Under the pieces are notes generated by a model, which was given only the letters and a program-made list of their open reading frames with translations, searched no databases and had not been told where the DNA came from. Of a DNA stretch of 64,000 nucleotides, positions 1 to 64,000 are shown in pieces. The stretch spans positions 1-64,000 of the forward strand of contig LADO01000051.1 of NCBI GenBank assembly GCA_000961595.1, given 5' to 3'. The first letter of the stretch is position 1; every line of letters starts with the position of its first letter. This stretch comes from Peptococcaceae bacterium BRH_c4b (GTDB lineage: Bacteria; Bacillota; Desulfotomaculia; Desulfotomaculales; Desulfocucumaceae). The position numbers were made by a program, and so were the translations under genes.

Positions 1-369
1 ATTCTTTTCTTCATACTTATCGATTTCTCATATGGGTACATAACCTACAACCAACCACTATGGCAATTCGAATCACCGTTATTAAAGGCTACCTTATGCG
101 ATATCTTTATTACCTTGGTTGGCTTTTCATCAGCTATTCTTCTCTTTCTATCTCATTATCCTAATGGTATTTATAAATGTATTGTTTATAATCTCATATG
201 GCTAACGCTATTTTCAACATTTGAATTAGTTTCTTGCAAGCTAGGCTTTTGTTCGCATCATAATGGCTGGAATATGTGGTATTCAATATTATTTAACTGT
301 TTTATGTTTCCAATACTCCGACTCCACCACAAAAATCCTATAAAAGCATGGATTATTTCTTTTTTCTAG
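1..369 (+). CDS. Polytopic membrane protein, 5' end outside window (CBO0543-like)
   Basis: The frame is open from base 1 to the TAG at 367-369, giving 122 visible residues; the start lies outside the window. The chain is dominated by hydrophobic helices separated by short loops. Near the C-terminus it has a GWNMWYS stretch followed by an LRLHHKNP-type motif, which resembles the CBO0543 family of small Firmicutes membrane proteins of unknown function. The family call is from memory of its sequence pattern and is tentative. No neighbouring gene helps to assign a role. Confidence 0.5.
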   Translation: MLFFILIDFSYGYITYNQPLWQFESPLLKATLCDIFITLVGFSSAILLFLSHYPNGIYKCIVYNLIWLTLFSTFELVSCKLGFCSHHNGWNMWYSILFNCFMFPILRLHHKNPIKAWIISFF

Positions 370-483
370 CTATAGTTATCATATTAATGTTTGATATATC
401 TCTCAGTAGAATGAAGTAGAATAATTAAAAATCATTTTTCACGCTGGCCCTCCTTTTTTCTTTCTCAGCCTGACTTTGGGGTC

Positions 484-605
484 GAAGGAATGTCCCCAAT
501 TAAAGCCTGGATCTAGGGTCAGAGGAATGTCCCCAACTAAACGAGCTTTACAGCCTGTTGATCCCCGACCTTCGGGGACGTGGTCTTACAGGCTGTTAGC
601 GAGAT
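484..605. repeat. Hairpin repeat copy 1 with two GGAATGTCCCC motifs
   Basis: Two copies of the motif GGAATGTCCCCAA lie near 489 and 520. They are followed at 542-605 by an imperfect hairpin that begins GAGCTTTACAGCCTGTTGAT and ends GGCTGTTAGCGAGATAAA. The left arm is identical to the element at 2564-2626, but the right arm has diverged. The same GGAATGTCCCC motif recurs at about 13395. This looks like a REP/MITE-type palindromic element of the kind mobilised by IS200-like transposases. No transposase gene is present here. Confidence 0.65.
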
Positions 606-760
606 AAACGGCAAAAGAAAAAGACCGGAGATTTTCCGGTTTGGTTAGGTTTTAGTTACGTCCTTTAATACAGGCAGTCAGTCATCGTGTCTTTTATGAT
701 GCCAACGTAAAAATTGAAGTTTAATTTTTCCATAATGTAAGTAGAATAAAATACTCTTTC

Positions 761-990
761 TTACAAATAATAGTTTTTACCGCTGTCACTAAGCCATCCA
801 ATTGCTTTCCCCTTTGGGTCAGCTAATTTATGCGATGGTAAAAAAATACCTGCCGCTCTATCAATGCCATCAATTCCCATTGGTAACATAATGGGATTCC
901 AGATAAATGACCGCCGGATTACAATGAACGCTGACAAAAATATCAGCGCCCCATTTATAGGCTTTTTATCAAGAATAATAATCTGTTAAC
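761..990 (-). pseudogene. Relic of an N-acetylmuramoyl-L-alanine amidase (Amidase_3)
   Basis: On the minus strand, bases 953 to 921 encode WGADIFVSVHCN, a good match to the second zinc-ligand motif (ADLFVSIHAN) of Amidase_3 cell-wall hydrolases. The frame stops shortly after. A second minus frame, ending in a TAA at 761-763, reads on with GKAIGWLSDSGKNYYL and has no usable start. The two frames suggest a broken gene. The rest of 370-1158 holds only the hairpin repeat and a weak inverted repeat at 624-640; I see no intact gene there. Confidence 0.4.
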
Positions 991-1158
991 TGGTATAATT
1001 TACATTTTAAAATACCCTTTTTTTTCACCATTTTGGCTTATTAGATAACTGTATGTTTTGGGAGGGTTATAAAAGGCAGCGCAGTGGATGGCGCTGCCCC
1101 ATCCATCCCCCCATATAACAACCCCCAGCCCAGGCCCACGCACTCGGGACCAATACGC

Positions 1159-1311
1159 TCAAGATGGTCCAATCTTCGATTTGAGTTCTTCGGCAAAAGT
1201 TTCAATTAAAGTTACAGAACTTTTTATAAGGCGTTCTTTTTCCCCGGAGCTTGCTTCACTAAATTCTTCTGCGAGTTTTTCTATTGTACCTGCAACTAAG
1301 TCTATCAACAA
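1159..1311 (-). CDS. Small acidic helical protein, 50 aa, TTG start
   Basis: A minus-strand frame starts at a TTG (1311, or the adjacent TTG at 1308) placed six bases after GAGGTG and ends with TGA at 1159. The predicted protein is rich in E, K, A and L (for example TIEKLAEEFSEA and ERLIKSSVTLIE), has no Cys and looks like one or two amphipathic helices. The regular codon pattern and good ribosome site support a real gene. I do not recognise a family, and nothing nearby suggests a role. The plus-strand frame over the same bases is a shadow. Confidence 0.5.
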   Translation of the reverse strand: MLIDLVAGTIEKLAEEFSEASSGEKERLIKSSVTLIETFAEELKSKIGPS

Positions 1312-1685
1312 TTTTCTCACCTCAGTTTATTTTTTTGCTGTTCATATCATTTCACGGTAACGTTCTGGCTATTAATTTTTTATTTGCCTTTCTTCCAGTA
1401 GGACAACTCCTTCCACAAGGCGGGGTGGAAGGCATCCCTACAAGACAACTAACGACCTTAAAATGTGTGCTATAGGGTAGCCGTATCCCTGTATTTGGGT
1501 ATTATGGGAGCATAGCCGATAGCAGTTCATTGTATTTTCCTGCTCACGGTTCCCATTTAGAATGTTAATACCTATTATTTTTAAATCACCGTTGCCATTA
1601 TGCACTTCTTCGCACAGCTCTTATTACTGTAGCTATTTTTTCTCTACTGCCATAGGTTCCTTCAATTTGAAACATTATATAAAAT
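1312..1685. other. Non-coding stretch with one short hairpin
   Basis: No convincing gene is visible. An 8-bp perfect inverted repeat, CCTTCCAC/GTGGAAGG, lies at 1409-1432 with an 8-base loop. It is not followed by a T run on either strand, so it is not an obvious terminator. Short minus-strand frames here are interrupted by stops and may be decayed coding DNA. Confidence 0.4.
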
Positions 1686-1710
1686 AAAGAGCCTTGAAAA
1701 AAGGCTCTTT
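1686..1710 (-). terminator. Rho-independent terminator
   Basis: Inverted repeat AAAGAGCC/GGCTCTTT with an A/T-rich loop and A/T tracts on both sides. It lies about 78 bases past the stop of the DUF4013 gene and would terminate its transcript; it could act in both directions. Confidence 0.75.
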
Positions 1711-1787
1711 TTAAATAGATATTTTTAATTCGTTTGAGTTTTTTCAGGAAGGCAACATCACAGCACTTTATTGTCAAAATTATGAAT

Positions 1788-2426
1788 CTATAATTTCAAA
1801 AGGGTAATACCATCTCCGTAAATTTTCAGGTTAGCCCTGCGGTAGGCATCGCCAAATAGAACAGCCAGAACGCAAGCTGAATAAAATCCACCCAGTATAC
1901 TTACAATCCAACCCAGAAAAGGTATCAAACTCAGGATACCCAAAACAAAAAACATAACAATTGAAACCAGGTAAATCCCTAGATAATTACCAAATACAGA
2001 TCCAATAAAAGAGAATATATTCCGTAAGCTAAGAGCGCTGCCAATGGTGCCGGTGGCTGCGTAATGCGCCAGACCCATCGGCAGGATAAACCAGGCAACC
2101 AGAGCGGCGATAAAACACGGAATGGCACCCGCCGTCAGGCTGTCAGCGGAATAACTTCCCATGCCGCCGGCGATTGTTAAGAATAGCAGGGGAATTAACA
2201 TATAAAGAAAAGTGATTATTAGGACCATCAGTCCTTTTATAAATTTGTTGCCCCAGCCGTCCCAGGCAGGCATTTCCTCCCTGCCTTTTATGGTATTGGC
2301 AGTTAGCTCTATCAGGTAGCCGCCGCATAGAAAATTAACAATTGGTATACAGTTCAATACAGCGCCTATGACGATTCTGGTAAAACCTCCGGCAAAGGGT
2401 AAACGCAAAGCTTTTTCGATGTTCAT
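1788..2426 (-). CDS. DUF4013 domain-containing membrane protein
   Basis: A 212-residue integral membrane protein. The start is the ATG at 2426, eight bases after AGGAGG; a longer frame with GTG at 2435 would overlap the ribosome site. The early GGYLIEL motif followed by EMPAWDGWGNKFIKGL matches the DUF4013 family, whose N-terminus carries this conserved W-D-W pattern before a bundle of roughly five to six membrane helices. Function is unknown for the family. The gene stands alone and ends at the terminator at 1686-1710. Confidence 0.85.
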   Translation of the reverse strand: MNIEKALRLPFAGGFTRIVIGAVLNCIPIVNFLCGGYLIELTANTIKGREEMPAWDGWGNKFIKGLMVLIITFLYMLIPLLFLTIAGGMGSYSADSLTAGAIPCFIAALVAWFILPMGLAHYAATGTIGSALSLRNIFSFIGSVFGNYLGIYLVSIVMFFVLGILSLIPFLGWIVSILGGFYSACVLAVLFGDAYRRANLKIYGDGITLLKL

Positions 2427-2563
2427 TAATAACACCTCCTTTCCTGAGCATTATATTACCAAATTCTCGCAAATGTGAATGGCCTCTCGATAATAAAAAT
2501 CCCCTGTATTGCCTATAACCGGCTTAAATTAACTTATAAAGTCCCCTTTCCACGAACTAATTT

Positions 2564-2626
2564 CGAGCTTTACAGCCTGTTGATCCCCGACCTTCGAGGA
2601 CGGGGATCAACAGGCTGTAAAGCTCG
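2564..2626. repeat. Perfect 26-bp hairpin repeat, copy 2
   Basis: Bases 2564-2589 and 2601-2626 are exact reverse complements, giving a 26-bp stem with an 11-base loop (ACCTTCGAGGA). The left arm is shared with the element at 542-580. A related piece (CTCGCTAACAGCCTA) lies at about 42846. The perfect stem suggests a recently moved palindromic element or one kept by gene conversion. It lacks a T run, so simple termination is not its obvious purpose. Confidence 0.85.
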
Positions 2627-3001
2627 ATAAATAGGGTTAACATTAAAATTCAAAAAAAAAGTCCTCGCCAAAATAATACGGAACTTCATCGTCTCCAGAA
2701 CACAAATTTATGCGGTTCCCAATTAAAAGTCACACAGCCAGCAGCTATATTTCAACATATTCGAAATGAAAATATATTACAGGAGAGTATAAAAAGAAGA
2801 AATTATATTAGATAAATGCCCCCTGTAGGTAAAAAATATTAAAAATTTATGTAAATTTAAAAGGATTGATGGCGAACGCTGTAGTATAATAAAATTGTAT
2901 GTAAATGATTATACTTGAAATATATCGTTTTGTGCAAAAATGCGAATTTTATTTAAAAACAATATAAATTTCGGTCAACAGAGAAAAGAGGTGATCAGTA
3001 A
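2627..3001. other. Leader region of the chemosensory operon
   Basis: No gene is visible. The region is A/T-rich and contains a TATAAT at 2885-2890, about 110 bases before cheA, which may be the operon's -10 element. No good TTGACA lies 17 bases upstream and I see no clear SigD-type motif. The cheA ribosome site AGAGGTGAT is at about 2988. Confidence 0.3.
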
Positions 3002-5930
3002 TTGCAAAATTCCGATTTTATCAAGGATTTTATGGAGGAAGCGATAACCCACGTGGAAGCCGTAGAAGAAGGATTATTGAAACTGGAAAGCGGTGAAGGC
3101 GACGCCGACCTAATTCACGGTATTTTTCGCAATGTGCACAGTATTAAGGGAACCGCCGGTTTTTTCAGTTTAAAAAATATTGTTGATCTGTCACACGCCA
3201 TGGAGAACCTTTTCGGGGAAATCAGAAACGGCAATATCATTATTAATAAAGATATGATAGACGTACTTCTGTCCGCCAACGACACTCTCAAATCCATGGT
3301 CTGCGATGTGGAAAACAGCAACCTAGTGGATGTTTCCGTGTACCTGGAAAAAATATCGGCTATCATGAATGAAGATGACGTTGCCGCGGCGATTGAATTT
3401 TTACATCAGGATCTGCCCATTTCAAAAACTGCCGAAAAGCCTATCGCCGTCACTGGCCACCAGAAAGCAGTAATTCTGGATGCACTGAAGCAGGGACACA
3501 GGTTGTACAGTTTGCAAATAATACCGGATGCTCTGAACGGGTATGTGGGGAAAATAGAGTCCGTCGGACAACTGGTCGGTGCCTGCAACGATGACACCAT
3601 ACTGCTGGTTACCACCGTGCTTGAGCACAACCTGCTGTCAATGGCGCTGGACTTCCCCCAGGAGCACATTAGCGAACTGCAAGAGGATGACCTGTTTCAG
3701 GCAGACAGCGCCCCCGTTTCCACAGGCACGGCAAATCCACCGGCGGTAACTAAATCCATGCCTGCAGGAGAGTTCTCCTTTGGCTCCATAACTAACCAGA
3801 CAGAAGCACCCAACGCCGGAGATTCCGGCAACGGAGTCAAAAAACATCATAATGCCAATTACGAGGATACCATACGTGTACATATATCTCTGCTGAACGA
3901 CCTGCTGGACCTGGCCAGTGAGATGGTGCTGGGGAGAAATCAACTATTGCGCACCCTTGAGTCGCAGCGCAAAAAAATACCCGGTCTGAATGCTGTCTTA
4001 CAAAATATTGACGGCATTACCACCGAGTTGCAGGAAAAAATAATGCAGACCCGAATGCAGCCTGTCGACAAAGTATTTAAAAAATTTCCCCGCATTATCA
4101 GGGAACTTTCCTACAAGCTAAAAAAGGAAATAGAGCTTGAAATGTCCGGGGGCGACGTTGAACTGGATAAATCCATTATCGAAGCCCTGGGTGATCCTCT
4201 TACCCATCTCATACGCAACGCCGTGGATCACGGGATTGAGCCGCCGGAACTGCGGGATGCCGGAGGCAAGCCGCAGTTCCGGCACAATTTCCATGCAAGC
4301 ATACCATGAAGGCGGACATGTCGGTATCGATGTAACGGATGACGGCATGGGAATTGACATTGACAACATTAAAAACAATGCTATTCAAAAGGGCCTTAGC
4401 ACCCCGTCAGAAATTGCCCGGATGGATGAAAGGGAACTGCTGGCACTTCTTTTTACCCCTGGATTTTCAACCGCCGCCAAGGTTACAGACGTATCTGGCC
4501 GGGGTGTGGGCATGGATGTGGTAAAAACCAACATCGAAAGAATGGGTGGAACCATAGAAATAATGACCAGGCCCGGTGAAGGCACCACCTTCCGCCTTAC
4601 CCTTCCCCTTACTCTGGCTATCATATCCTCCCTGATAGTGGAGGTGGGCGGTCAGAAATTCGCATTGCCTCAGGTAAACCTGCAGGGTCTTGTGCGCATA
4701 AAACCCGGCGACCCTTCCAGAAAGATAGAAAAACTAAAAAACTCCGAAGTACTTCGTTTAAGGGGCAAACTGCTGCCCATAATACACCTGGCCGAATTAC
4801 TGGGTATTAGCACCCCCCCTGCGGAAAACGGAATAGTCAGGGTTCTGGTTATAAAAAGCGGTTCCAAACGTTTTGGGCTGGTGGTTGACTGCATCCACGA
4901 CGGCGAGGAAATACTGGTGAAACCAATACCAAGGTATTTAAATTCCTGCCAGTGTTATTCCGGCGTAACCATCATGGGAGACGGCAGAACCGCCATGATA
5001 CTTGATGCCGGGGGGCTTGCGGCTAAGGCTGGCCTTAGGTTCACGGAAGACAACAACCTGGCCTCCACCGCCGGCGACGCTGACTCCGCCGAAGAAAGCA
5101 TAACCGAGCACCAAAATCTGCTGTTATTCAAATGCTCCGGCCCGGAAACCTTCGGCATCGATCTGTCCATGGTGGGCAGGGTAGAAAAAATTAACGCCGG
5201 ACAGCTTGAAAAAATTGGAGACAAAGAGTTTATCCAGTTCCGGGGCGAAGCGTTGCGGGTAATCCGGCCGGAGGATTACCTGCCGGTGGCCCGCATGAGT
5301 AACGACACCGAACAACTTTATGTGATTATTCCTAAACTGGTTAAATACCAAATGGGTATATTAATTGAAAAAATCCACGATACCATGGAATCAAAAATCA
5401 AATTTAACCAGGAGGACATCAGAGCCAGAGGCATTATCGGTTCAGCCATACTGAACAACCGGATTGTACTGTTTGTTAACATTTATGAGCTGTTTGAGAT
5501 GGCTGCCCCTGACAATTACCACGAGGACCACTCTGCAGGGCAGACAGGCATAAAGAAGACAATACTGGTGGCAGAAGATACTCCATTTTTTGCTAAAATT
5601 GAAAAAAAATACATCGAATCCGCGGGCTACAATGTTCTTGAGGCGGCAAACGGCAAAGAAGCCTGGGATATACTGCAGGATAAAAATGTGGATGCTCTGG
5701 TCAGTGATATTGAAATGCCTCTTATGGACGGCTTTGAACTCATCAGAAGGATCCGCTCGGATAGCCGGCTGGCCTGGCTCCCGGCAGTGGCGGTTACTTC
5801 CAAGTCCGATGAACGCAGCATTGAGAAGGGTATAAAATCCGGATTTGATTTTTATGAAAAAAAGCTGGACAGAGAGTTGCTGCTGGAAAAAATCAGTCTA
5901 GCCCTGCAAAAAAGGAGTGATGCCGTATAA
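3002..5930 (+). pseudogene. cheA: Chemotaxis histidine kinase CheA with C-terminal receiver, one frameshift
   Basis: The start is TTG at 3002 after AGAGGTGAT. The first frame encodes the P1 phosphotransfer domain (His46 in NVHSIKGTAGF), a linker/P2-like region, the dimerisation helices and the beginning of the ATPase (LIRNAVDHGIEPPELRDAGGKP), then runs out of frame at about 4275. The next frame resumes at SGTISMQAYHEGG and carries the G boxes (DDGMGID, GRGVGMDVVK, GEGTTFRLTLPL), two CheW-like domains and a receiver with Asp in VSDIEMPLMDG. One missing or extra base joins them into a protein of about 976 residues. It is either a real null mutation or a sequencing error. Confidence 0.85.
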
Positions 5931-6367
5931 ACGGGAAAGTTCTTACCTTTTACCTCAACAGTAATCTCTACGGCATAGACATACTGGCAGTCAAGGAAAT
6001 AAATCGCAATATCGAATATACATCTGTTCCAGATGCCCCTCCCCACATCATCGGACTGCTGAACATGCGCGGTCAAATAGTTACACTGTTTGATCTGGCC
6101 GGCATGATGGGCCTGGCAAAAACCGACAAAACCGCCCGCCCGACCTGCGTGATTTTAAAGAACACCCCCGGTAACCAGGACTTTGTTGGCTTTTTGATTG
6201 ACCGCCCGGGAGAGGTGATGGATATAGACCTGGACGATTGTGAACCCCCACCACCAAACGCGAGCAGCATGGAAAGCAAATTTGTAAGTGAAGTGGTTAA
6301 GATGGAAAGTGAACTATTAATGCTTCTTAATTATCTGGTTATATTTGAAAGCGAGAACTGCGCCTAA
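5927..6367 (+). CDS. cheW: Chemotaxis coupling protein CheW, apparent ATA start
   Basis: CheW couples receptors to CheA. The reading frame is conserved from [10 protein letters not shown] through IPGLLNMRG-type residues ([18 protein letters not shown]) to the TAA at 6367. The first in-frame ATG, at 6065, would remove about a third of the fold. The codon just before NGK is ATA at 5927, nine bases after AAGGAG, and its bases overlap the TAA of cheA. A single G-to-A change from ATGA would explain both, so the native start was probably ATG overlapping the cheA stop. Length with this start is 146 residues, normal for CheW. Confidence 0.8.
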
Positions 6368-6416
6368 CCGGACCCGGCCCTTTGCCCGACAGCCGGAAAA
6401 AAAAGGAGGTCCCGGA

Positions 6417-8693
6417 TTGTCATATAAAAGCATCAAAACCAAACTAATACTGATAAATACCGTCACATTGGTGGCGGCACTGCTTATATCTACCGTACTT
6501 ACCTATAGTAGGGTGGAAAAGATTATAACCTCTGACTTGGAGCAAACCCTCACCTCTCTGGCGGCTTCCTCCGGCAGAGAGGTCTCACTGTGGCTGGACG
6601 GGAGGAAAGCAGAAATGGGCACCCTGGCCGCCACTCCTTTAATCACCTCCGGCAGGGACGCTGCCAAGCTATCCTTTCTTTCCTCCGAACTCCAGCGAAA
6701 CAAACTGTACGAAACATATTTCATCGCCAATATACAAGGTGATTACATAATTACTTCCGGGTCAAAGGGCAATGTGCGCGACAGGGATTATTTCAAGAAA
6801 GTTATGGAAACCGGAGAGACCTTTGTTTCCAACCCTGTTGTCTCCAGGGCCACGGGTAATACCGTGGTAGTGGTGGCCGCCCCAATTAAAGAAGACGGCA
6901 AAATTACCGGCTTACTGGGCGGAACTGTTTTAACCGATGACCTTTCCCGACGCATAGCAGCTATAAAAGTAGAGCAAACAGGTTACGCCTACCTTGTTCA
7001 GGGAGATGGACTGGTTATCGCCCATCCCCGCGCTGATATGGTCATGAAACTCAACCCCATAAAAGACCCCGGTATGGATCCCAATCTAAGGGAAGCCATA
7101 GATAATGTGCTCAAGGGTGAGAACGGGATAAGCCACTACAAATTTGAAGGAGTGGAAAAGTATATAGCTTATAATCCCATCCCCGGCGTTAACTGGGGCA
7201 TCGCGGTCACCGTGCCGGTCTCGGAACTGTCCGCCAAACTCGCCTACTTGCCGGTATTCGCCTTCGGCCTGGCCATAATTGTAGCCCTGCTCAGTGTTTG
7301 TATAGCCTATATTTTACTTTCCAGAACCATTACCAGGCCCATAGAAAAAATGCAAAAACTGATGGCCCTTGCGGAGCAGGGGGATTTGACGGTGCGCGGA
7401 GAGAAGTTTTCAGATGACGAAATCGGACAGTTGACGGACTCCTTTAACCGTTTTCTGGATAAAATCCGCCAGATGTTCCTGGATATACACCACAGCGTTA
7501 TCACCATTAACAACTCCGTGGAAAACATGTTCAGAACCGCCGGCGCCATGGCCGAAAGCAGCGCCGCCATTGACGCCAGAATAAACGTGACAAACCAGGC
7601 TGCGGAACAGATTACGGAAAGTATCGCGGGCACTGCAGCCTTCTCATCGGAGTCCAGCAACTACATCAACATGAACGCCACGGCACTTGATGATATGTAC
7701 ACCAGCATCCAAAAATTAGCCTCTGCGGCGGAACAGATTTCCGCCAGCGTGGACCAGGTAAGCCACGGTGTTGAACAGAATTCCGAAAACATCAGCAGCA
7801 TATCTTACTCAGCCACGGACATGTCCTCCTCCGTAAACAGCGTGGCCACGGCGGTGAAAGAAATAAACATATCCCTAAACGAAGTAAGCAGCAACTGCGA
7901 GCGCTCCATAGAAATAACCGATAACGCAGGAATCAGGGCCGGTGAAACCAGAGACATCATAGAAAAGCTTAACAATTCTTCCAGGCAGATAGGCAAAATA
8001 ATCAACGTCATTAACGATATCGCCGAGCAGACCAAGATGCTGGCCTTAAACGCAGCCATTGAAGCGGCCGGGGCTGGTGAAGCTGGCAAGGGCTTTGCCG
8101 TTGTAGCCAACGAGGTAAAAGAACTGGCCAAACAAACTGCGGAGGCCACCGATGAAATAGGTCAGCAAATCGAAACCATGCAGGATAACATGGTGGGAGC
8201 CGTGCAGGCTGTAGAAACAATCACCAAGGTTGTCGACGAAATTACCGATATAACCAATACTATAGCCTCGGCTGTAACAGAGCAGTCTGCGTCCACCGAA
8301 GAAATCTCTAAATCAGTGGTGCTGGCGGCGGAGAAGGTCAGTTTTATCACCAGTGAAATATCCGAAGTTGCGGAAAACGCCAGGCATGTTGCCCAGAACG
8401 CCGACGAGGTCTCCAAGGGACTGCAGGAAGTGGCGCGTTCCATAAACGAAATTTCCCTTTCTGCCGATGACGCCACCGAACATAACAAAAAGGCTTCGGA
8501 GAAAGTTGCTCTGGTGGCCCGGGACGCCGCAGAAATTTCCCATGGCGCCGTGGAAATAGCCCAGAGTATCCGGGAAGTCAGCGCGGCTTCTAAGGAAATG
8601 TCCGCAGGGGCCGGTGAAAACAACAATTCCGCCAGAGAACTGGCCAACCTGGCCGGAAATATGGTGAGTCTGATCAGGCAGTTTAAGGTCTAA
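6417..8693 (+). CDS. Methyl-accepting chemotaxis protein with Cache sensor
   Basis: The chosen start is TTG at 6417, six bases after AAAGGAGGT; it gives 758 residues. A first membrane helix (about residues 12-30) is followed by an extracellular double-Cache-like sensor, a second helix near 285-303, a HAMP domain ([12 protein letters not shown]) and a long coiled-coil signalling domain. The signalling tip near residue 545 reads [17 protein letters not shown], close to the family hairpin; the usual second Arg of AARAGE is Gly here. It sits between cheW and a response regulator and should feed the CheA of this operon. Confidence 0.93.
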
Positions 8694-8726
8694 GGATCTA
8701 AACAATAATTGAGAGGACGATGCCGG

Positions 8727-9764
8727 ATGGCCATTCTTATCGTTGATGATTCAAAAACCACTCGCGAAATTATAAAATCCTACCTGAACGAGGCCGGCTA
8801 CCATGATTTATTGTTAGTGGGATCGGCCGGAGAAGCCTTTGCCAGACTGGGTATGAACGCCCCGGAGGCTATTTCCAGGAATGCGACCGCATGCATTGAC
8901 CTGATCCTGCTTGACATTGTATTGCCTGATATGGACGGCAGGGAAGCCTGCCGCATGATAAAATCATTTGAATTTTTACAAGATATACCAGTAATCATTG
9001 TAACTTCCCTGACGGAAAGCGAGCATTTGGGAAAAGCTTTCTCAGCCGGAGCTATTGACTACATAACCAAGCCAATCAATACAATAGAGCTGTTATCAAG
9101 AATTCGCTCCGCACTTAAATTGAAATACGAAATGAATCGTCGTAAGGCAAGGGAAATAAGTTTGCTTGAAGTTACCAGGCAACTTGAGTTGGCAGTAAAC
9201 AAACTAAACCAGCTGTCGTCTTTAGACGGCCTGACCTGCATCGCCAACCGCCGCCGCTTTGACGAACATATGAACAACGAGTGGAACAGGTGCAGGCGCA
9301 ACGCCATGCCGCTGTCCCTGGTTATGGCGGATATAGACTTTTTCAAGGCATACAATGACACCTACGGCCACCAGGCCGGTGACGAATGTTTGAAAACCGT
9401 TGCAAGTGCCCTTGACACTGCACTTAACCGACCTGGCGACTTGGCATGCCGTTACGGCGGCGAAGAGTTTGCAATAGTACTTCCAGAAACAAATAAAAAT
9501 GGTGCCATCTATATCGCCAAAAGACTCTGCCATACTCTGAAAAGCCTCAACATTCTCCATAAAAGTTCCCCTCTTGGCAAATATGTAACAGTCAGCATGG
9601 GGGTAGCAACAGTTCTTCCCACCAAGGAACAATCGCCTGCGGATCTTATAGCCGCTGCAGACAGGGCATTGTACAGTGCCAAACGGGAAGGCCGCAACCG
9701 GATCAAAGCTGCCGGCATGGATAGTTTTGATGATATTGTCCATGCGCCGGCCATCCCCTTTTAA
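8727..9764 (+). CDS. Response regulator with GGDEF (diguanylate cyclase) output
   Basis: The start is ATG at 8727 after GAGAGGA; a TTG at 8709 would place the ribosome site inside the gene. An N-terminal receiver (phosphorylatable Asp63 in ILLDIVLPDMDG, Lys in YITKPIN) is joined by a coiled-coil linker to a GGDEF domain. The active-site loop is GGEEF, near residue 243. RPGD ends five residues before it, matching the RxxD product-inhibition site. It therefore probably makes cyclic di-GMP in response to phosphorylation by the operon's CheA. It resembles PleD/WspR-type regulators. Confidence 0.93.
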   Translation: MAILIVDDSKTTREIIKSYLNEAGYHDLLLVGSAGEAFARLGMNAPEAISRNATACIDLILLDIVLPDMDGREACRMIKSFEFLQDIPVIIVTSLTESEHLGKAFSAGAIDYITKPINTIELLSRIRSALKLKYEMNRRKAREISLLEVTRQLELAVNKLNQLSSLDGLTCIANRRRFDEHMNNEWNRCRRNAMPLSLVMADIDFFKAYNDTYGHQAGDECLKTVASALDTALNRPGDLACRYGGEEFAIVLPETNKNGAIYIAKRLCHTLKSLNILHKSSPLGKYVTVSMGVATVLPTKEQSPADLIAAADRALYSAKREGRNRIKAAGMDSFDDIVHAPAIPF

Positions 9765-9812
9765 TAAGAAATGCAGGGCTTTTTATTAAACCGACTGGCT
9801 GGTGAGAACCTT

Positions 9813-10910
9813 TTGGATAAATTAAGGGTACTGGTTGCTGATAATTCTGTTTTTTACAAGAAAATATTCAGTCTGGCGGTGAAGGAAACCGGACTGGGGT
9901 CCGTGCTTCATACTGCTTCCAGTGGTGCATTGGCCCTGGAAAGACTAGGACAGCAATCTACTGATGTTGTATTACTTGATCTACACATTCCAGATTCCGG
10001 GGGAATAAAAACTCTGGAAGCTATCCTCAGGGAACACCCCGGTATTTTCGTGGCAATCCTCCACCCCGCTGGCAATAATGACGCCGCCGGATGTACCAGA
10101 GCCATGGAGATTGGAGCTGTGGACTGTATATTAAAGCCCCCGGTGGCCGAAGCAGAAAAAAGCTTGTCTAATTTAAAAATACATTTACAGGGCTTTTTTA
10201 CGCAAATAATAACTATGAAATTTACCATGCCTCCCATAGCAAAGGTAAATACTGTACAAACGTCCCAAATCTCCTCATCCAAACCGCCGGAGTGGAAGGC
10301 GGCAGAAGCCCCTCCCAAAACGGTAGATCTGGTTGTGATAGCCGCATCCACCGGCGGGCCAGAAGCGTTAGAAGCGGTTCTAAGCAGACTGACTGCCGAC
10401 TTCAACAGACCTGTGCTGGTAATTCAGCATATGCCTGCAGACATTACCAGAAAACTGGCCCAGTCGCTGGATAGAAAATGCAGTCTACCTGTGCTTGAGG
10501 CGGAGGAAGGAATGCCGGTCAAACCGGGTCAGATTCTGATTGCACCCGGGGGACGTCATATGTCCGTGCACTGTGTAAGTCCTGCCGGAATGGTGATTAA
10601 ACTTGACGACTCGGGCCCGGTAAACGGTGTAAAACCATCAGCTGATGTACTTTTTCGTTCCATTGCCTCCTCCTGCAAGGGCCTACGGGTTGCCGCTGTT
10701 ATCCTGACAGGCATGGGCCGCGACGGAACCGCCGGATTGAAGGAAATGAAAAACAATTGCCGTAGTTATTGCCTTGTCCAGAGTGAAAGAACCTGTACAG
10801 TATACGGCATGCCCAAAGCAGTGGTTGATGCCGGCCTTGCCGATACGGTGGAAGACCTGGAGGTTATTGCAGACCACCTGTTGAGGATTGTGCCTGTCAG
10901 GAGTTTATAA
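9813..10910 (+). CDS. cheB: Receptor glutamate methylesterase CheB with receiver domain
   Basis: Receiver (Asp56 in VLLDLHIPDSGG) followed by the CheB methylesterase. Catalytic Ser lies in AASTGGPEA, His in IQHMPADI and Asp in GMGRDGTAG. It removes methyl groups from receptor glutamates or deamidates glutamines. I prefer the TTG at 9813, six bases after GGTGAG, which puts the first receiver strand at the usual place (MDKLRVLVADN). An ATG at 9771 would add 14 residues but has no ribosome site. No cheR methyltransferase is present in this operon. Confidence 0.9.
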   Translation: MDKLRVLVADNSVFYKKIFSLAVKETGLGSVLHTASSGALALERLGQQSTDVVLLDLHIPDSGGIKTLEAILREHPGIFVAILHPAGNNDAAGCTRAMEIGAVDCILKPPVAEAEKSLSNLKIHLQGFFTQIITMKFTMPPIAKVNTVQTSQISSSKPPEWKAAEAPPKTVDLVVIAASTGGPEALEAVLSRLTADFNRPVLVIQHMPADITRKLAQSLDRKCSLPVLEAEEGMPVKPGQILIAPGGRHMSVHCVSPAGMVIKLDDSGPVNGVKPSADVLFRSIASSCKGLRVAAVILTGMGRDGTAGLKEMKNNCRSYCLVQSERTCTVYGMPKAVVDAGLADTVEDLEVIADHLLRIVPVRSL

Positions 10911-11037
10911 TATAAACAATAGTACTAACCGGCATGAATATTTGCTTATACAGAAATTTATTTACATGTTTTGCTGAAGATTATGAACAACTGATATATA
11001 GCGACGGGATATTTTATCAGATTAAGGGGTGTTCAAA

Positions 11038-11868
11038 TTGAGAATATTGTGTGTTGATGACGTTTTTGTGATCAGAAAAATGGTGAAGGTCACCGTGGAT
11101 GCTTTAAAAGGGGAATTACTTGAAGCGGCTAACGGCAAAGACGCCCTGGACCTGGTGGAAAAAAACGAGGGGAAAATTGACCTGATTCTACTGGATTGGA
11201 ACATGCCGGAGATGAACGGCATGGAATTTTTACGCGCTGTTAAAAGCAACGAAAAATTCAGGCACATTCCGGTAATCATGAACACCACCGAAAGCGAAAA
11301 GAGCAAAATTATCGCTGCCGTTCAGGCTGGTGCGAGCAATTACATAATTAAGCCGTTCACGGAACAGGAACTCTCTAAAAAAATTATGGATACTGTGCTA
11401 TCCTTCCCTAAGCTATTTAACAGCTGCCTATGTAAGGAACTGAAAAACGCCCTTAATTCCATCACCGGCCTGCAAGTGACAGAAGCCCAGGTAGAAAGCA
11501 GCCAAAATGTCATCAGGGAAAATTATTATTCTGGACAGATGCTTATTACCGGTGAAATTAACACCTTAGTCTCCATTTACTTAAGCAAGGAAAATGCTGC
11601 CAGACTGTCCCCCCTTCTATTGGAAAAGTCACAGCAAGAATTAACCCCCGGGGATATAACGAAGGGATTATTAAAACTCCTGAGAACCATTTCAGACAAG
11701 GCTACGGCAACCGCGAAGGAAAAAATGAAAATTACAGTTGCCTACCTATTCGCTGGTTTCATCGGAGAAAACATGACCGTCTTCAGCAGCGACAAGAAAC
11801 TGTACAACATAGACCGAAAATTCAGCGCCGGTCCTCTTGAGTCTTATCTGATGGTACAATATTTTTAG
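11038..11868 (+). CDS. Receiver domain fused to a CheX-like domain
   Basis: The TTG at 11038 lies eight bases after AAGGGG and gives 276 residues. The first 120 residues are a receiver (Asp near residue 52 in LLDWNMPEMNG, Thr in MNTTES, Lys in IIKPFTE). The second half, from about residue 130, contains GLQVTEAQV, an ITGEINTLVSIYL strand and a terminal SYLMVQYF. This layout resembles the CheX/CheC phosphatase fold, but I do not see a clear catalytic E-xx-N motif. It may control phosphate flow in this pathway. It is the last gene before the terminator at 11925. Confidence 0.7.
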   Translation: MRILCVDDVFVIRKMVKVTVDALKGELLEAANGKDALDLVEKNEGKIDLILLDWNMPEMNGMEFLRAVKSNEKFRHIPVIMNTTESEKSKIIAAVQAGASNYIIKPFTEQELSKKIMDTVLSFPKLFNSCLCKELKNALNSITGLQVTEAQVESSQNVIRENYYSGQMLITGEINTLVSIYLSKENAARLSPLLLEKSQQELTPGDITKGLLKLLRTISDKATATAKEKMKITVAYLFAGFIGENMTVFSSDKKLYNIDRKFSAGPLESYLMVQYF

Positions 11869-11924
11869 CGTCCGCCTCTTAAAAGTAGGATGCAAGTGTT
11901 TTTAAACAAAATAGTAGAAACTCC

Positions 11925-11954
11925 ACCTCCGGCCATTGCGACCGGAGGTTTTTT
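11925..11954 (+). terminator. Rho-independent terminator of the chemosensory operon
   Basis: Stem ACCTCCGG/CCGGAGGT followed directly by six T residues, 57 bases past the stop of the last operon gene. The short frame covering this region is not a gene. Confidence 0.9.
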
Positions 11955-12078
11955 AAAAAATTTTTCCCCGGAGGGACTAAAAACACTGTTTGGAAACGAA
12001 TTTGTATATAGAAGGGAATATTGTCGTTCCATATTAATTATTATTATCCATTATGGTAAGGTCAAAGGAGAATGACCG

Positions 12079-12486
12079 GTGCAAGAATGGGCATTGAAAA
12101 TAAAAGAACTACACAATGAAAATATACGAGTGATAATGGTGAATGAAACAAAGCAATATTACGGTAAAGCAGCATTGCGGCCGCCGGAAGTACAATTGCT
12201 GATAAAATCCGCCCGACTCCCCTTCCTCATGAAACTACTTGACTTTGCTGACGAAACGGTTACAGATGAACTTAATTTAATAAGCCTTACCACAGTAAAT
12301 ATTGTTTGGCACAGGGAAGTTAACGGCAGTTGCGAATACCCCGACTGGATCGGACTTTCTATGACCCCCTGTGATGTGTTGAGTATAGCCAGCTGCTGGA
12401 AAAAGAAAGATGCCGCGAACCTCTACCATGATTGGGGCGACAGCATCGCCCGCTGGCTGGCCGGGGCAGTACGGCAACTCAATTAA
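12079..12486 (+). CDS. Hypothetical protein, 135 aa
   Basis: GTG start at 12079, eight bases after AAAGGAG, supports translation. The protein is soluble, has two Trp-rich patches (NIVWHREVNG and YPDWIGLSM) and two or three Cys residues; it has no signal peptide or membrane segment. I do not recognise the family. It lies downstream of the chemosensory terminator and is probably transcribed on its own. Confidence 0.65.
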   Translation: MQEWALKIKELHNENIRVIMVNETKQYYGKAALRPPEVQLLIKSARLPFLMKLLDFADETVTDELNLISLTTVNIVWHREVNGSCEYPDWIGLSMTPCDVLSIASCWKKKDAANLYHDWGDSIARWLAGAVRQLN

Positions 12487-12540
12487 ATATAAGTGCTCCT
12501 TGGGTTCGGAAGGGGTTATTCCCCTACAATAATCTGGTAA

Positions 12541-12807
12541 TCAGTTGTTGGTTATATCCTCCATATAATAAAGGACATAAGCTTTATCGGGATCCTGTCG
12601 GATGGTTTCCATCACCGGGGGTCCCACGGAAATTTCACCTACAAAATTAAATTCGGCTGAGACATCGAAATCCTCCACTTCGGTGGCTTTAAAACATTCC
12701 AGAAGGGGGGTTTTGTCTTTTGTTTCAATTTTCAGGCTTAAATATTTTTCTCTTGCTTCCTCTGGCGAAACGGCAAAAATAACACGGGTATTGGTGGGAT
12801 GACGCAT
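12541..12807 (-). CDS. Hypothetical protein, 88 aa
   Basis: ATG at 12807 lies seven bases after AGGAGGT, so it is preferred over the longer frame. The small acidic protein (RVIFAVSPEEAREKYLSL near the start, YVLYYMEDI at the end) has no Cys pair, signal or membrane helix beyond a single Cys. The alternation of beta-like and helical segments suggests a small alpha/beta domain. Family unknown. Confidence 0.65.
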   Translation of the reverse strand: MRHPTNTRVIFAVSPEEAREKYLSLKIETKDKTPLLECFKATEVEDFDVSAEFNFVGEISVGPPVMETIRQDPDKAYVLYYMEDITNN

Positions 12808-12900
12808 CGGAGTACCTCCTGACATTTATAAAATTTCTTTCCTATATTTTAATTTACTGTAATGAGAAAAACAATGCCCGCACCACCCAATTCATGCTAT

Positions 12901-12928
12901 AAAAAAATAAAACCCCGTGTTCACAGGG
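12901..12928 (-). terminator. Rho-independent terminator
   Basis: On the minus strand CCCTGTG/CACGGGG forms a 7-bp stem (one G-T pair) followed by TTTTATTTTTTT. It lies just downstream of the YabG-like fragment gene. Confidence 0.8.
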
Positions 12929-12956
12929 TAATATCCTCTCTTTTCGGCGCCCTCCC

Positions 12957-13271
12957 TCAATCATGTTTCTCATTTATTTTGCCCAGTGCCCGGGCTATGT
13001 TGCCGGCATGCTCGTGCTCCTGCCGCTCAATTATTTTTTTGACCTGTTTAATATTTCTGGTAAATACCTCCTGCCAGTACGCCTCAATATCCGTACCGCG
13101 AATTTTCACCAAGTCGTCCAGTGGGCAGAATACTATTAAACGGTGGTCGATGCCTTTAAGCATGGCCATATCTGATCCGTCCTCACCGGTCCTAATGTCC
13201 ATAACCTTGAAATACAGGTCACATTCGTGGGATTTGCGGCCTACTATATCACCTGCCTTTATTTTGCTCAT
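12957..13271 (-). CDS. Truncated YabG-like protein (N-terminal part only)
   Basis: The start SKIKAGDIVGRKSHECDLYF, the following MLKGIDHRLIVFCPLDDL and the spacing between them match the N-terminal domain of YabG, the sporulation coat-processing protease. YabG is normally about 290 residues; this protein ends at residue 104 and a terminator follows at once. The peptidase part is therefore missing. It could be a degraded copy or a short stand-alone version of the domain. The ribosome site (GGGGGG type, upstream of ATG 13271) is good. Confidence 0.6.
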   Translation of the reverse strand: MSKIKAGDIVGRKSHECDLYFKVMDIRTGEDGSDMAMLKGIDHRLIVFCPLDDLVKIRGTDIEAYWQEVFTRNIKQVKKIIERQEHEHAGNIARALGKINEKHD

Positions 13272-13340
13272 ATAAAACCCCCCGAAGGTTCATTATCTTT
13301 ATTTATGAATAGTATTTAGATTATATACCAAATAAGGTAA

Positions 13341-13409
13341 GGGGACACACCTTCTTTATTGCCTAAAATTCCTTACCTTTCTACAATTTCACGAAGGAAT
13401 GTCCCCAAT
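13341..13409. repeat. GGGGACA/GGAATGTCCCC repeat remnant
   Basis: GGGGACACACCTT near 13341 and GAAGGAATGTCCCCAATT at 13392-13409 face each other around an A/T-rich centre. The second motif matches the one found twice near 489 and 520. It overlaps the 3' end of the M48 peptidase gene and supplies that protein's last residues (GDIPS). Confidence 0.5.
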
Positions 13410-14642
13410 TATAATCCCCCTCTGCCCCCGGATTGTGTTTATTCTTTCAAGAACCGCCGGATGACTGTATGAGAACCATCTTATAAATGACGGTGGTGAC
13501 GGATCGGACAGGTTTTTTTTCGCTAAATCAAGCTGCAGGCGGAGGGCAGCCCCGGGGTTCTCCGTCAGCGTTATCGAAACCCGGTCGGCCTCCGTTTCCA
13601 TGCGCCGGGAAAAATAATTCTGTAGCGGGCTGGAGGCAAAAGAAGCCAGAAGAAAAAACAACAGCGCCACTATCCAGGTATGGGCGGGATAATGCATGTA
13701 CCATTCGACATCCAGCGTTGTCCGCAGTACCAGAAATAAAATCCCCCACAATAGAAAGCTTCCCAGTATACCCATGGCAAGCCCTTTTGATATATGCCCC
13801 TGCCGCCAGTGGGCCATTTCATGAGCCACCACAGCCTCCACTTCATCCCGGGGATAATCCCGCAGTAGCGTGTCGTAAAGCACTATTTGTTTTGTTTTAC
13901 CCAGACCGGCAAAATAAGCGTTAGCCCTGGTAGTCCTCTGGCTGGCATCCATTACCAGTATTTTATCCACTGGTAGCCCGGCCTTAGCGGACAGGTTTCT
14001 CACGTCAGCAACAAGGACAGGATCCCGGGCTGGTTCGAAGCGGTTGAAAAGCGGGGCCACCGCCACAGGCCAGAGGTAGCTCTGAACTACCAGCCAAAGC
14101 GAAAAGAAAGAGGCCCCAATCAACCACCAACTACCGTGCCAGCGGTTTATAATCCAGAAAAACATCAGCACACCCAGGGAAGAAAGCAGCAGGTCCAGTC
14201 CAGCCATTTTTATATAATCAAGCCACCATGAACCCATGGTCTGAGTTAAAAAACCCCAGCGGTGCTGTAAGAAATAATCACCGTAAAGTTGAAAAGGGAG
14301 GTTAACAGCCCTTTGCGCCAGCCATACCACAAAGAATACCAGCAGAATGCCACCACGATAACTGCCTCCGCTAACCTCCTGCGCCCATCCGTAAATAGCC
14401 ACTGCCGGGCCTCCAAACACCAGCCACAGCAAAAAAGTCGCTTGCACTAAAAAACTGCCAATAAAAAACAGCCTTGCCACCCGGGCGTACTCCCTGGCTG
14501 CATCAACCTGCTGTGATGTAAAATAATTAAATACATCCGGATTAATTTTCCCGGGAAAGACGGCCTGCCATAGATAGAGCAGGCTAAACATTGCCGACGG
14601 CACAAGAATTATAAACCATAAAGCATTAAATCGCGGCTGCAT
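13389..14642 (-). CDS. M48 family (Ste24-type) membrane metallopeptidase
   Basis: A 417-residue integral membrane zinc protease of the Ste24/CAAX prenyl protease 1 type. The catalytic motif is HEMAHW (HExxH) in AVVAHEMAHWRQG, and the third zinc ligand is the Glu in SRRMETEADR. Several N-terminal membrane helices precede the catalytic domain and two follow it. Start ATG 14642 has GAAAGAGG upstream. Bacterial homologues take part in membrane-protein quality control, but the substrate is unknown. The extreme C-terminus is encoded by the repeat at 13392-13409, so the original tail may have been replaced. Confidence 0.92.
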   Translation of the reverse strand: MQPRFNALWFIILVPSAMFSLLYLWQAVFPGKINPDVFNYFTSQQVDAAREYARVARLFFIGSFLVQATFLLWLVFGGPAVAIYGWAQEVSGGSYRGGILLVFFVVWLAQRAVNLPFQLYGDYFLQHRWGFLTQTMGSWWLDYIKMAGLDLLLSSLGVLMFFWIINRWHGSWWLIGASFFSLWLVVQSYLWPVAVAPLFNRFEPARDPVLVADVRNLSAKAGLPVDKILVMDASQRTTRANAYFAGLGKTKQIVLYDTLLRDYPRDEVEAVVAHEMAHWRQGHISKGLAMGILGSFLLWGILFLVLRTTLDVEWYMHYPAHTWIVALLFFLLASFASSPLQNYFSRRMETEADRVSITLTENPGAALRLQLDLAKKNLSDPSPPSFIRWFSYSHPAVLERINTIRGQRGIIIGDIPS

Positions 14643-14706
14643 AGCATCCTCTTTCCTGAAATTGGCATGATAATTATTATATGGTCATATAGGCTGCATT
14701 ATCCTT

Positions 14707-16290
14707 TTATTTTAACATCCCCCGGGAGGCCAGCCTGGCCTTCACCGTGGGGAAATAGTCCATATTCGTGTGTGGCAAAAATTTACTGCCTACAAATTTA
14801 TTCATAAAAGTTTGGTTGGCATTAAGCTCAAAGTATGTAATATTTTTTGCAATAGATTCAATATCCCGTCTCTTATCCGAAGACAGCAGAACCTGCCTGG
14901 CTCCCTCGCCGGAGCTATTGCCCAGTCTGATCATTTTTCCCCTGGGCAAATCAGGGTACAATCCAATGGTAATGGAAGACTCCAGGTGCAGATACTGGCC
15001 AAATGCTCCGGCAGCATAAAACTTTTCCAGTTCCCCCAGGCCGCAGCCTACACTTTCCAGCAACAACTCCAGGGCAGCGTTCACAGCCCCCTTAGTTCTC
15101 ATCAGATTATTTATATCCACCTGAGTCACCACAATGTCCTCGCCCGATGCAGACTCGCCGGCGGACACAATCACAAACCTGTCCACTCCGCCTTTAAATT
15201 TCCCCGCCCGGTCAATAATTCCGGACAGGAAGAGCTCCGCCAGGCAGTCCACCAGACCCGAGCCACAAATTCCTACAGGTGTTATGTCTCCGATAGTCCG
15301 ATAGGTTACACTATAGGTGTCCGGGTCAATTTTTACCTCAGAAACGGCCCCGGGTTCCGCCCTCATACCGCTTTTCACCACTCCGCCCTCCAGGGCCGGA
15401 CCGGCAGCCCCGGCACAGGCCACCAGCCACTCGCTGTTACCCATCACTATTTCCCCGTTGGTCCCTATGTCCACCAGCAAGGCCAATTCCCCGCTCTTGT
15501 ACATGTTGGACACCAGTACCCCGCCCAGCACATCTCCACCCACATAGCTGCCCACGCCAGGCAGGCAGTACACCGGAGCCAGCGGATTTACGTCCAGCCC
15601 AACTTCCCTGGCGGTTAGTATACCCGGGCTGTTCACCACTGAAATGTATGGAGCCAGGCATATTCTCGAAGGATCAAGTCCCAGCAGCAGGTGGATCATA
15701 GTGGAATTTGCCCCGATGGCGGCCGCCGTTATATCCCGCTGTGCAAAACCTCCACTACCGGACAATTTTCGGATAATGCCGTTTAATGTCTCCAATACGG
15801 CGCTACGCAGAAGGGTGAGTCCCTCTCCCTCCCCAGTGGTGTAAATCCTGGTAAGAATATCCTCACCATAACTTATCTGGCCGTTGTAGTCGGCGGCGAT
15901 ATCCAGTATATTACCGGACAGCATATCCACCAGGTAACCAACCACTGTAGTGGTACCTATGTCTATGGCCAGTCCCAGATGTTTGGAGGTGGTGTCGCCC
16001 GGGTGGATATCTATCATGGCGTAGCCGTTTTGCCGTACGCCCACAGTTGCCGTTACCTCCCAGTTCCCTTCCCGGCAAGCCCTGGAAACCTTATTCATAA
16101 TGTCAAGGGGTACGCTCAGCAGGCCATATTTTTTGGCCAAAGCATATCTGAGCCGGTCTACATCCCCCCGGTTATCCGCGAGATCAGGCTCATCCAACCT
16201 CAATAAATGCTTTCTGGTTAATGGATCGATGTCTAATTCTGCGGAAATACTGTCTTTCAAAATAATTTGGGTTTTATCATTGGCAGCCAT
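14707..16290 (-). CDS. ASKHA (DUF4445) corrinoid-activation-type protein without ferredoxin domain
   Basis: 527 residues. After about 125 residues of leader, the ASKHA ATPase begins with HLGLAIDIGTTTVVGYLVD, and the phosphate-2-like motif ALLVDIGTNGEIVMG and SGLVDCLAELF follow. This is the C-terminal module of RACE proteins (AcsV, RamA), which reductively activate corrinoid proteins using ATP. These normally carry an N-terminal 2Fe-2S ferredoxin domain; the leader here lacks the CxxxxCxxC cluster motif. It may act with a separate ferredoxin. Start ATG 16290 follows GAGGTG. Confidence 0.85.
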   Translation of the reverse strand: MAANDKTQIILKDSISAELDIDPLTRKHLLRLDEPDLADNRGDVDRLRYALAKKYGLLSVPLDIMNKVSRACREGNWEVTATVGVRQNGYAMIDIHPGDTTSKHLGLAIDIGTTTVVGYLVDMLSGNILDIAADYNGQISYGEDILTRIYTTGEGEGLTLLRSAVLETLNGIIRKLSGSGGFAQRDITAAAIGANSTMIHLLLGLDPSRICLAPYISVVNSPGILTAREVGLDVNPLAPVYCLPGVGSYVGGDVLGGVLVSNMYKSGELALLVDIGTNGEIVMGNSEWLVACAGAAGPALEGGVVKSGMRAEPGAVSEVKIDPDTYSVTYRTIGDITPVGICGSGLVDCLAELFLSGIIDRAGKFKGGVDRFVIVSAGESASGEDIVVTQVDINNLMRTKGAVNAALELLLESVGCGLGELEKFYAAGAFGQYLHLESSITIGLYPDLPRGKMIRLGNSSGEGARQVLLSSDKRRDIESIAKNITYFELNANQTFMNKFVGSKFLPHTNMDYFPTVKARLASRGMLK

Positions 16291-16399
16291 TGTACACCTC
16301 GGTTAGTTATATAATTGCATATTAATTTCCGACAAATACAAAAAAATTATATCATAAACATGCTGGATGTGGTTACAAGTAGTGTAATATAGCCACGAA

Positions 16400-17908
16400 C
16401 TACGCCCGGGGAATGGTAAACCAGAAGGTAGATCCTTTGCCGGGGACGCTGTCAATACCCACCTTACCGCCGTGCATTTCCACGATCCCCCGTACGATGG
16501 CCAGTCCCAGCCCGCTACCGGATATGTCCCGGCTGCGGGACGGATCTGCTTTATAGAAACGCTCCCAAACCAGAGGCTGCTCCTCAACTGGTATTCCAGG
16601 GCCTGTATCCCTGACTGAAACCTTAAGCATGTCCCCTTCCCCGGCAACTGATACAGTTACCTCGCCACCAGGCGGTGTGAATCTCAAAGCATTATCCACC
16701 AGGTTTATAATTACCTGTTCTATTCTATCCTCGTCCGCTCTGGCGGGGAAAGGGCTGCCGGAGTTATTGAATACAATCGTCTGCCCTTTTTCCGCGAAGC
16801 GGTTCGTAAACCTTTCCAGCACCCGGCGGATTACCGGAAGCATGTCAATATCTTTTAAATCAGCCCTGACACCGCCCGCTTCCATCCTTCTCAAACTCAA
16901 TAATTCATCCACCAGACGCCTAAGACGCAAGGTTTCCTCAATAATATTGTGCAGATATAGTTCCCGCTGGGACTGATCCTTTCCCAGACCGTCGGCCAGC
17001 GCCTCCGTATACCCCTGGATTATGGTCAGGGGCGTCCTTAGCTCGTGGGAAACACTGGCCACAAATTCACGCCTGGTATTGTCCAGCCTTTCCAATTCAT
17101 CGATTTTCTCTCTCAACCGGGTCGACAAAACATTGAGGGACTCAGCAAGCAATCCCATTTCATCGGCAGATTTTACCGGCGCCTGAACACCATAGTCGCC
17201 TTCCGCCATGGCCCTGGCCACCCGGTTCATGGTCAGCAGCGGCCGCACAATATTCCTTGCCAGCAGAAAAGCCAGCACTGTGGCAATCAATACCCCCAGA
17301 ACGAGGGCATATAAAGCGGCCTGCTGGAGCGCCCTGATATTGTTTACTATGGGTGCCAGGGGAGCCTGGATCATCACCGCCCCGGCCACCGCTCCAGCAC
17401 TCATAACCGGTATACCCACCTGCATAACATCTGTTTTAAAATAAGGGTTATATTCCTTCCGTACCAGTTGCCCGCCTGCTAGCACCTTCGCCACATCTGT
17501 AGCATCAAAGGGCTTGCCGCCGTTATAATTACCAATCCTGCCCATACCCATACCATGACCGGCGCCCCGGCCCATACCCATGCCCATACCCATGCCCATA
17601 CCCATGCCCTGACCTCCACCTGCCGGGCGGTTCCAGGCCATGATTTCACCTTCTTTATCCACCACCAGGACGCTTGCTCCCAGATAATTTGCCAGATCAT
17701 CGGCCTGCCGCTGCATTTGCAATACGTCACCCTTCATATCCAACTGGGCGGCTAGTTTTTTACCCTCTTTGATAATTTTATCAGACTGCTGACCCAGGTA
17801 TATATCCTGTATTATACCTGCCTGAATTAAGCCTGCCAGCAGCAGCACCGCCACCACCAGCCCCAGCATAGCCAGCCACAGTTTGCGTACAATACCCCGA
17901 ATTTTCAT
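16400..17908 (-). CDS. Membrane sensor histidine kinase with Met-Gly repeat in its sensor loop
   Basis: 502 residues: membrane helix at about 12-32, extracellular sensor to about 190, second helix, HAMP (NIVRPLLTMNRVARAM), HisKA with phospho-His in SHELRTPLTIIQGY, and HATPase with N, G1 (DTGPGIP) and G2 (SGSGLGLAIV) boxes. Residues 100-123 of the sensor are a run of Met-Gly dipeptides with one Arg and one His. The gene overlaps its response regulator by four bases, so the two are translationally coupled. The Met/His-rich loop suggests metal (for example Cu or Ag) sensing, which is inference. Confidence 0.93.
   Translation of the reverse strand: MKIRGIVRKLWLAMLGLVVAVLLLAGLIQAGIIQDIYLGQQSDKIIKEGKKLAAQLDMKGDVLQMQRQADDLANYLGASVLVVDKEGEIMAWNRPAGGGQGMGMGMGMGMGMGRGAGHGMGMGRIGNYNGGKPFDATDVAKVLAGGQLVRKEYNPYFKTDVMQVGIPVMSAGAVAGAVMIQAPLAPIVNNIRALQQAALYALVLGVLIATVLAFLLARNIVRPLLTMNRVARAMAEGDYGVQAPVKSADEMGLLAESLNVLSTRLREKIDELERLDNTRREFVASVSHELRTPLTIIQGYTEALADGLGKDQSQRELYLHNIIEETLRLRRLVDELLSLRRMEAGGVRADLKDIDMLPVIRRVLERFTNRFAEKGQTIVFNNSGSPFPARADEDRIEQVIINLVDNALRFTPPGGEVTVSVAGEGDMLKVSVRDTGPGIPVEEQPLVWERFYKADPSRSRDISGSGLGLAIVRGIVEMHGGKVGIDSVPGKGSTFWFTIPRA
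17571..17612. repeat. 12-base tandem repeat encoding Met-Gly
   Basis: CCCATACCCATG-type units repeat head to tail and encode the Met-Gly run in the histidine kinase sensor. Repeat number is likely to vary between strains by slippage, in frame because the unit is a multiple of three. Confidence 0.8.
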
Positions 17909-18606
17909 TTTTCAACCTCAAATTTGTAGCCCACGCCCCAAACGGTGTGAATATATTGCCTGGCGCCGGGGATTCTGGCAAGCTTATCCCGCAGGCGGGT
18001 GATATGGGTGTCCACCGTCCGGGCTTCCCCGAAAAAGTTGAAGCCCCAGACATGCTCCAGCAACTGCTCCCTGGTAAAAACCCTGCCCGGGGAGCCGGCC
18101 ATATATATTAATATTTCAAATTCTTTCGGGGTAAGCTGCACGGGCTGGCCGCTAACGGCAACATCACGGCTACCCGGGTTTATGCTGAGTCCTGTGAATT
18201 CCAGCACATGCTCCCTTTCCCCCGGAACGGGCCTGTCCTTTTTGGTTCTGCGCAAAATGGCCTTGATTCTAGCCACCAGTTCCCTGGGACTGAAAGGTTT
18301 TACTACGTAATCGTCTGCCCCCAGTTCCAGACCCAGCACCCTGTCAATCTCATCCCCCCTGGCGGTGAGCATTAATATTGGAATATCGGAATCTTTTCTT
18401 ATCTCCCGGCAAACTGTCCAGCCATCCATGCCAGGTATCATCAGATCCAGCACCAGCAGATCAAAATTTTTCTTTCTAACAAGCTCAAGGGCTTGTCTGC
18501 CGTCTGCTGCACCTTCTACTCCGTATCCTTCAGCCTGAAGATAGGTAATCACCAGATCTCTGATTTTTTCCTCGTCGTCCACAACCAGAATATTTATGTC
18601 TCCCAA
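17905..18606 (-). CDS. OmpR/PhoB-family response regulator
   Basis: 233 residues. Receiver domain with the acidic pair in VVDDEEK, phospho-Asp in LLVLDLMIPGMDG, and Lys in VVKPFSPREL; a winged-helix DNA-binding domain follows with RVFTREQLLEHVWG and RTVDTHITRLRDKL. TTG at 18606 is the start. It precedes and overlaps the kinase gene by four bases, forming a two-component pair. Its target genes cannot be read from the window. Confidence 0.93.
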   Translation of the reverse strand: MGDINILVVDDEEKIRDLVITYLQAEGYGVEGAADGRQALELVRKKNFDLLVLDLMIPGMDGWTVCREIRKDSDIPILMLTARGDEIDRVLGLELGADDYVVKPFSPRELVARIKAILRRTKKDRPVPGEREHVLEFTGLSINPGSRDVAVSGQPVQLTPKEFEILIYMAGSPGRVFTREQLLEHVWGFNFFGEARTVDTHITRLRDKLARIPGARQYIHTVWGVGYKFEVEK

Positions 18607-18662
18607 CCTTCATCCACCACCCGCTATTATATATCTCAATATATCACAACATTCATCTATTC

Positions 18663-18691
18663 AAAATAAAAACGGCGCCATTATGACGCCG
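18663..18691 (-). terminator. Rho-independent terminator overlapping a stop codon
   Basis: Minus-strand stem CGGCG/CGCCG followed by TTTTTATTTT. The TAA stop of the coiled-coil protein gene lies within the loop. Confidence 0.8.
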
Positions 18692-20087
18692 AGTAATTCT
18701 TATAGCCCCCGAACCAGGAATATATACGTATGGCCATGCGTACCAGAGGATTGTTAACCCTACTTTCAATATTCTTTTTTTCCTCCTTATGCTTATTCAG
18801 TTCCTGCTGGGCAAAACGCAGGTTTCTGTGCATTTCCTCCCTACCTTCCAGGGCATCCTTCAGATCGTTGCTAAGTGCATTAATTTCCTCCCTCAGCCTT
18901 CTTTCCTCTTGAACCGCCATATCAAGGGTCCTGTCCAGTTTGTTCTTCAATTCCACAATTTCCGTTTGCAGTTCCGCCACTCTGTTTGCATGTCTATCCT
19001 TCAACTCAGCCAGACGGGCTTTGTTTTCTCTGTCTTTTTCCTTATACTGCTGCAGCTTTGTAAATAGTGTTTCCAGGCTGGACTGATTTTTTTGCAGCGC
19101 TTCCCTGAGTCTCCGGTTTTCTTCCTCACCGTCCCTGGATTTTTTCACCCACAGCCTGCACTGGTGGAGGATGCTGTTGGCTTTGGACTCCAGCTTGGAT
19201 ATGTGCTCCCTGTACCTGAAAATTTCCTTTTTTCTCAGAGATAAAAGCAAATCTTTTTCTGCCATTTGGGTTACAATTTGCTCATGCCTTCCCGCTTCCT
19301 CCATCTTCAAAGCTAGAGCGGATGCTGTTTCCCTGTATGCGGAATTTATTTCCTTAAACTGCCTCTCTATGGCGGTCTGTTTGCTGTTTCTTTTTTCCTT
19401 TTCCCTTAGCCACCTTACCCGTTGGCGGCCCATGGAGGCCAGAAACCTTTTAGTAAGAGCATCGTAGGCAACATGAGTCCCGGCATTGTATGTCCAGATT
19501 CCATCTCCCAGTTTCTCAAAATAAGGAAATTTATTCATCACGCCCTCTATCGCGCCGGCGTTGGTAGGTTTCCATGAATTAACCAGTTCTTGCATCTGCT
19601 GCACGGAAAGCCCCACTGGGTGTGTTTTTAGCGCTTTTATCACCAGTTGTTTAAGGGAGTAGTGACCTGTCTCCACCTCCCACTCAGTCAATCCCCAGTA
19701 ACCGTTGGCCAACTGGATAAACCTACCGTCAGAAATCAATCCCACCTCTTCCGAAACCATGTTTTTTATCTTTTTTTTGTTTTTTGAACCTCCCCCCCTG
19801 AGTACTTCCTTTATGCTAAGGGGTTGTTGACGTTTCAACAATATAGCGTAGAATTGATCGTTATCCCTTTCACCCTGGAGATCAATTGTCCACTGTCCAG
19901 GACCGCCGCTCACAAAGCATTTATGCTGTTTGAGACAACGGGATATTCTATCCTCCACCTGCTCCGCCGGCAAATCTCTCAGCATTATCCTCTGGACATG
20001 GGGCGCCATCTCGGCCACCGACATGCTATCAAAGAAAAATAGTGTTTTTTTCAAAACATCGGTTAAGGAATGGAGCTTTCCATCCAT
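18681..20087 (-). CDS. Winged-helix plus long coiled-coil protein
   Basis: 468 residues with no signal or membrane helix. The first 220 residues contain three similar segments, each ending in a W-containing strand (GQWTIDL, GYWGLTEWE, GIWTYNAG). They look like repeated winged-helix/HARE-HTH-type domains, as in the RNA polymerase delta subunit. Residues about 240-450 are a continuous charged coiled coil rich in E, K, R and L. The C-terminus is NPLVRMAIRIYSWFGGYKN. A DNA- or polymerase-associated scaffold role is possible but unproven. A monocistronic unit with its own terminator. Confidence 0.7.
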   Translation of the reverse strand: MDGKLHSLTDVLKKTLFFFDSMSVAEMAPHVQRIMLRDLPAEQVEDRISRCLKQHKCFVSGGPGQWTIDLQGERDNDQFYAILLKRQQPLSIKEVLRGGGSKNKKKIKNMVSEEVGLISDGRFIQLANGYWGLTEWEVETGHYSLKQLVIKALKTHPVGLSVQQMQELVNSWKPTNAGAIEGVMNKFPYFEKLGDGIWTYNAGTHVAYDALTKRFLASMGRQRVRWLREKEKRNSKQTAIERQFKEINSAYRETASALALKMEEAGRHEQIVTQMAEKDLLLSLRKKEIFRYREHISKLESKANSILHQCRLWVKKSRDGEEENRRLREALQKNQSSLETLFTKLQQYKEKDRENKARLAELKDRHANRVAELQTEIVELKNKLDRTLDMAVQEERRLREEINALSNDLKDALEGREEMHRNLRFAQQELNKHKEEKKNIESRVNNPLVRMAIRIYSWFGGYKNYSAS

Positions 20088-20349
20088 TCTGAACCACCAT
20101 CCTTCATGTAGAAATTTCTATTCGGTTTACAAACATATTATATATTCTCCATTTATTACCATTTACCTTTAAAATTGTTGTTAAATATTTCCAACACTTT
20201 CAAACAACTTTCACCTTTTTTCATACTTTAAATTATGTATACTGTGTATTGTAATTAATTGAATATAAAGGTTATAATATCTTTTAAGTAAATGTCTTTA
20301 TAAAATAATTCTTTAACCCCTCAACGGATGATCCTTGGGAGGCGAAAGT

Positions 20350-20988
20350 ATGTGTGCAATAAATTACAATCCTGCGGACATGATTATAGAAACTCCTTCC
20401 GGCACTATCCACATTGAGGGACCGGTCAAATCAACCGACATAGAAAACCTGCAAATGGATGAAGAATTGAAAAATTTTCGCCCTCCGGTCAAGCAAAAAA
20501 AGGCCTTGATGCAGATTGCCGATTCGTCGGACGGGATGTTGTACATAATCAGGTACGAGAACACCATCGTTGGGTATGTGAGCTTTCACGGCACAGACCC
20601 CTATTCCCGCTGGAGCAAACACCCCAAAATTCTAGAACTGGGAGCAATTGAGCTCAGTTTCCACTGGAGAAAATTTAAGCTGGCCAAAAAATTACTAAAA
20701 GTCGCCTTTGAAAATCCTGTGATGGAAGATTTTATTATACTTACCTTAGAGTTCAGCTGGCACTGGGATTTGGAAAACACACGACTTGATTTGTGGAACT
20801 ATCAAAAAATGCTGACCAATGTTTTTGGCTCCGTAGGACTAATTAAAATGTCCACCAACGACCCCGACATACTGGAACACCCGGCCAATGTATTAATGGT
20901 TAGAATCGGGAAAAACGTCTCCGGGGAAGACATCAAGGAATTTGACAGCCTGCGTTTCCTCGATGAGGGCATTTTCGCCAAAAATTAA
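20350..20988 (+). CDS. acuA: AcuA-like GNAT acetyltransferase
   Basis: 212 residues from ATG 20350, seven bases after GGGAGG. The sequence (SSDGMLYIIRYENTIVGYVSF, then LGAIELSFHWRKFKLAKKLL) matches AcuA, the GNAT enzyme that acetylates and inactivates acetyl-CoA synthetase in Bacillus. No acuB/acuC or acs gene lies beside it here, so the substrate is inferred from the family only. A terminator follows directly. Confidence 0.75.
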   Translation: MCAINYNPADMIIETPSGTIHIEGPVKSTDIENLQMDEELKNFRPPVKQKKALMQIADSSDGMLYIIRYENTIVGYVSFHGTDPYSRWSKHPKILELGAIELSFHWRKFKLAKKLLKVAFENPVMEDFIILTLEFSWHWDLENTRLDLWNYQKMLTNVFGSVGLIKMSTNDPDILEHPANVLMVRIGKNVSGEDIKEFDSLRFLDEGIFAKN

Positions 20989-21011
20989 AAGCAGCCCAAG
21001 GCTGCTTTTTT
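20987..21011 (+). terminator. Rho-independent terminator between acuA and guaB
   Basis: Stem GCAGCC/GGCTGC with AAAA before and TTTTT after, starting at the acuA stop codon. It separates two convergent genes and may work in both directions. Confidence 0.9.
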
Positions 21012-21043
21012 ACTTCAATAATATCATTTATCTTAACCATATC

Positions 21044-22546
<1,503 letters not shown>

Positions 22547-22584
22547 TTATAGCACACCCATGTTTGGAGGTCATGTCTTTTTGC

Positions 22585-22612
22585 AAAATAATAAGGACGG
22601 CTGTTGCCGTCC
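22585..22612 (-). terminator. Rho-independent terminator
   Basis: Minus-strand stem GGACGGC/GCCGTCC followed by TTATTATTTT, immediately after the stop of the small HTH-like gene and before guaB. Confidence 0.85.
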
Positions 22613-22613
22613 C

Positions 22614-22838
22614 TTAATCCTGACCCATTATTGAGCCTACGCCGAATTTCATGAAATGATCCCGCAAATGGCTAATCAGTTTTTCCGAACAGTCGAACTC
22701 CCCCGCCATCTCCGCATCGCTCTTATCCTCCCTAATGCCTTCAATCAATTCATCAAAATCAACGCCCACTTCCGATGCCTTAAATTTCAGGCTGGGTTCG
22801 GTACTCCATGGCACCCTGGAACGGATATACTCCTCCAT
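22614..22838 (-). CDS. Small helical (HTH-like) protein, 74 aa
   Basis: The ATG at 22838 lies eight bases after AAGGGAG. The chain is mostly helical and contains a segment (SDAEMAGEFDCSEKLISHLRDHF) that reads like a helix-turn-helix with a recognition helix. Similar short proteins of unknown role are common in clostridia. An ATG six bases upstream is the alternative start. Confidence 0.65.
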   Translation of the reverse strand: MEEYIRSRVPWSTEPSLKFKASEVGVDFDELIEGIREDKSDAEMAGEFDCSEKLISHLRDHFMKFGVGSIMGQD

Positions 22839-23090
22839 TTTCATCACTCCCTTGTGCTGTTGGGTACTATAAAACATTACATACCAATTTCACTATTCCT
22901 GATTAATAAATCCTTTTTAAATCTCCTTGCCACTAGGAGTATTTTTTCCGCCGCCGGCGAATTTATTACCCTATACAAAACAGTCTCATACAAAAAAAAT
23001 ATCCGGCAGGGAAAATATTGATTAGAAAGACACATACTTTATATATAGGGTATAATTGCAGGAACATCAGATTATAATGAGGTGACCAAA

Positions 23091-24380
23091 TTGGAATGGG
23101 TTCTTATTAAAAATTTGAAGAACTATCCGGAACGGGAAGTGGAAGTAAAGGGTTGGCTCTACAATAAGAGATCCTCGGGCAAGATAGTCTTTATGATTAT
23201 CCGGGACGGTACCGGCCTGCTGCAGTGCGTACTGATGAAAAAAGATCGGCCCGATTTATTTGAACAGGCCGAAAAAATAAACCAGGAATCTTCCGTTATT
23301 GTCAGAGGAACCGTGCGGGAAGAACCCCGTTCACCCGGCGGTGTGGAGATGCAACTTACGGACATTGAGATTGTGAACATAGCGGATAATTACCCTATCA
23401 GCTTGAAGGAACACGGCGTGGACTTCCTGGCGGACAGGCGCCACCTCTGGATCCGTACTCCCAAACAGTCAGCCCTGCTGCGCGTCCGGTCCACCGTGGA
23501 ACAGGCCTGCCGGGATTTTCTGCACCAGCAGGACTTTGTACTGGCAGATGCCCCCATTATTACTCCGGCGGCCTGCGAAGGAACCACCACCCTTTTTGAA
23601 ATTGATTATCACGGCGAAAAGGCATTTCTATCTCAGAGCGGTCAACTATACAATGAAGCTGCAGCCATGGCTTTGGGACGCATTTATTGTTTCGGGCCCA
23701 CCTTCCGGGCGGAAAAATCAAAGACCAGACGGCACCTGATGGAATTCTGGATGATGGAAGCCGAGGCCGCTTATTTTGATTTTGAGGACAACCTGAAGCT
23801 GCAGGAAGGCCTGATTTACTTCATTATTCGGACCGTACTGGACAAAAACAAGGAAGATTTAAAGGTATTAAACAGGGATATTGAAAAACTGGAGGCCGTC
23901 AGTCTGCCCTTCCCCAGGCTCAGTTATACCGAGGCAGTGGAAGTGCTGCGCAATAAGGGCCGGGAATTTGAATGGGGCAACGATTTCGGCGCCCCGGACG
24001 AAACGGAAATTTCCACCAACTTTAATTCCCCGGTTTTTGTACACCGCTACCCCACAAAAATAAAAGCCTTTTATATGAAGCCAGACCCCTCCGATGGCAA
24101 AGTGGTACTAGGAGCAGATTTGCTAGCCCCGGAAGGCTACGGGGAAATCATCGGCGGCGGCCAGCGCATTGACGATTTGACCCTACTGGAAAGCCGCATC
24201 AGGGAGCACAATCTCCCCGAAGAGGCGTTCGCCTGGTATCTCGACCTCAGAAGATACGGGTCTGTGCCCCATTCCGGTTTTGGACTGGGCATAGAAAGAA
24301 CGGTGGCCTGGCTTTGTGGTATAGAACACGTCAGGGAGACGATACCCTTCCCCCGCACCTTATACAGACTGTATCCCTGA
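23091..24380 (+). CDS. asnS: Asparaginyl-tRNA synthetase
   Basis: 429 residues from TTG 23091, six bases after GAGGTG. An N-terminal OB-fold anticodon-binding domain (EVEVKGWLYNKRSSGKIVF) is followed by the class II core with motif 2 (FGPTFRAEKSKTRRHLMEFW) and motif 3 (GFGLGIERTVAWLCG). The motif set is typical of AsnRS rather than AspRS. A TATAAT at 23051 may be its -10. The leader is too short for a T-box and no T-box AGGGTGG motif is seen. Confidence 0.93.
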   Translation: MEWVLIKNLKNYPEREVEVKGWLYNKRSSGKIVFMIIRDGTGLLQCVLMKKDRPDLFEQAEKINQESSVIVRGTVREEPRSPGGVEMQLTDIEIVNIADNYPISLKEHGVDFLADRRHLWIRTPKQSALLRVRSTVEQACRDFLHQQDFVLADAPIITPAACEGTTTLFEIDYHGEKAFLSQSGQLYNEAAAMALGRIYCFGPTFRAEKSKTRRHLMEFWMMEAEAAYFDFEDNLKLQEGLIYFIIRTVLDKNKEDLKVLNRDIEKLEAVSLPFPRLSYTEAVEVLRNKGREFEWGNDFGAPDETEISTNFNSPVFVHRYPTKIKAFYMKPDPSDGKVVLGADLLAPEGYGEIIGGGQRIDDLTLLESRIREHNLPEEAFAWYLDLRRYGSVPHSGFGLGIERTVAWLCGIEHVRETIPFPRTLYRLYP

Positions 24381-24506
24381 GTTGGGCGATGGAATACAAT
24401 ATAACAGCGCTGCGGGTATATTTATTTCAAAATTATGATAAAAATGATAGAATTAAATGCTCATACAAGGCTCCGGCGCATTGAACAACGGGAGGTGGAA
24501 GATATA

Positions 24507-24977
24507 ATGATTAAGCTGATGATTAAGGGCTTCGCCTACGACGTTAGCGGAAGCCCCATAGTATTGCTAACCGATGAAGAGGAAGAAAAAGTTCTTCCCC
24601 TCTGGATTGGCTTGCTGGAGGCCCATTCCATCGCCCTTGCCGTGGAAGGGACTGAAATGCCCCGGCCCATGACCCATGATCTGATAATAACCATCTGCAA
24701 GATGCTCAAAGCAACAATTTCCAGGGTGGTTATTAACGATTTAAGAGATAATACTTTTTATGCCACCATAGATCTCACTACAGAAATTGAGACCATAGCC
24801 ATGGACGCCCGTCCCAGTGACGCCATCGCTCTGGCTTTAAGGTCTTCGGCGCCCATTTATCTTAAAAATAACCTGGCGGACAACATGCTATCTATTTCGG
24901 AACTAATTGATGAGGAAACCAAAAAAGAACTGGATAAATTTTTTAACGTAAGCAATCTAAAAAAAACCCTCCATTGA
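24507..24977 (+). CDS. Bifunctional nuclease family protein (DUF151)
   Basis: 156 residues from ATG 24507 after GGGAGGTG. The sequence (VLPLWIGLLEAHSIALAVEG, then MDARPSDAIALALR) is the DUF151/BFN signature; members show RNase and DNase activity in plants and Mycobacterium. An earlier ATG at 24435 lacks a ribosome site. It is followed after 18 bases by a small Cys-containing protein gene. Confidence 0.88.
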   Translation: MIKLMIKGFAYDVSGSPIVLLTDEEEEKVLPLWIGLLEAHSIALAVEGTEMPRPMTHDLIITICKMLKATISRVVINDLRDNTFYATIDLTTEIETIAMDARPSDAIALALRSSAPIYLKNNLADNMLSISELIDEETKKELDKFFNVSNLKKTLH

Positions 24978-24990
24978 TAACGGGAGGTTT
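24966..24990 (+). promoter_or_regulatory. Hairpin covering the ribosome site of the next gene
   Basis: CCTCC (24968-24972), within the last codons of the DUF151 gene, can pair with GGAGG (24983-24987), the ribosome site of the gene starting at TTG 24996. Flanking AA/TT may extend the stem. Ribosomes finishing the upstream gene would open it, which would couple translation of the two genes. Confidence 0.4.
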
Positions 24991-24995
24991 GTCGG

Positions 24996-25229
24996 TTGAT
25001 TCTGATAGAAACCCGCCGCTGCATTTTATGCAACCGCATGGTTAAAGCCGCAGTCAAAAAAATACCCGGGATTAAAATGGAACAGCCTGTATTTATAATG
25101 TGCAGTGAAGATACCGAGTGCACTAATATACAGTGTCTGCTGCTCAATCCTCTGGGCATGAAATCACCTTTTGAGGATATTCCCGTAGACAGGATTAATA
25201 AGCAATATACAGAAATAAAATGGCCTTAA
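24996..25229 (+). CDS. Small cysteine-containing protein, 77 aa
   Basis: TTG start, eight bases after GGAGG. The protein contains CILC near the start and a later cluster of three cysteines in CSEDTECTNIQC, spaced so that a metal or Fe-S site is conceivable. There are no membrane segments. Family unknown. It is co-transcribed with the DUF151 gene. Confidence 0.65.
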   Translation: MILIETRRCILCNRMVKAAVKKIPGIKMEQPVFIMCSEDTECTNIQCLLLNPLGMKSPFEDIPVDRINKQYTEIKWP

Positions 25230-25299
25230 TGAAAGGTCATTTTTTTAACTGATAACCCAGCCAGGAGCGGGGAAAGATGATCACTAAAGAGGTGATACA

Positions 25300-25497
25300 A
25301 TGAAGTGGTTTGATCTTCCCGTAAACTACAGGGAACCGGAAATCATTGAAGATTTGCACCGGCCCCCGGGATCGCCCCGTCCAAGGGAAACCAAGTCCCA
25401 GCAAGCACAGCTGAAAAGCCCCCATGACCACGGGCACAACAAAGACGTTGAATGGAAAATGGCAGGCAAAACTGGCCATGAAGACGCACAAAGGTAA
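25300..25497 (+). CDS. Small hydrophilic protein, 65 aa
   Basis: ATG 25300 follows AAGAGGTGAT. The sequence is highly charged, with a Pro-rich stretch (HRPPGSPRPRE) and a His-containing segment (PHDHGHNKD). It is probably unstructured. The TAA stop lies inside a strong hairpin (25486-25531). Function unknown. Confidence 0.6.
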   Translation: MKWFDLPVNYREPEIIEDLHRPPGSPRPRETKSQQAQLKSPHDHGHNKDVEWKMAGKTGHEDAQR

Positions 25498-25531
25498 CAC
25501 CGGGGACATCACCCCGGTGTTACCTTTGTGC
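25486..25531 (+). terminator. Very stable 20-bp hairpin overlapping a stop codon
   Basis: Bases 25486-25505 and 25512-25531 are perfectly complementary, with a six-base loop (ACATCA). The stop codon of the small protein gene (25495-25497) is in the left arm. No long T run follows on the plus strand, so besides termination it may protect mRNA ends or block convergent transcription. Confidence 0.7.
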
Positions 25532-25576
25532 CATAAATCATTAGAAGCCTTGCAATTTTTAAATATTCTGCTATGA

Positions 25577-26545
25577 TTAAAATCTTAATATTTTTCTGGT
25601 TTGTAGAAAGTACAACACTCCTTTTTCAAAAGCCCACTCAATATCCTGGGGGGTACTGAAGTAGGTCTCAATGGCCTTTCCCGTCTGAGCAAGTTTCACT
25701 AGCTGCTCAACGGTAAGAGACGGCTTTTTGCGCATATGAGGCTCAACTGCGTACTCTTTTCTGCCACAGCCCGTTTCATTGTCTACGCCAAACCTGATTT
25801 CCTTGCTGTTGATTTTTTTGTTTTTTACTTGAAGGCTTTCTTTATCCAGAAGGAAAAAATCACTCGTAACCTTTCCCGAAACAACCGCTTCCCCAAGCCC
25901 CCACGTTGATTCAATCACGATCTCATCCCGTGACAGATTGATAGGATTTCCGGTAAACATCACCCCGGCAACTTCCGGATCAACCATTCTCTGGATTACC
26001 GGAGCTATCACCGCCATAGCATGGTCAATCCCCTTCTGGTAACGCAGCATTGCCGCCCTGGCCGTCCACACGGAAGCCCAACATTCTTTAACCTTTTTAA
26101 ATACTTCTTCTGTTCCGCGAATATAGTGGTAGGTGTCCATCATACCGGGAAACGATGAGATAGCAGTCCCCTTGACCGCTACCGAAGAGCGCACTGCCAC
26201 GTAAGGTTCGGCCCCGCCCGCTCCGGCCAGGTCCTTGTATGCATTTGAGATTTGCTCATACTCAGACGGCAATTCGCATTTTGCTACTAAATCCCTAATC
26301 ATTTGGGTCTTTTGTTCAAATTCTTCATTGTAATTTTCAAAATTAATTGTTTGAACTATCTCATCAATTAGCAGTTCTAATTTATTGCATTTCAGCATAT
26401 CAAAATAGGCGTCGGAAACAATACAGAAGCCGGGGGGCACATTAAAACCAGCTTTTATAAGTTCTCCCAGATAAGTCCCTTTACCGCCACAACTTTCAAT
26501 CAAATCAACAGAGATCTCCGAAAAATCCATGATATATTTTGGCAC
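25577..26545 (-). CDS. ATP-grasp (PPDK_N) subunit of a split PEP-synthase-like phosphotransferase
   Basis: 322 residues from GTG 26545 after GGAGGGG. It is a stand-alone nucleotide-binding domain of the PEP synthase/PPDK type: GGKGTYLGELIKAGFNVPPGF, SSFPGMMDTYH, the ATP-binding AVRSSVAVKG and VIESTWGLGEAVVSG, and the end DIEWAFEKGVLYFLQTR. Full PEP synthases carry the swivelling His and PEP domains on the same chain. Here the His domain is in the gene at 27869-29581. The size and split match PpsB of phenylphosphate synthase (Thauera). It is the last gene of the operon. Confidence 0.85.
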   Translation of the reverse strand: MPKYIMDFSEISVDLIESCGGKGTYLGELIKAGFNVPPGFCIVSDAYFDMLKCNKLELLIDEIVQTINFENYNEEFEQKTQMIRDLVAKCELPSEYEQISNAYKDLAGAGGAEPYVAVRSSVAVKGTAISSFPGMMDTYHYIRGTEEVFKKVKECWASVWTARAAMLRYQKGIDHAMAVIAPVIQRMVDPEVAGVMFTGNPINLSRDEIVIESTWGLGEAVVSGKVTSDFFLLDKESLQVKNKKINSKEIRFGVDNETGCGRKEYAVEPHMRKKPSLTVEQLVKLAQTGKAIETYFSTPQDIEWAFEKGVLYFLQTRKILRF

Positions 26546-26618
26546 TGCTTACCCCTCCGTACTATGCTCTTCTTAACAGGCTCAATAAAATGGCGCGTTA
26601 ATACCAGGAGCAAATCCA

Positions 26619-27728
26619 CTATTTTGCATCAATCGTTTCCTGAATCTGGGTCATGGATTCAAAACCAGGAGGTACTTCCTCAGGACCAATAGGTGGACCG
26701 GGCGGAGCAAAAGGTATCTTCAGCCAGAAAAAATTATGCGCCAACAGAAGTACTGCAACCACATGCAAGGTATAGAACACGGAAATGACCGAAATGTCAA
26801 AAGGCAACCCGGCAGCGGTAACGTTCACCAAAATTGGTGTAAGAATCAGCCGCAGCAGCGGAATCCAGATAATTACGAGGATTGCAACCACTATAAGGTT
26901 ATACACACCTCTTTTAGGCTGAATATATTTGGCATTGGGATAATAACCGAAAATTACTGAATGAAACAGCGTCCAACCTATGATTGACCCGCCTATGGCT
27001 GCAAAGGAAAATGTCGGACTCATAAACTGCAGGGTGCCAACCCATGAAACATAGCCGAGTAAAACGGCTACTATTGTCAACACGATCTGGCCTGCCGGCT
27101 CACCTAGTTTATAAAAGGGATAACTTTGCATGGACAGCGCATTGCCGAATACCTGTACCCATACAATCACCCATACGGCAAGTCCCAACATGAAATCGGC
27201 CTGGAATAACCCTATAGGATCAAACGGCATACCGGCCCAGGGGGTATCTTTTAAATTCACCAATAAGAGCCATAGAATACTGGTTATAACCAAAATCACA
27301 ACAGCGCCCGTAATTAAATTAGTCACGCCACTCTTTTTGGCTACCGGGTAGGCTCCCCAGTTCAGCGCGTACCACAGGCTCGTCATAAATAACAGTATGC
27401 CGAAATAATTGGTAACTGGAAAAAGCGGTACAGCAGGCCAGATGTTAGTAACAGCCAGGGTATTTAACAATGCCAGGCCCAACCATAATAAGGTCATGGA
27501 AATCCCCGGCACCAATTTGCTCATACCCGGCTTCCATACGCCCTCCGGTGGAGCGACAGGCCACCCCCTGCCAATTACACCCAAAGCCACCAGCCAGAAC
27601 AGCCAAAAGAAGGAAGACGGGATATACAGCGTAAAAAACATTTTGGCCGGCACTAAATACATAATTAACCAACCAATAACCATTGCCCCAATAAACTGTA
27701 GCAGGCTTTCCTGAAAAGTTTTTTTCAT
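26619..27728 (-). CDS. Polytopic membrane protein of the catabolic operon
   Basis: 369 residues from ATG 27728, nine bases after AAGGAGG. I count about ten hydrophobic helices, many rich in Trp (LLWLGLALLNTL, AVWVIVWVQVFGN), and a Pro-rich cytoplasmic tail. I do not recognise a transporter family. It lies between the two subunit genes of the phosphotransferase, which suggests that it moves the substrate or anchors the enzyme. That is inference from gene order. Confidence 0.7.
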   Translation of the reverse strand: MKKTFQESLLQFIGAMVIGWLIMYLVPAKMFFTLYIPSSFFWLFWLVALGVIGRGWPVAPPEGVWKPGMSKLVPGISMTLLWLGLALLNTLAVTNIWPAVPLFPVTNYFGILLFMTSLWYALNWGAYPVAKKSGVTNLITGAVVILVITSILWLLLVNLKDTPWAGMPFDPIGLFQADFMLGLAVWVIVWVQVFGNALSMQSYPFYKLGEPAGQIVLTIVAVLLGYVSWVGTLQFMSPTFSFAAIGGSIIGWTLFHSVIFGYYPNAKYIQPKRGVYNLIVVAILVIIWIPLLRLILTPILVNVTAAGLPFDISVISVFYTLHVVAVLLLAHNFFWLKIPFAPPGPPIGPEEVPPGFESMTQIQETIDAK

Positions 27729-27868
27729 TTCCATAAACCTCCTTAAAATATTAAACAATTTCGATAATCAGGGAAAAGTCCTTCCGAGCATGATTAGCCT
27801 GTCAAATCATAACTGAAAGGACTTTTAAATTTGCTCCGGGAGATGCGGGAACACTCCCTCAAAATTGC

Positions 27869-29581
27869 TCACTCAACCACTGATTTTTGCAGAATCTCAA
27901 CGACACCATTATCTCCGTCCACCCTGATCAGGTCGCCGTTGTCAATAGAATTGGTTGCATTCCAACATCCAACGACAGCTGGAATCCGGTATTCTCTAGC
28001 CGCAATAGCCGCGTGTGTGAGCATTCCTCCAGTGTCGGTGACTACACCGGCAATCTTTGGAAACAGCGGGGTCCAGGCTGTAGATGTATAAGGACATACC
28101 AAGATTTCCCCAGGTTCAACTTTTGCAAAACCGTCAAAATGAGTTATTACACGGGCGCGGCCCTCAACAACACCAGGCGCTCCCTGGAAACCCTCCAGCC
28201 GCAGGGACTTCACCTGTTCACCTTTGGGATGGATGATGTCATCTATAATACCGAAAACTTTCACCCCGATGGGGTCGCTCATGACATCCGGAACCGCCCC
28301 TGCAGTTAATGGCGCTTCCTCTTCCTTTACTTTTTCCCAGTCTTCTGTCCGCTCTTTAACCAGGGATGGAACCAGCCTGCTGTGGTGGTAAATGGCTACA
28401 TCTTTTTCACGGGCCAGGTCACTTAAAATTTCGATCAGTTCACTGTAAGTGAGGAAAAACACATCTTCGGCGTTTTCCAGCAACCCGAACTGCTGGAGGC
28501 GCCTGCCGCAGGCAAGACCGGCATAACGAAGCCGGGCGGTAGATCCGGCATCGATATAAAAGCCATGGTCTTCCTGGAAGAAATACACACCTTCCGCCGC
28601 TTTCAGTAATCTATCAAAGGTTTTTTGCTCTTCCTCGAAAAGGCTATCTCTAAAATCGCGGATTGCTTCATCCCTTTCGCGTAACAATTTGGCCCTGGTC
28701 TCATCAAAGTCCCATCCGTCCCTTAACTTTCTGATGTATCCGCCCATAGTCTCAAGTACCGGTGCGGAGTCTTCCTTCCAGGTCGGGTAAATAACGTCAA
28801 GATGCCCGGCGGTAATCCTGTTGCCGTAAAATTGCAGGAATTCTTCAAGCCGGGCATACCACTGGTTACCCTCATCAGTACTTTTCAGACCGACAATTAA
28901 CGCCTGGACATCCTCCAGGAATTTGTCCCCGATCCCCAGTTTTTCCGCAAGCTGTGCCAGTCTGATCATTTCCCGGTCAGTTTTCGTCGCCATAGTATCG
29001 TAAGCGCCCCGCAGCATTACGGTAAATTCTTTCTCTTCAAGTCCATTTTTCTTGCAGAAATCTTCAAAGGTAAAATAAATAGCGTCGGCCATATACATTG
29101 TTGTAAAGTGAATTTCCCAGTTCCGGCGATTCATTTCGTTGGCCCACTTAATATATTCTAATAATTGAGCAATTTTCAACATGTCTGGATTAATGGCATC
29201 AACAATATTTAGTTCTTCTTTTACTTCGTTAATATATCCGGCGTAAAACTCATCCCAATGGTCAATGCAGTGTTCTAAATTTTTAACAAATTCCTGTTCC
29301 CTGCTCTTAATTTCATCCACGTCCCTGATTACAGCAAAGCCAAGATATACTCTGCCCTTATAAATCTTGACGTGAGCTCCCTTTGATCCGGGTAACATTA
29401 CCTTATTCGACGCATGATGGTACGACCAGGCGTGATGTTTTTGGACTGTTGTCATTCCGAATGGAGAAATAGGATACGGTTGATGCAGGTCATCCCTAAA
29501 CCAGAAGATATCCTCATCATCCGGGAACCTGAGTGTCCTTAGACTTGAGATGCTGCGGTCTATCCTTCCCCGCTCACCCAT
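27869..29581 (-). CDS. Swivelling-His subunit of a split PEP-synthase-like phosphotransferase (PpsA-like)
   Basis: 570 residues from ATG 29581 after GGGGG. The C-terminal domain is the PEP-utiliser mobile domain, with the phosphorylated His (about His523) in GGMLTHAAIAARE. The first 450 residues, with FLQFYGNRITAGHLDV, match the substrate-binding part of PpsA and of rifampicin phosphotransferase rather than the PEP barrel. With the ATP-grasp subunit it should form an ATP-dependent enzyme that phosphorylates an alcohol or phenol, releasing AMP and phosphate. Sizes match phenylphosphate synthase alpha and beta. The acceptor is unknown. Confidence 0.82.
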   Translation of the reverse strand: MGERGRIDRSISSLRTLRFPDDEDIFWFRDDLHQPYPISPFGMTTVQKHHAWSYHHASNKVMLPGSKGAHVKIYKGRVYLGFAVIRDVDEIKSREQEFVKNLEHCIDHWDEFYAGYINEVKEELNIVDAINPDMLKIAQLLEYIKWANEMNRRNWEIHFTTMYMADAIYFTFEDFCKKNGLEEKEFTVMLRGAYDTMATKTDREMIRLAQLAEKLGIGDKFLEDVQALIVGLKSTDEGNQWYARLEEFLQFYGNRITAGHLDVIYPTWKEDSAPVLETMGGYIRKLRDGWDFDETRAKLLRERDEAIRDFRDSLFEEEQKTFDRLLKAAEGVYFFQEDHGFYIDAGSTARLRYAGLACGRRLQQFGLLENAEDVFFLTYSELIEILSDLAREKDVAIYHHSRLVPSLVKERTEDWEKVKEEEAPLTAGAVPDVMSDPIGVKVFGIIDDIIHPKGEQVKSLRLEGFQGAPGVVEGRARVITHFDGFAKVEPGEILVCPYTSTAWTPLFPKIAGVVTDTGGMLTHAAIAAREYRIPAVVGCWNATNSIDNGDLIRVDGDNGVVEILQKSVVE

Positions 29582-29651
29582 TTTCTTAACCCCCTTCATT
29601 TTTATCGAGAGATATATGAATATTCTGAAATTTTTAATCATTAAATGACAA

Positions 29652-29936
29652 TTACTTGGATGATAACGTTTTTAATACTTTCTCTATAAATAACAATACG
29701 TCTTCCTGCCTTTGGCTGGCAGTCAACCCAGCTTGTTTTCTAATTTCCTCGAATTTACCCATTCTTTTTTCATCTTTTAAAACTAGTTCAGGTGTCACCC
29801 CTTCTTTCTTTAATATATTTTTGATGACAGCAATAACTTCATCAATACCGCCTGAGCTGTTATGTATATCGTACAAATATTCTGTTTTGTCTCCCAGTCT
29901 TCGGCTTTCTCTTTCCTGTAAAATAAAAGTATTCAT
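29652..29936 (-). CDS. Hypothetical small protein, 94 aa
   Basis: Start ATG 29936 overlaps the stop of the preceding gene by four bases (ATGA), so it is translationally coupled. It is charged and helical (IDEVIAVIKNILKKEGVTPE; RQEDVLLFIEKVLKTLSSK), with no Cys. It lies directly upstream of the PpsA-like gene and may be an accessory part of that enzyme. I do not recognise a family; it lacks the CBS domains of PpsC. Confidence 0.65.
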   Translation of the reverse strand: MNTFILQERESRRLGDKTEYLYDIHNSSGGIDEVIAVIKNILKKEGVTPELVLKDEKRMGKFEEIRKQAGLTASQRQEDVLLFIEKVLKTLSSK

Positions 29937-30283
29937 ATTATTGTCACCCGTTTTAATTCTTTTGGTTTTCGGTAGATTTCAACCAGTTCCGGATAATCTG
30001 AATCATTTCTTGCAAAAACAATCCTTCCCGAATCTTCCGGCCTGCTTATCACATAATACCTGATTAGTTTTGTAACATCCCCAGGAGCTTTTAATACTTC
30101 TTTCCACCCGTCACCCCATTCCAATAAAATATAACGGGCATCTTTCTCAGCATTAAGCGTATTTAGCTCAAACCCGCTGGAAGCCAATTCCAACAAAGTT
30201 GATTCCGATAAGTTACCCGGAGCTATTTCTATTTCACAACCGTCCCTGAATTGAACTATCACTTTTTGAATATCATCAACCAT
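29933..30283 (-). CDS. Hypothetical small protein, 116 aa
   Basis: Overlaps the HAD-like gene by eight bases and the next gene by four, a tight operon arrangement. The predicted fold is mixed alpha/beta (VQFRDGCEIEIAPGNLS; YILLEWGDGWKEVLKA; GRIVFARNDSDYPELV). No metal or catalytic motif is evident. Likely an accessory protein of the split phosphotransferase module, by position only. Confidence 0.6.
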   Translation of the reverse strand: MVDDIQKVIVQFRDGCEIEIAPGNLSESTLLELASSGFELNTLNAEKDARYILLEWGDGWKEVLKAPGDVTKLIRYYVISRPEDSGRIVFARNDSDYPELVEIYRKPKELKRVTII

Positions 30284-31022
30284 AATATTTGACCTTCCCC
30301 TTTATCAGCCTGGTTAGCTCTAAAAAGTTTGATACTTTATAGTGAGCTCCTGAAGGGCCGTAATCGATGTAGCCGGTATATTGAATAGTATAAAATCCTC
30401 TTTCTTTAGCCGGTATAATATCAGTTGCCGGTTTGTCGCCAATAATAACTGCTTCCGATGGCAATATCCCTTTTTGCTTCAGGTCCTCTTTTAATTTATC
30501 GTAAATTGTTCCAGCTTGTTTGGTCAGGCCCATATAACCAAGATCAATATTATTGTCCTTTACGTTAATTTTACCCTGGGGAGTGATCAATTCATTAAAG
30601 TAAGAAGTTAGATTGTTCTTCTTTAAGAACATACTAATAATATTTGCAGTCATTGCGCCAAGAGTTTTTTTCAACTCAGATACAACATTTATATCAATCT
30701 GCTCACTTTTTAAGTAGATAAGCGCTTCTTCCAAACCTTTACCCGGGCCAAGCAGCTCTTTTTCCATTATGTTGAATAAATCCATTGCTTCCTGCTCGCC
30801 ATCTAAAACATAATTGAGGATCTCATCCCGGTGTCCCTCTTTTATAATCCCGTATTCCACATATTTTTCCTTCAGGATTCTGTATTTCCGGATTGTTCTG
30901 CTTATTTGTTCCGGTTTACCTGTTTTCTTTAAAATATCACCGAAGAGTAAGGGATTTCTTAAATTGGTCGGCTCCATCAAGCATTGCCCAAAATCAAAGC
31001 CGCACCATTTGACCTCAATCAT
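30276..31022 (-). CDS. HAD-superfamily-like protein with altered motif I
   Basis: 248 residues from ATG 31022 after GGAAGGAG. The Rossmann core is HAD-like: motif I is CGFDFGQCLME, and motif IV is VIIGDKPATDIIPAKERGF. In motif I the second Asp of DxD, the general acid of HAD phosphatases, is replaced by Gly. The protein may therefore have lost or changed phosphatase activity. In this operon it could act on or sense the phosphorylated substrate made by the phosphotransferase; that is inference. Confidence 0.75.
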   Translation of the reverse strand: MIEVKWCGFDFGQCLMEPTNLRNPLLFGDILKKTGKPEQISRTIRKYRILKEKYVEYGIIKEGHRDEILNYVLDGEQEAMDLFNIMEKELLGPGKGLEEALIYLKSEQIDINVVSELKKTLGAMTANIISMFLKKNNLTSYFNELITPQGKINVKDNNIDLGYMGLTKQAGTIYDKLKEDLKQKGILPSEAVIIGDKPATDIIPAKERGFYTIQYTGYIDYGPSGAHYKVSNFLELTRLIKGKVKYYG

Positions 31023-31119
31023 TTCTTTTGCTCCTTCCAGAAGCACTTAAATTGCCACTGACTTTTGGAGGTTTTTTGGGAGGGACTATATTTTAAAAAG
31101 ACAGCCCTCCCAATTAACC

Positions 31120-32127
31120 CTACTTTATATTAAATATTTTTGCAGCATTGAGCCCTAAGATGGCGTCCTTATCTTCAGCAGAGATATCCAGGGCATTAAC
31201 GCTGCCGATAGCTCCTTCCGGATCTCCCACCCTGTGGGCGTAATCGGTGCCCAATACGATGTGGTCGGCCCCCATCTCCTGATAACAACACGTTACTGCT
31301 GCCTTGTTGAAATTGCATGTGTCCGGGTAGACCTGCGCCTTGTAGTACTCACTCGGTTTCTTCGGGAGTCCTTCATAACCCCATTCTTTGCCATATCCCT
31401 TGAAGGAATCGTCCATTCTTCTCAGCATGTAAGGGGCCATACCGCCCAGGTGGCAGTGAATAAGCTTGAGGTTGGGGTGCTTTTCCAGGACGCCGCTGAA
31501 AATAAGCGTGACCACGGCCATTGTGGTATCAAGGGTGTAGCCGAACAACTGAACGGGCAGTTTCACTTTTTTCATCACTTCATCGGTTAAGGGAGAGGCC
31601 GGGTGCACCAGGATTGGCAATTGATACTCTTCCGCCGCGGCATAAAGCTGCATGAACTCGGGGCTCGCCACGGGTTTGCCGTTGATATTGGAGAAGAACA
31701 TAATCCCCCTGGCGTAATCGCCCATCTCTTTTTTACATCTCTCAAGTTCCTTCATAGCCCGGTCCATATCCTGGTAAGGGAGAGTAATATAGAAATAAAA
31801 TCTCCCCGGATATTTCCGGCAAGTCTCCGCCATGCTGTCATTAACCCGTTTAGCCCATACCTCACCCTCCTCGGGGCTAAGGAGTTCCACACTGGGAATG
31901 GTTTGGCTTAAAACCTGTATGTCCAGGCCGGCCTTATCCAAATCCTCAACCCTGGCAGCGGGATCATAGTGCCCTGGCCTGTCAATGTGAGCGCAGATTA
32001 CGTCATTAACATAGGCAAGATAAGAAGTCGGACCGGTTTTAACCAATCTCGGATTGGCATTTTTTTGCAAATACTCGAGCCATTCTACAGGATATAAGTG
32101 GTTATGGACATCAATTGACTTAACCAT
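31120..32127 (-). CDS. ACMSD-type amidohydrolase / decarboxylase family protein
   Basis: 335 residues from ATG 32127 after AAGGAGG. Metal-dependent TIM barrel of amidohydrolase family 2: metal ligands HNH in IDVHNHLYP, His in LVHPASP, His in IHCHLGG, and Asp in LGTDYAHR. The family includes reversible, non-oxidative decarboxylases such as gamma-resorcylate and salicylate decarboxylase, as well as hydrolases. Beside an aryl-acid ligase gene, ortho-carboxylation or decarboxylation of a phenol is a reasonable guess, but hydrolysis cannot be excluded. Confidence 0.85.
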   Translation of the reverse strand: MVKSIDVHNHLYPVEWLEYLQKNANPRLVKTGPTSYLAYVNDVICAHIDRPGHYDPAARVEDLDKAGLDIQVLSQTIPSVELLSPEEGEVWAKRVNDSMAETCRKYPGRFYFYITLPYQDMDRAMKELERCKKEMGDYARGIMFFSNINGKPVASPEFMQLYAAAEEYQLPILVHPASPLTDEVMKKVKLPVQLFGYTLDTTMAVVTLIFSGVLEKHPNLKLIHCHLGGMAPYMLRRMDDSFKGYGKEWGYEGLPKKPSEYYKAQVYPDTCNFNKAAVTCCYQEMGADHIVLGTDYAHRVGDPEGAIGSVNALDISAEDKDAILGLNAAKIFNIK

Positions 32128-32207
32128 TATTTTCCTCCTTCTTGTACGCTTATTTTTGTTTTACGTGTTTTCGGTATAGTGTTTATTTGGTAAATTCACC
32201 TCCGTTT

Positions 32208-33395
32208 TCAGATTTTGACTATAAAGGACTCCCCTTCACCAATACCGCCGCATATTGCCATTAATCCATATTTACCGCCTCTTCTCCGCAATTCATAAAT
32301 CAAGGTCATCAGCAACCTGCCGGCTGAGGCTCCTGTCGGGTGGCCAATGGCTATTGCACCCCCATTAACGTTAGTTTTATCCCTAATTTTTTCAATTTTA
32401 GCGGGATCATTTTTACCTAAAATTTTAGTTGATACTAAAGGCATCGCGGCAAAGGCTTCATTTATTTCCACAAGGTCCATTTGCCCGATATTCATGCCTG
32501 CTTTTTTTAATGCTTTTTGCGCTGTATAGGCCGGGATCGAGGCGATCCGCTGCGGGTGGCCCGACCCCTGGGCGTGGGCAATTATTGTAGCCAGAGGGGA
32601 TATTCCCAGTTCATCCGCTTTTTGCCTGGACATCAGCAGCAGAGCGGAAGCCCCGGTATTAAGACCGGGCGCATTACCGGCGGTTACCGTTGGGCTGCCG
32701 TAAACCGTGGACAAACCTGCCAGTGCTTCAAGAGTCGTGTCGGGACGCGCCCCCTCGTCCTGACTCATCATTACAGGGGCGCCTTTTTTTGACGGTATCT
32801 CCACCGGCATTATTTCATCATTGAATTTTTGGGCCGCCAGGGCCTGGCCGTATAACTTCTGACTTCTCAGCGCCCACCGGTCCTGGTCTTCCCTGGTGAG
32901 CCCGTGCTCCACTGCTTCTTTACCTGCCTGGACCGCCCGGGGCACTCCCGTATACGGGCAGGTCACCACGACTATGTCTTTTAAGACTACTTCACCTATC
33001 CTTTTGCCCCACCGCAAGTCATCCAGGAAATACGGAACCTGGCTTAAATTCTCTGTTCCCCCGCCTATGGCTATTTCAACTTCCCCGGCTTTGATGGCCC
33101 TGTATGCCGTCGCGATGGCCACGGATGAAGAACAGCATGCCCGGTCCATGGTCGCCGAATTAACGTAGTCCGGGAGTCCGGCCTTTAAAGTAATCTGCCG
33201 GGCGATGGAACGGTTGGAACAGGGCATATTTGCCCCCATGTAAACCTCTTCCACTGCTTCAGGGGATACAGACGCCCTTTTGATAACCTCTTTCACAACC
33301 ATCGACCCCAGGTCAACTGTGCTAAAATCCTTGAGTATACCGCCAAATTTGCCAAAAGGAGTCCTCACGGCGCTGACAATCACTACTTCGTTCAT
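32208..33395 (-). CDS. Thiolase (acetyl-CoA acyltransferase)
   Basis: 395 residues from ATG 33395 after GGAGG. The active-site Cys is in MDRACCSSSVAIA (Cys88), the His in GGAIAIGHPTGASAG, and the second Cys in AICGGIGEG. It cleaves 3-oxoacyl-CoA with CoA in the degradative direction. It follows the CoA transferase gene by 72 bases and belongs to the catabolic operon. Confidence 0.93.
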   Translation of the reverse strand: MNEVVIVSAVRTPFGKFGGILKDFSTVDLGSMVVKEVIKRASVSPEAVEEVYMGANMPCSNRSIARQITLKAGLPDYVNSATMDRACCSSSVAIATAYRAIKAGEVEIAIGGGTENLSQVPYFLDDLRWGKRIGEVVLKDIVVVTCPYTGVPRAVQAGKEAVEHGLTREDQDRWALRSQKLYGQALAAQKFNDEIMPVEIPSKKGAPVMMSQDEGARPDTTLEALAGLSTVYGSPTVTAGNAPGLNTGASALLLMSRQKADELGISPLATIIAHAQGSGHPQRIASIPAYTAQKALKKAGMNIGQMDLVEINEAFAAMPLVSTKILGKNDPAKIEKIRDKTNVNGGAIAIGHPTGASAGRLLMTLIYELRRRGGKYGLMAICGGIGEGESFIVKI

Positions 33396-33466
33396 ATGCC
33401 ATGCCTCCAAAATATTTTTAATTGCTGCTGCCTTTCATGTTCATCCTACTGCGAGGATGGTTTGAG

Positions 33467-34687
33467 TCAGATCAATTGTTCAAGCCGCAATTTTTCTATT
33501 TTCTCGCTGTCATAACCCAGTATTTCCGATAGCAATGCTTCTGTGTGTTGACCCAGCCCCGGCGCCGGCAGAGCGGTGGAATCCACCGGCACGTTCTTCA
33601 TTTTGATGGGGTTACCGACGAGTTTTACTTTTCCGGCAACCGGATCTTCAACCTCGATCCACATCGACCGGGCGCTGGCCTGCGGGCATTCATACACTTC
33701 CTTAGCTGACCTCACCGGTCCGGCCGGCACGCCGGCCTCAAGCAGTATTCCGGTAATTTCCTCTGTGGTCTTCCCACTCATCCATTCGTTGATAACCGGG
33801 TCCAAAGCCTGCCTGTTTTTTGCCCGCTTCATGGCGTTATCGAATTGAGGATCTTTAAAGAGTTCCGGTTTACCGACAGCATTACAAAATTTTTCCCACA
33901 TGCTTGATTCAAGAACAATCAAAGCCACGTAACCGTCGCTGGTCTTGTAAGCCCCCCATGGATGGATCAGTGTTTCCTTGCCCCGAGACATGACATTACC
34001 GGTTAATGAATATAGAGTATTGGCCCGTTCAGTCAGGGTCATCATCACGTCGAACATGGCAACGTCGATATATTCACCCTGGCCGGTTAACTGGCGTTTA
34101 TATAACGCCAGGACGATGGCATAAGCCGTCAGCATACCCGGTACAATATCACCGAAAGCAATCATCGGATGTATAGGCTGGCCATTTTCCTCACCAATCA
34201 GGTTCATTAACCCGCCCATCGCCTGGATGACTATGTCGTAGGCCGGCCGCTGGGAATAAGGGCCGGCGTAACCCTCCATTTGCCCGAAGCCGCTGATAGC
34301 GGCATGCACCAGGCGGGGGTTCAACGCTTGCAACTGTTCATAACCCAGGCCCATCTTAGTTAGTGTACCCGGCTTCAAATTTTCGACCAGAACATCCGAT
34401 GCTTTGATAAGCTCTTTAAATATTAACCGTGCTTGCTCACTTTTCAGATTCAGGGTCAGACTCTTTTTGTTACGGTTAAACCGCATAAAGTAACCGCTGG
34501 TTTTTTCCCCACGCTCGTTTTTTAGAATTGGTCCGGGTTCCCGGGCCACGTCGCCTTTACCGGGCGGTTCGATCTTGATCACCTCGGCGCCTGCGTCAGC
34601 CAGCATCATGGTGCAAAAAGGCGATGAAACTTGTGTTTCCACTGCTAAAACCCTGATCCCGCTTAGCGGCTTAGTTCCACTTAGCAT
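33467..34687 (-). CDS. CaiB/BaiF-family (class III) CoA transferase
   Basis: 406 residues from ATG 34687, with GAGGGGG upstream; the longer frame has no ribosome site. The N-terminus PLSGIRVLAVETQVSSPFCT and the catalytic-Asp region RPAYDIVIQAMGGLM are characteristic of class III transferases such as formyl-CoA transferase and BbsEF. It moves CoA between carboxylic acids. In the operon it may activate a dicarboxylic or branched acid. The gene follows the B12-binding subunit gene by only 22 bases. Confidence 0.93.
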   Translation of the reverse strand: MLSGTKPLSGIRVLAVETQVSSPFCTMMLADAGAEVIKIEPPGKGDVAREPGPILKNERGEKTSGYFMRFNRNKKSLTLNLKSEQARLIFKELIKASDVLVENLKPGTLTKMGLGYEQLQALNPRLVHAAISGFGQMEGYAGPYSQRPAYDIVIQAMGGLMNLIGEENGQPIHPMIAFGDIVPGMLTAYAIVLALYKRQLTGQGEYIDVAMFDVMMTLTERANTLYSLTGNVMSRGKETLIHPWGAYKTSDGYVALIVLESSMWEKFCNAVGKPELFKDPQFDNAMKRAKNRQALDPVINEWMSGKTTEEITGILLEAGVPAGPVRSAKEVYECPQASARSMWIEVEDPVAGKVKLVGNPIKMKNVPVDSTALPAPGLGQHTEALLSEILGYDSEKIEKLRLEQLI

Positions 34688-34709
34688 GATACTACAACCC
34701 CCTCGGAAA

Positions 34710-35108
34710 TTATGGCTGCTCACACCTGCATGAGATAAATTCAACGATCTCTTTAGTGTCTGTACCCGGGCCAAACACTTCAGCCACTCCCATATTCTTT
34801 AAATGCTCTATATCTTCGTCTGGGATAATGCCGCCGGCAACTATAATAATGTCTGTAATTCCCCTGGCTTCCAGTATTTTTGCGATTTTGCCGATTAAAA
34901 CGTTGTGCGCTCCAGACAGGAGACTTACTCCAATCGCATGAACATCCTCTTGCACGGCAGCTTCCACTATCTGTTCCGGCGTTTGCCGGAGTCCGGTATA
35001 AATTACTTCCATGCCTGCGTCTCTCAGTGCCCTTGCCACCACCTTGGCGCCCCGGTCGTGGCCGTCAAGGCCAGGCTTGGCGACCAATACCCGTAACTGA
35101 TAGCCCAT
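34710..35108 (-). CDS. Cobalamin-binding subunit of a methylmalonyl-CoA-mutase-type enzyme
   Basis: 132 residues from ATG 35108 after GGGAGG. Carries the B12-binding motif with lower axial His in [13 protein letters not shown] (DxHxxG) and the [10 protein letters not shown] and [11 protein letters not shown] loops of the flavodoxin-like fold. It pairs with the large subunit gene just upstream. The same small-subunit architecture occurs in isobutyryl-CoA, 2-hydroxyisobutyryl-CoA and archaeal methylmalonyl-CoA mutases. Confidence 0.94.
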
Positions 35109-35145
35109 GTTATCGACCTCCCGCAATTCTTCAGCAGGATTTTTT

Positions 35146-36816
35146 CTAATAAACTGTCATGGCCTTATACTCTCCGTAAACCTCCCGCAGCACGTCGCTG
35201 ATTTCGCCAAGAGTAGCGTAATCCCGCACAGCTTCTATAATGGCAGGGATTACGTTTTCATTATGCCCGGCTGCTTCTTTAACCCGGAACAGCCTCGATT
35301 TAACCAAACTGTTATCCCGTTTTTCCTTGAGTTCCCGCAGGCGCTTGATCTGCCTTGCTTCAGAGGCCGGGTCTGTCTTGAAGACAGGAATCCTTGCTTC
35401 TTCCCGGCTTCGGAACCGGTTTAAGCCGACAATTACCTTTTCGCTGTTTTCTACCTGTTTCTGAAAGCGATAAGCCGCATCACTGATCTCTTTTTGAATC
35501 AGACCCTCCTGGATGCACTTGACGGCTCCCCCCATATTGTCAATCTTAGAAATCTCTTCAAATACCCGTTTTTCTATCTCTTTGGTAAGCTGTTCGAGGA
35601 CATATGAACCTCCCAGCGGATCCGCGGTATTGGCTGCACCGCTCTCATAAGCGATGATTTGCTGTGTCCGTAAAGCAACGGTCACCGCTTCTTCAGTAGG
35701 AATTGCAAAAGCCTCGTCATATGATGAGGTAGCCAGGGTTTGGACTCCGCCAAGCACTGCCCCCAGTGCCTCAATAGTTACCCGCACAATGTTATTCAGC
35801 GGCTGCTGGGCGGTAAGTGTCCCGCCGCATGTATAAGCAAAAATACTTAATTTCATTGATTCAGGATGCCCGGCTTGATATCTTTCTTTCATCAGGCGGG
35901 CCCAGATGCGCCTGACTGCCCTGAACTTGGCAATCTCCTCTATAAAGTCGATGTGGGCGCCTAAAAATGTATAGAATTTAGGAGCAAAATCATCAATATT
36001 AATGCCCCGGCTTAATATTTCATCAATGTAGCAAATAGCATTGGCCAGGGTGAAAGTCAGTTCCTGAATAGCCGTGCTCCCGCTCTCTCTGATGTGATAG
36101 CCGCTGATAGCCATTGGCGTCCAGTTGGGGAGGTTTTTTGCGCAATACTCAATAACATCACCGGCAAGCTTAACTGCTGCTTTGGGAGGATAAATATATG
36201 CTCCCCGGCCTATGTATTCTTTTAAAGGGTCATTTTGAATTAATATCTTTATGTCATTGGGGTTAATTCCATTTTTCTCAGCAAAAGCCACAAGCATAGC
36301 AACTGTCACCGGGCCTATGGCGTTGGCGGTGGTCCGGATCTGGCGAACCTGATGCAAAGGTATATCTTTAAATAGAATTTCAATATCTGCAAGGGAATCA
36401 ATAGCGACTCCGACTCTGCCTACTTCACCTTCCGCTAAAGGGTGGTCGGAATCATAGCCAATTTGGGTAGGCAGATCAAGGGCGATGGAAAATCCGGTCT
36501 GACCCTGTTCTAGCAAATATTTGTATCTTTTGTTGGCATCTTCGGCTGAACCAAAACCGGAATACTGTCCCATAACCCAGAGATTAGAACGGTACATAGT
36601 TGGAGTTATACCACGGGTGTAAGGGTATAACCCCGGGTAACCCTCTTTTTTCATGAATCCTTCATTGCCGTCAGCGAGTGCTTCAGGACCATAAACTGCT
36701 GTTAATTCAATACCGGAATTGGTCAGGAATTTCTCTTGCCTTTCAGGATTACCCAGAATAAACTCACCTTTTGCTTGATCCCATTCCTTATTTATCTCTG
36801 AAATGTGTTCTTTCAT
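35146..36816 (-). CDS. Acyl-CoA mutase large subunit (methylmalonyl-CoA mutase family)
   Basis: 556 residues, start ATG 36816 after AGAGGTG. TIM-barrel substrate domain with [17 protein letters not shown] and [16 protein letters not shown] (His that contacts the substrate). At the position equivalent to MCM Tyr89 it has Tyr (MGQYSGFG), and at the Arg207 position Arg ([12 protein letters not shown]). Isobutyryl- and hydroxyisobutyryl-CoA mutases have Phe/Ile and Gln there, so a carboxyl-bearing acyl-CoA is the likelier substrate. The usual RQYAGF is changed to GQYSGF, so methylmalonyl-CoA itself is not certain. Confidence 0.93.
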
Positions 36817-36930
36817 ATTTGCACCTCTGGGACTTATTTAAATTCCATCTCGGTAATCTGTATAAAAAAGCAAACCGCTAAGAAGCTCAGACCATCACAG
36901 CGTATCATTTGATTCAAGCGATAGCGGCAG

Positions 36931-37719
36931 TCAGGATAATCTGAATTTTGAAAAATCTGCCTTCCTTTTTTCTTTAACTGCGCTTAAACCTTCTTGCAGC
37001 TGCTCTGTCCCCCACAGGCTGTTCAATAAAGCCGCACCGTGATTCATTGAAGGATAAAGCATATCGGTTTCAAAATTGAGCGAAAGTTTGGCCATGCGAA
37101 TTGATTGCGGGCTCATCTCCAAAATGCGCTGACACCATTCTTCAACTTCCAAAAATAACTTTTCATGAGGAACGACTTTATTGACGAGGCCCATTCTCTC
37201 AGCCTCCTCAGCAGAGTAAAGGTTGCTTAAATAAATCATTTCCCTTGCTTTTTTTTCGCCAACTATTCCCGGTAGCAGTTGCGTACAGCCCCAGATTGGG
37301 CAGGCCCCCACTTTTGTGCCCGCCTGGCCGAATTGCGCGCGATCGGAAGCGATTGTCAAATCGCAAAATACGTTTATTTCATTGCCGCCACCGATACAAT
37401 ACCCGTTAATAGCGGCAATAATTGGTTTGCCCATACTGCGCATCAAATTTGAAAGAGTCAGCAATTTCTTGTTCCACTTGGGGCCGCTCTTTTTATCAAG
37501 CTCCCTCATAGCCGCTATATCGCCACCGACACAGAAAGCCTTGTCACCCGCTCCGGTGATTACCACAACGCCGATGCTATCGTCGTTATCAGCGTCGTTA
37601 AACGCCCTGGTCAGGTCATCAAGCGTTTCCCACCTGAAAACGTTAAGGACTTCCGGCCTATTGATGGTAATCTTTGCTACACCGGCTTTTTTTTCAAAAA
37701 GAACATCTTGAAATTTCAC
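36931..37719 (-). CDS. BadI/MenB-like member of the enoyl-CoA hydratase family
   Basis: 262 residues from GTG 37719 after GGAAGGGG. Crotonase fold with the oxyanion-hole segments AFCVGGDI and GYCIGGGNEINVFCDLTI. The later FGQAGTKVG, GEKKAREMIYL and the end EGLSAVKEKRKADFSKFR resemble BadI (2-oxocyclohexanecarboxyl-CoA hydrolase) and MenB more than ordinary hydratases. A BadI-type reaction would hydrolytically open a ring beta-keto thioester. Plain enoyl-CoA hydration remains possible. Confidence 0.85.
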   Translation of the reverse strand: MKFQDVLFEKKAGVAKITINRPEVLNVFRWETLDDLTRAFNDADNDDSIGVVVITGAGDKAFCVGGDIAAMRELDKKSGPKWNKKLLTLSNLMRSMGKPIIAAINGYCIGGGNEINVFCDLTIASDRAQFGQAGTKVGACPIWGCTQLLPGIVGEKKAREMIYLSNLYSAEEAERMGLVNKVVPHEKLFLEVEEWCQRILEMSPQSIRMAKLSLNFETDMLYPSMNHGAALLNSLWGTEQLQEGLSAVKEKRKADFSKFRLS

Positions 37720-37792
37720 TAATAGTTACCCCTTCCTTAGACCAGTGCTACCGGCCTCATTTTTAACGACTTAAAGCAATCACTAAAAGAAC

Positions 37793-38866
37793 TTATTTTT
37801 GTAGTTTTTTCTCTGCCACTATACATTCCACCGGTTCCCACCGCTGGTCTCTTTCCAGGCAGGTGTTGCAGTATACACATGGGATTATATCTTCTTGCCT
37901 GCCCTCTTTTTGCTTGATTATCCAGTCAGGGTCCGCCAGTAAAGGCCTGCATACGCCAATCAGGTCGGCTTCCCCCTGAGTTAATATTTTCCCGGCAAGT
38001 TCGAAGGAATTTATTTTACCCGAAACAATGACCGGTACACCCAGAGGCGCCAGTTCCTCCCTGATACCCCTGGCCAAATACACATGGCATCCAAACGGCA
38101 GATTGGCAGTCGGCATACTTCTTGACCCGCTGTATCCGCTATACCAGTTACCGTCTTCCGTTTTCCCCCCCGCAGAAACGCTCAGGTAGTCTAACCCCTT
38201 TTCGGCCATCAACCTGGCAATAACTTTTGTCTGCTTTAAGCTGTTTCCACCCATCACAAATTCTTCGCCGCTGATCCTGGCCCCGATGCAATAATCGTCG
38301 CCAAGTTTTTCCCGGCACATCTCAATAATTTCAGTGACTATACCAGACCTGCCCTTTGGACTGCCGCCATATTCATCCGTTCGCTTGTTCAAGAGAGAAA
38401 TAAAGGAAGAAAGGGTGTAACTGTGCGCAGCATGCAGCTCAATCGCATCAAAGCCTACCTTTTTGGCCCTGACTGCCGCCTGGACAAAATCATCCTTGAC
38501 CTGTTTGATATCTTCCAGGGTTAGCTCTTCAACTTTTTGCTTCCACCCGGAACGCGACTGTTTAACAAAATGAATCAATTGAATAGAAATTTTTGATCCG
38601 GCGTCATGGACGGCCTGCACCAGTTTTTCCAATCCGGGCATATACATATCATCACTGATCCTCAACAGTTTGGGGCTTTTTCTTGCCAATACACCCGTAG
38701 CTTCAAGGATGGTTAAGGCTACACCCCCTTGGGCCCTGCGCTGGTGGCGTTCTATAAGTTGCTCGGTGACAAAACCGTCCTCTGTCGCAAGCCAGCTCAC
38801 CATCGGAAGCCAGACTATCCTGTTTCTCAGGTCCAGGTTTTTATAACTTACCGGTGTAAGCAGCAT
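37793..38866 (-). CDS. Old-yellow-enzyme family reductase with Cys cluster, short form
   Basis: 357 residues from ATG 38866 after GAGGTG. FMN TIM barrel of the OYE/2,4-dienoyl-CoA reductase type (catalytic region FDAIELHAAHSYTLSSFISLLNKRTDEYGG). The C-terminus has CVYCNTC followed by a Cys eleven residues later, like the 4Fe-4S motif of dienoyl-CoA reductases but one residue shorter (CxxCxxC). The FAD/NADH-binding domains found in the ~650-residue enzymes are absent, so electrons must come from another protein. OYE-type enzymes reduce naphthoyl-CoA and unsaturated acyl-CoAs. Confidence 0.88.
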   Translation of the reverse strand: MLLTPVSYKNLDLRNRIVWLPMVSWLATEDGFVTEQLIERHQRRAQGGVALTILEATGVLARKSPKLLRISDDMYMPGLEKLVQAVHDAGSKISIQLIHFVKQSRSGWKQKVEELTLEDIKQVKDDFVQAAVRAKKVGFDAIELHAAHSYTLSSFISLLNKRTDEYGGSPKGRSGIVTEIIEMCREKLGDDYCIGARISGEEFVMGGNSLKQTKVIARLMAEKGLDYLSVSAGGKTEDGNWYSGYSGSRSMPTANLPFGCHVYLARGIREELAPLGVPVIVSGKINSFELAGKILTQGEADLIGVCRPLLADPDWIIKQKEGRQEDIIPCVYCNTCLERDQRWEPVECIVAEKKLQK

Positions 38867-38932
38867 TTAAACACCTCATTTCTAATTTAGGATTTCATTT
38901 TAACGCTAGGCTGAAAAACATCGTTTAAATAC

Positions 38933-40603
38933 TTATAATTGTTCGCTTGTTTGAATTTCCTCTTCAATTTTCTTTTCAATAGCTAACCGCAAATCTTTCT
39001 TTTGTATTTTTCCGACATTGGTTAGAGGAAATTGCTCTATTATCTCCAACCGCTCAGGTAGTTTGAATTTGGCAATCTTTTTCTCCAGCATAAATGTATT
39101 TAATTCGTTCAAGGTTAATGTTTCATTATTCTTTAATGTTACATACGCGCAACTCCTTTCGCCTAACAGGGGATCGGGCATGGCAACTACTGCAGCATTA
39201 TCTACCTTTGGGTGGGCTAAAATTAGGTTCTCCACTTCCTCAGCACTGATTTTTTCTCCCCCCCTATTAATAAGATCTTTTTTCCTGCCCTCGATAATTA
39301 AGCAACCGCTAACTGGTTCCAATCTCACTATATCGCCGGTCTTGTAGTAACCATCCCTGGTAAAGGCCTTTTCGTTGTAATCCGCTACCTGATAGTAACC
39401 TCTGATCGTATATGGTCCCCGGCATATAAGTTCCCCTGTTGCACCCGGAGATACTTCCACTTCTTCATCATCCACTATCTTTATTTCATCAGCAGGTGAT
39501 ACCGGACGGCCAACAGTATTAAATACAACTTCTTCCAGGTCACTCATATTTGTCATAGTCAGCAAACCCTCAGCCATTCCAAATTGCTGAACCAAATTAC
39601 AACCTAATTCAGGTTTTATTCTCTTGGCCACTTCCGGGTTTAATTTGGAACCACCGGAAATTATGATCTTTAAAGAAGACAGGTTATAATTTTTCCTTTC
39701 TTGATAATTTAATAAAGTAATAATAAGTGCAGGTACCAGCGGCAAAATGCTTATATTTTCTTTTTCAATTAATTTGCAAAGATTCTCTACATCGGTAGAT
39801 GCAGTTATAACAACCTTGCCTCCATTTAACAGTGTTCCCATTAATCCGGGGCAGGCCAGAGTCATGTTATGGGCCAGCGGAGCAATAGCGAGATATACTG
39901 AATACAAATTGAGCCCGACAGGCAGACCTGTCATCCTGGCAGTATAAAGATAATCGTTATGAGTGCGCGGGATTATTTTTGGTAAGCCTGTTGTACCTCC
40001 GGAAAGTAAAAACACAGCAACTTCCATGGGATCGGGACGATACTTATCCAGCAACTCGTTATTGGCGCAGTTTTCAATTTTATCCTCAAGAAACTGGTTA
40101 ATTAGAAATTGTCCTGTGCGGCATTCCCGGCCAACCACAAAAATGTTGTTAATAGAGGGAACCGCCTGACTTAACTCCTGGGCCAATTCCAGGTAATTGT
40201 GCTTGTGGTAATAATCGGGGATTAAGTAACCTTTAGCCCCGCATTTGTCAGCTATATAGGCTATTTCTGTGAACCTGTGCGGAGGCAGGCACATTACCGG
40301 GATTACGCCTATTTTTAAAAAAGCGAAATAACAATAGACAAATTCCGGTATGTTCGGCAGTTGGACGATTATCCTGTCCAGAGGCCTCAGGCCAAGATTT
40401 AAAAAGTGTTCTGCTATCCGGTCCGATCCGGATTTCAACTGGCTATAACTTATACGCTGATCACCATACACAAGAGCCTCCCGGGTAGTAAAGATTTCAG
40501 CGGCCCTGTCGAAAGCTTCACCAATCGGGATATTGTTCCAGTACCCTTTTGCAACGTAACCATCAGCAATCTTTTCCGGCCAGGGAACACAACCTTTTAA
40601 CAT
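38933..40603 (-). CDS. Aryl-acid AMP ligase (EntE/DhbE-like)
   Basis: 556 residues from ATG 40603, eight bases after CAGGAG. ANL-superfamily adenylating enzyme with the P-loop LSGGTTGLPKIIPRTH, the A8 region YYKTGDIV and the A10 lysine region LTNVGKIQKKDL. The opening LKGCVPWPEKIADGYVAKGY is typical of 2,3-dihydroxybenzoate and salicylate AMP ligases. Here, without siderophore genes, it more likely makes an aryl-CoA for degradation. It is the first gene of the operon, 71 bases from a sigma-54 promoter. Confidence 0.88.
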   Translation of the reverse strand: MLKGCVPWPEKIADGYVAKGYWNNIPIGEAFDRAAEIFTTREALVYGDQRISYSQLKSGSDRIAEHFLNLGLRPLDRIIVQLPNIPEFVYCYFAFLKIGVIPVMCLPPHRFTEIAYIADKCGAKGYLIPDYYHKHNYLELAQELSQAVPSINNIFVVGRECRTGQFLINQFLEDKIENCANNELLDKYRPDPMEVAVFLLSGGTTGLPKIIPRTHNDYLYTARMTGLPVGLNLYSVYLAIAPLAHNMTLACPGLMGTLLNGGKVVITASTDVENLCKLIEKENISILPLVPALIITLLNYQERKNYNLSSLKIIISGGSKLNPEVAKRIKPELGCNLVQQFGMAEGLLTMTNMSDLEEVVFNTVGRPVSPADEIKIVDDEEVEVSPGATGELICRGPYTIRGYYQVADYNEKAFTRDGYYKTGDIVRLEPVSGCLIIEGRKKDLINRGGEKISAEEVENLILAHPKVDNAAVVAMPDPLLGERSCAYVTLKNNETLTLNELNTFMLEKKIAKFKLPERLEIIEQFPLTNVGKIQKKDLRLAIEKKIEEEIQTSEQL

Positions 40604-40673
40604 TTGAAATACTCCTGTTCTCATATTGATTTTGCCGGTTTGTGGGTCTTAAAGCTTTATGCTGCATCCTATC

Positions 40674-40689
40674 CGCAATAATTATGCCA
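40674..40689 (-). promoter_or_regulatory. Sigma-54 (-24/-12) promoter for the catabolic operon
   Basis: Minus strand reads TGGCATAATTATTGCG, fitting the consensus TGGCAYRNNNNTTGCW at every position but the last. GG and GC are twelve bases apart, as required. It points toward the ligase gene (start 40603), and a sigma-54 activator gene lies divergently beside it. Confidence 0.82.
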
Positions 40690-40725
40690 ATTCAATATAT
40701 TTAGATTTTTCATACTCTTCAAAAA

Positions 40726-40770
40726 AATGTTATAATATTATCAGTTAATAATGTTCACTTTTGAAACATT
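40726..40770. promoter_or_regulatory. Likely upstream activator sites for the sigma-54 regulator
   Basis: AATGTT at 40750-40755 and AACATT at 40765-40770 form an inverted repeat separated by nine bases. A further AATGTT lies at 40726. They sit about 40-100 bases upstream of the -24/-12 promoter, the usual place for activator binding, and between the two divergent genes. Confidence 0.5.
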
Positions 40771-40873
40771 TTAATTGCAAAATATTAGTAAATTAGCTTA
40801 AGTGGTTTTTGTAATATTATTGGACAGTGTAATCTTAATGGACATGATTTGCAGTCTGGAGGTGTAAAGACTT

Positions 40874-42832
40874 ATGGAATCAATTCAAATAAGAAAAGAA
40901 AGCACGTTTAAAGCCTGGAATATTTTTGTGACAGTCGGAAATATTCAATCTTCTGTCAGACCAGGAATAGCAGAATCCTGGCTTCGCTGCAAACAAATGG
41001 AAATCAATCCATATACTTTTAAAATACTAAGGATGGACTCAGCCACAATCGAAACAGAGCTTCGTGCCCACAAAAATTTAATTGCGACTTCCGTCCCAAT
41101 CATGAAAAATTTATTTAGTTTTGTTGACGGCTCAGGTTTTTTAATTTCCCTCGCCAATAACAAGGCCATGATCTTGGATATTGTGGGAGAAAACAAAATT
41201 ATCAAGAAGGCCGGCATTCACATCGGCGATGTCTGGACCGAAGAATCCATGGGCACAAATGCCATAGGATTATGTGTGAAGACCCAAAAACCAATCCAGG
41301 TATTTGCTTCCGAGCATTTTTTAAAGTCAAGCCATGATTGGACATGTTCATCCGCTCCTATAATCGACGATGATTCAAACCTCATCGGTGTCCTGACCAT
41401 GACCGGTGAATGCGATAAGGCCCACCTCCACACACTTGGCATGGTAGTAGCCGGAGTTTATGCAATTGAAAATAGCCTTCGCATGCAAAAATCATTTGAT
41501 AAAGTCGCCATTTCCGACGCTTATAAAGCTGCAATTATGGAATCTATTGATGAAGGTATACTTGCTTTAAATAAAGACGGTGAAATCAACCATATTAACA
41601 ATACTGCCAAAAAAATACTGAAAATAGAGCACTCCTTGGACGAAATGATCTCCAGGCCAATAAGCCAGATTATTGGGCCGCACCATCCGCTTACAGTTAA
41701 AATTGAAAAATGGTCAAAGCGAGTAAATGGGGACACAGTTTTTATCGATGAGGGGAGCTTTACCGTAACTCATAAGTTGATCTATTCCGAAGATAAAAAT
41801 ATTATTGGGTTGGTACTTGTATTGAGAGAGATGAAAATCATGAAAAACCTGGTGAACAGAATGGTTGGCGCCAGGGCTACCTTCACCTTTAATGATTTAA
41901 TCGGTAAAAATATTGATTTTTTATCAGCTGTGAATCTGGCCAAAACTGCTTCTAACAGTATTTCAAATGTTTTATTATTAGGAGAAAGTGGAACCGGCAA
42001 AGAGATTTTTGCCCAGGCAATTCACAACTCAAGCAAACGGAGAGCAGGCCCGTTTTTGGCAATAAACTGTGCCGCTTTACCGAGGGGATTAATTGAAAGT
42101 GAATTGTTTGGCTATGCTGAGGGGGCTTTCACCGGGGCCAAGAAAGGTGGCAACCCCGGAAAATTTGAATTGGCTGACGGGGGAACGTTATTTTTAGATG
42201 AGATAGGTGAAATGCCTCTTGAACTGCAAGCAACACTGCTTAGGGTATTACAAGAAAATTCCATCGTAAGAATTGGTGGTAAAGAAACAATATCAATAGA
42301 TGTAAGGATAATTGCCGCTACAAATAAAATTCTTGCTGAAGAAATCAAAATAGGAAACTTCCGAAAAGATCTTTACTATAGATTAAATGTATTTACCATC
42401 AGCATACCTCCATTGCGGGAAAGACCCGACGATATAAACATCCTGGCTATACATTTTCTTGACAAGTTAAACCAACGGCTAAATAAGAATGTAAAACGGA
42501 TCGGTAATGATGTGCTTAAAATTTTTAATAATTATCGCTGGCCTGGAAATGTTCGGGAGCTTCAAAATGTATTGGAGCGGACAGTTAACTTAACTAATGG
42601 TGAAGCATTGCTTCCTAATTGCCTTCCTGACTTTATTAATAATTCAAAGGAAATTAAAAATAACTCAAATGAGCACGAGAATGATATAATACCCCTGAAG
42701 GAATATGAAAAGCAGTTAATCCTTACCCTATTGGATGAAAACAAAGGCAATCGAACAAAAGTTGCCAGAGCTATAGGTATTTCGAGAACCACACTGTACC
42801 GTAAATTTGTTGAATATAACATCGAAATATAA
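40874..42832 (+). CDS. AcoR-type sigma-54-dependent transcriptional activator
   Basis: 652 residues. N-terminal GAF-type sensor ([14 protein letters not shown] to about 205, as in AcoR/DhaR), a PAS domain (about 215-320), the AAA+ sigma-54 interaction domain with Walker [19 protein letters not shown] (sigma-54 contact loop) and Walker [12 protein letters not shown], and a Fis-type helix-turn-helix at the C-terminus ([17 protein letters not shown]). Divergent from the catabolic operon and separated from it by the sigma-54 promoter. It probably senses the growth substrate or a derivative and turns the operon on. Confidence 0.95.
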
Positions 42833-42893
42833 CAATTGCTTTTTATCTCGCTAACAGCCTAGTTGCTTTATGTTCGCGGAAGAAGGAAGTTTA

Positions 42894-44114
42894 ATGACTG
42901 CTAAGAGCGGTTCTAATATTCTTACACGCAATTTTATGCTTGGTTTCCTGGCCAATTTTCTTTTTTTTGGGACAAATTTTTACCTCATCCCGGTGCTGCC
43001 TCTGTATTTGCACGGACTGGGCAGCACCAGCGCGGAAATAGGTCTAGTGATAGGCTCTTTCTCCCTTACCGCCATCTTCCTGCGTCCCCTGGTGGGAAGA
43101 ATCTCCGATACCGTCAGAAAAAAGTGGCTTATGGCCCTGGGGGCTGTGATATTTATTGCCGCACCGCCTCTTTATGCCACTACTACGTCGCTATTCATGC
43201 TGGCGCTGATCAGAATTTTCCACGGGGTGGGCGTTGCTGCCTTCGCAGCTTCCTCTGCAGCCTTTGTCCCGGAAATTGTGCCCAGGGAAAAACTGAGTCA
43301 GGCCACCGGTCTATATGTGACCTCCGTCAGTATAGCCACTGGACTGGCCCCTTTGCTGGGCAGCCATATGTCCTCCTCCACAGATTTTTTGGGGCAGATG
43401 TTGGTGCCTAGCATCGCTTCCGTTCTTGCCCTGCTGTTGGTATTATTGATCAAGGAAGATGCACCCCGGGCCAAAGCAATTAGAGCACCTTTTGGTAAGG
43501 TAATCAAATCACCCCACGTTCTCGTGCCCACTTTGATATTTACCGCCTGTTCTTTTACTTTGGGTACAATTACTGCCTTTTTGCCGCTGTATATAATAAG
43601 TCGGGGTTATCACAACCCGGGACTGTTCTTCGCCGTCTTTTCCCTTACCCTGATCACGGTAAGATTCTTTGCCGGGAGCCTGCCGGACAGATATGGCCGG
43701 GCCAGAGTCATTATGCCTTCACTGCTGCTGCTGTGCCTGGCTCTGTGCATTTTATCCGCCTCCCGTTCACCCGCCCTGCTGGCGCTCACGGCGGTGGTTT
43801 ACGGAACCGGCTACTCACTGGCCTACCCCAGTCTCAATGTCTGGGTGGTCGAGCACTCCCCCCCTGCCGGCAGGGGCTCCGCTATGGGAGTCTTTTCGGC
43901 GTCGGTGGATGCCGGGGCTTTTTTGGGCCCACTTTTCATGGGTTTTGTATGCCTGCACCTGAGTTACAGCAGCGGCTTTTTATTGGCTTCGACTGTTCCC
44001 CTGGCAGCCTTTTTTCTCTTTAAATATACCATCGCCGGTGACTACAGCCACTTCAGTCCAGAATATCCAGCTCAAAATGAAAATGAAGCAGCAGTAAAGC
44101 CCCCAACAACTTAA
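42894..44114 (+). CDS. MFS transporter
   Basis: 406 residues from ATG 42894, six bases after GAAGGA; the upstream frame has no site. Twelve predicted helices with the MFS loop 2-3 motif GRISDTVRKKW and the repeat GSLPDRYGRARV in the second half. It is probably a drug or metabolite efflux carrier of the DHA1 type; the substrate is unknown. A piece of the hairpin repeat (CTCGCTAACAGCCTA) lies between it and the regulator gene. Confidence 0.88.
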   Translation: MTAKSGSNILTRNFMLGFLANFLFFGTNFYLIPVLPLYLHGLGSTSAEIGLVIGSFSLTAIFLRPLVGRISDTVRKKWLMALGAVIFIAAPPLYATTTSLFMLALIRIFHGVGVAAFAASSAAFVPEIVPREKLSQATGLYVTSVSIATGLAPLLGSHMSSSTDFLGQMLVPSIASVLALLLVLLIKEDAPRAKAIRAPFGKVIKSPHVLVPTLIFTACSFTLGTITAFLPLYIISRGYHNPGLFFAVFSLTLITVRFFAGSLPDRYGRARVIMPSLLLLCLALCILSASRSPALLALTAVVYGTGYSLAYPSLNVWVVEHSPPAGRGSAMGVFSASVDAGAFLGPLFMGFVCLHLSYSSGFLLASTVPLAAFFLFKYTIAGDYSHFSPEYPAQNENEAAVKPPTT

Positions 44115-44241
44115 GGGCGCATCTTAACTTACGGCTCCGGCTGGCACCGCCCGCTCCGTGCATGCCGGTAAAATCCCACAGAAATAATAATCCCAGGGCA
44201 AGTCCACCGGTGGCCGATACCACGGATAACAAAGATTCCAT
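44053..44241 (-). CDS. Possible small membrane protein, 62 aa
   Basis: ATG 44241 lies nine bases after GGGGGTG. Two hydrophobic stretches (LLSVVSATGGLALGLLFLW and LRCALKLLGALLLLHF) flank a basic loop. It overlaps the 3' end of the MFS gene on the other strand, so part of the hydrophobicity could be a shadow of that gene. Possible but not certain. Confidence 0.35.
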   Translation of the reverse strand: MESLLSVVSATGGLALGLLFLWDFTGMHGAGGASRSRKLRCALKLLGALLLLHFHFELDILD

Positions 44242-44326
44242 GAAATAATTCACCCCCGCCAATATATATGCGGGGATGATGATAAAAAATTACCTTAAAT
44301 ATAAAAACTATAAGGACTTGACATAT

Positions 44327-44503
44327 ATGATGAAAGTGGTAATCATATTATATATTGTAATTATCCTGGCAATGTTTCTGATGATTCCTGTTAAATTATT
44401 AACATCCAGGCAGTTACGCTGTTCAAAGTGCGGCGGACCGGTTTTGGCTTCGAAACGCAGAAAGCAAATCAACTGCCCCCACTGTGGTAAACCTGTAAAT
44501 TAA
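44327..44503 (+). CDS. Small membrane-anchored zinc-ribbon protein
   Basis: 58 residues from ATG 44327 with AAGGA nine bases upstream; an in-frame ATG at 44276 has no proper spacing. One N-terminal membrane helix (VVIILYIVIILAMFLMI) is followed by a two-knuckle zinc ribbon, CSKCGG and CPHCGK. Its 3' end overlaps the convergent amidase gene by 35 bases. Function unknown. Confidence 0.65.
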   Translation: MMKVVIILYIVIILAMFLMIPVKLLTSRQLRCSKCGGPVLASKRRKQINCPHCGKPVN

Positions 44504-45185
44504 ATTCTTGCTCCCTAATTCCCTGTTTTACAGCCATGTATTTAACAATACCGAAAGAAATTTTTTCTGCCAACGTTTTCTGATAAGCAGGGTCCAACAG
44601 TTTTTTTCTGTCCTCCGAATTGCTCAGATAGCCAGTCTCCACCAGTACGGCGGCCGAAGAGCAGTTGCGCAGAACAAAATAATCATTTTTTTTAGGCGGC
44701 CTTTTGCTGGGAGTGCCCGGTATGAGCCGTAGCTCATCCATAATATAATCCGCCAGCAACTTGCTACCTTTAGCCTCGGAGAAATAAAATACCTCCGGCC
44801 CCCTGCAACTGGCCATGCCAAAGGCGTTTACATGAATGCTCACCAGCAGTTCCGCCTTGTGCTTAGTCACTAATTCCAGCCTTTTGCTAAGGTCGTAACG
44901 GCGTGCCTCCCTGCTGTGCAATCCTGCCACCGCCATGTTGTAATCACCATTCCGGGTTAGTATTACCCTGGCCCCTGTTTCCTCCAGGGTCTCTTTTAAT
45001 TTTAAGGCGATATCCAGGTTAATGTGCTTCTCGCAGATACCTCGCCGTACGGTTCCCGGATCGTAGCCACCATGACCCGGGTCCACCACCACGGTCCTTC
45101 CTTTCAGAAAAGATATTTCTGCCGCGTGGACGGGGACCGCCCCCGAGAACAGGCATAATACAAGCAACATAACAATTCTGCACAT
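44469..45185 (-). CDS. N-acetylmuramoyl-L-alanine amidase (Amidase_3, CwlD-like)
   Basis: 238 residues from ATG 45185, eight bases after GGAGG. A signal peptide (VMLLVLCLFSGAVPVHAA) leads into the zinc amidase domain: His in VVDPGHGGYDPG, Glu in GICEKHINLDIA, His in LLVSIHVNA and catalytic Glu in VLVETGYLSN. It cleaves the amide bond between muramic acid and the peptide stem. CwlD makes muramic lactam in spore cortex; this protein has that size and layout, but a vegetative role is possible. Confidence 0.92.
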   Translation of the reverse strand: MCRIVMLLVLCLFSGAVPVHAAEISFLKGRTVVVDPGHGGYDPGTVRRGICEKHINLDIALKLKETLEETGARVILTRNGDYNMAVAGLHSREARRYDLSKRLELVTKHKAELLVSIHVNAFGMASCRGPEVFYFSEAKGSKLLADYIMDELRLIPGTPSKRPPKKNDYFVLRNCSSAAVLVETGYLSNSEDRKKLLDPAYQKTLAEKISFGIVKYMAVKQGIREQEFNLQVYHSGGS

Positions 45186-45314
45186 GGTATTTGCCTCCAT
45201 GAGTGTTTTAATCCGCCTATCTTATTTTTAGCAATTAGCGCAGTTTTATTTCATTTATTATGGGCCAGCACTACAATTACAACACTGTAATGCATCCGGT
45301 TTACCATCAACGTT

Positions 45315-45354
45315 GAAAAAACAGCCCTGTGTAAGATTCTTACACAGGGCTGTT
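45315..45354 (-). terminator. Strong Rho-independent terminator
   Basis: A 16-bp perfect stem (45320-45335 with 45339-45354) and a three-base loop, followed on the minus strand by TTTTTC. It terminates the isoaspartyl peptidase gene. Confidence 0.92.
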
Positions 45355-45402
45355 TACGAGGGCGCTCCTCCAAACCACTACGACATGAAAATATTCCATT
45401 CT

Positions 45403-46329
45403 TCAACCGCATGTATTATACCGGGGCATTTTTTTAGGTGTGAAGTTATCTTGAATTTTACCGTCATGCACCAGCGCCACTGGAAAAGTGGTGGAGTTAT
45501 AGGCCACCCCATAGCGGTTCTGATGATCCACCACCACCATACCCCCAGCTGCTCTCTTTTCCAGGGTCAATCTGATTATAGCTTTTTCAGCGGCTTCCTG
45601 GGGATGTAGGCCATCGGCTACCAGCGATTCAACATATTTTGCCGTCAAAGTCTCGACAAAGGCCTCACCCAGCCCGGTGCAAACCACGGCGCACCGGCGG
45701 GAAGCGAATATGCCGCCCCCCGGCAGCGGCGTATCCCCTACCCTGCCGGGCATTTTCAAAAATGAACCGCCGGTGGAAGAAGCGGCTGCAAGCATACCCC
45801 GGTGGGACACCACGCATCCCACCGTGTCACATGCATCTATGGCCTGCGCCGGCAGGCCGGTAAAGGGGCTTGCACCCGTCCCGGCCCCCTTACCCATGGC
45901 ATCCCTGACTTTCTGCCAGGCTTTCAGCATAGTGGGCGCAATGCAATTTACCATGGGAAACCCCTTCACTCTGGCAAAGCTGGTAGCTCCCCGGCCCGCC
46001 AGAAGCACGTGGGAGGTTTCCTCCAAAACCAGCCGGGCTATCGTTACAGGATGGGCAACGTTATCTATGGCTGCCACAGCCCCAAACCTTCCGCTGTAAC
46101 CGTCCATGATGGAGGCGTCCATTTCCACCTCCCCTTCCAGGTTCAAAACTGATCCATACCCGGCATTAAACAGGGGGCATTTTTCAAGTATTTTTACCGC
46201 TTCCTCGGCAGCATCCAGATGACCCCGGGCAAGAGATCTATACCCTGACAGCGCGGCCTCCCGCAGCACTTCCAGAAATGGAGCCTCTGTGCCAGTCTCA
46301 ATACCTCCGTGTACAATTATAATACTCAT
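45403..46329 (-). CDS. Isoaspartyl peptidase / L-asparaginase (Ntn hydrolase)
   Basis: 308 residues. Plant-type (T2) asparaginase: the chain begins SIIIVHGGIETG, and the autocleavage site with the Thr nucleophile is ACDTVGCVVSH (usual form HDTVG; the His is replaced by Cys here). The GGSFLKMPGRVGDTPLPG loop and TGLGEAF are typical. It is expected to self-cleave into alpha and beta subunits and to hydrolyse isoaspartyl dipeptides or asparagine. The ribosome site lies unusually far (about 15 bases) upstream of ATG 46329, so the start is uncertain. Confidence 0.9.
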   Translation of the reverse strand: MSIIIVHGGIETGTEAPFLEVLREAALSGYRSLARGHLDAAEEAVKILEKCPLFNAGYGSVLNLEGEVEMDASIMDGYSGRFGAVAAIDNVAHPVTIARLVLEETSHVLLAGRGATSFARVKGFPMVNCIAPTMLKAWQKVRDAMGKGAGTGASPFTGLPAQAIDACDTVGCVVSHRGMLAAASSTGGSFLKMPGRVGDTPLPGGGIFASRRCAVVCTGLGEAFVETLTAKYVESLVADGLHPQEAAEKAIIRLTLEKRAAGGMVVVDHQNRYGVAYNSTTFPVALVHDGKIQDNFTPKKMPRYNTCG

Positions 46330-46544
46330 AATAATTATTATGCCCCTCCCCTGCACTGACTAGTGGTTTCTTCTTATTGCAGCCGCCTGAAAACGGTATG
46401 CCGACCAAATCAACCAGCGTTCAACGAGTTGGCGCTAAGCAGGAATTTTTACTACAATGCCTAATATTTAAAGAAAACCGGTATTTGGGCCATTACCATA
46501 AGCTTTATTATATACATATTCCGTTTTTACAGGAGGTGCTGAAA

Positions 46545-47312
46545 ATGTCCAAATGGGCAAAAGTAAAAATAAATAACAAATCCGGCCAGAAGCTTGCCGG
46601 ACTATTATATACGCAGGGCGACAGCGGTCCCCTGGTAATTTTTTGCCACGGCTTTACCGGCAGCAAGGAAGGTAAGGGCAAGGCACTGGAAATGGCTGAA
46701 GAACTGGGTAGAAGCGGATGGTCGACAATGCTTTTCGATTTTGCGGGCAATGGAGAAAGCGAGGGTGATTTTGTAAACCTCACCCTTACCGGCCAAATAG
46801 CAGACCTGGCGGCGGTGACCGATTACTGCCGGCAGCGCGGTTTCTACCCCTTGATCACCCTGGGACGCAGTCTTGGCGGTGTTACAGCCATCTGCCATGC
46901 TGCCGGGGATAGCAACATCGGAGGAGTGTGCACCTGGTCTACGCCGGCAAACCTCTATGAACTTTTACTGCCCGCCACTGTCAAAGAATTGCCTCTGGAA
47001 GAGGATGCCGTTGTTGCTCTAGCCGGCAGCGAGGGATTAATATATGTTAAAAGAAACTTTTTTACAGACATATTGCAATACGACATATGTTCATTGACAA
47101 AAAAAGTGGCGCCCCGCCCATTGCTGATTATACACGGGCGCGAAGATCGACTGGTGCCCCCCACAGAGGCAGAAAAAATATACGACTGCGCCGGAGCACC
47201 AAAGGAATTACACTGGATAGACCATGGTAATCACCAGTTTTCCGGCCATTACCGGGAAGCTTGGGCTATAGTAATTAAATGGCTCAATTCCAGTTTTGCA
47301 AATAATATCTGA
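46545..47312 (+). CDS. Alpha/beta hydrolase
   Basis: 255 residues from ATG 46545, six bases after AGGAGGTG; the longer upstream frame is not supported. Catalytic triad: Ser in LGRSLGGVTA, Asp in HGREDRLVPP, His in DHGNHQFSGH. The oxyanion motif FCHGFTGSKEGKG is present. No lid domain or signal peptide is seen, so it is a cytoplasmic esterase or thioesterase-like enzyme. It precedes the hydantoinase pair by 13 bases and may share its transcript. Confidence 0.88.
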   Translation: MSKWAKVKINNKSGQKLAGLLYTQGDSGPLVIFCHGFTGSKEGKGKALEMAEELGRSGWSTMLFDFAGNGESEGDFVNLTLTGQIADLAAVTDYCRQRGFYPLITLGRSLGGVTAICHAAGDSNIGGVCTWSTPANLYELLLPATVKELPLEEDAVVALAGSEGLIYVKRNFFTDILQYDICSLTKKVAPRPLLIIHGREDRLVPPTEAEKIYDCAGAPKELHWIDHGNHQFSGHYREAWAIVIKWLNSSFANNI

Positions 47313-47325
47313 CCGGAGTGAAGAA

Positions 47326-49422
47326 ATGGCTAATCATAAAGCGGGAGCCTGGAGGGCCGCCGTGGATACCGGCGGCACTTTTACAGACGGCTGCATGTTG
47401 AATGAAAGCACCGGTGAATTTCATGCGGTTAAGGTTTTATCCACTCCTGACGATCCTTCCAAAGCTATCATGAATGTTCTGGGACGACTGGCGGAAAAGG
47501 GCGGGGTTAGCCTGTCCGGGCTATATCTCCTGCTGCACGGCACCACGGTAGCCACCAACACCCTTCTGGAACGGACCGGAGCCCGTACCGCCCTGCTGGT
47601 GACCCGTGGTTTCAGAGACATACTCCGCATTGCCAGGCAGAACCGCCCCCATCTTTATAATTTCCGGTCCCTGCGGCCCTCTCCTGTTATACCCCGACGT
47701 CTTACCCTGGAGGTCGACGAAAGAATTTTACCCGGTGGTGTGGTATACAGACCTCTATCAAGAGAACATATAAACGAATTAATTGCTCAGATAAAACAGT
47801 TAAAACCCGCATCACTAGCGATAAGCCTCATCCATGCCTACGCCAACCCGGTGCACGAGGTTATGCTCAAGGATGCTTTGGAGAAAGAAATCCCCGGTGT
47901 GCCCGTAACTATTTCTTCGGAATTGCTTCCTGAATTCGGGGAATATGAAAGGACCAGCACCACCGCCATTAACGCCCTGCTCAGGCCTGTCATGGCATCC
48001 TATCTGGACAAGCTGCAGGCCGGGCTGGAGGAGATCGGCAGTGAAGCCAGGTCCGGCCTTTTCGTTATGCAGTCCAACGGCGGGGTAATTTCCTCACGAC
48101 AGGCTGCTGCTGAATGCTCCCGCACCGTTCTTTCCGGCCCGGCCGGCGGCGTGCTGGCCGGAGTCATGCTGGCCAAAAAAGCCGGCAGGCCCAATATAAT
48201 TACAGCGGATATGGGCGGCACCAGTACGGATGTCAGCCTGATATACCGCAACAATCCCCGCTACACCACCGAAGGTAACGTGGGCGGGTTCCCCCTGCGC
48301 CTCCCCATGCTGGACATCCACACCATCGGCGCGGGCGGAGGCAGCATAGCCTATATCGACCGGGGCGGCGCTCTTAGAGTCGGCCCCGCCAGCTCAGGCG
48401 CGTCCCCGGGACCGGCTTGCTACGGCCTCGGCGGCACGGAGCCCACTGTAACCGACGCCAACCTGGTGCTGGGCCGCCTTGGCCCCGGCAGCCGTCTGGG
48501 AGAAGGCAATCCCCTTGATCATGAGGCCGCCGTCAGGGCCATTTACGATAGAATTGCCAAACCTCTGGATATCACGGTGGAAAAGGCGGCTGAAGGCATT
48601 ATCACCGTAGTTAACGCCGGCATGTCCCGGGCCCTCAGGTTAATTTCCGTACAGCGGGGATATGACCCCAGGGAATTTTTGCTTATGGCCTTCGGGGGCG
48701 CAGGTCCGCTCCACGCTGCCGAACTTTCCCGGGAAACGGGTATATCCGGCGTCCTGGTACCCCGCTATCCAGGCGTTTCTTCGGCTGTGGGCATTCTTTT
48801 CGCAGATGCCCGCAGGGACTATACGTCAGTTATGGTAACGCCATGGGATAAAATAGATCTGGAGAAACTGACGGAAAACTTTAAAATTCTTGAGAACAAA
48901 GGCAGGGTAGATTTTGCCGGCGAAGGTTTTGATCCACAACTGGTAAGCACCCGTAGATTTGTTGACATAAAATATACCGGCCAGTCCTACGAGCTGACCA
49001 TGCAAGCCCCTGCCGGTAAATTTACCGCCGGGGACCTGAAACTGCTGGAAAGATCTTTTCATCTTACACACCGGAGCGAATATGGTTTTGCCCGGGAGGA
49101 TGCCTCCCTTGAACTGGTGACCATCAGAGTTACAGCCACGGCGTCTCCTTACGCCGGCACAGGGTCGGACATACAAGACTCCATCCCTGCCCCGCCGTCA
49201 ACGACCGGGCAAAATAGAGTACAGCCAGACCACCGCAATGTTGTTTTTACTGGCACGCCAGTGGAAACACCTGTTTACCCCCGGCAAATGCTGGCCGCAG
49301 GAATGGAAATCAGCGGCCCTGCGGTGGTGGAGCAGGATGACGCCACCACTATTATTCCACCGGGCATGCGCGCCCGTATAGACTCTCTGTTAAATTTGCT
49401 TATATACGTGGGGGTGGCTTGA
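47326..49422 (+). CDS. Hydantoinase/oxoprolinase A subunit
   Basis: 698 residues from ATG 47326 after CCGGAG. ASKHA-fold ATPase: AAVDTGGTFTDG at the N-terminus (phosphate 1), LHGTTVATNTLLERTGART, and the central DMGGTSTDVSLI and GAGGGSIAYID motifs. It forms an ATP-dependent amidohydrolase or carboxylase with the B subunit encoded next. Substrates in the family include hydantoins, 5-oxoproline, acetone and acetophenone; the sequence alone does not decide among them. Confidence 0.92.
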   Translation: MANHKAGAWRAAVDTGGTFTDGCMLNESTGEFHAVKVLSTPDDPSKAIMNVLGRLAEKGGVSLSGLYLLLHGTTVATNTLLERTGARTALLVTRGFRDILRIARQNRPHLYNFRSLRPSPVIPRRLTLEVDERILPGGVVYRPLSREHINELIAQIKQLKPASLAISLIHAYANPVHEVMLKDALEKEIPGVPVTISSELLPEFGEYERTSTTAINALLRPVMASYLDKLQAGLEEIGSEARSGLFVMQSNGGVISSRQAAAECSRTVLSGPAGGVLAGVMLAKKAGRPNIITADMGGTSTDVSLIYRNNPRYTTEGNVGGFPLRLPMLDIHTIGAGGGSIAYIDRGGALRVGPASSGASPGPACYGLGGTEPTVTDANLVLGRLGPGSRLGEGNPLDHEAAVRAIYDRIAKPLDITVEKAAEGIITVVNAGMSRALRLISVQRGYDPREFLLMAFGGAGPLHAAELSRETGISGVLVPRYPGVSSAVGILFADARRDYTSVMVTPWDKIDLEKLTENFKILENKGRVDFAGEGFDPQLVSTRRFVDIKYTGQSYELTMQAPAGKFTAGDLKLLERSFHLTHRSEYGFAREDASLELVTIRVTATASPYAGTGSDIQDSIPAPPSTTGQNRVQPDHRNVVFTGTPVETPVYPRQMLAAGMEISGPAVVEQDDATTIIPPGMRARIDSLLNLLIYVGVA

Positions 49423-51155
49423 TGGATGCGGTAACATTGGAAATTTTGCGCAACGCTCTGCAGTCGGTGGCCGAGGAAATGGGCGTCACTCTTACTCGTA
49501 CCGCCCTATCCCCGAATATTAAGGACAGAAGGGACTGTTCCACCGCCGTTTACACTACCGAAGGCCAACTTGTGGCCCAGGCCGAACACATACCCTTGCA
49601 CCTCGGCTTGATGCCCACCGTGGTAAAGGCGGTGCTGGCCAGGTTTCCTATAACAACTTTAAACCCCGGGGATGCCATAGTAATTAACGACCCTTATATC
49701 AGCGGTTCCCACCTGCCGGATATTTGCCTGATTACGCCGGTTTTCTACAGAAGCAGGCCCGTGGCGGTAGTGGCCAACCTTGCTCATCACGTGGATGTGG
49801 GAGGTTCTGTACCTGGGAGCATGTCCACTGAAGCAAGAGAAATTTTTCAGGAAGGCATGCGCATACCGCCTGTTAAAATCTGCCGGCGGGGTGTTATTAA
49901 TCGTGAAATAATGGACATTATCGCCAGCAACGTGCGCACCCCTGATGAATTTCAGGGTGACATGCAAGCCCAAATATCGGCCAACACAGCTGGAGACCGG
50001 CGTATTCAGGAACTGGCTGGAAAATACGGATCATTAAAACTTATGGAATATATGACCGGAATTATAGAATATTCGGAAAGACGTATGCGCTCAGGTCTGG
50101 CCGAGCTTCCCAGCGGCACGTATACCTTTGAGGATTTTCTGGAAACTGACGGTGTGCAGGGAAAACCGATTAACATCAAGGTATCCCTCACCATGAACGG
50201 CGAATCGGCACTGGTTGATTTCACAGGTACCCACCCCCAGGTGGAAGGGCCTGTAAATTCCACCCGGGGTGTAACCCTGGCCTGCGTCTACTATGCCCTT
50301 AAGGCGGTAGTAGATCCAGGAATACCGTCAAACGAAGGCCTTGCCATCCCCATCGAGGTGATAACCCCGCCGGGGAGCCTGGTTAACCCGGCTTTCCCCG
50401 CAGCGGTAGCCCACGCTAATATCAACACCGCCCAGCGCATTGCCGACACCATGCTGGGAGCACTGGCCCAGGCAGCCCCGGAACGGGTTACCGCTGCCGG
50501 CACAGGCAGTATGAGCAATTTCACCGTGGGCGGCATTGACCCCTCCGGGGGGAGATACTATTCCTATGTAGAAACTTACGGCGGGGGTCAGGGGGCCAAA
50601 ATAGACCAGGATGGCATGGACGGGGTACACGTAAATATGACCAATACCCGCAATACCCCTGTGGAGGTAATTGAGCTGTCATACCCCCTGTTGGTCAATG
50701 GCTACGGTCTGCTGCCCGACACCGGCGGTCCGGGAAAATTCAGGGGTGGAGTTGGGCTGTACCGTTCCATCACCGTGCTGCGAGGTAAGGCCACCGTTTC
50801 CGTCAGCACTGAGCGCTCCCGGCTGAAACCCTGGGGGCTCGCCGGGGGACATCCCGGCGCTTCCTCGGTATTGAAGATAAAACACACCAACGGCGACACT
50901 GAAAAGCCTATGTACGGCAAATATACCGGTATTTTACAGGAAGGCGACACGGTCATACTGGAAACGGCCGGGGGAGGCGGCTTTGGGGATCCTTTGCAAA
51001 GGGAGCCTGAAGCGGTGCGTACGGACGTGCTGGAAGAACTGATATCCCGCCAACAGGCGGAAGAGGTATACGGGGTGGTTTTAACCGGTGAGGAACTGGG
51101 GATTGATCACGAAGCCACAAAGAAAAAAAGGAACTCTGCTCAATCAGTACCGTAA
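49422..51155 (+). CDS. Hydantoinase/oxoprolinase B subunit
   Basis: 577 residues; ATG 49422 overlaps the stop of the A gene (TGATG), so the two are coupled. Family motifs include TRTALSPNIKDRRDCSTAVY, the metal-binding GDAIVINDPYISGSHLPDI, NLAHHVDVGG and the end GDTVILETAGGGGFGDPL. A two-subunit AB set without a small third subunit points to hydantoinase or oxoprolinase rather than acetone carboxylase. Confidence 0.92.
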   Translation: MDAVTLEILRNALQSVAEEMGVTLTRTALSPNIKDRRDCSTAVYTTEGQLVAQAEHIPLHLGLMPTVVKAVLARFPITTLNPGDAIVINDPYISGSHLPDICLITPVFYRSRPVAVVANLAHHVDVGGSVPGSMSTEAREIFQEGMRIPPVKICRRGVINREIMDIIASNVRTPDEFQGDMQAQISANTAGDRRIQELAGKYGSLKLMEYMTGIIEYSERRMRSGLAELPSGTYTFEDFLETDGVQGKPINIKVSLTMNGESALVDFTGTHPQVEGPVNSTRGVTLACVYYALKAVVDPGIPSNEGLAIPIEVITPPGSLVNPAFPAAVAHANINTAQRIADTMLGALAQAAPERVTAAGTGSMSNFTVGGIDPSGGRYYSYVETYGGGQGAKIDQDGMDGVHVNMTNTRNTPVEVIELSYPLLVNGYGLLPDTGGPGKFRGGVGLYRSITVLRGKATVSVSTERSRLKPWGLAGGHPGASSVLKIKHTNGDTEKPMYGKYTGILQEGDTVILETAGGGGFGDPLQREPEAVRTDVLEELISRQQAEEVYGVVLTGEELGIDHEATKKKRNSAQSVP

Positions 51156-51344
51156 TTTAAGATTATTGTTGAACGAAGACATTTTTCAAAAAATAAAACA
51201 CATACCAACAAGGAAAATATCGCACCGGTTATAGAAAATCGCCTTTGAAAACCTACGGCCTTGTGCCGGAGGATGAAAGAGGCATCGCCCGTAGGGCGAT
51301 AAATACTCCACAAACATCTGTTCCTGTGGTATAATATTCCTGTG

Positions 51345-51612
51345 CTCTTTGACAATCAGTATGGGGTTGCAGCGGGTCAATGGGCCGCTGCGTAAAACTG
51401 ATTCCCGAAAGAGGTCGTTGCTTGAAAGTAAGCACGTATCTACCGTAGCCGTATGGCGAAGTAGTAGATGCCTATGGACCAGGCCAAGGCTGTGGCAACA
51501 CAGTGTTGTAGCTCACGAGAGAGCGTAAGATCTTGCTTTGACAGGGCAGCTCTCGTTGAAATGAGAAACCTTCGTGGAGAAGCCTCTGGGCTTGTTCCGG
51601 AGGAGGTTCACG
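51345..51612 (+). ncRNA. Structured RNA resembling a stand-alone HEARO/omega RNA
   Basis: Nested pairings are visible. CTCTTT (51345-51350) pairs with AAAGAG (51408-51413), and AATCAG (51354-51359) pairs with CTGATT (51398-51403). GCAGCGG (51369) pairs with CCGCTGC (51385). A GAAA-capped stem lies at about 51416-51438, ATCTAC pairs with GTAGAT, ACGAGAG pairs with CTCTCGT, and a final CCTCTGG/CCGGAGG hairpin ends near 51605. A TATAAT at 51330 could start it. The order and motifs resemble omega (HEARO) RNAs of IscB-type IS200/605 elements, but no iscB or tnpB is present. The class is recalled from memory, not searched. Confidence 0.6.
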
Positions 51613-51621
51613 AAAGGCACT

Positions 51622-51821
51622 CAAGGCCGTCCCCTCTGGTAATATACGGCTGGTTGCCTAAAAAGTCAAACTGCCGCCTGTGTGGTGAACATACTTGTCT
51701 TGCTTTTGCCGCCCAATTGATAACGGGAGGAAAACAGTTGCATGATTGTCCAGTAATCTGGGAGCCCGGCAAAGAGGATGTGCTGGAATCTTTAAAGGAA
51801 TTATTAGGCGTACTGGTTTAA
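51622..51821 (+). pseudogene. C-terminal remnant of an Fe-S-binding protein
   Basis: The frame ending at TAA 51821 encodes a 4Fe-4S domain of the AcsC/CdhD type: LPKKSNCRLCGEHTCLAFAAQL, then DCPVIWEPGKEDVLESLKELL. In the intact family (about 170-190 residues) this domain is the C-terminal third. Everything upstream is replaced by the structured RNA, and the frame continues into it only by chance. The element therefore truncated the gene. Confidence 0.65.
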
Positions 51822-51868
51822 GTAAACTCGAGATGCTATTGTTTTTGCTTATTCTGTTTACACATCGA

Positions 51869-51913
51869 CAGTTTTACCCTCCCATTCCCGGAAGCTGTTC
51901 TTATCGTAATAAT
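51869..51913 (-). pseudogene. Short relic of an EcsC-like gene 3' end
   Basis: The minus strand encodes NYYDKNSFREWEGK, nearly identical to the C-terminus (DYYDKNSFHEWEGK) of the EcsC-like protein at 60578-61198. The DNA matches 60600-60643 at about 38 of 43 bases. Only this piece is present. The rest of 51822-52024 shows no gene. Confidence 0.7.
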
Positions 51914-52024
51914 TCATTAAATACATCAACGACGTTTAACCGTAATTTGCATTAATGAGATCTTGTACGTTTTATAAATAATCTGAAGTTTAAGTGAATT
52001 AACAATTCTTCGTGTTTTCTTGCA

Positions 52025-52828
52025 TTATTTAAGCACTAGCGTTGAACTCAAACATATGGAACAAAAAGCTTTTCCATATGCTGATAGTTTATAATATCCT
52101 TTTTCAACATGTGTTTTATTATATCCAAGGTTGCTATAATTTTCAGGCACTTCCATTTTTGAAAGAATATAGGGATGATTTATTACCGTTTCATATAATT
52201 GATTATTTATAAGGGAAGCCAGAAATTTTGTATGTATAATCCCTAATCTTTTAAGATTATCAAAATAATTTTTTATTTGCAAAGGCTGCTCACAATTAGC
52301 CTTTTCTCCAATATCTGAAAAATCCTCAATTATTGTTATGCCTTCTCCTTTATCATTTATGTACCTTAATGAAATTGTTGGAGCTATATCATTGTTTAAA
52401 CTAATAGCTTGTAGTATTTTAGCTTCATCAGGGCAAAGTTGTTTTATGATCTCTACAAAGCCAGGATGTACACCGTTTTTGACAACTTTATTCATAGAAT
52501 TAGCCAGCAGATTAGCATACATGTCTCTTAACTCCTCGTTATCCATGCAGTAACTAATATATTGCAAGGCAGGTACAGCAACATGCGCCTCTGGGGGCTG
52601 AATAAAGTTAGGGTCTACTGTTTGAAGCTTGAGTTCAAGCAACTTCTGAGTTTCTTTTAAATTATATTCTTTTCCCATTATCCATTTTTCTAATGGTAAA
52701 AATGCTGCTTTAATTGCACGCGGAACTAAACCAATCAGTTCGCCAGTTGGTTTTACAATAGGTTTTCCTCCATCAGCATATACATCTTTTGCAATTTCCT
52801 TGGCAATTTCTAGTTGCACTTCATCCAT
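52025..52828 (-). CDS. Abi-alpha (DUF4393) family protein
   Basis: 267 residues from ATG 52828, six bases after AAGGTG. GGKPIVKPTGELIGLVPRAI near the start, then ALQYISYCMDNEELRDMYANLLANSMN, match the Abi_alpha/DUF4393 family, named for its link to phage abortive infection. No membrane segment is obvious. It stands at the left of the AT-rich island next to other defence-like genes. Activity is unknown. Confidence 0.8.
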   Translation of the reverse strand: MDEVQLEIAKEIAKDVYADGGKPIVKPTGELIGLVPRAIKAAFLPLEKWIMGKEYNLKETQKLLELKLQTVDPNFIQPPEAHVAVPALQYISYCMDNEELRDMYANLLANSMNKVVKNGVHPGFVEIIKQLCPDEAKILQAISLNNDIAPTISLRYINDKGEGITIIEDFSDIGEKANCEQPLQIKNYFDNLKRLGIIHTKFLASLINNQLYETVINHPYILSKMEVPENYSNLGYNKTHVEKGYYKLSAYGKAFCSICLSSTLVLK

Positions 52829-53059
52829 TGTTTTCACCTTATTCATAAAATATTGATTTTTTTGTGTACAGCCATATCTCATGCTTATACATTTTTCCAA
52901 TGAACACAAATTAAAAATAATTACTCAAAATTTCAATTATTTAATAAATTCCCACTATAGACTTGATCTGTATATGATGCTTTATCTACTCCTCACCCCA
53001 GCGGTATTTTTTATTTTGGGTAGCCTATCAATTTTACATTTAGACAAAGGCCAGCTCCT
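52829..53059. other. AT-rich spacer without a visible gene
   Basis: No supported gene. A plus-strand frame covering 52881-53270 is antisense to the DUF3795 relic and has poor codon structure. The stretch on the other side of the relic (53166-53449) is likewise empty. Confidence 0.4.
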
Positions 53060-53165
53060 CTTTTCCCCTTCTTTTCTGAGAAAGTTTTCGATACCAGGCT
53101 TTGAGTCGTTTACAGGGAAAGTCCTTGCACTCATAACAGAATCGAAAGGCCCAAGAACTAAATCT
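53060..53165 (-). pseudogene. Relic of a DUF3795 gene
   Basis: Minus strand encodes FCYECKDFPCKRLKAWY, a match to the CxxCxxFPCxRL core of DUF3795 proteins. In-frame stops lie on both sides and no start is available. It is a decayed fragment inside the island. Confidence 0.45.
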
Positions 53166-53449
53166 ATGGCTCCTAATACAGTTGATTTTCTTGTGTTATT
53201 ATCCCTAACGAGTACAGTATGTTCTGGTAAAAACAGGTGGCTCTTTTATTGTCTAAAATTATTAATCTGAATCTTAACAATCTTCATTGATCTTACTCCT
53301 GAAAATCAACTTACCTGGAAACGTGGAAAGTCTAATTAGGTTGCAAGCACACTTTGTTTGTATATACTCGAATTAAGATTAGTAGCTTGCCAAATTTAAA
53401 GGTCTATAGTATATTTTTCAACTACCTCTGGACACCACTTTAAAAAAAA

Positions 53450-54624
53450 TTAAAGGCCATAATCTACAAATAACGTTTTATTATTATACTTGAATACCTG
53501 TTCGCATTGTTTACTCAGTTTTGGTAATCTTGGTACACAAGCGTAAACCGATCCCCCGGGAATTTGGTTATTGCCGAGATTTTGTATTCCGTGTAAAATT
53601 TGGTTAAGAGTAATCCCCATTTTGCCAACCCTATTTTTAGACAAAATTTTGAGTATCCAGAGATATGCTTTATAAGTACTATTTCCATGACTCTGACTAC
53701 CAATGGTATCTACGATTTCATCATAGAGAGGTTTGTTTTTTAAAGCAACTAACCTACATGCCAACATAACGTTTTCCATTTTATTAATTTTATATTTGAT
53801 TGTACATTTTTCCGTAATGTTCTCCACAACGCATAAATGTCTACAAATATTTTGTGTCATGTAAGCCTTGTTGTCCGATTCAGAAATGATTAAACTTGTA
53901 ATGGAGTCGTTGGATATTGCAAAGTGTAATTCTTTTGCTCCCATCTTAATTATTTCTTGAAGACATGTTTCATCAAAATGTCCTACTTCGATACTTAAAA
54001 TTCGCTCTTTTAGATCTGGTCTTGCGGTTAACATTATTGGAACTTTATTTTCAACACCTACAATTACGAATTGGATTCTTTCATCTGAAAGTGCTTTTAA
54101 GTCGTCAGAAAAATTACTAATAAATTCGTCAGAAGCAAAATGAAAATCCTCCAATATTATTCTTTGGGTTGTTCCTCTGATAAAATCAATTAACGTGTTA
54201 ATGTTATAATCAATTTGACCTACACGTTGTTGGACACTACCGATCGAACTGATTTTTTTAAGTTCATTCGATATGTCAATACCTGGTATTTTTTTAATAT
54301 TAATACCTTTTTTATTATCATTTGTTACAGTTGAATTGCGTTGAACCTCATAAAAGACCTTAACCTTTTAAAAATATCGTTATATAAATTCTCAATGGTA
54401 GTTTGACGGGTGATTATTATAGGTTCTAACCGTTCTTCTAAAGATAGATATTTTGCCCACAAACTAGATTTTCCGCTTTTTGATTCTCCTATAAGATAAA
54501 TATGTGTTCCTTTGTCACGTAGCGCTGTTTGCATTGTAATATCAATTTCCTCACGTTCGACATAAGTATACTCAGGGTAACCGGTCATTACAAATACCTT
54601 TTCGGCAAGACTCGCTTCAAGCAT
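53450..54624 (-). pseudogene. P-loop ATPase interrupted by one frameshift
   Basis: The first part, starting at ATG 54624 after GGGAGGAG, carries Walker A in LIGESKSGKSSLW and stops at 54325. The following frame continues without a gap through KVFYEVQRNSTVTNDNK to Walker B in RIILEDFHFASDEF and on to TAA 53450. Adding one A in the AAAA run near 54366 joins them into a protein of about 391 residues. It resembles AAA/STAND-type ATP-binding proteins found with defence genes. It may be inactive, phase-variable or a sequencing error. Confidence 0.75.
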
Positions 54625-54960
54625 ATTTCTCCTCCCTTTAGGTCCCTACAATTACTACTTAGATTTTTCCATTAGAGTCTAGTTTATACTTCTATTCTAC
54701 ATTGTGTAGGGTATAAAGAAGCCGCTGAAATCATAGAATTTCTACTCCTTCTAAATAAGGAGAACAACTTACCCTAATAGACATAAACAACTGTGCCGAG
54801 TGTGGTTAGCATCATATGGATAACTGGAAGCTCATGCATGGGGCGAATTGGCCGCTGATTGGTTAGGTCATGCAATGTGGCGTGCCAGCCCCGCGCCCTT
54901 GCGACAATGTGTATTATTCATATAAAGTATGGGCTATCATTGGAATACTGTAAACTATAC
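54625..54960. other. Spacer without a visible gene
   Basis: Between the ATPase and the zinc-ribbon gene I see no gene. The stretch from about 54830 to 54910 is distinctly more G/C-rich than its surroundings and may be inserted or decayed DNA. Confidence 0.35.
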
Positions 54961-55533
54961 CTATTCTTTAATAAATCCATGCTGACAGTTCTCACAAATA
55001 ATGAGTAAATCTTCTGTTTCATCATTCTCTGCAACAATTAATCTTCTACTTCCACATTCCTTACACTTCAATCCGGCTATAGGATCAAAGTATTTATTAA
55101 GCAAATTTTCAAATGAAGAAACCAATGCAACGGTAATAGTAAGACAGATTGAAGCTTCATGTTTTGTCTTTGACGATGAGTGAGTAATAATATTTGAGTA
55201 GTCCCACACACCATTTAATAAATTTTTCATATTTTTCCTTAACTCAGCGTTTTCCGAACCAGTAATGTACTTATTTATCACTAGTTCTCCCCGGTTCTTA
55301 ACATCTGATTTCTTGAACTTCTCTTCCCCATCAAAAGAATCTGAATCGTAAACATAGTCAATTAGTTCAATTAATGTTTCTCTACACATAACCCCTATTG
55401 ATTGGATCTCTTCTATTTCAACTGCTTCATTCAACCTCTCAGAAGCTAAAGATAACTTCCTTCTTAAGCCCATGGACAATTCAGCGCCGTGCGAAATTTG
55501 TTCAATACAACTATCATGTTTGTTGGCCTTCAT
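54961..55533 (-). CDS. Unknown helical protein with C-terminal zinc ribbon
   Basis: 190 residues. The first 150 are helical and HEPN-like in style (LSLASERLNEAVEIEEIQS; DYSNIITHSSSKTKHEAS), followed by a zinc ribbon with CKECGSR and CENCQHG. The start overlaps the preceding gene by 20 bases, so the two are an operon. HEPN-like proteins are often toxins or RNases, but I do not see a clear RxxxxH motif. Family not recognised. Confidence 0.6.
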   Translation of the reverse strand: MKANKHDSCIEQISHGAELSMGLRRKLSLASERLNEAVEIEEIQSIGVMCRETLIELIDYVYDSDSFDGEEKFKKSDVKNRGELVINKYITGSENAELRKNMKNLLNGVWDYSNIITHSSSKTKHEASICLTITVALVSSFENLLNKYFDPIAGLKCKECGSRRLIVAENDETEDLLIICENCQHGFIKE

Positions 55534-55807
55534 CGTTCATAAGTCGTAACATAATACCCAAATGAAAAGAGAAAACTTCATCAGTTGAAAAGTAATATGC
55601 CTGGTCTTGAGGATATAAATTCATTGGCAGATCCCCTTGGGCTACCCACCACGACCCATCATTGTCAGTCTTAACATTCCATATTGTGACGTTAAAACCA
55701 AGTTCGTTGTATGTTTGCTCGGGTTTTGAGTGTATAACTTTTGCTTTACCCCTGCATTCCCATTCCACATATTCTTCCACCTGTTTCTTGACTTCAGGTG
55801 ACGACAT
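55514..55807 (-). CDS. Hypothetical protein, 97 aa
   Basis: ATG 55807 lies eight bases after GGAGG. A small alpha/beta protein with VTIWNVKTDNDGSWWVAQGD and NLYPQDQAYYFSTDEVFSFH; no Cys pair. The pattern suggests a substrate- or partner-binding domain rather than an enzyme. It overlaps the zinc-ribbon gene and is probably its partner. Confidence 0.6.
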   Translation of the reverse strand: MSSPEVKKQVEEYVEWECRGKAKVIHSKPEQTYNELGFNVTIWNVKTDNDGSWWVAQGDLPMNLYPQDQAYYFSTDEVFSFHLGIMLRLMNDEGQQT

Positions 55808-56185
55808 ATCAAAAACCTCCAAAATTCTTCTGTTCGCCTATATTTCGTTTAAATAGTCCTGCATTTCCTATATCTCCCGGTTTTAAGGCGATAGACAGAC
55901 TTTAGCTTTGCTTTCCAAATCTTAGGTCCGGTTGCTGTATTCGGCAATTTTTATCTGCTAATATTGGCAGCCTTTTTTTGAACTATTTATTCTGCCCTAT
56001 ACAGGCGCACTGGCTTCATGCCAAACTTAGGCCGGGATGTGGCACAGCCAGCCCCGAACATGTTCTACTCTTTGGCAGCTTCCCGCGCTAATCCGCGACC
56101 GAAGCGGGAATGTGATGTTCGTGAAGATGATCGCCCTTTTATTCAGAAGTCGTCATGGACGGTGGCCTCCCAAATCCGAACCTTC
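55808..56185. other. Spacer without a visible gene
   Basis: No supported gene. CTGC/GCAG flanks TAATATTG at 55957-55972 and is followed by CCTTTTTTT, a possible weak plus-strand terminator. From about 56005 to 56165 the DNA is G/C-rich compared with the AT-rich genes on both sides. Confidence 0.35.
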
Positions 56186-57961
56186 CTATTTATACCATTC
56201 AGATTTGATCTCAACTAAATTAATATTTTTCCACTCTTCATTCCACAAATCCCAATATGGAATATCATTTGATGATGGTGGCAATTTACATTTGTCAATG
56301 TGAACAATTGAGGGTAAAATTATCGATTCTCCTATCAACAGTGCCTCACCTGCAGAAAGCGATGGCATCTTATCAATAAGATTTCCTAATGTATCCGGCA
56401 ATAGTTTCTTAACATATCCTTGATCATTAGGATTTGTTAATCTCATGGCAATAAAATTATTACATTGCGAAAATATTGTTTCTGATATTTCTGATGGTCT
56501 TTGACTAGCTAGCAGTAAAGTAACACCATATTTCCTTCCTTCTTTTGCAATTCTTTCTATTGCTTTTTGAGATGATCTATATTTAGAAAGCTCGCTTCTT
56601 GGCACGTATTTATGAGCTTCTTCGTAGACCATAAGAATTGGAACATCATTATTAATTTTTTCATCTGGATTTCTTCTACATCTTAATCGTTTATAGTAGT
56701 AACCATATTCAAATAACATTCTTGATATTAAAGACACTGTAATACTTAAAACCTCAAATGGAATACCACTTAAATCTATTACAGTGACATTACTTAATAG
56801 TTCTTCACAATAACCCATTAATTTTTTCAATATCTCTTCAAATTTTATTGATTTGGATTTATCTCCAAATAGAAAATCTAATCTTTTATCAGATACTTTA
56901 GATTGAAGTCTAATTGAGAACTTGTCCAAAGTTCCATCAGCATAATCACCTCTAGTTATACTTTGTGCTTTAGTAGGGAAAAAAGTTAGTTCTTTTTCAA
57001 AATATTTTTTTATTCGTTCTTCGTTAGTTAATTTTATTCCAGACTCATCATTGGTCTTTCCATCTGCTAATAAGCTGTAAGTCCTGTCATTTATCATATA
57101 TCGTCCTGAGCACTTCGCATTTTCTGTCTCGTTTTTGAAATTAATAATTGCATTTACAATTTCATTGATATCAAAAAAGACCGGTGTATCATAAAAAATT
57201 TTTTCATGGGAGGGATTATATTTTTTCTTATTCTCAGTCACCAGAGTACGAAATATAGATGATTGATTATAATTATCACGTTCACCTGTATCTAGCAAAA
57301 TTTCTTCAAGTTCTTCGCTATTAAGTAACCAATACGGCAGAATTAAATTATCAATATTAATAATATTAGCATTCGGAAAAGCTGATTTATATTCAGAATG
57401 AATATCAAATATGATTATATGTGAATTATTTAAAGAAAACTCTCCTAATTTTGCTTCAACAGCTTTTTGAATAATCGTTGCAACAGTATGTGATTTTCCA
57501 GACCCTGTCGAACCAATTATTGAAATATGTTTATTGAAAAATTTATTTCCATCAACTGGTATTTTTATTTCTTTATTTGAGGATAGCCTGGAAAAAATAA
57601 ATTGTCTTGATAATTCTATTGATTCGTTGTAAATTTTTTCTATATCTGATCTAGTTGCAGGTTCAACCTTTTTGGGAGGTATTGCAATTGTATCTCCCCC
57701 TCTAATGAATTCCCCATCCTTTATCAATCCGAGGGGAGTTGCTTCTATGATATAATCACGTATACCTTCATCATTAACTTCTATAGAAAAGTTCTCTATG
57801 ATGGCAATAAGTATAGAGTTTTCGTTATCTGCAACCCTTAAATAAGAGCCCACTTTTAAAGACTCGTCTTTTAGTTTAAATTCTTCTAAATTATCCACAA
57901 CTATTCTGATCTTATTTGGAAAAACCGAGATTACTTCCGCATTCATCTTTAAATCTTTCAT
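56186..57961 (-). CDS. HerA-type ATPase of a defence pair
   Basis: 591 residues. N-terminal HAS-barrel-like domain, then the FtsK/HerA ATPase core with Walker A SIIGSTGSGKSHTVA, Walker B ILMVYEEAHKY and the sensor ASQRPSEISE. HerA proteins form hexameric DNA translocases. It directly follows the DUF4297 nuclease gene (stop and start adjacent), and such pairs are known antiphage systems in which HerA and the nuclease assemble together. AT-rich codon use marks it as accessory DNA. Confidence 0.92.
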   Translation of the reverse strand: MKDLKMNAEVISVFPNKIRIVVDNLEEFKLKDESLKVGSYLRVADNENSILIAIIENFSIEVNDEGIRDYIIEATPLGLIKDGEFIRGGDTIAIPPKKVEPATRSDIEKIYNESIELSRQFIFSRLSSNKEIKIPVDGNKFFNKHISIIGSTGSGKSHTVATIIQKAVEAKLGEFSLNNSHIIIFDIHSEYKSAFPNANIINIDNLILPYWLLNSEELEEILLDTGERDNYNQSSIFRTLVTENKKKYNPSHEKIFYDTPVFFDINEIVNAIINFKNETENAKCSGRYMINDRTYSLLADGKTNDESGIKLTNEERIKKYFEKELTFFPTKAQSITRGDYADGTLDKFSIRLQSKVSDKRLDFLFGDKSKSIKFEEILKKLMGYCEELLSNVTVIDLSGIPFEVLSITVSLISRMLFEYGYYYKRLRCRRNPDEKINNDVPILMVYEEAHKYVPRSELSKYRSSQKAIERIAKEGRKYGVTLLLASQRPSEISETIFSQCNNFIAMRLTNPNDQGYVKKLLPDTLGNLIDKMPSLSAGEALLIGESIILPSIVHIDKCKLPPSSNDIPYWDLWNEEWKNINLVEIKSEWYK

Positions 57962-57962
57962 T

Positions 57963-59174
57963 TCAAATTATCCCCTTTACATTTTTTAATTGTAAATTTT
58001 GTATCTTTATATGTTTAATATTTGGGTTATTTAATTCAAAAAACGGGGTCTCTCTAAAAAATTGGTAAATTTCTATGGTTTTATTCATTTCGTGAATAAT
58101 CAAATTAATATAATCCAAATGATCAATAAATTTGAGCATAATTTGGTTGTAGTAATTAGCACACTCCACAATAGCTTTCGGGTTAAATTTAGCTTCGTTA
58201 TATGCTACCCCGTCAATGAACCTGATTCCTTCTCGGTAAAAATCATTTTTTAACTCTATCAATTCATTACTATCTAAATTATGTATATAAACATACGGAC
58301 AAAATGGATGTGGTGTACGTTTAGATAATTTTGACCACTTATTTGATATACAAAGAAGTATCTCTTTTAATTCAAATCTTGAATAACTGTTTTTATCAAC
58401 TTCAATTAAAAAGAATCTCTCAAAAGGTAAAACATTTAAATAAGTAAAATGCTCTTTTCTTAGTATTTTGTATACTTCTTTTTCTCCTTTAAAGAAATAA
58501 AACCATTGATTAAACAGTATTTCTTTTTTATTAATTAACTTGATAAAGTCCTTTTTACATACTTTTCTCTTTTCAATATTTTTACATATAGCCAATTCCT
58601 TAATCACTTTTAATGCATTATTGTAGTAGTAATGATCCGCCTCAAATGGGGAACAGTTAAATTGTTCCTGAAGTTTTTTTAGAATATCATTAAGCTGCTG
58701 TGAAAACTCTTTAGCATTGATCTGTATTTGTAAATGTGACAAAAAATCGTGTAGGACAGCATCTGATATATTTAAATCTTGATAAAACAATGTTTTAATC
58801 TTTTTATGTGTATAAGTCAAATAATGCTTCTTAAAAAACTCTATAGTTATGATGTCAGGTAGTTTTTCTTGTCCTTTTTGGTAATAGCCGTACAATTTAT
58901 ATTTTATGGTTTCTTTGCTATATTTTCTTCTTTCAACAAAGTCTTTTAACATATATCGTATTGCGGGTGCAATTTCTGAATGATTAAATTCTGTATTAGC
59001 ATAATACTTACACTGAATTGCTGTATTACTCTCTAATTCTGATACATCCACATCTTCAATGCCTTCAATAATAATTGCATCTGTACCTTTTCTCAACTCA
59101 AGTATTGTCAAAATAGAATAATCAAATTGATAAAAATAACCCTTGATCGTATCAATTGCCGTTCTATCTCTCAT
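57963..59174 (-). CDS. DUF4297-type nuclease partner of HerA
   Basis: 403 residues from ATG 59174 with GAGG seven bases upstream. The N-terminal domain opens with AIDTIKGYFYQFDYSILTIL and carries a restriction-nuclease-like core: IIIEGIEDVDV, then TAIQCKYY (the QxK form of the PD-(D/E)xK site). This is the DUF4297/Cap4-like effector fold. The remaining 280 residues are a helical, lysine-rich region that I do not recognise and which may bind HerA or sense infection. Confidence 0.85.
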   Translation of the reverse strand: MRDRTAIDTIKGYFYQFDYSILTILELRKGTDAIIIEGIEDVDVSELESNTAIQCKYYANTEFNHSEIAPAIRYMLKDFVERRKYSKETIKYKLYGYYQKGQEKLPDIITIEFFKKHYLTYTHKKIKTLFYQDLNISDAVLHDFLSHLQIQINAKEFSQQLNDILKKLQEQFNCSPFEADHYYYNNALKVIKELAICKNIEKRKVCKKDFIKLINKKEILFNQWFYFFKGEKEVYKILRKEHFTYLNVLPFERFFLIEVDKNSYSRFELKEILLCISNKWSKLSKRTPHPFCPYVYIHNLDSNELIELKNDFYREGIRFIDGVAYNEAKFNPKAIVECANYYNQIMLKFIDHLDYINLIIHEMNKTIEIYQFFRETPFFELNNPNIKHIKIQNLQLKNVKGII

Positions 59175-59770
59175 GCTTTTGCCTCAACTCCAATTTAAGA
59201 GATGTTGTAACCAAGCAAATGAATTTAAGAATTATGTGACTAACCTGACTAATCCGCACCAGGACGGCGCGCGCGGTCAATGCGACCAATTTCATTTTTA
59301 GTACTAAATAAACAAATTTGTTTCGTGTATCTGCACAACAAACCAACTTCCGCTAATAGACACAACATTCAATAAGAAGGTATCCGATTTATGGTGATAT
59401 TTCAATGAAAATCCTTAGAAACAGAATCAAAGTGCCTATAATTTTTCTAATGCTTTATCCTTTTCCCTCTGAAAATATTTTGGTTCTACTAAAATCAAGC
59501 AGTGTCTGGAAATGCCTGCCCTCTTGCGGGACAATGGGACCAACAAGCTGGCATGGGGATATTTCCCCATGATGTCTTATACTTCGCTATTTTATTAATC
59601 TCCTGCAAATTTTATCTAGTTCGACATTATCTTACATTTATCGCAACCCATAGTGTTTGTTTGAGGGTAGCAATCCCAGCAAGAAGTACACCCAGCATCT
59701 GCTGGGCAATGCTGCGGACATAGTGATAATGGAGATGGACTGTTGAGGTTGCCTATCTCCCGTTAATATT
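59175..59770. other. Spacer without a visible gene
   Basis: No supported gene. A hairpin CATGGGGA/TCCCCATG lies at about 59552-59571. Frames are short and broken. The stretch separates the defence genes from the tRNA fragment that may mark the island's right end. Confidence 0.35.
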
Positions 59771-59822
59771 CCAACCCTTGGGTAGGTAGAGGACGCACGT
59801 TCGAGTCGTGTCGCTCCGACCA
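59771..59822 (+). other. 3' fragment of a tRNA-Pro(UGG)-like gene, possible attachment site
   Basis: The sequence contains an anticodon-loop-like TTGGG, a GGTAG strand, a T arm (GCACG TTCGAGT CGTGT) and the acceptor end CGCTCCGACCA. The 5' half of the tRNA is missing, and the anticodon stem is imperfect. 3' tRNA pieces like this are typical left-overs of site-specific integration. It lies at the right side of the AT-rich island. Confidence 0.55.
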
Positions 59823-59824
59823 GC

Positions 59825-59868
59825 ATAAATAAAGGGATTGCGGAAACGTTGTTCCTTTATTTATTCAA
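59825..59868 (+). terminator. Hairpin after the tRNA fragment
   Basis: ATAAATAAAGG (59825-59835) pairs with CCTTTATTTAT (59854-59864). It lies just past the tRNA CCA and resembles a tRNA-gene terminator. Confidence 0.5.
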
Positions 59869-59896
59869 AAGTAATGCAACGGTAATGCAGAAGTAT

Positions 59897-60274
59897 TTAC
59901 ACCTCCTCTTCCAGTCTAATAATTACCCCCTTACCCTGTAGGTTTTCTAAGCACTCCCGGAGGTACGCGCCATCATGCTCCAGGTAGCCACCCTCGGGGT
60001 GGCCAAACTGTTTTGGTATCCACGGTTCGCAGTTCCGTCCCCGGTAATGCGGTTCTTTCCACTTATGGGTGATATTGCTCCCCCGGCGTTCCGCTTCAGC
60101 CATAACCAACTGGTGGTACGCAAACAGCGTGGCAGGGGAGTGAGTAAAAACATAATCTACCGTTTTGTGTTTTCGGCCCCATCCGTTGCCACGGAGGGCG
60201 CAGCACTCCCGATGCTGGCCGGATATCTGAGCGGTAGGTAGGTATGGTAATAGTCCTGGATGCCATAGGCGCAT
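59897..60274 (-). CDS. TIGR02328 / pyrimidine-dimer glycosylase-like protein
   Basis: 125 residues from ATG 60274 after GGAGGAG. The opening MRLWHPGLLPYLP, then QHRECCALRGNGWG and VDYVFTHSPATLFAYHQLVM, match the TIGR02328 family, related to the Pyr_excise (T4 endonuclease V-like) group. Most members are annotated as conserved hypothetical proteins. DNA repair activity has not been shown for this branch as far as I know. Confidence 0.75.
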   Translation of the reverse strand: MRLWHPGLLPYLPTAQISGQHRECCALRGNGWGRKHKTVDYVFTHSPATLFAYHQLVMAEAERRGSNITHKWKEPHYRGRNCEPWIPKQFGHPEGGYLEHDGAYLRECLENLQGKGVIIRLEEEV

Positions 60275-60279
60275 TATTG

Positions 60280-60375
60280 TTACTCCTCCAAAAACCGCTG
60301 CCGGACATACTCCGACACAGTGTTTTTTCTTTGTATAGCCTTCAGTTCTAATTGTTCCCTCTCGGTATGCGTTTT
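60280..60375 (-). pseudogene. Fragment of a ribbon-helix-helix (MobC-like) protein
   Basis: The minus strand encodes REQLELKAIQRKNTVSEYVR ending in TAA at 60280, a pattern typical of RHH mobilisation proteins of the MobC type. A stop lies just upstream and no start is present, so only the C-terminus survives. The rest of 60376-60577 holds A-rich tracts and G/C hairpins but no gene. Confidence 0.4.
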
Positions 60376-60577
60376 TTGAAAATGTTTTTAAGAAAAATAA
60401 AAAGCCCCGATGTATTCACCAAGACTCCATAAAAAAAAAGCCCCGGGGCGATAACCCATGGCTGCAGCTTGCCTGGTTGTCCCGGTTTGAGCATATATAG
60501 TAAAGGTACTGGTACCATATAGAAACACCTTCTGCCTTATTTAACAGAAAGTTGACCTGAATCAATAACTTAATAAC

Positions 60578-61198
60578 TTAGTTACCCGGTACCGTGATTG
60601 TCTTACCCTCCCATTCATGGAAGCTGTTTTTATCGTAATAATCGGCGGCTACCTTGCCTATTTTTTTGCATATATAATAATTCACCGCTCCGGATATAAT
60701 CGTACCCAGAACCGGTATTATCTTTAACAGTGAGCGCTGGCTTATCCTTATGCCCAGGGAAAGCAACAGTTCCTGCATAAGCTTTACCACTGCCTGCCTG
60801 CCCATCTGGGCGACTACCGTCCTGGTCAGCCCCTTCCCCGCCACATCCGATCCCACGGCAGACACCAGCACCCACAGCGCTTCCCTGGAAACAGCGGGTA
60901 TATTTAAATCCCGTCCGTATATAGCCGACATTTCCAGGATCATTTCGGACATAAAATAACTTAGGGCAGTGATATCCAGAGCCGTGCCACCAAAAACAGC
61001 CAGCACAGTTCCAAGCCCGGGAAAAGCGCCGGGCAGGGCGGTAACCGCACCGCTGGCCGCGCACCAGCGGGATTTGCGTCTAATGACCAGATCGCATAGC
61101 TCACGGCCGGTCATACCGGAATGTTTCTTTTTCATTCCGGCAACTCTTTTTATAACATCTTTCTTGTTAACATAATCAAATGGATTGATATACACCAT
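60578..61198 (-). CDS. EcsC-like protein
   Basis: 206 residues. Basic N-terminus (KKDVIKRVAGMKKKHSGMT), then several glycine-rich hydrophobic helices (GAVTALPGAFPGLGTVLAVFGG, LLKIIPVLGTIISGAVNYYI), as in EcsC-family proteins, which associate with membranes. The C-terminus is AADYYDKNSFHEWEGKTI. A relic of this same end lies at 51869-51913. Biochemical role is unknown. Confidence 0.7.
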   Translation of the reverse strand: MVYINPFDYVNKKDVIKRVAGMKKKHSGMTGRELCDLVIRRKSRWCAASGAVTALPGAFPGLGTVLAVFGGTALDITALSYFMSEMILEMSAIYGRDLNIPAVSREALWVLVSAVGSDVAGKGLTRTVVAQMGRQAVVKLMQELLLSLGIRISQRSLLKIIPVLGTIISGAVNYYICKKIGKVAADYYDKNSFHEWEGKTITVPGN

Positions 61199-61341
61199 AG
61201 TACCTTGCCCCCGTTTGTCGTACTATAATACTCATTCCCCCGGAGCAACATACATTCCTTCTAAACTGATATAAATAAAATTTAACCATTTTAGCAATAA
61301 TAATATAAATAGCTGGCACAGTTTGCCGGAGGTGAGCATGA

Positions 61342-61485
61342 ATGAAAGGCATGAAAATTCAAAGGCGCAGGACCGGTACCGGTTGGTGGGCCATTCCCCT
61401 TGGCCTCGGCCTGGGTCTGGGCTGGGTGGCTACGGCAGGTCTTTCTATTTACAATGCGCTGGGAAAGGGAGAAAATAAGCCATAA
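61342..61485 (+). CDS. Small basic membrane peptide, 47 aa
   Basis: ATG 61342, seven bases after GGAGGTG. The basic N-terminus MKGMKIQRRRTGTGWW is followed by one hydrophobic glycine-rich helix (LGLGLGLGWVATAGLSIY) and a charged tail. The clear ribosome site and membrane-peptide design support a real gene. It lies about 90 bases before the tRNA-Ala gene. Confidence 0.6.
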   Translation: MKGMKIQRRRTGTGWWAIPLGLGLGLGWVATAGLSIYNALGKGENKP

Positions 61486-61572
61486 ATTTCTCCCTTGATA
61501 AACCCTTTTGTTTATGGTAGTATAATTTTTGCCCCGGTGTGATAAAACCAGAGGGTAGCTTTTGACATAAAT

Positions 61573-61647
61573 GGGCGTGTAGCTCAGCGGGAGAGCACTG
61601 CGTTCGCAACGCAGGGGTCGGGGGTTCGAATCCCCTCTCGTCCACCA
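61573..61647 (+). tRNA. tRNA-Ala (anticodon CGC)
   Basis: 75 bases including an encoded CCA. Acceptor stem GGGCGTG/CTCGTCC has the G3-U70 pair that identifies alanine tRNA. D arm GCTC/GAGC, anticodon stem CTGCG/CGCAG with loop TTCGCAA (anticodon CGC at 61605-61607), and T loop TTCGAAT. One U-U mismatch lies in the acceptor stem. Minus-strand frames across it are the well-known tRNA shadow ORF. Confidence 0.95.
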
Positions 61648-61654
61648 GAAATAC

Positions 61655-61679
61655 AACACACCGCAGGGTGTGTTTTTTT
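61655..61679 (+). terminator. Terminator of tRNA-Ala
   Basis: Stem AACACACC/GGGTGTGTT with a short loop and a run of seven T residues, eight bases after the CCA end. Confidence 0.88.
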
Positions 61680-61697
61680 ATAAACAATTAATATAAG

Positions 61698-61735
61698 AAT
61701 AGGCCAAACCTTATAAATAACAGGTTCGGCCTATT
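61698..61735. terminator. Bidirectional hairpin terminator
   Basis: 61698-61711 pairs with 61722-61735 (14 bp, one A-C mismatch). It separates the tRNA-Ala from the minus-strand genes to the right. Confidence 0.7.
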
Positions 61736-61767
61736 GAATACTAGAGATTTAAAATCTTTTTCTCAAA

Positions 61768-61803
61768 TTAACCCCACTCATCTTCAATAAAAGTTTTTGC
61801 CAT
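61768..61803 (-). CDS. Micro-ORF of 11 codons (MAKTFIEDEWG)
   Basis: A minus-strand ATG at 61803 lies nine bases after a perfect AAAGGAGG, and the frame ends with TAA at 61768. The product would be MAKTFIEDEWG. It lies 61 bases past the stop of the unknown membrane protein gene, in the same direction, and before a terminator hairpin. The consensus ribosome site is the main support. It could be a small peptide (signal or antitoxin-like) or chance. Confidence 0.4.
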   Translation of the reverse strand: MAKTFIEDEWG

Positions 61804-61864
61804 ATTAATCAACCTCCTTTAGATTATTAGCATATATTTTAACCATAAATGTACTACAAAATTA

Positions 61865-62896
61865 TCATCTTCTTAAAAGGGTAAATATGACACCATCACC
61901 GGGTAAAATCCAATCTTTAAATGAAAGCTCTATTCCACCTGTGAAATTATTTTTAGTTATTTTATTATTTCTATCCATAAACCCAAACCCATAACCTGCC
62001 AATTCATATATATCATTTTTAAAGTGAAAAACACACCTATACCGTTTACATGGTTTTCTTACCCTATGTGTAAAAAAAGGGTCAGACATGGGAGTTATAG
62101 TATTATAAATTATTTCTACTTTACACCTATCTTTAACCGTTATAGTTTTATTGGTTTGCACTCTTATGTTGTACTTATTAATACTTTCATCATCGCATTT
62201 AGTATATATTAATCCTAAATCATCTATTGTATTATCTTTCTCTGTCTTATTTCCATAATCGTCTATTGAAATAGATTTTATAGAAAGTGACTCCACCTTA
62301 TACAAATCTCCATCTTCAATGCCGTCAATAATTTGCATAGAAGAATCTATCGGAATAGATTCTTCTATTTCATTAACGTTTGGGTTAACAATTTCAAAAA
62401 TTTTAGTCATTTTCTTCTTGATCAAATTATCTTCAATTTTACATTCTACTCTTATTTCATAATAATCAAAGTAACAACCATTTATTAATGGTTTGACATC
62501 ATTTTGAACTTTGTAAAAAAAGCTTTTCTTGTCGTTTTGCTGTTCCTTAAAATATAATAATTTTTGAACTTTATTCTCTAGATTTCTAAGCTTATCTTGA
62601 TTTAAAACAGATATATATTCATCCTTAATAAGAATATCGTTCAATCTACTAAAGAAATATTCCCTAAAGTCACTTAATTCAAGCAAAATTGTTATACTAC
62701 CAAGAATAAACAACGCTATTCCAACTTCATGTATAACTGCATATAATAATTTATACGGAACATCCTTCCGAGATCCATATATTATCTCATGGTTAGAACA
62801 TATTAACAGTATCAGTAAGCTTAACAAAATAACAGCAACCGGATATAGTTTTACTTGTTTTAATTTTTGACAGCGGCTTTTGATCCAATCAATCAT
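61865..62896 (-). CDS. Unknown membrane protein with two N-terminal helices
   Basis: 343 residues from ATG 62896. Two hydrophobic helices (VAVILLSLLILLICS and AVIHEVGIALFILGSITILLEL) are followed by about 260 cytosolic residues rich in K, D, I and N. The C-terminus contains repeated beta-rich blocks and ends with LSFKDWILPGDGVIFTLLRR. It is AT-rich, unlike the neighbouring fni gene. The layout (two membrane helices plus a large soluble domain) recalls defence effectors, but I recognise no family. Confidence 0.7.
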   Translation of the reverse strand: MIDWIKSRCQKLKQVKLYPVAVILLSLLILLICSNHEIIYGSRKDVPYKLLYAVIHEVGIALFILGSITILLELSDFREYFFSRLNDILIKDEYISVLNQDKLRNLENKVQKLLYFKEQQNDKKSFFYKVQNDVKPLINGCYFDYYEIRVECKIEDNLIKKKMTKIFEIVNPNVNEIEESIPIDSSMQIIDGIEDGDLYKVESLSIKSISIDDYGNKTEKDNTIDDLGLIYTKCDDESINKYNIRVQTNKTITVKDRCKVEIIYNTITPMSDPFFTHRVRKPCKRYRCVFHFKNDIYELAGYGFGFMDRNNKITKNNFTGGIELSFKDWILPGDGVIFTLLRR

Positions 62897-63206
62897 TTAC
62901 ACCACCCCTACTCTTCTTTCCACAGAGTAGGAATATTTTCCTTTATTCTTAATCCATAATATGAAGGAAACTAGTATATGGCGATAGGGGATCTTTGCCT
63001 TTTTGAATATATATAGCTTGTCCCTTAATATTATTATAACCAATAGGCTTCCTCAGACACAAGAGCGGAGACTTTCCGGATATAATTTTCTAACACAACC
63101 CCAATACCTTGAGATTACAGGAGATCACGAATAGCTAAAAAAGGTCACAAAATTCACTATTGTCAATGCTTCAGTGGTTTTGTGGCAGCCGGCAATTCAA
63201 CAATTT
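62897..63206. other. Spacer without a visible gene
   Basis: Upstream of the membrane protein lies a hairpin CCTACTCT/AGAGTAGG (62907-62931). The rest of the stretch to the fni stop shows no gene and no clear promoter. Confidence 0.4.
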
Positions 63207-64000
63207 TCACCTGCGTGCGTAGCTATCGATGTCGATACCCCGGCGCCGCAGCCATTCGGCTGTAAAGCCGGTGATCACCAGGGGTTTTCCGGCAAGTTCG
63301 ATCAAATTTGACGATCCGGTCATGAGCATAATTTTGCCCAGTCCATCAATAAGATTATCTACCGTTTCCTCCAGTTCTCCTGCGTTGCCCTTCACCAGTG
63401 CTTCTAAAAATGGCCTGGCCATGGCCGTAAGCGCAACCCCGGCCATCAACGCTTTGGCCATATCCAGGCTGCTGCGCAGTCCTCCCGAGGCAACGAAACC
63501 TATATTCAAACCGAGGCTTAGACCCTCTAAAAAGCTGATGGCAGTGGGAATGCCCCACTCCACCGGTTCCTGCTGACACCTGTTCCCCCTGGAGTGCTCA
63601 ATAGCCAGAAAGTCTGTGCCGCCCCTGCCGCCCACATCAATATATTTAACCCCCGCACCATATAAGGCCAGCGCAGTTTCCCTCGCCATACCAAATCCAA
63701 CTTCTTTCACCATCACCGGAACTGATACGGCCTCAATTACCGAGGTGATGTTCGAAAGTACTCCCTTAAAGCGTGAATCACCCTCTGGCATGGTAATTTC
63801 CTGGGGAACATTAAGATGCAGTTGTATGCCGTCAGCGCCTATCATTTCCACAGCAGCCCTTGCTTCCTCCGGTGTGCTGGTGGCGCCCAGGTTGGCCAAA
63901 AGCAGTCCGTCCGGATTCACCTCCCTGGCCACAGCAAAAGTTTCCCTTACTGAATAATCATTTAGGGCAGCCTTTTGTGAGCCAACAGCCATACCTATGC
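63207..64000 (-). CDS. fni: Type 2 isopentenyl-diphosphate isomerase, 5' part outside window
   Basis: The frame runs off the right edge; about 264 residues are visible, including a MAVGSQKAAL start-like Met that is internal. FMN-dependent IDI-2 motifs: LLLANLGATSTPEEA, ADGIQLHLNVPQE (Gln and His near the active site), PVMVKEVGFGMA, IDVGGRGGTDFLAIE and VASGGLRSSLDMAKAL. The enzyme interconverts IPP and DMAPP in isoprenoid synthesis. The full family length is about 340-350 residues. Confidence 0.93.
   Translation of the reverse strand, partial: IGMAVGSQKAALNDYSVRETFAVAREVNPDGLLLANLGATSTPEEARAAVEMIGADGIQLHLNVPQEITMPEGDSRFKGVLSNITSVIEAVSVPVMVKEVGFGMARETALALYGAGVKYIDVGGRGGTDFLAIEHSRGNRCQQEPVEWGIPTAISFLEGLSLGLNIGFVASGGLRSSLDMAKALMAGVALTAMARPFLEALVKGNAGELEETVDNLIDGLGKIMLMTGSSNLIELAGKPLVITGFTAEWLRRRGIDIDSYARR

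Follow-up and report, generated by a model that had tools for sequence, protein, structure and literature searches.

A probable split PEP-synthase-like dikinase encoded with an amidohydrolase in a catabolic operon of Peptococcaceae bacterium BRH_c4b: candidate genes for ATP-driven ortho-carboxylation of phenols

A 64,000-nucleotide stretch of contig LADO01000051.1 from Peptococcaceae bacterium BRH_c4b (the window) carries at 25577-31022 a gene block that encodes a stand-alone ATP-grasp protein, a membrane protein, a swivelling-His protein, two small proteins whose genes overlap, and a HAD protein of the DxG type. The ATP-grasp and swivelling-His proteins are well supported as the subunits of a putative small-molecule dikinase with two components, comparable to PpsAB, CreHI and HpeHI. 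From the gene content of the operon we tentatively propose that phenol phosphorylation is followed by ortho-carboxylation by an amidohydrolase and by activation with CoA. The initial annotation had placed the open reading frames of 25577-31022 correctly, and missed that the Amidohydro_2 gene at 31120-32127 also belongs to the block, and that the block is part of a catabolic operon of 14 genes (25577-40624) which includes a ligase gene. Recognition of the amidohydrolase, the salicylate/2,3-dihydroxybenzoate-type ligase and the remaining operon genes makes a guess at the substrate possible. The features are:

25577..26545, minus strand: ATP-grasp (PPDK_N) subunit, PpsB/HpeI/CreI-like, 322 aa (Pfam, residue alignment, orthologue)
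26619..27728, minus strand: membrane protein of 369 aa with ~10 helices, probably for uptake (orthologues)
27869..29581, minus strand: putative substrate-binding and swivelling-His subunit, PpsA/HpeH/CreH-like, 570 aa, His523 (Pfam, PRK08296 models, RPH, His-loop alignment, tree)
29652..29936, minus strand: 94-aa accessory protein (51% orthologue, gene overlap, low dN/dS)
29933..30283, minus strand: 116-aa accessory protein (65% orthologue, overlaps kept)
30276..31022, minus strand: HAD-superfamily protein with nucleophile D10 and G12 in place of the second Asp; may be the partner that releases phosphate (HAD_2, 73% orthologue)
31120..32127, minus strand: Amidohydro_2 protein akin to ACMSD and the decarboxylases of 5-carboxyvanillate and gamma-resorcylate; ortho-carboxylase candidate, metal-dependent (Pfam, PDB, orthologue)
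32208..33395, minus strand: thiolase (sequence, ORF; homologue fragment in Pelotomaculum terephthalicicum)
33467..34684, minus strand: CaiB/Frc-type CoA-transferase (sequence, ORF)
34710..35111, minus strand: mutase small subunit, cobalamin-binding (sequence, ORF)
35146..36816, minus strand: large subunit of an acyl-CoA mutase (among solved structures closest to 2-hydroxyisobutyryl-CoA mutase)
36931..37719, minus strand: BadI/MenB-type crotonase; candidate for cyclic beta-oxoacyl-CoA cleavage (NCBIfam badI 250 bits, menB 241 bits)
37793..38866, minus strand: old-yellow-enzyme-type reductase (Pfam Oxidored_FMN; BaiCD 236 bits; sequence)
38933..40624, minus strand: salicylate / 2,3-dihydroxybenzoate-type acyl-adenylate (CoA) ligase, His252-Asn253 (TIGR02275 558 bits; PDB)
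40674..40689, minus strand: sigma54-like promoter TGGCATAATTATTGCG (matches at 9 of 12 positions, including GG and GC)
40874..42832, plus strand: sigma54-dependent AcoR-like activator, divergent (63% orthologue)

The 25577-26545 product consists of a PPDK_N domain only (Pfam, 274.9 bits), and its K22, VRSS motif and C-terminal Glu, Gln and Arg ATP-grasp residues align to PEP synthase and rifampicin phosphotransferase (RPH); as in other two-component dikinases, the ATP-grasp domain with its ATP-site residues forms a chain of its own. In the product of 27869-29581, the PEP-utilizers mobile domain at the C-terminus is the sole Pfam domain (88.6 bits), and PRK08296 models match the protein. The T/SxxGGxxxH signature of the separate substrate-binding and swivel chain is present as T515-D-T-G-G-M-L-T-H523, and His523 lines up with the catalytic His in PpsA and RPH. 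Pfam detected no PEP/pyruvate barrel in this protein, which sets it apart from PEP synthase. Pfam and the alignments thus bear out the initial annotation of a PPDK_N-only protein and a swivelling-His protein without PEP barrel in one operon, and both the catalytic residues and the domain split match the proposed class of split PEP-synthase-like phosphotransferases. The mechanism described for PpsAB and HpeHI also matches the anatomy and catalytic residues found here (PMC12167813). Kinase activity of the pair is a strong inference, and its substrate is probably phenolic.

The loop SSFPGMMDT of the ATP-grasp subunit is PPDK-like rather than PEP-synthase-like. A PEP-synthase-like loop has been reported for all characterised two-component dikinases (PMC12167813); it is a common trait of these enzymes and not a defining one, and in our alignment the PPDK-like loop also occurs in canonical-type PpsB proteins of the same order.

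That the pair is a new member of its class with a different substrate, as initially suggested, holds for class membership. It does not hold for novelty as a class, since CreHI and HpeHI, split kinases that lack PpsC and act on other substrates, are already characterised (PMC9618137, PMC12167813). Like these and AcvAB, the kinase described here would have two components with the same domain split and no PpsC. In the tree, the His subunit falls outside the PpsA/HpeH/CreH clade of characterised kinases (28% identity to PpsA, 27-30% to Cre/Hpe-type His subunits), and would represent a further two-component dikinase clade, distinct from every characterised one. Its nearest relatives (37-40% identity) are the short PpsA proteins of three Firmicutes clusters (L061, L062 and L063), those of L061 and L062 being of similar length, which are encoded with UbiD-type PpcA/PpcB, UbiX and a CoA ligase. 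This UbiD-linked clade is sister to the His subunit with a branch support of 93/87, below the strict limit. Because the nearest relatives sit in UbiD-type carboxylase clusters, the clade is tied to carboxylation, although their carboxylase and their kind of ligase differ from those of the operon studied here.

The same gene set is present in Pelotomaculum terephthalicicum with 51-75% identity (59% for the ATP-grasp subunit). The initial annotation had staked its reading on conservation of the block, and since the block is conserved the reading stands in this respect. The overlaps of the small genes measure 8 and 4 bases, the 4-base one joining the genes for the 94-aa and 116-aa proteins, and they are the same in both species. 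In P. terephthalicicum, too, an AcoR-like activator gene runs divergently to the block, and this species has a look-alike (TGGCATCATTTTTGCA) of the sigma54-like promoter that precedes the BRH_c4b ligase gene by ~65 bases. All seven block proteins are under purifying selection in the two-species comparison (dN 0.17-0.37, dS 1.1 to saturated), with low dN/dS for the 94-aa protein. Among 113 genomes of the order, the block is carried by these two. Orthologues of the His subunit and of the amidohydrolase co-occur in the same 2 of the 113 and are found apart in none, which is more than chance. A contig scan with two weak HAD peptide patterns matched in P. terephthalicicum alone, and our literature search turned up no published description of the block. 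Genes for ring cleavage, the mutase, the thiolase and the CoA-transferase do not adjoin the P. terephthalicicum block, and the contig stops shortly after. P. terephthalicicum belongs to another family of the same order.

The membrane protein encoded between the kinase subunits matched nothing in Pfam, NCBIfam or the PDB. Its structure model shows the ten long helices noted initially, and with a pLDDT of 42 only this helix count is usable; the models of this and the 116-aa protein were too poor for structure search. Orthologues are 72% (P. terephthalicicum) and 56% (genome G417) identical. In G417 the protein is found without kinase, adjoining a molybdenum hydroxylase; it was rejected as part of the kinase on this ground, and the earlier idea of phosphorylation at the membrane is not supported. 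A transporter fits better, and uptake is its most likely function. The two small coupled genes and the HAD gene are as first described. The HAD protein (HAD_2, E=3e-7) starts with FDFG, giving the DxG motif (D10, G12), and keeps motifs II and IV. The 116-aa protein has no family match. Profile comparisons gave no sign that the HAD protein is a close relative of PpcD or HpeD, or that the two small proteins are relatives of PpcG.

The amidohydrolase (Pfam Amidohydro_2, 121 bits) is the sole carboxylase-type gene in the block. Its top PDB matches are decarboxylases, and it forms a separate branch, ~30% identical to plasmid-borne relatives; its orthologue (75% identity) is confined to the two block genomes among the 113 of the order. 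Residues H8xH10, H175 and D295 are conserved in both orthologues and are candidates for the HxH, H and D metal ligands of such decarboxylases. The protein shares its superfamily with the gamma-resorcylate, 2,3-dihydroxybenzoate, 5-carboxyvanillate and ACMSD (de)carboxylases, and several such metal-dependent enzymes carboxylate phenols beside the OH group. The papers found by our literature search pair none of them with an ATP-dependent kinase. Ortho-carboxylation of phenols by such enzymes is reversible and requires a large bicarbonate excess (PMC6644310), which makes an ATP-driven partner chemically sensible. Carboxylation by the amidohydrolase found here is possible, if somewhat short of an even chance; it might instead decarboxylate or hydrolyse.

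We hypothesize that the membrane protein takes up a phenolic growth substrate, that the ATP-grasp subunit loads phosphate from ATP onto His523, and that the dikinase then phosphorylates the hydroxyl group of the substrate. The metal-dependent amidohydrolase would carboxylate the aryl phosphate adjacent to the hydroxyl, with the HAD protein releasing phosphate and hence phenolate and the two small proteins serving as accessory subunits; the phosphate would have to leave first, because it masks the hydroxyl that amidohydrolase decarboxylases use for metal binding. This step would take the place that a UbiD-type phenylphosphate carboxylase has in the known pathways for phenol. Candidate substrates are hydroquinone, catechol and phenol, and the products would be gentisate, 2,3-dihydroxybenzoate or salicylate, respectively. 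The ligase would form the CoA thioester of the ortho-hydroxybenzoate, which would then undergo reduction, ring opening by the BadI/MenB-like enzyme and further breakdown. That dikinase and amidohydrolase together achieve ATP-driven carboxylation of phenols to ortho- instead of para-hydroxybenzoates is a conjecture that we rate as rather less likely than not. Against the scheme count the occurrence of the block in only two genomes, the lack of kinship of the HAD and small proteins to PpcD and PpcG, the absence of the mutase, thiolase, CoA-transferase and ring-cleavage genes beside the P. terephthalicicum block, the limited support of the branch to the UbiD-linked clade and the masking of the hydroxyl by phosphate. 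If true, the block would provide genes for steps such as anaerobic hydroquinone carboxylation to gentisate, the enzyme of which has been called uncharacterised (PMC3727088, citing Gorny and Schink 1994), and may supply missing genes of an anaerobic pathway unexplained for decades. Hydroquinone degraders are known among the Desulfobacterota. For CO2 fixation, metal-dependent ortho-carboxylases have appeal, but their equilibrium is unfavourable, and they are therefore run with 2-3 M bicarbonate (PMC6644310); a natural ortho-carboxylase pushed by ATP would be valuable for practical as well as mechanistic reasons.

The phenol might also be phosphorylated to keep it inside the cell, or to turn its oxygen into a leaving group for dehydroxylation, the amidohydrolase serving as a simple decarboxylase or hydrolase at another point of the pathway. 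We rate this only a little below the preferred reading: CreHI phosphorylates 4-cresol in an aerobic pathway and clusters with a P450 and without a carboxylase, a scavenging role has been proposed for HpeHI (PMC12167813), and amidohydrolase decarboxylases energetically favour CO2 release. The nearest relatives of the His subunit, however, adjoin carboxylases, and the ligase is conserved in both operons with its His252-Asn253 motif. Its best PDB match is salicylate-AMP ligase, and a ligase for ortho-hydroxybenzoates in both operons is expected if the carboxyl group is added first.

A further reading is a non-aromatic substrate, alicyclic or branched, with the kinase acting on its enol or alcohol, the amidohydrolase opening a ring or removing a carboxyl group, and the mutase and BadI-like enzyme degrading the acid. 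PEP synthase-type enzymes phosphorylate enolates, the B12 mutase of the operon is close to 2-hydroxyisobutyryl-CoA mutase, and a BadI-like crotonase and a thiolase are present. We nevertheless find this reading improbable: the mutase, BadI-like enzyme, thiolase and CoA-transferase lie outside the conserved core whereas the aryl-acid ligase lies inside it, and the characterised two-component dikinases use phenols or aniline. The badI and menB scores of the crotonase are both below the NCBIfam cut-offs, and the best BadI-like match in genome G484 is 35% identical. The mutase was rejected as a 2-hydroxyisobutyryl-CoA mutase, since in the alignment it lacks the residues typical of that enzyme; its large subunit has Tyr and Arg of the methylmalonyl-CoA-mutase type. 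The reductase has the C-terminal Cys cluster, and its C-terminal dinucleotide-binding part is missing. As to a canonical benzoyl-CoA reductase, the genome contains several BcrBC/BzdNO-like sets, and those scanned score far below curated cut-offs.

The preferred reading, carboxylation of a phosphorylated phenol, has a close parallel in the PpsAB(C)/PpcABCD systems of Thauera aromatica and Azoarcus sp. KH32C (L038), which likewise have separate ATP-grasp and His subunits with the His loop, a HAD partner, a small accessory subunit, a CoA ligase and a sigma54 activator. An ordinary phenylphosphate synthase with its carboxylase elsewhere in the genome, as homology to PpsA and PpsB could indicate, is nearly refuted. 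As the initial annotation had noted, PpsC and a UbiD-type phenylphosphate carboxylase are missing: 25577-40624 lacks a gene for the CBS subunit PpsC and has the amidohydrolase gene instead of UbiD and UbiX genes, and the single UbiD in the genome (rated 100% complete) is only ~25% identical to PpcA/PpcB. The His subunit is outside the clade of PpsA. In comparison with the Pps/Ppc systems, no relationship of the HAD and small proteins to PpcD and PpcG could be detected, and the ligase, being for ortho-hydroxybenzoates, differs from those of phenol clusters. The Hpe cluster also contains a phosphatase and a carboxylase that act on the phosphorylated phenol (PMC9618137), but HpeCBA is a biotin carboxylase, and Cre-type clusters have a P450, unlike the block described here. 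Inactivation of an antibiotic or xenobiotic by phosphorylation is least plausible of all: RPH (5FBS, 5HV1) shares the ATP-grasp, substrate-binding and swivel domains and the catalytic His, but it is a single chain acting on an antibiotic, whereas the split kinase shares a catabolic operon of the sigma54 type with genes for acyl-CoA enzymes.

All six genes that the initial annotation had assigned to a split phosphotransferase block are present on the minus strand; an amidohydrolase gene, left out there, belongs to the block as well:

25577-26545, minus strand, ATP-grasp subunit
26619-27728, minus strand, membrane protein
27869-29581, minus strand, swivelling-histidine (His) subunit
29652-29936, minus strand, 94-aa protein
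29933-30283, minus strand, 116-aa protein
30276-31022, minus strand, HAD-like protein
31120-32127, minus strand, amidohydrolase

The block is therefore larger than first drawn. Given their spacing and direction, the 14 genes at 25577-40624 look like a single operon, which also encodes a thiolase, a CaiB-type CoA-transferase, a two-part B12 mutase, a BadI/MenB-type crotonase, an OYE-type reductase and a salicylate/2,3-dihydroxybenzoate-type ligase. A sigma54-type activator is encoded divergently (40874-42832), and the operon is transcribed away from it. The first operon gene has a sigma54-like promoter, TGGCATAATTATTGCG, about 65 bases upstream; its score is a modest 9/12, which 65 windows reach in 128 kb; a look-alike, TGGCATCATTTTTGCA, occupies the corresponding divergent position in Pelotomaculum terephthalicicum JT, from another family of the same order.

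The two presumed kinase subunits have the anatomy originally described. The ATP-grasp protein is a stand-alone domain (Pfam PPDK_N, 274.9 bits), and the His subunit has a C-terminal phosphohistidine swivel domain but lacks the PEP barrel. The latter aligns over nearly its full length with NCBIfam PRK08296 models, and partially with rifampicin phosphotransferase. His523, within TDTGGMLTH, matches the motif T/SxxGGxxxH published for the swivel histidine (PMC12167813). In PpsAB and HpeHI, the β-phosphate of ATP is passed via this histidine to the phenol, yielding AMP and phosphate (PMC12167813). Alignment places the residues for such transfer in both subunits, which very probably constitute an ATP-dependent two-component kinase. 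Residues about 117-142 of the ATP-grasp subunit, like PpsB of comparison loci L041-L046, L065 and L066, form a PPDK-like loop (SMPGxxDT / SSFPGMMDT), which might indicate phosphate-dependent chemistry forming pyrophosphate; characterised phenolic kinases have a PEP-synthase-type loop (PMC12167813).

By its sequence, the operon ligase is of the kind that accepts ortho-hydroxybenzoates. It scores 558 bits against TIGR02275, versus 344 for the next kind outside the DHB ligases, and its best PDB match is a salicylate-AMP ligase. A His-Asn pair (252-253), which we take to contact the 2-hydroxyl as in DhbE, also occurs in P. terephthalicicum and is absent from phenol-cluster ligases. Structure models from this block were of poor quality, and the roles assigned to single residues in the mutase, amidohydrolase and ligase are presumptive.

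In known pathways, carboxylation of the aryl phosphate is the work of a UbiD-type enzyme with HAD-like and small subunits; alternatively, a biotin enzyme carries it out (PMC9618137). Here, the nucleophile Asp of the HAD-like protein is retained and the second Asp is replaced by Gly, as the reported DxG motif implied. The genome's sole UbiD protein is only about 25% identical to PpcA/PpcB, in line with the claimed absence of a UbiD-type phenylphosphate carboxylase, and the block contains an Amidohydro_2 protein instead. Its closest solved relatives are ACMSD and the 5-carboxyvanillate, uracil-5-carboxylate and gamma-resorcylate decarboxylases. Metal-dependent enzymes of the amidohydrolase superfamily carboxylate phenols adjacent to the hydroxyl, with an unfavourable equilibrium (PMC6644310). 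On the basis of the kinase residues, UbiD status, amidohydrolase and ligase type, we therefore tentatively favour phosphorylation-driven ortho-carboxylation of a phenol. Second to this, and only somewhat less likely, is that the kinase acts on a phenol for another purpose. The proposal of an ortho-carboxylation step is testable and possibly important.

Were the ring of the resulting ortho-hydroxybenzoyl-CoA reduced, a cyclic beta-oxoacyl-CoA would arise, the substrate type of BadI/MenB; the BadI/MenB-type enzyme of the operon, whose gene lies outside the conserved core, may act on such a compound. Several benzoyl-CoA-reductase/2-hydroxyacyl-CoA-dehydratase-like sets occur elsewhere in the genome (L090 4067-8317, L091 5043-9320, L092 2354-5612). 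They score far under curated cut-offs, two have paired activases, and an NCBIfam search at 1e-40 gave no match for their 450-aa subunits. Strain JT reportedly uses several hydroxylated aromatics. Among hydroquinone, catechol and phenol, the data favour none as substrate; hydroquinone is tempting, as physiological work has established that it is carboxylated anaerobically to gentisate, by an uncharacterised enzyme (PMC3727088).

In other members of the order, canonical PpsA/PpsB pairs accompany PpcB-type UbiD genes. They share 44-60% identity with Azoarcus PpsA, whereas the His subunit here is 27-29% identical to the canonical PpsA of the order. In a maximum-likelihood tree of 24 proteins, the Pps, Hpe, Acv and Cre pairs (the last three assigned by gene neighbours and the gene lists in PMC9618137) all fall in one clade, separated by a fully supported branch from that containing the His subunit. 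Its sister group (93/87) comprises short PpsA-like proteins adjoining PpcA/PpcB-type carboxylases in other Firmicutes. This position speaks against an ordinary phenylphosphate synthase. In the two block genomes, the ATP-grasp subunits make up a branch of their own. We conclude that the conserved operon is a new variant of the two-component aryl dikinase systems. Among the comparison loci, L063 (7645-11983) has two divergent PpsA-like genes, one per main clade, in one PpcABDG cluster, with a gene for a small 200-aa membrane protein between them (a similar gene lies at L041 11807-12403). The PpcABDG cluster of L066 (6621-14036) has a tandem pair of PpcD-like genes and a PpsA-like protein on a very divergent branch, 25% identical to both references.

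The membrane protein, encoded between the two subunits as described, has no family match in Pfam, NCBIfam and further family and structure searches. Among 113 genomes of the order it matched two others, P. terephthalicicum JT and G417. In the former, the block is conserved on contig NZ_JAKNBL010000030.1 with 51-75% identity, in the order activator / ATP-grasp, amidohydrolase, HAD, 116-aa, 94-aa, His subunit, membrane protein; crotonase, dehydrogenase, ligase and OYE genes follow farther along. The small-gene overlaps of 8 and 4 bases are retained. Synonymous sites are close to saturation between the two species and dN is 0.17-0.37, so the block proteins are real and under selection. Gene order differs, with the ATP-grasp gene closing one operon and opening the other, which means that the shared set exceeds recent copying of a single segment. 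The block is known from these two genomes, and a public-genome scan with two weak peptide patterns from the HAD protein found only P. terephthalicicum. Among the 113 genomes, His-subunit and amidohydrolase orthologues coincide in the two block genomes, and a 398-genome sample of the phylum has none outside that pair. In G417, the membrane protein gene lies directly downstream of a xanthine-dehydrogenase-type hydroxylase gene (L024 10469-13962); genes for an NtrC-type regulator and a sensor kinase lie upstream of these, and no dikinase-type kinase gene adjoins the membrane protein gene at that locus.

Between the P. terephthalicicum block and its downstream genes (L022 15876-16151) are apparently decayed OYE-like and thiolase-like fragments. 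Elsewhere in the window, a CheA-like gene (3002-5930) appears as two overlapping ORFs in different frames, apparently through a frameshift that splits it around 4250-4300.
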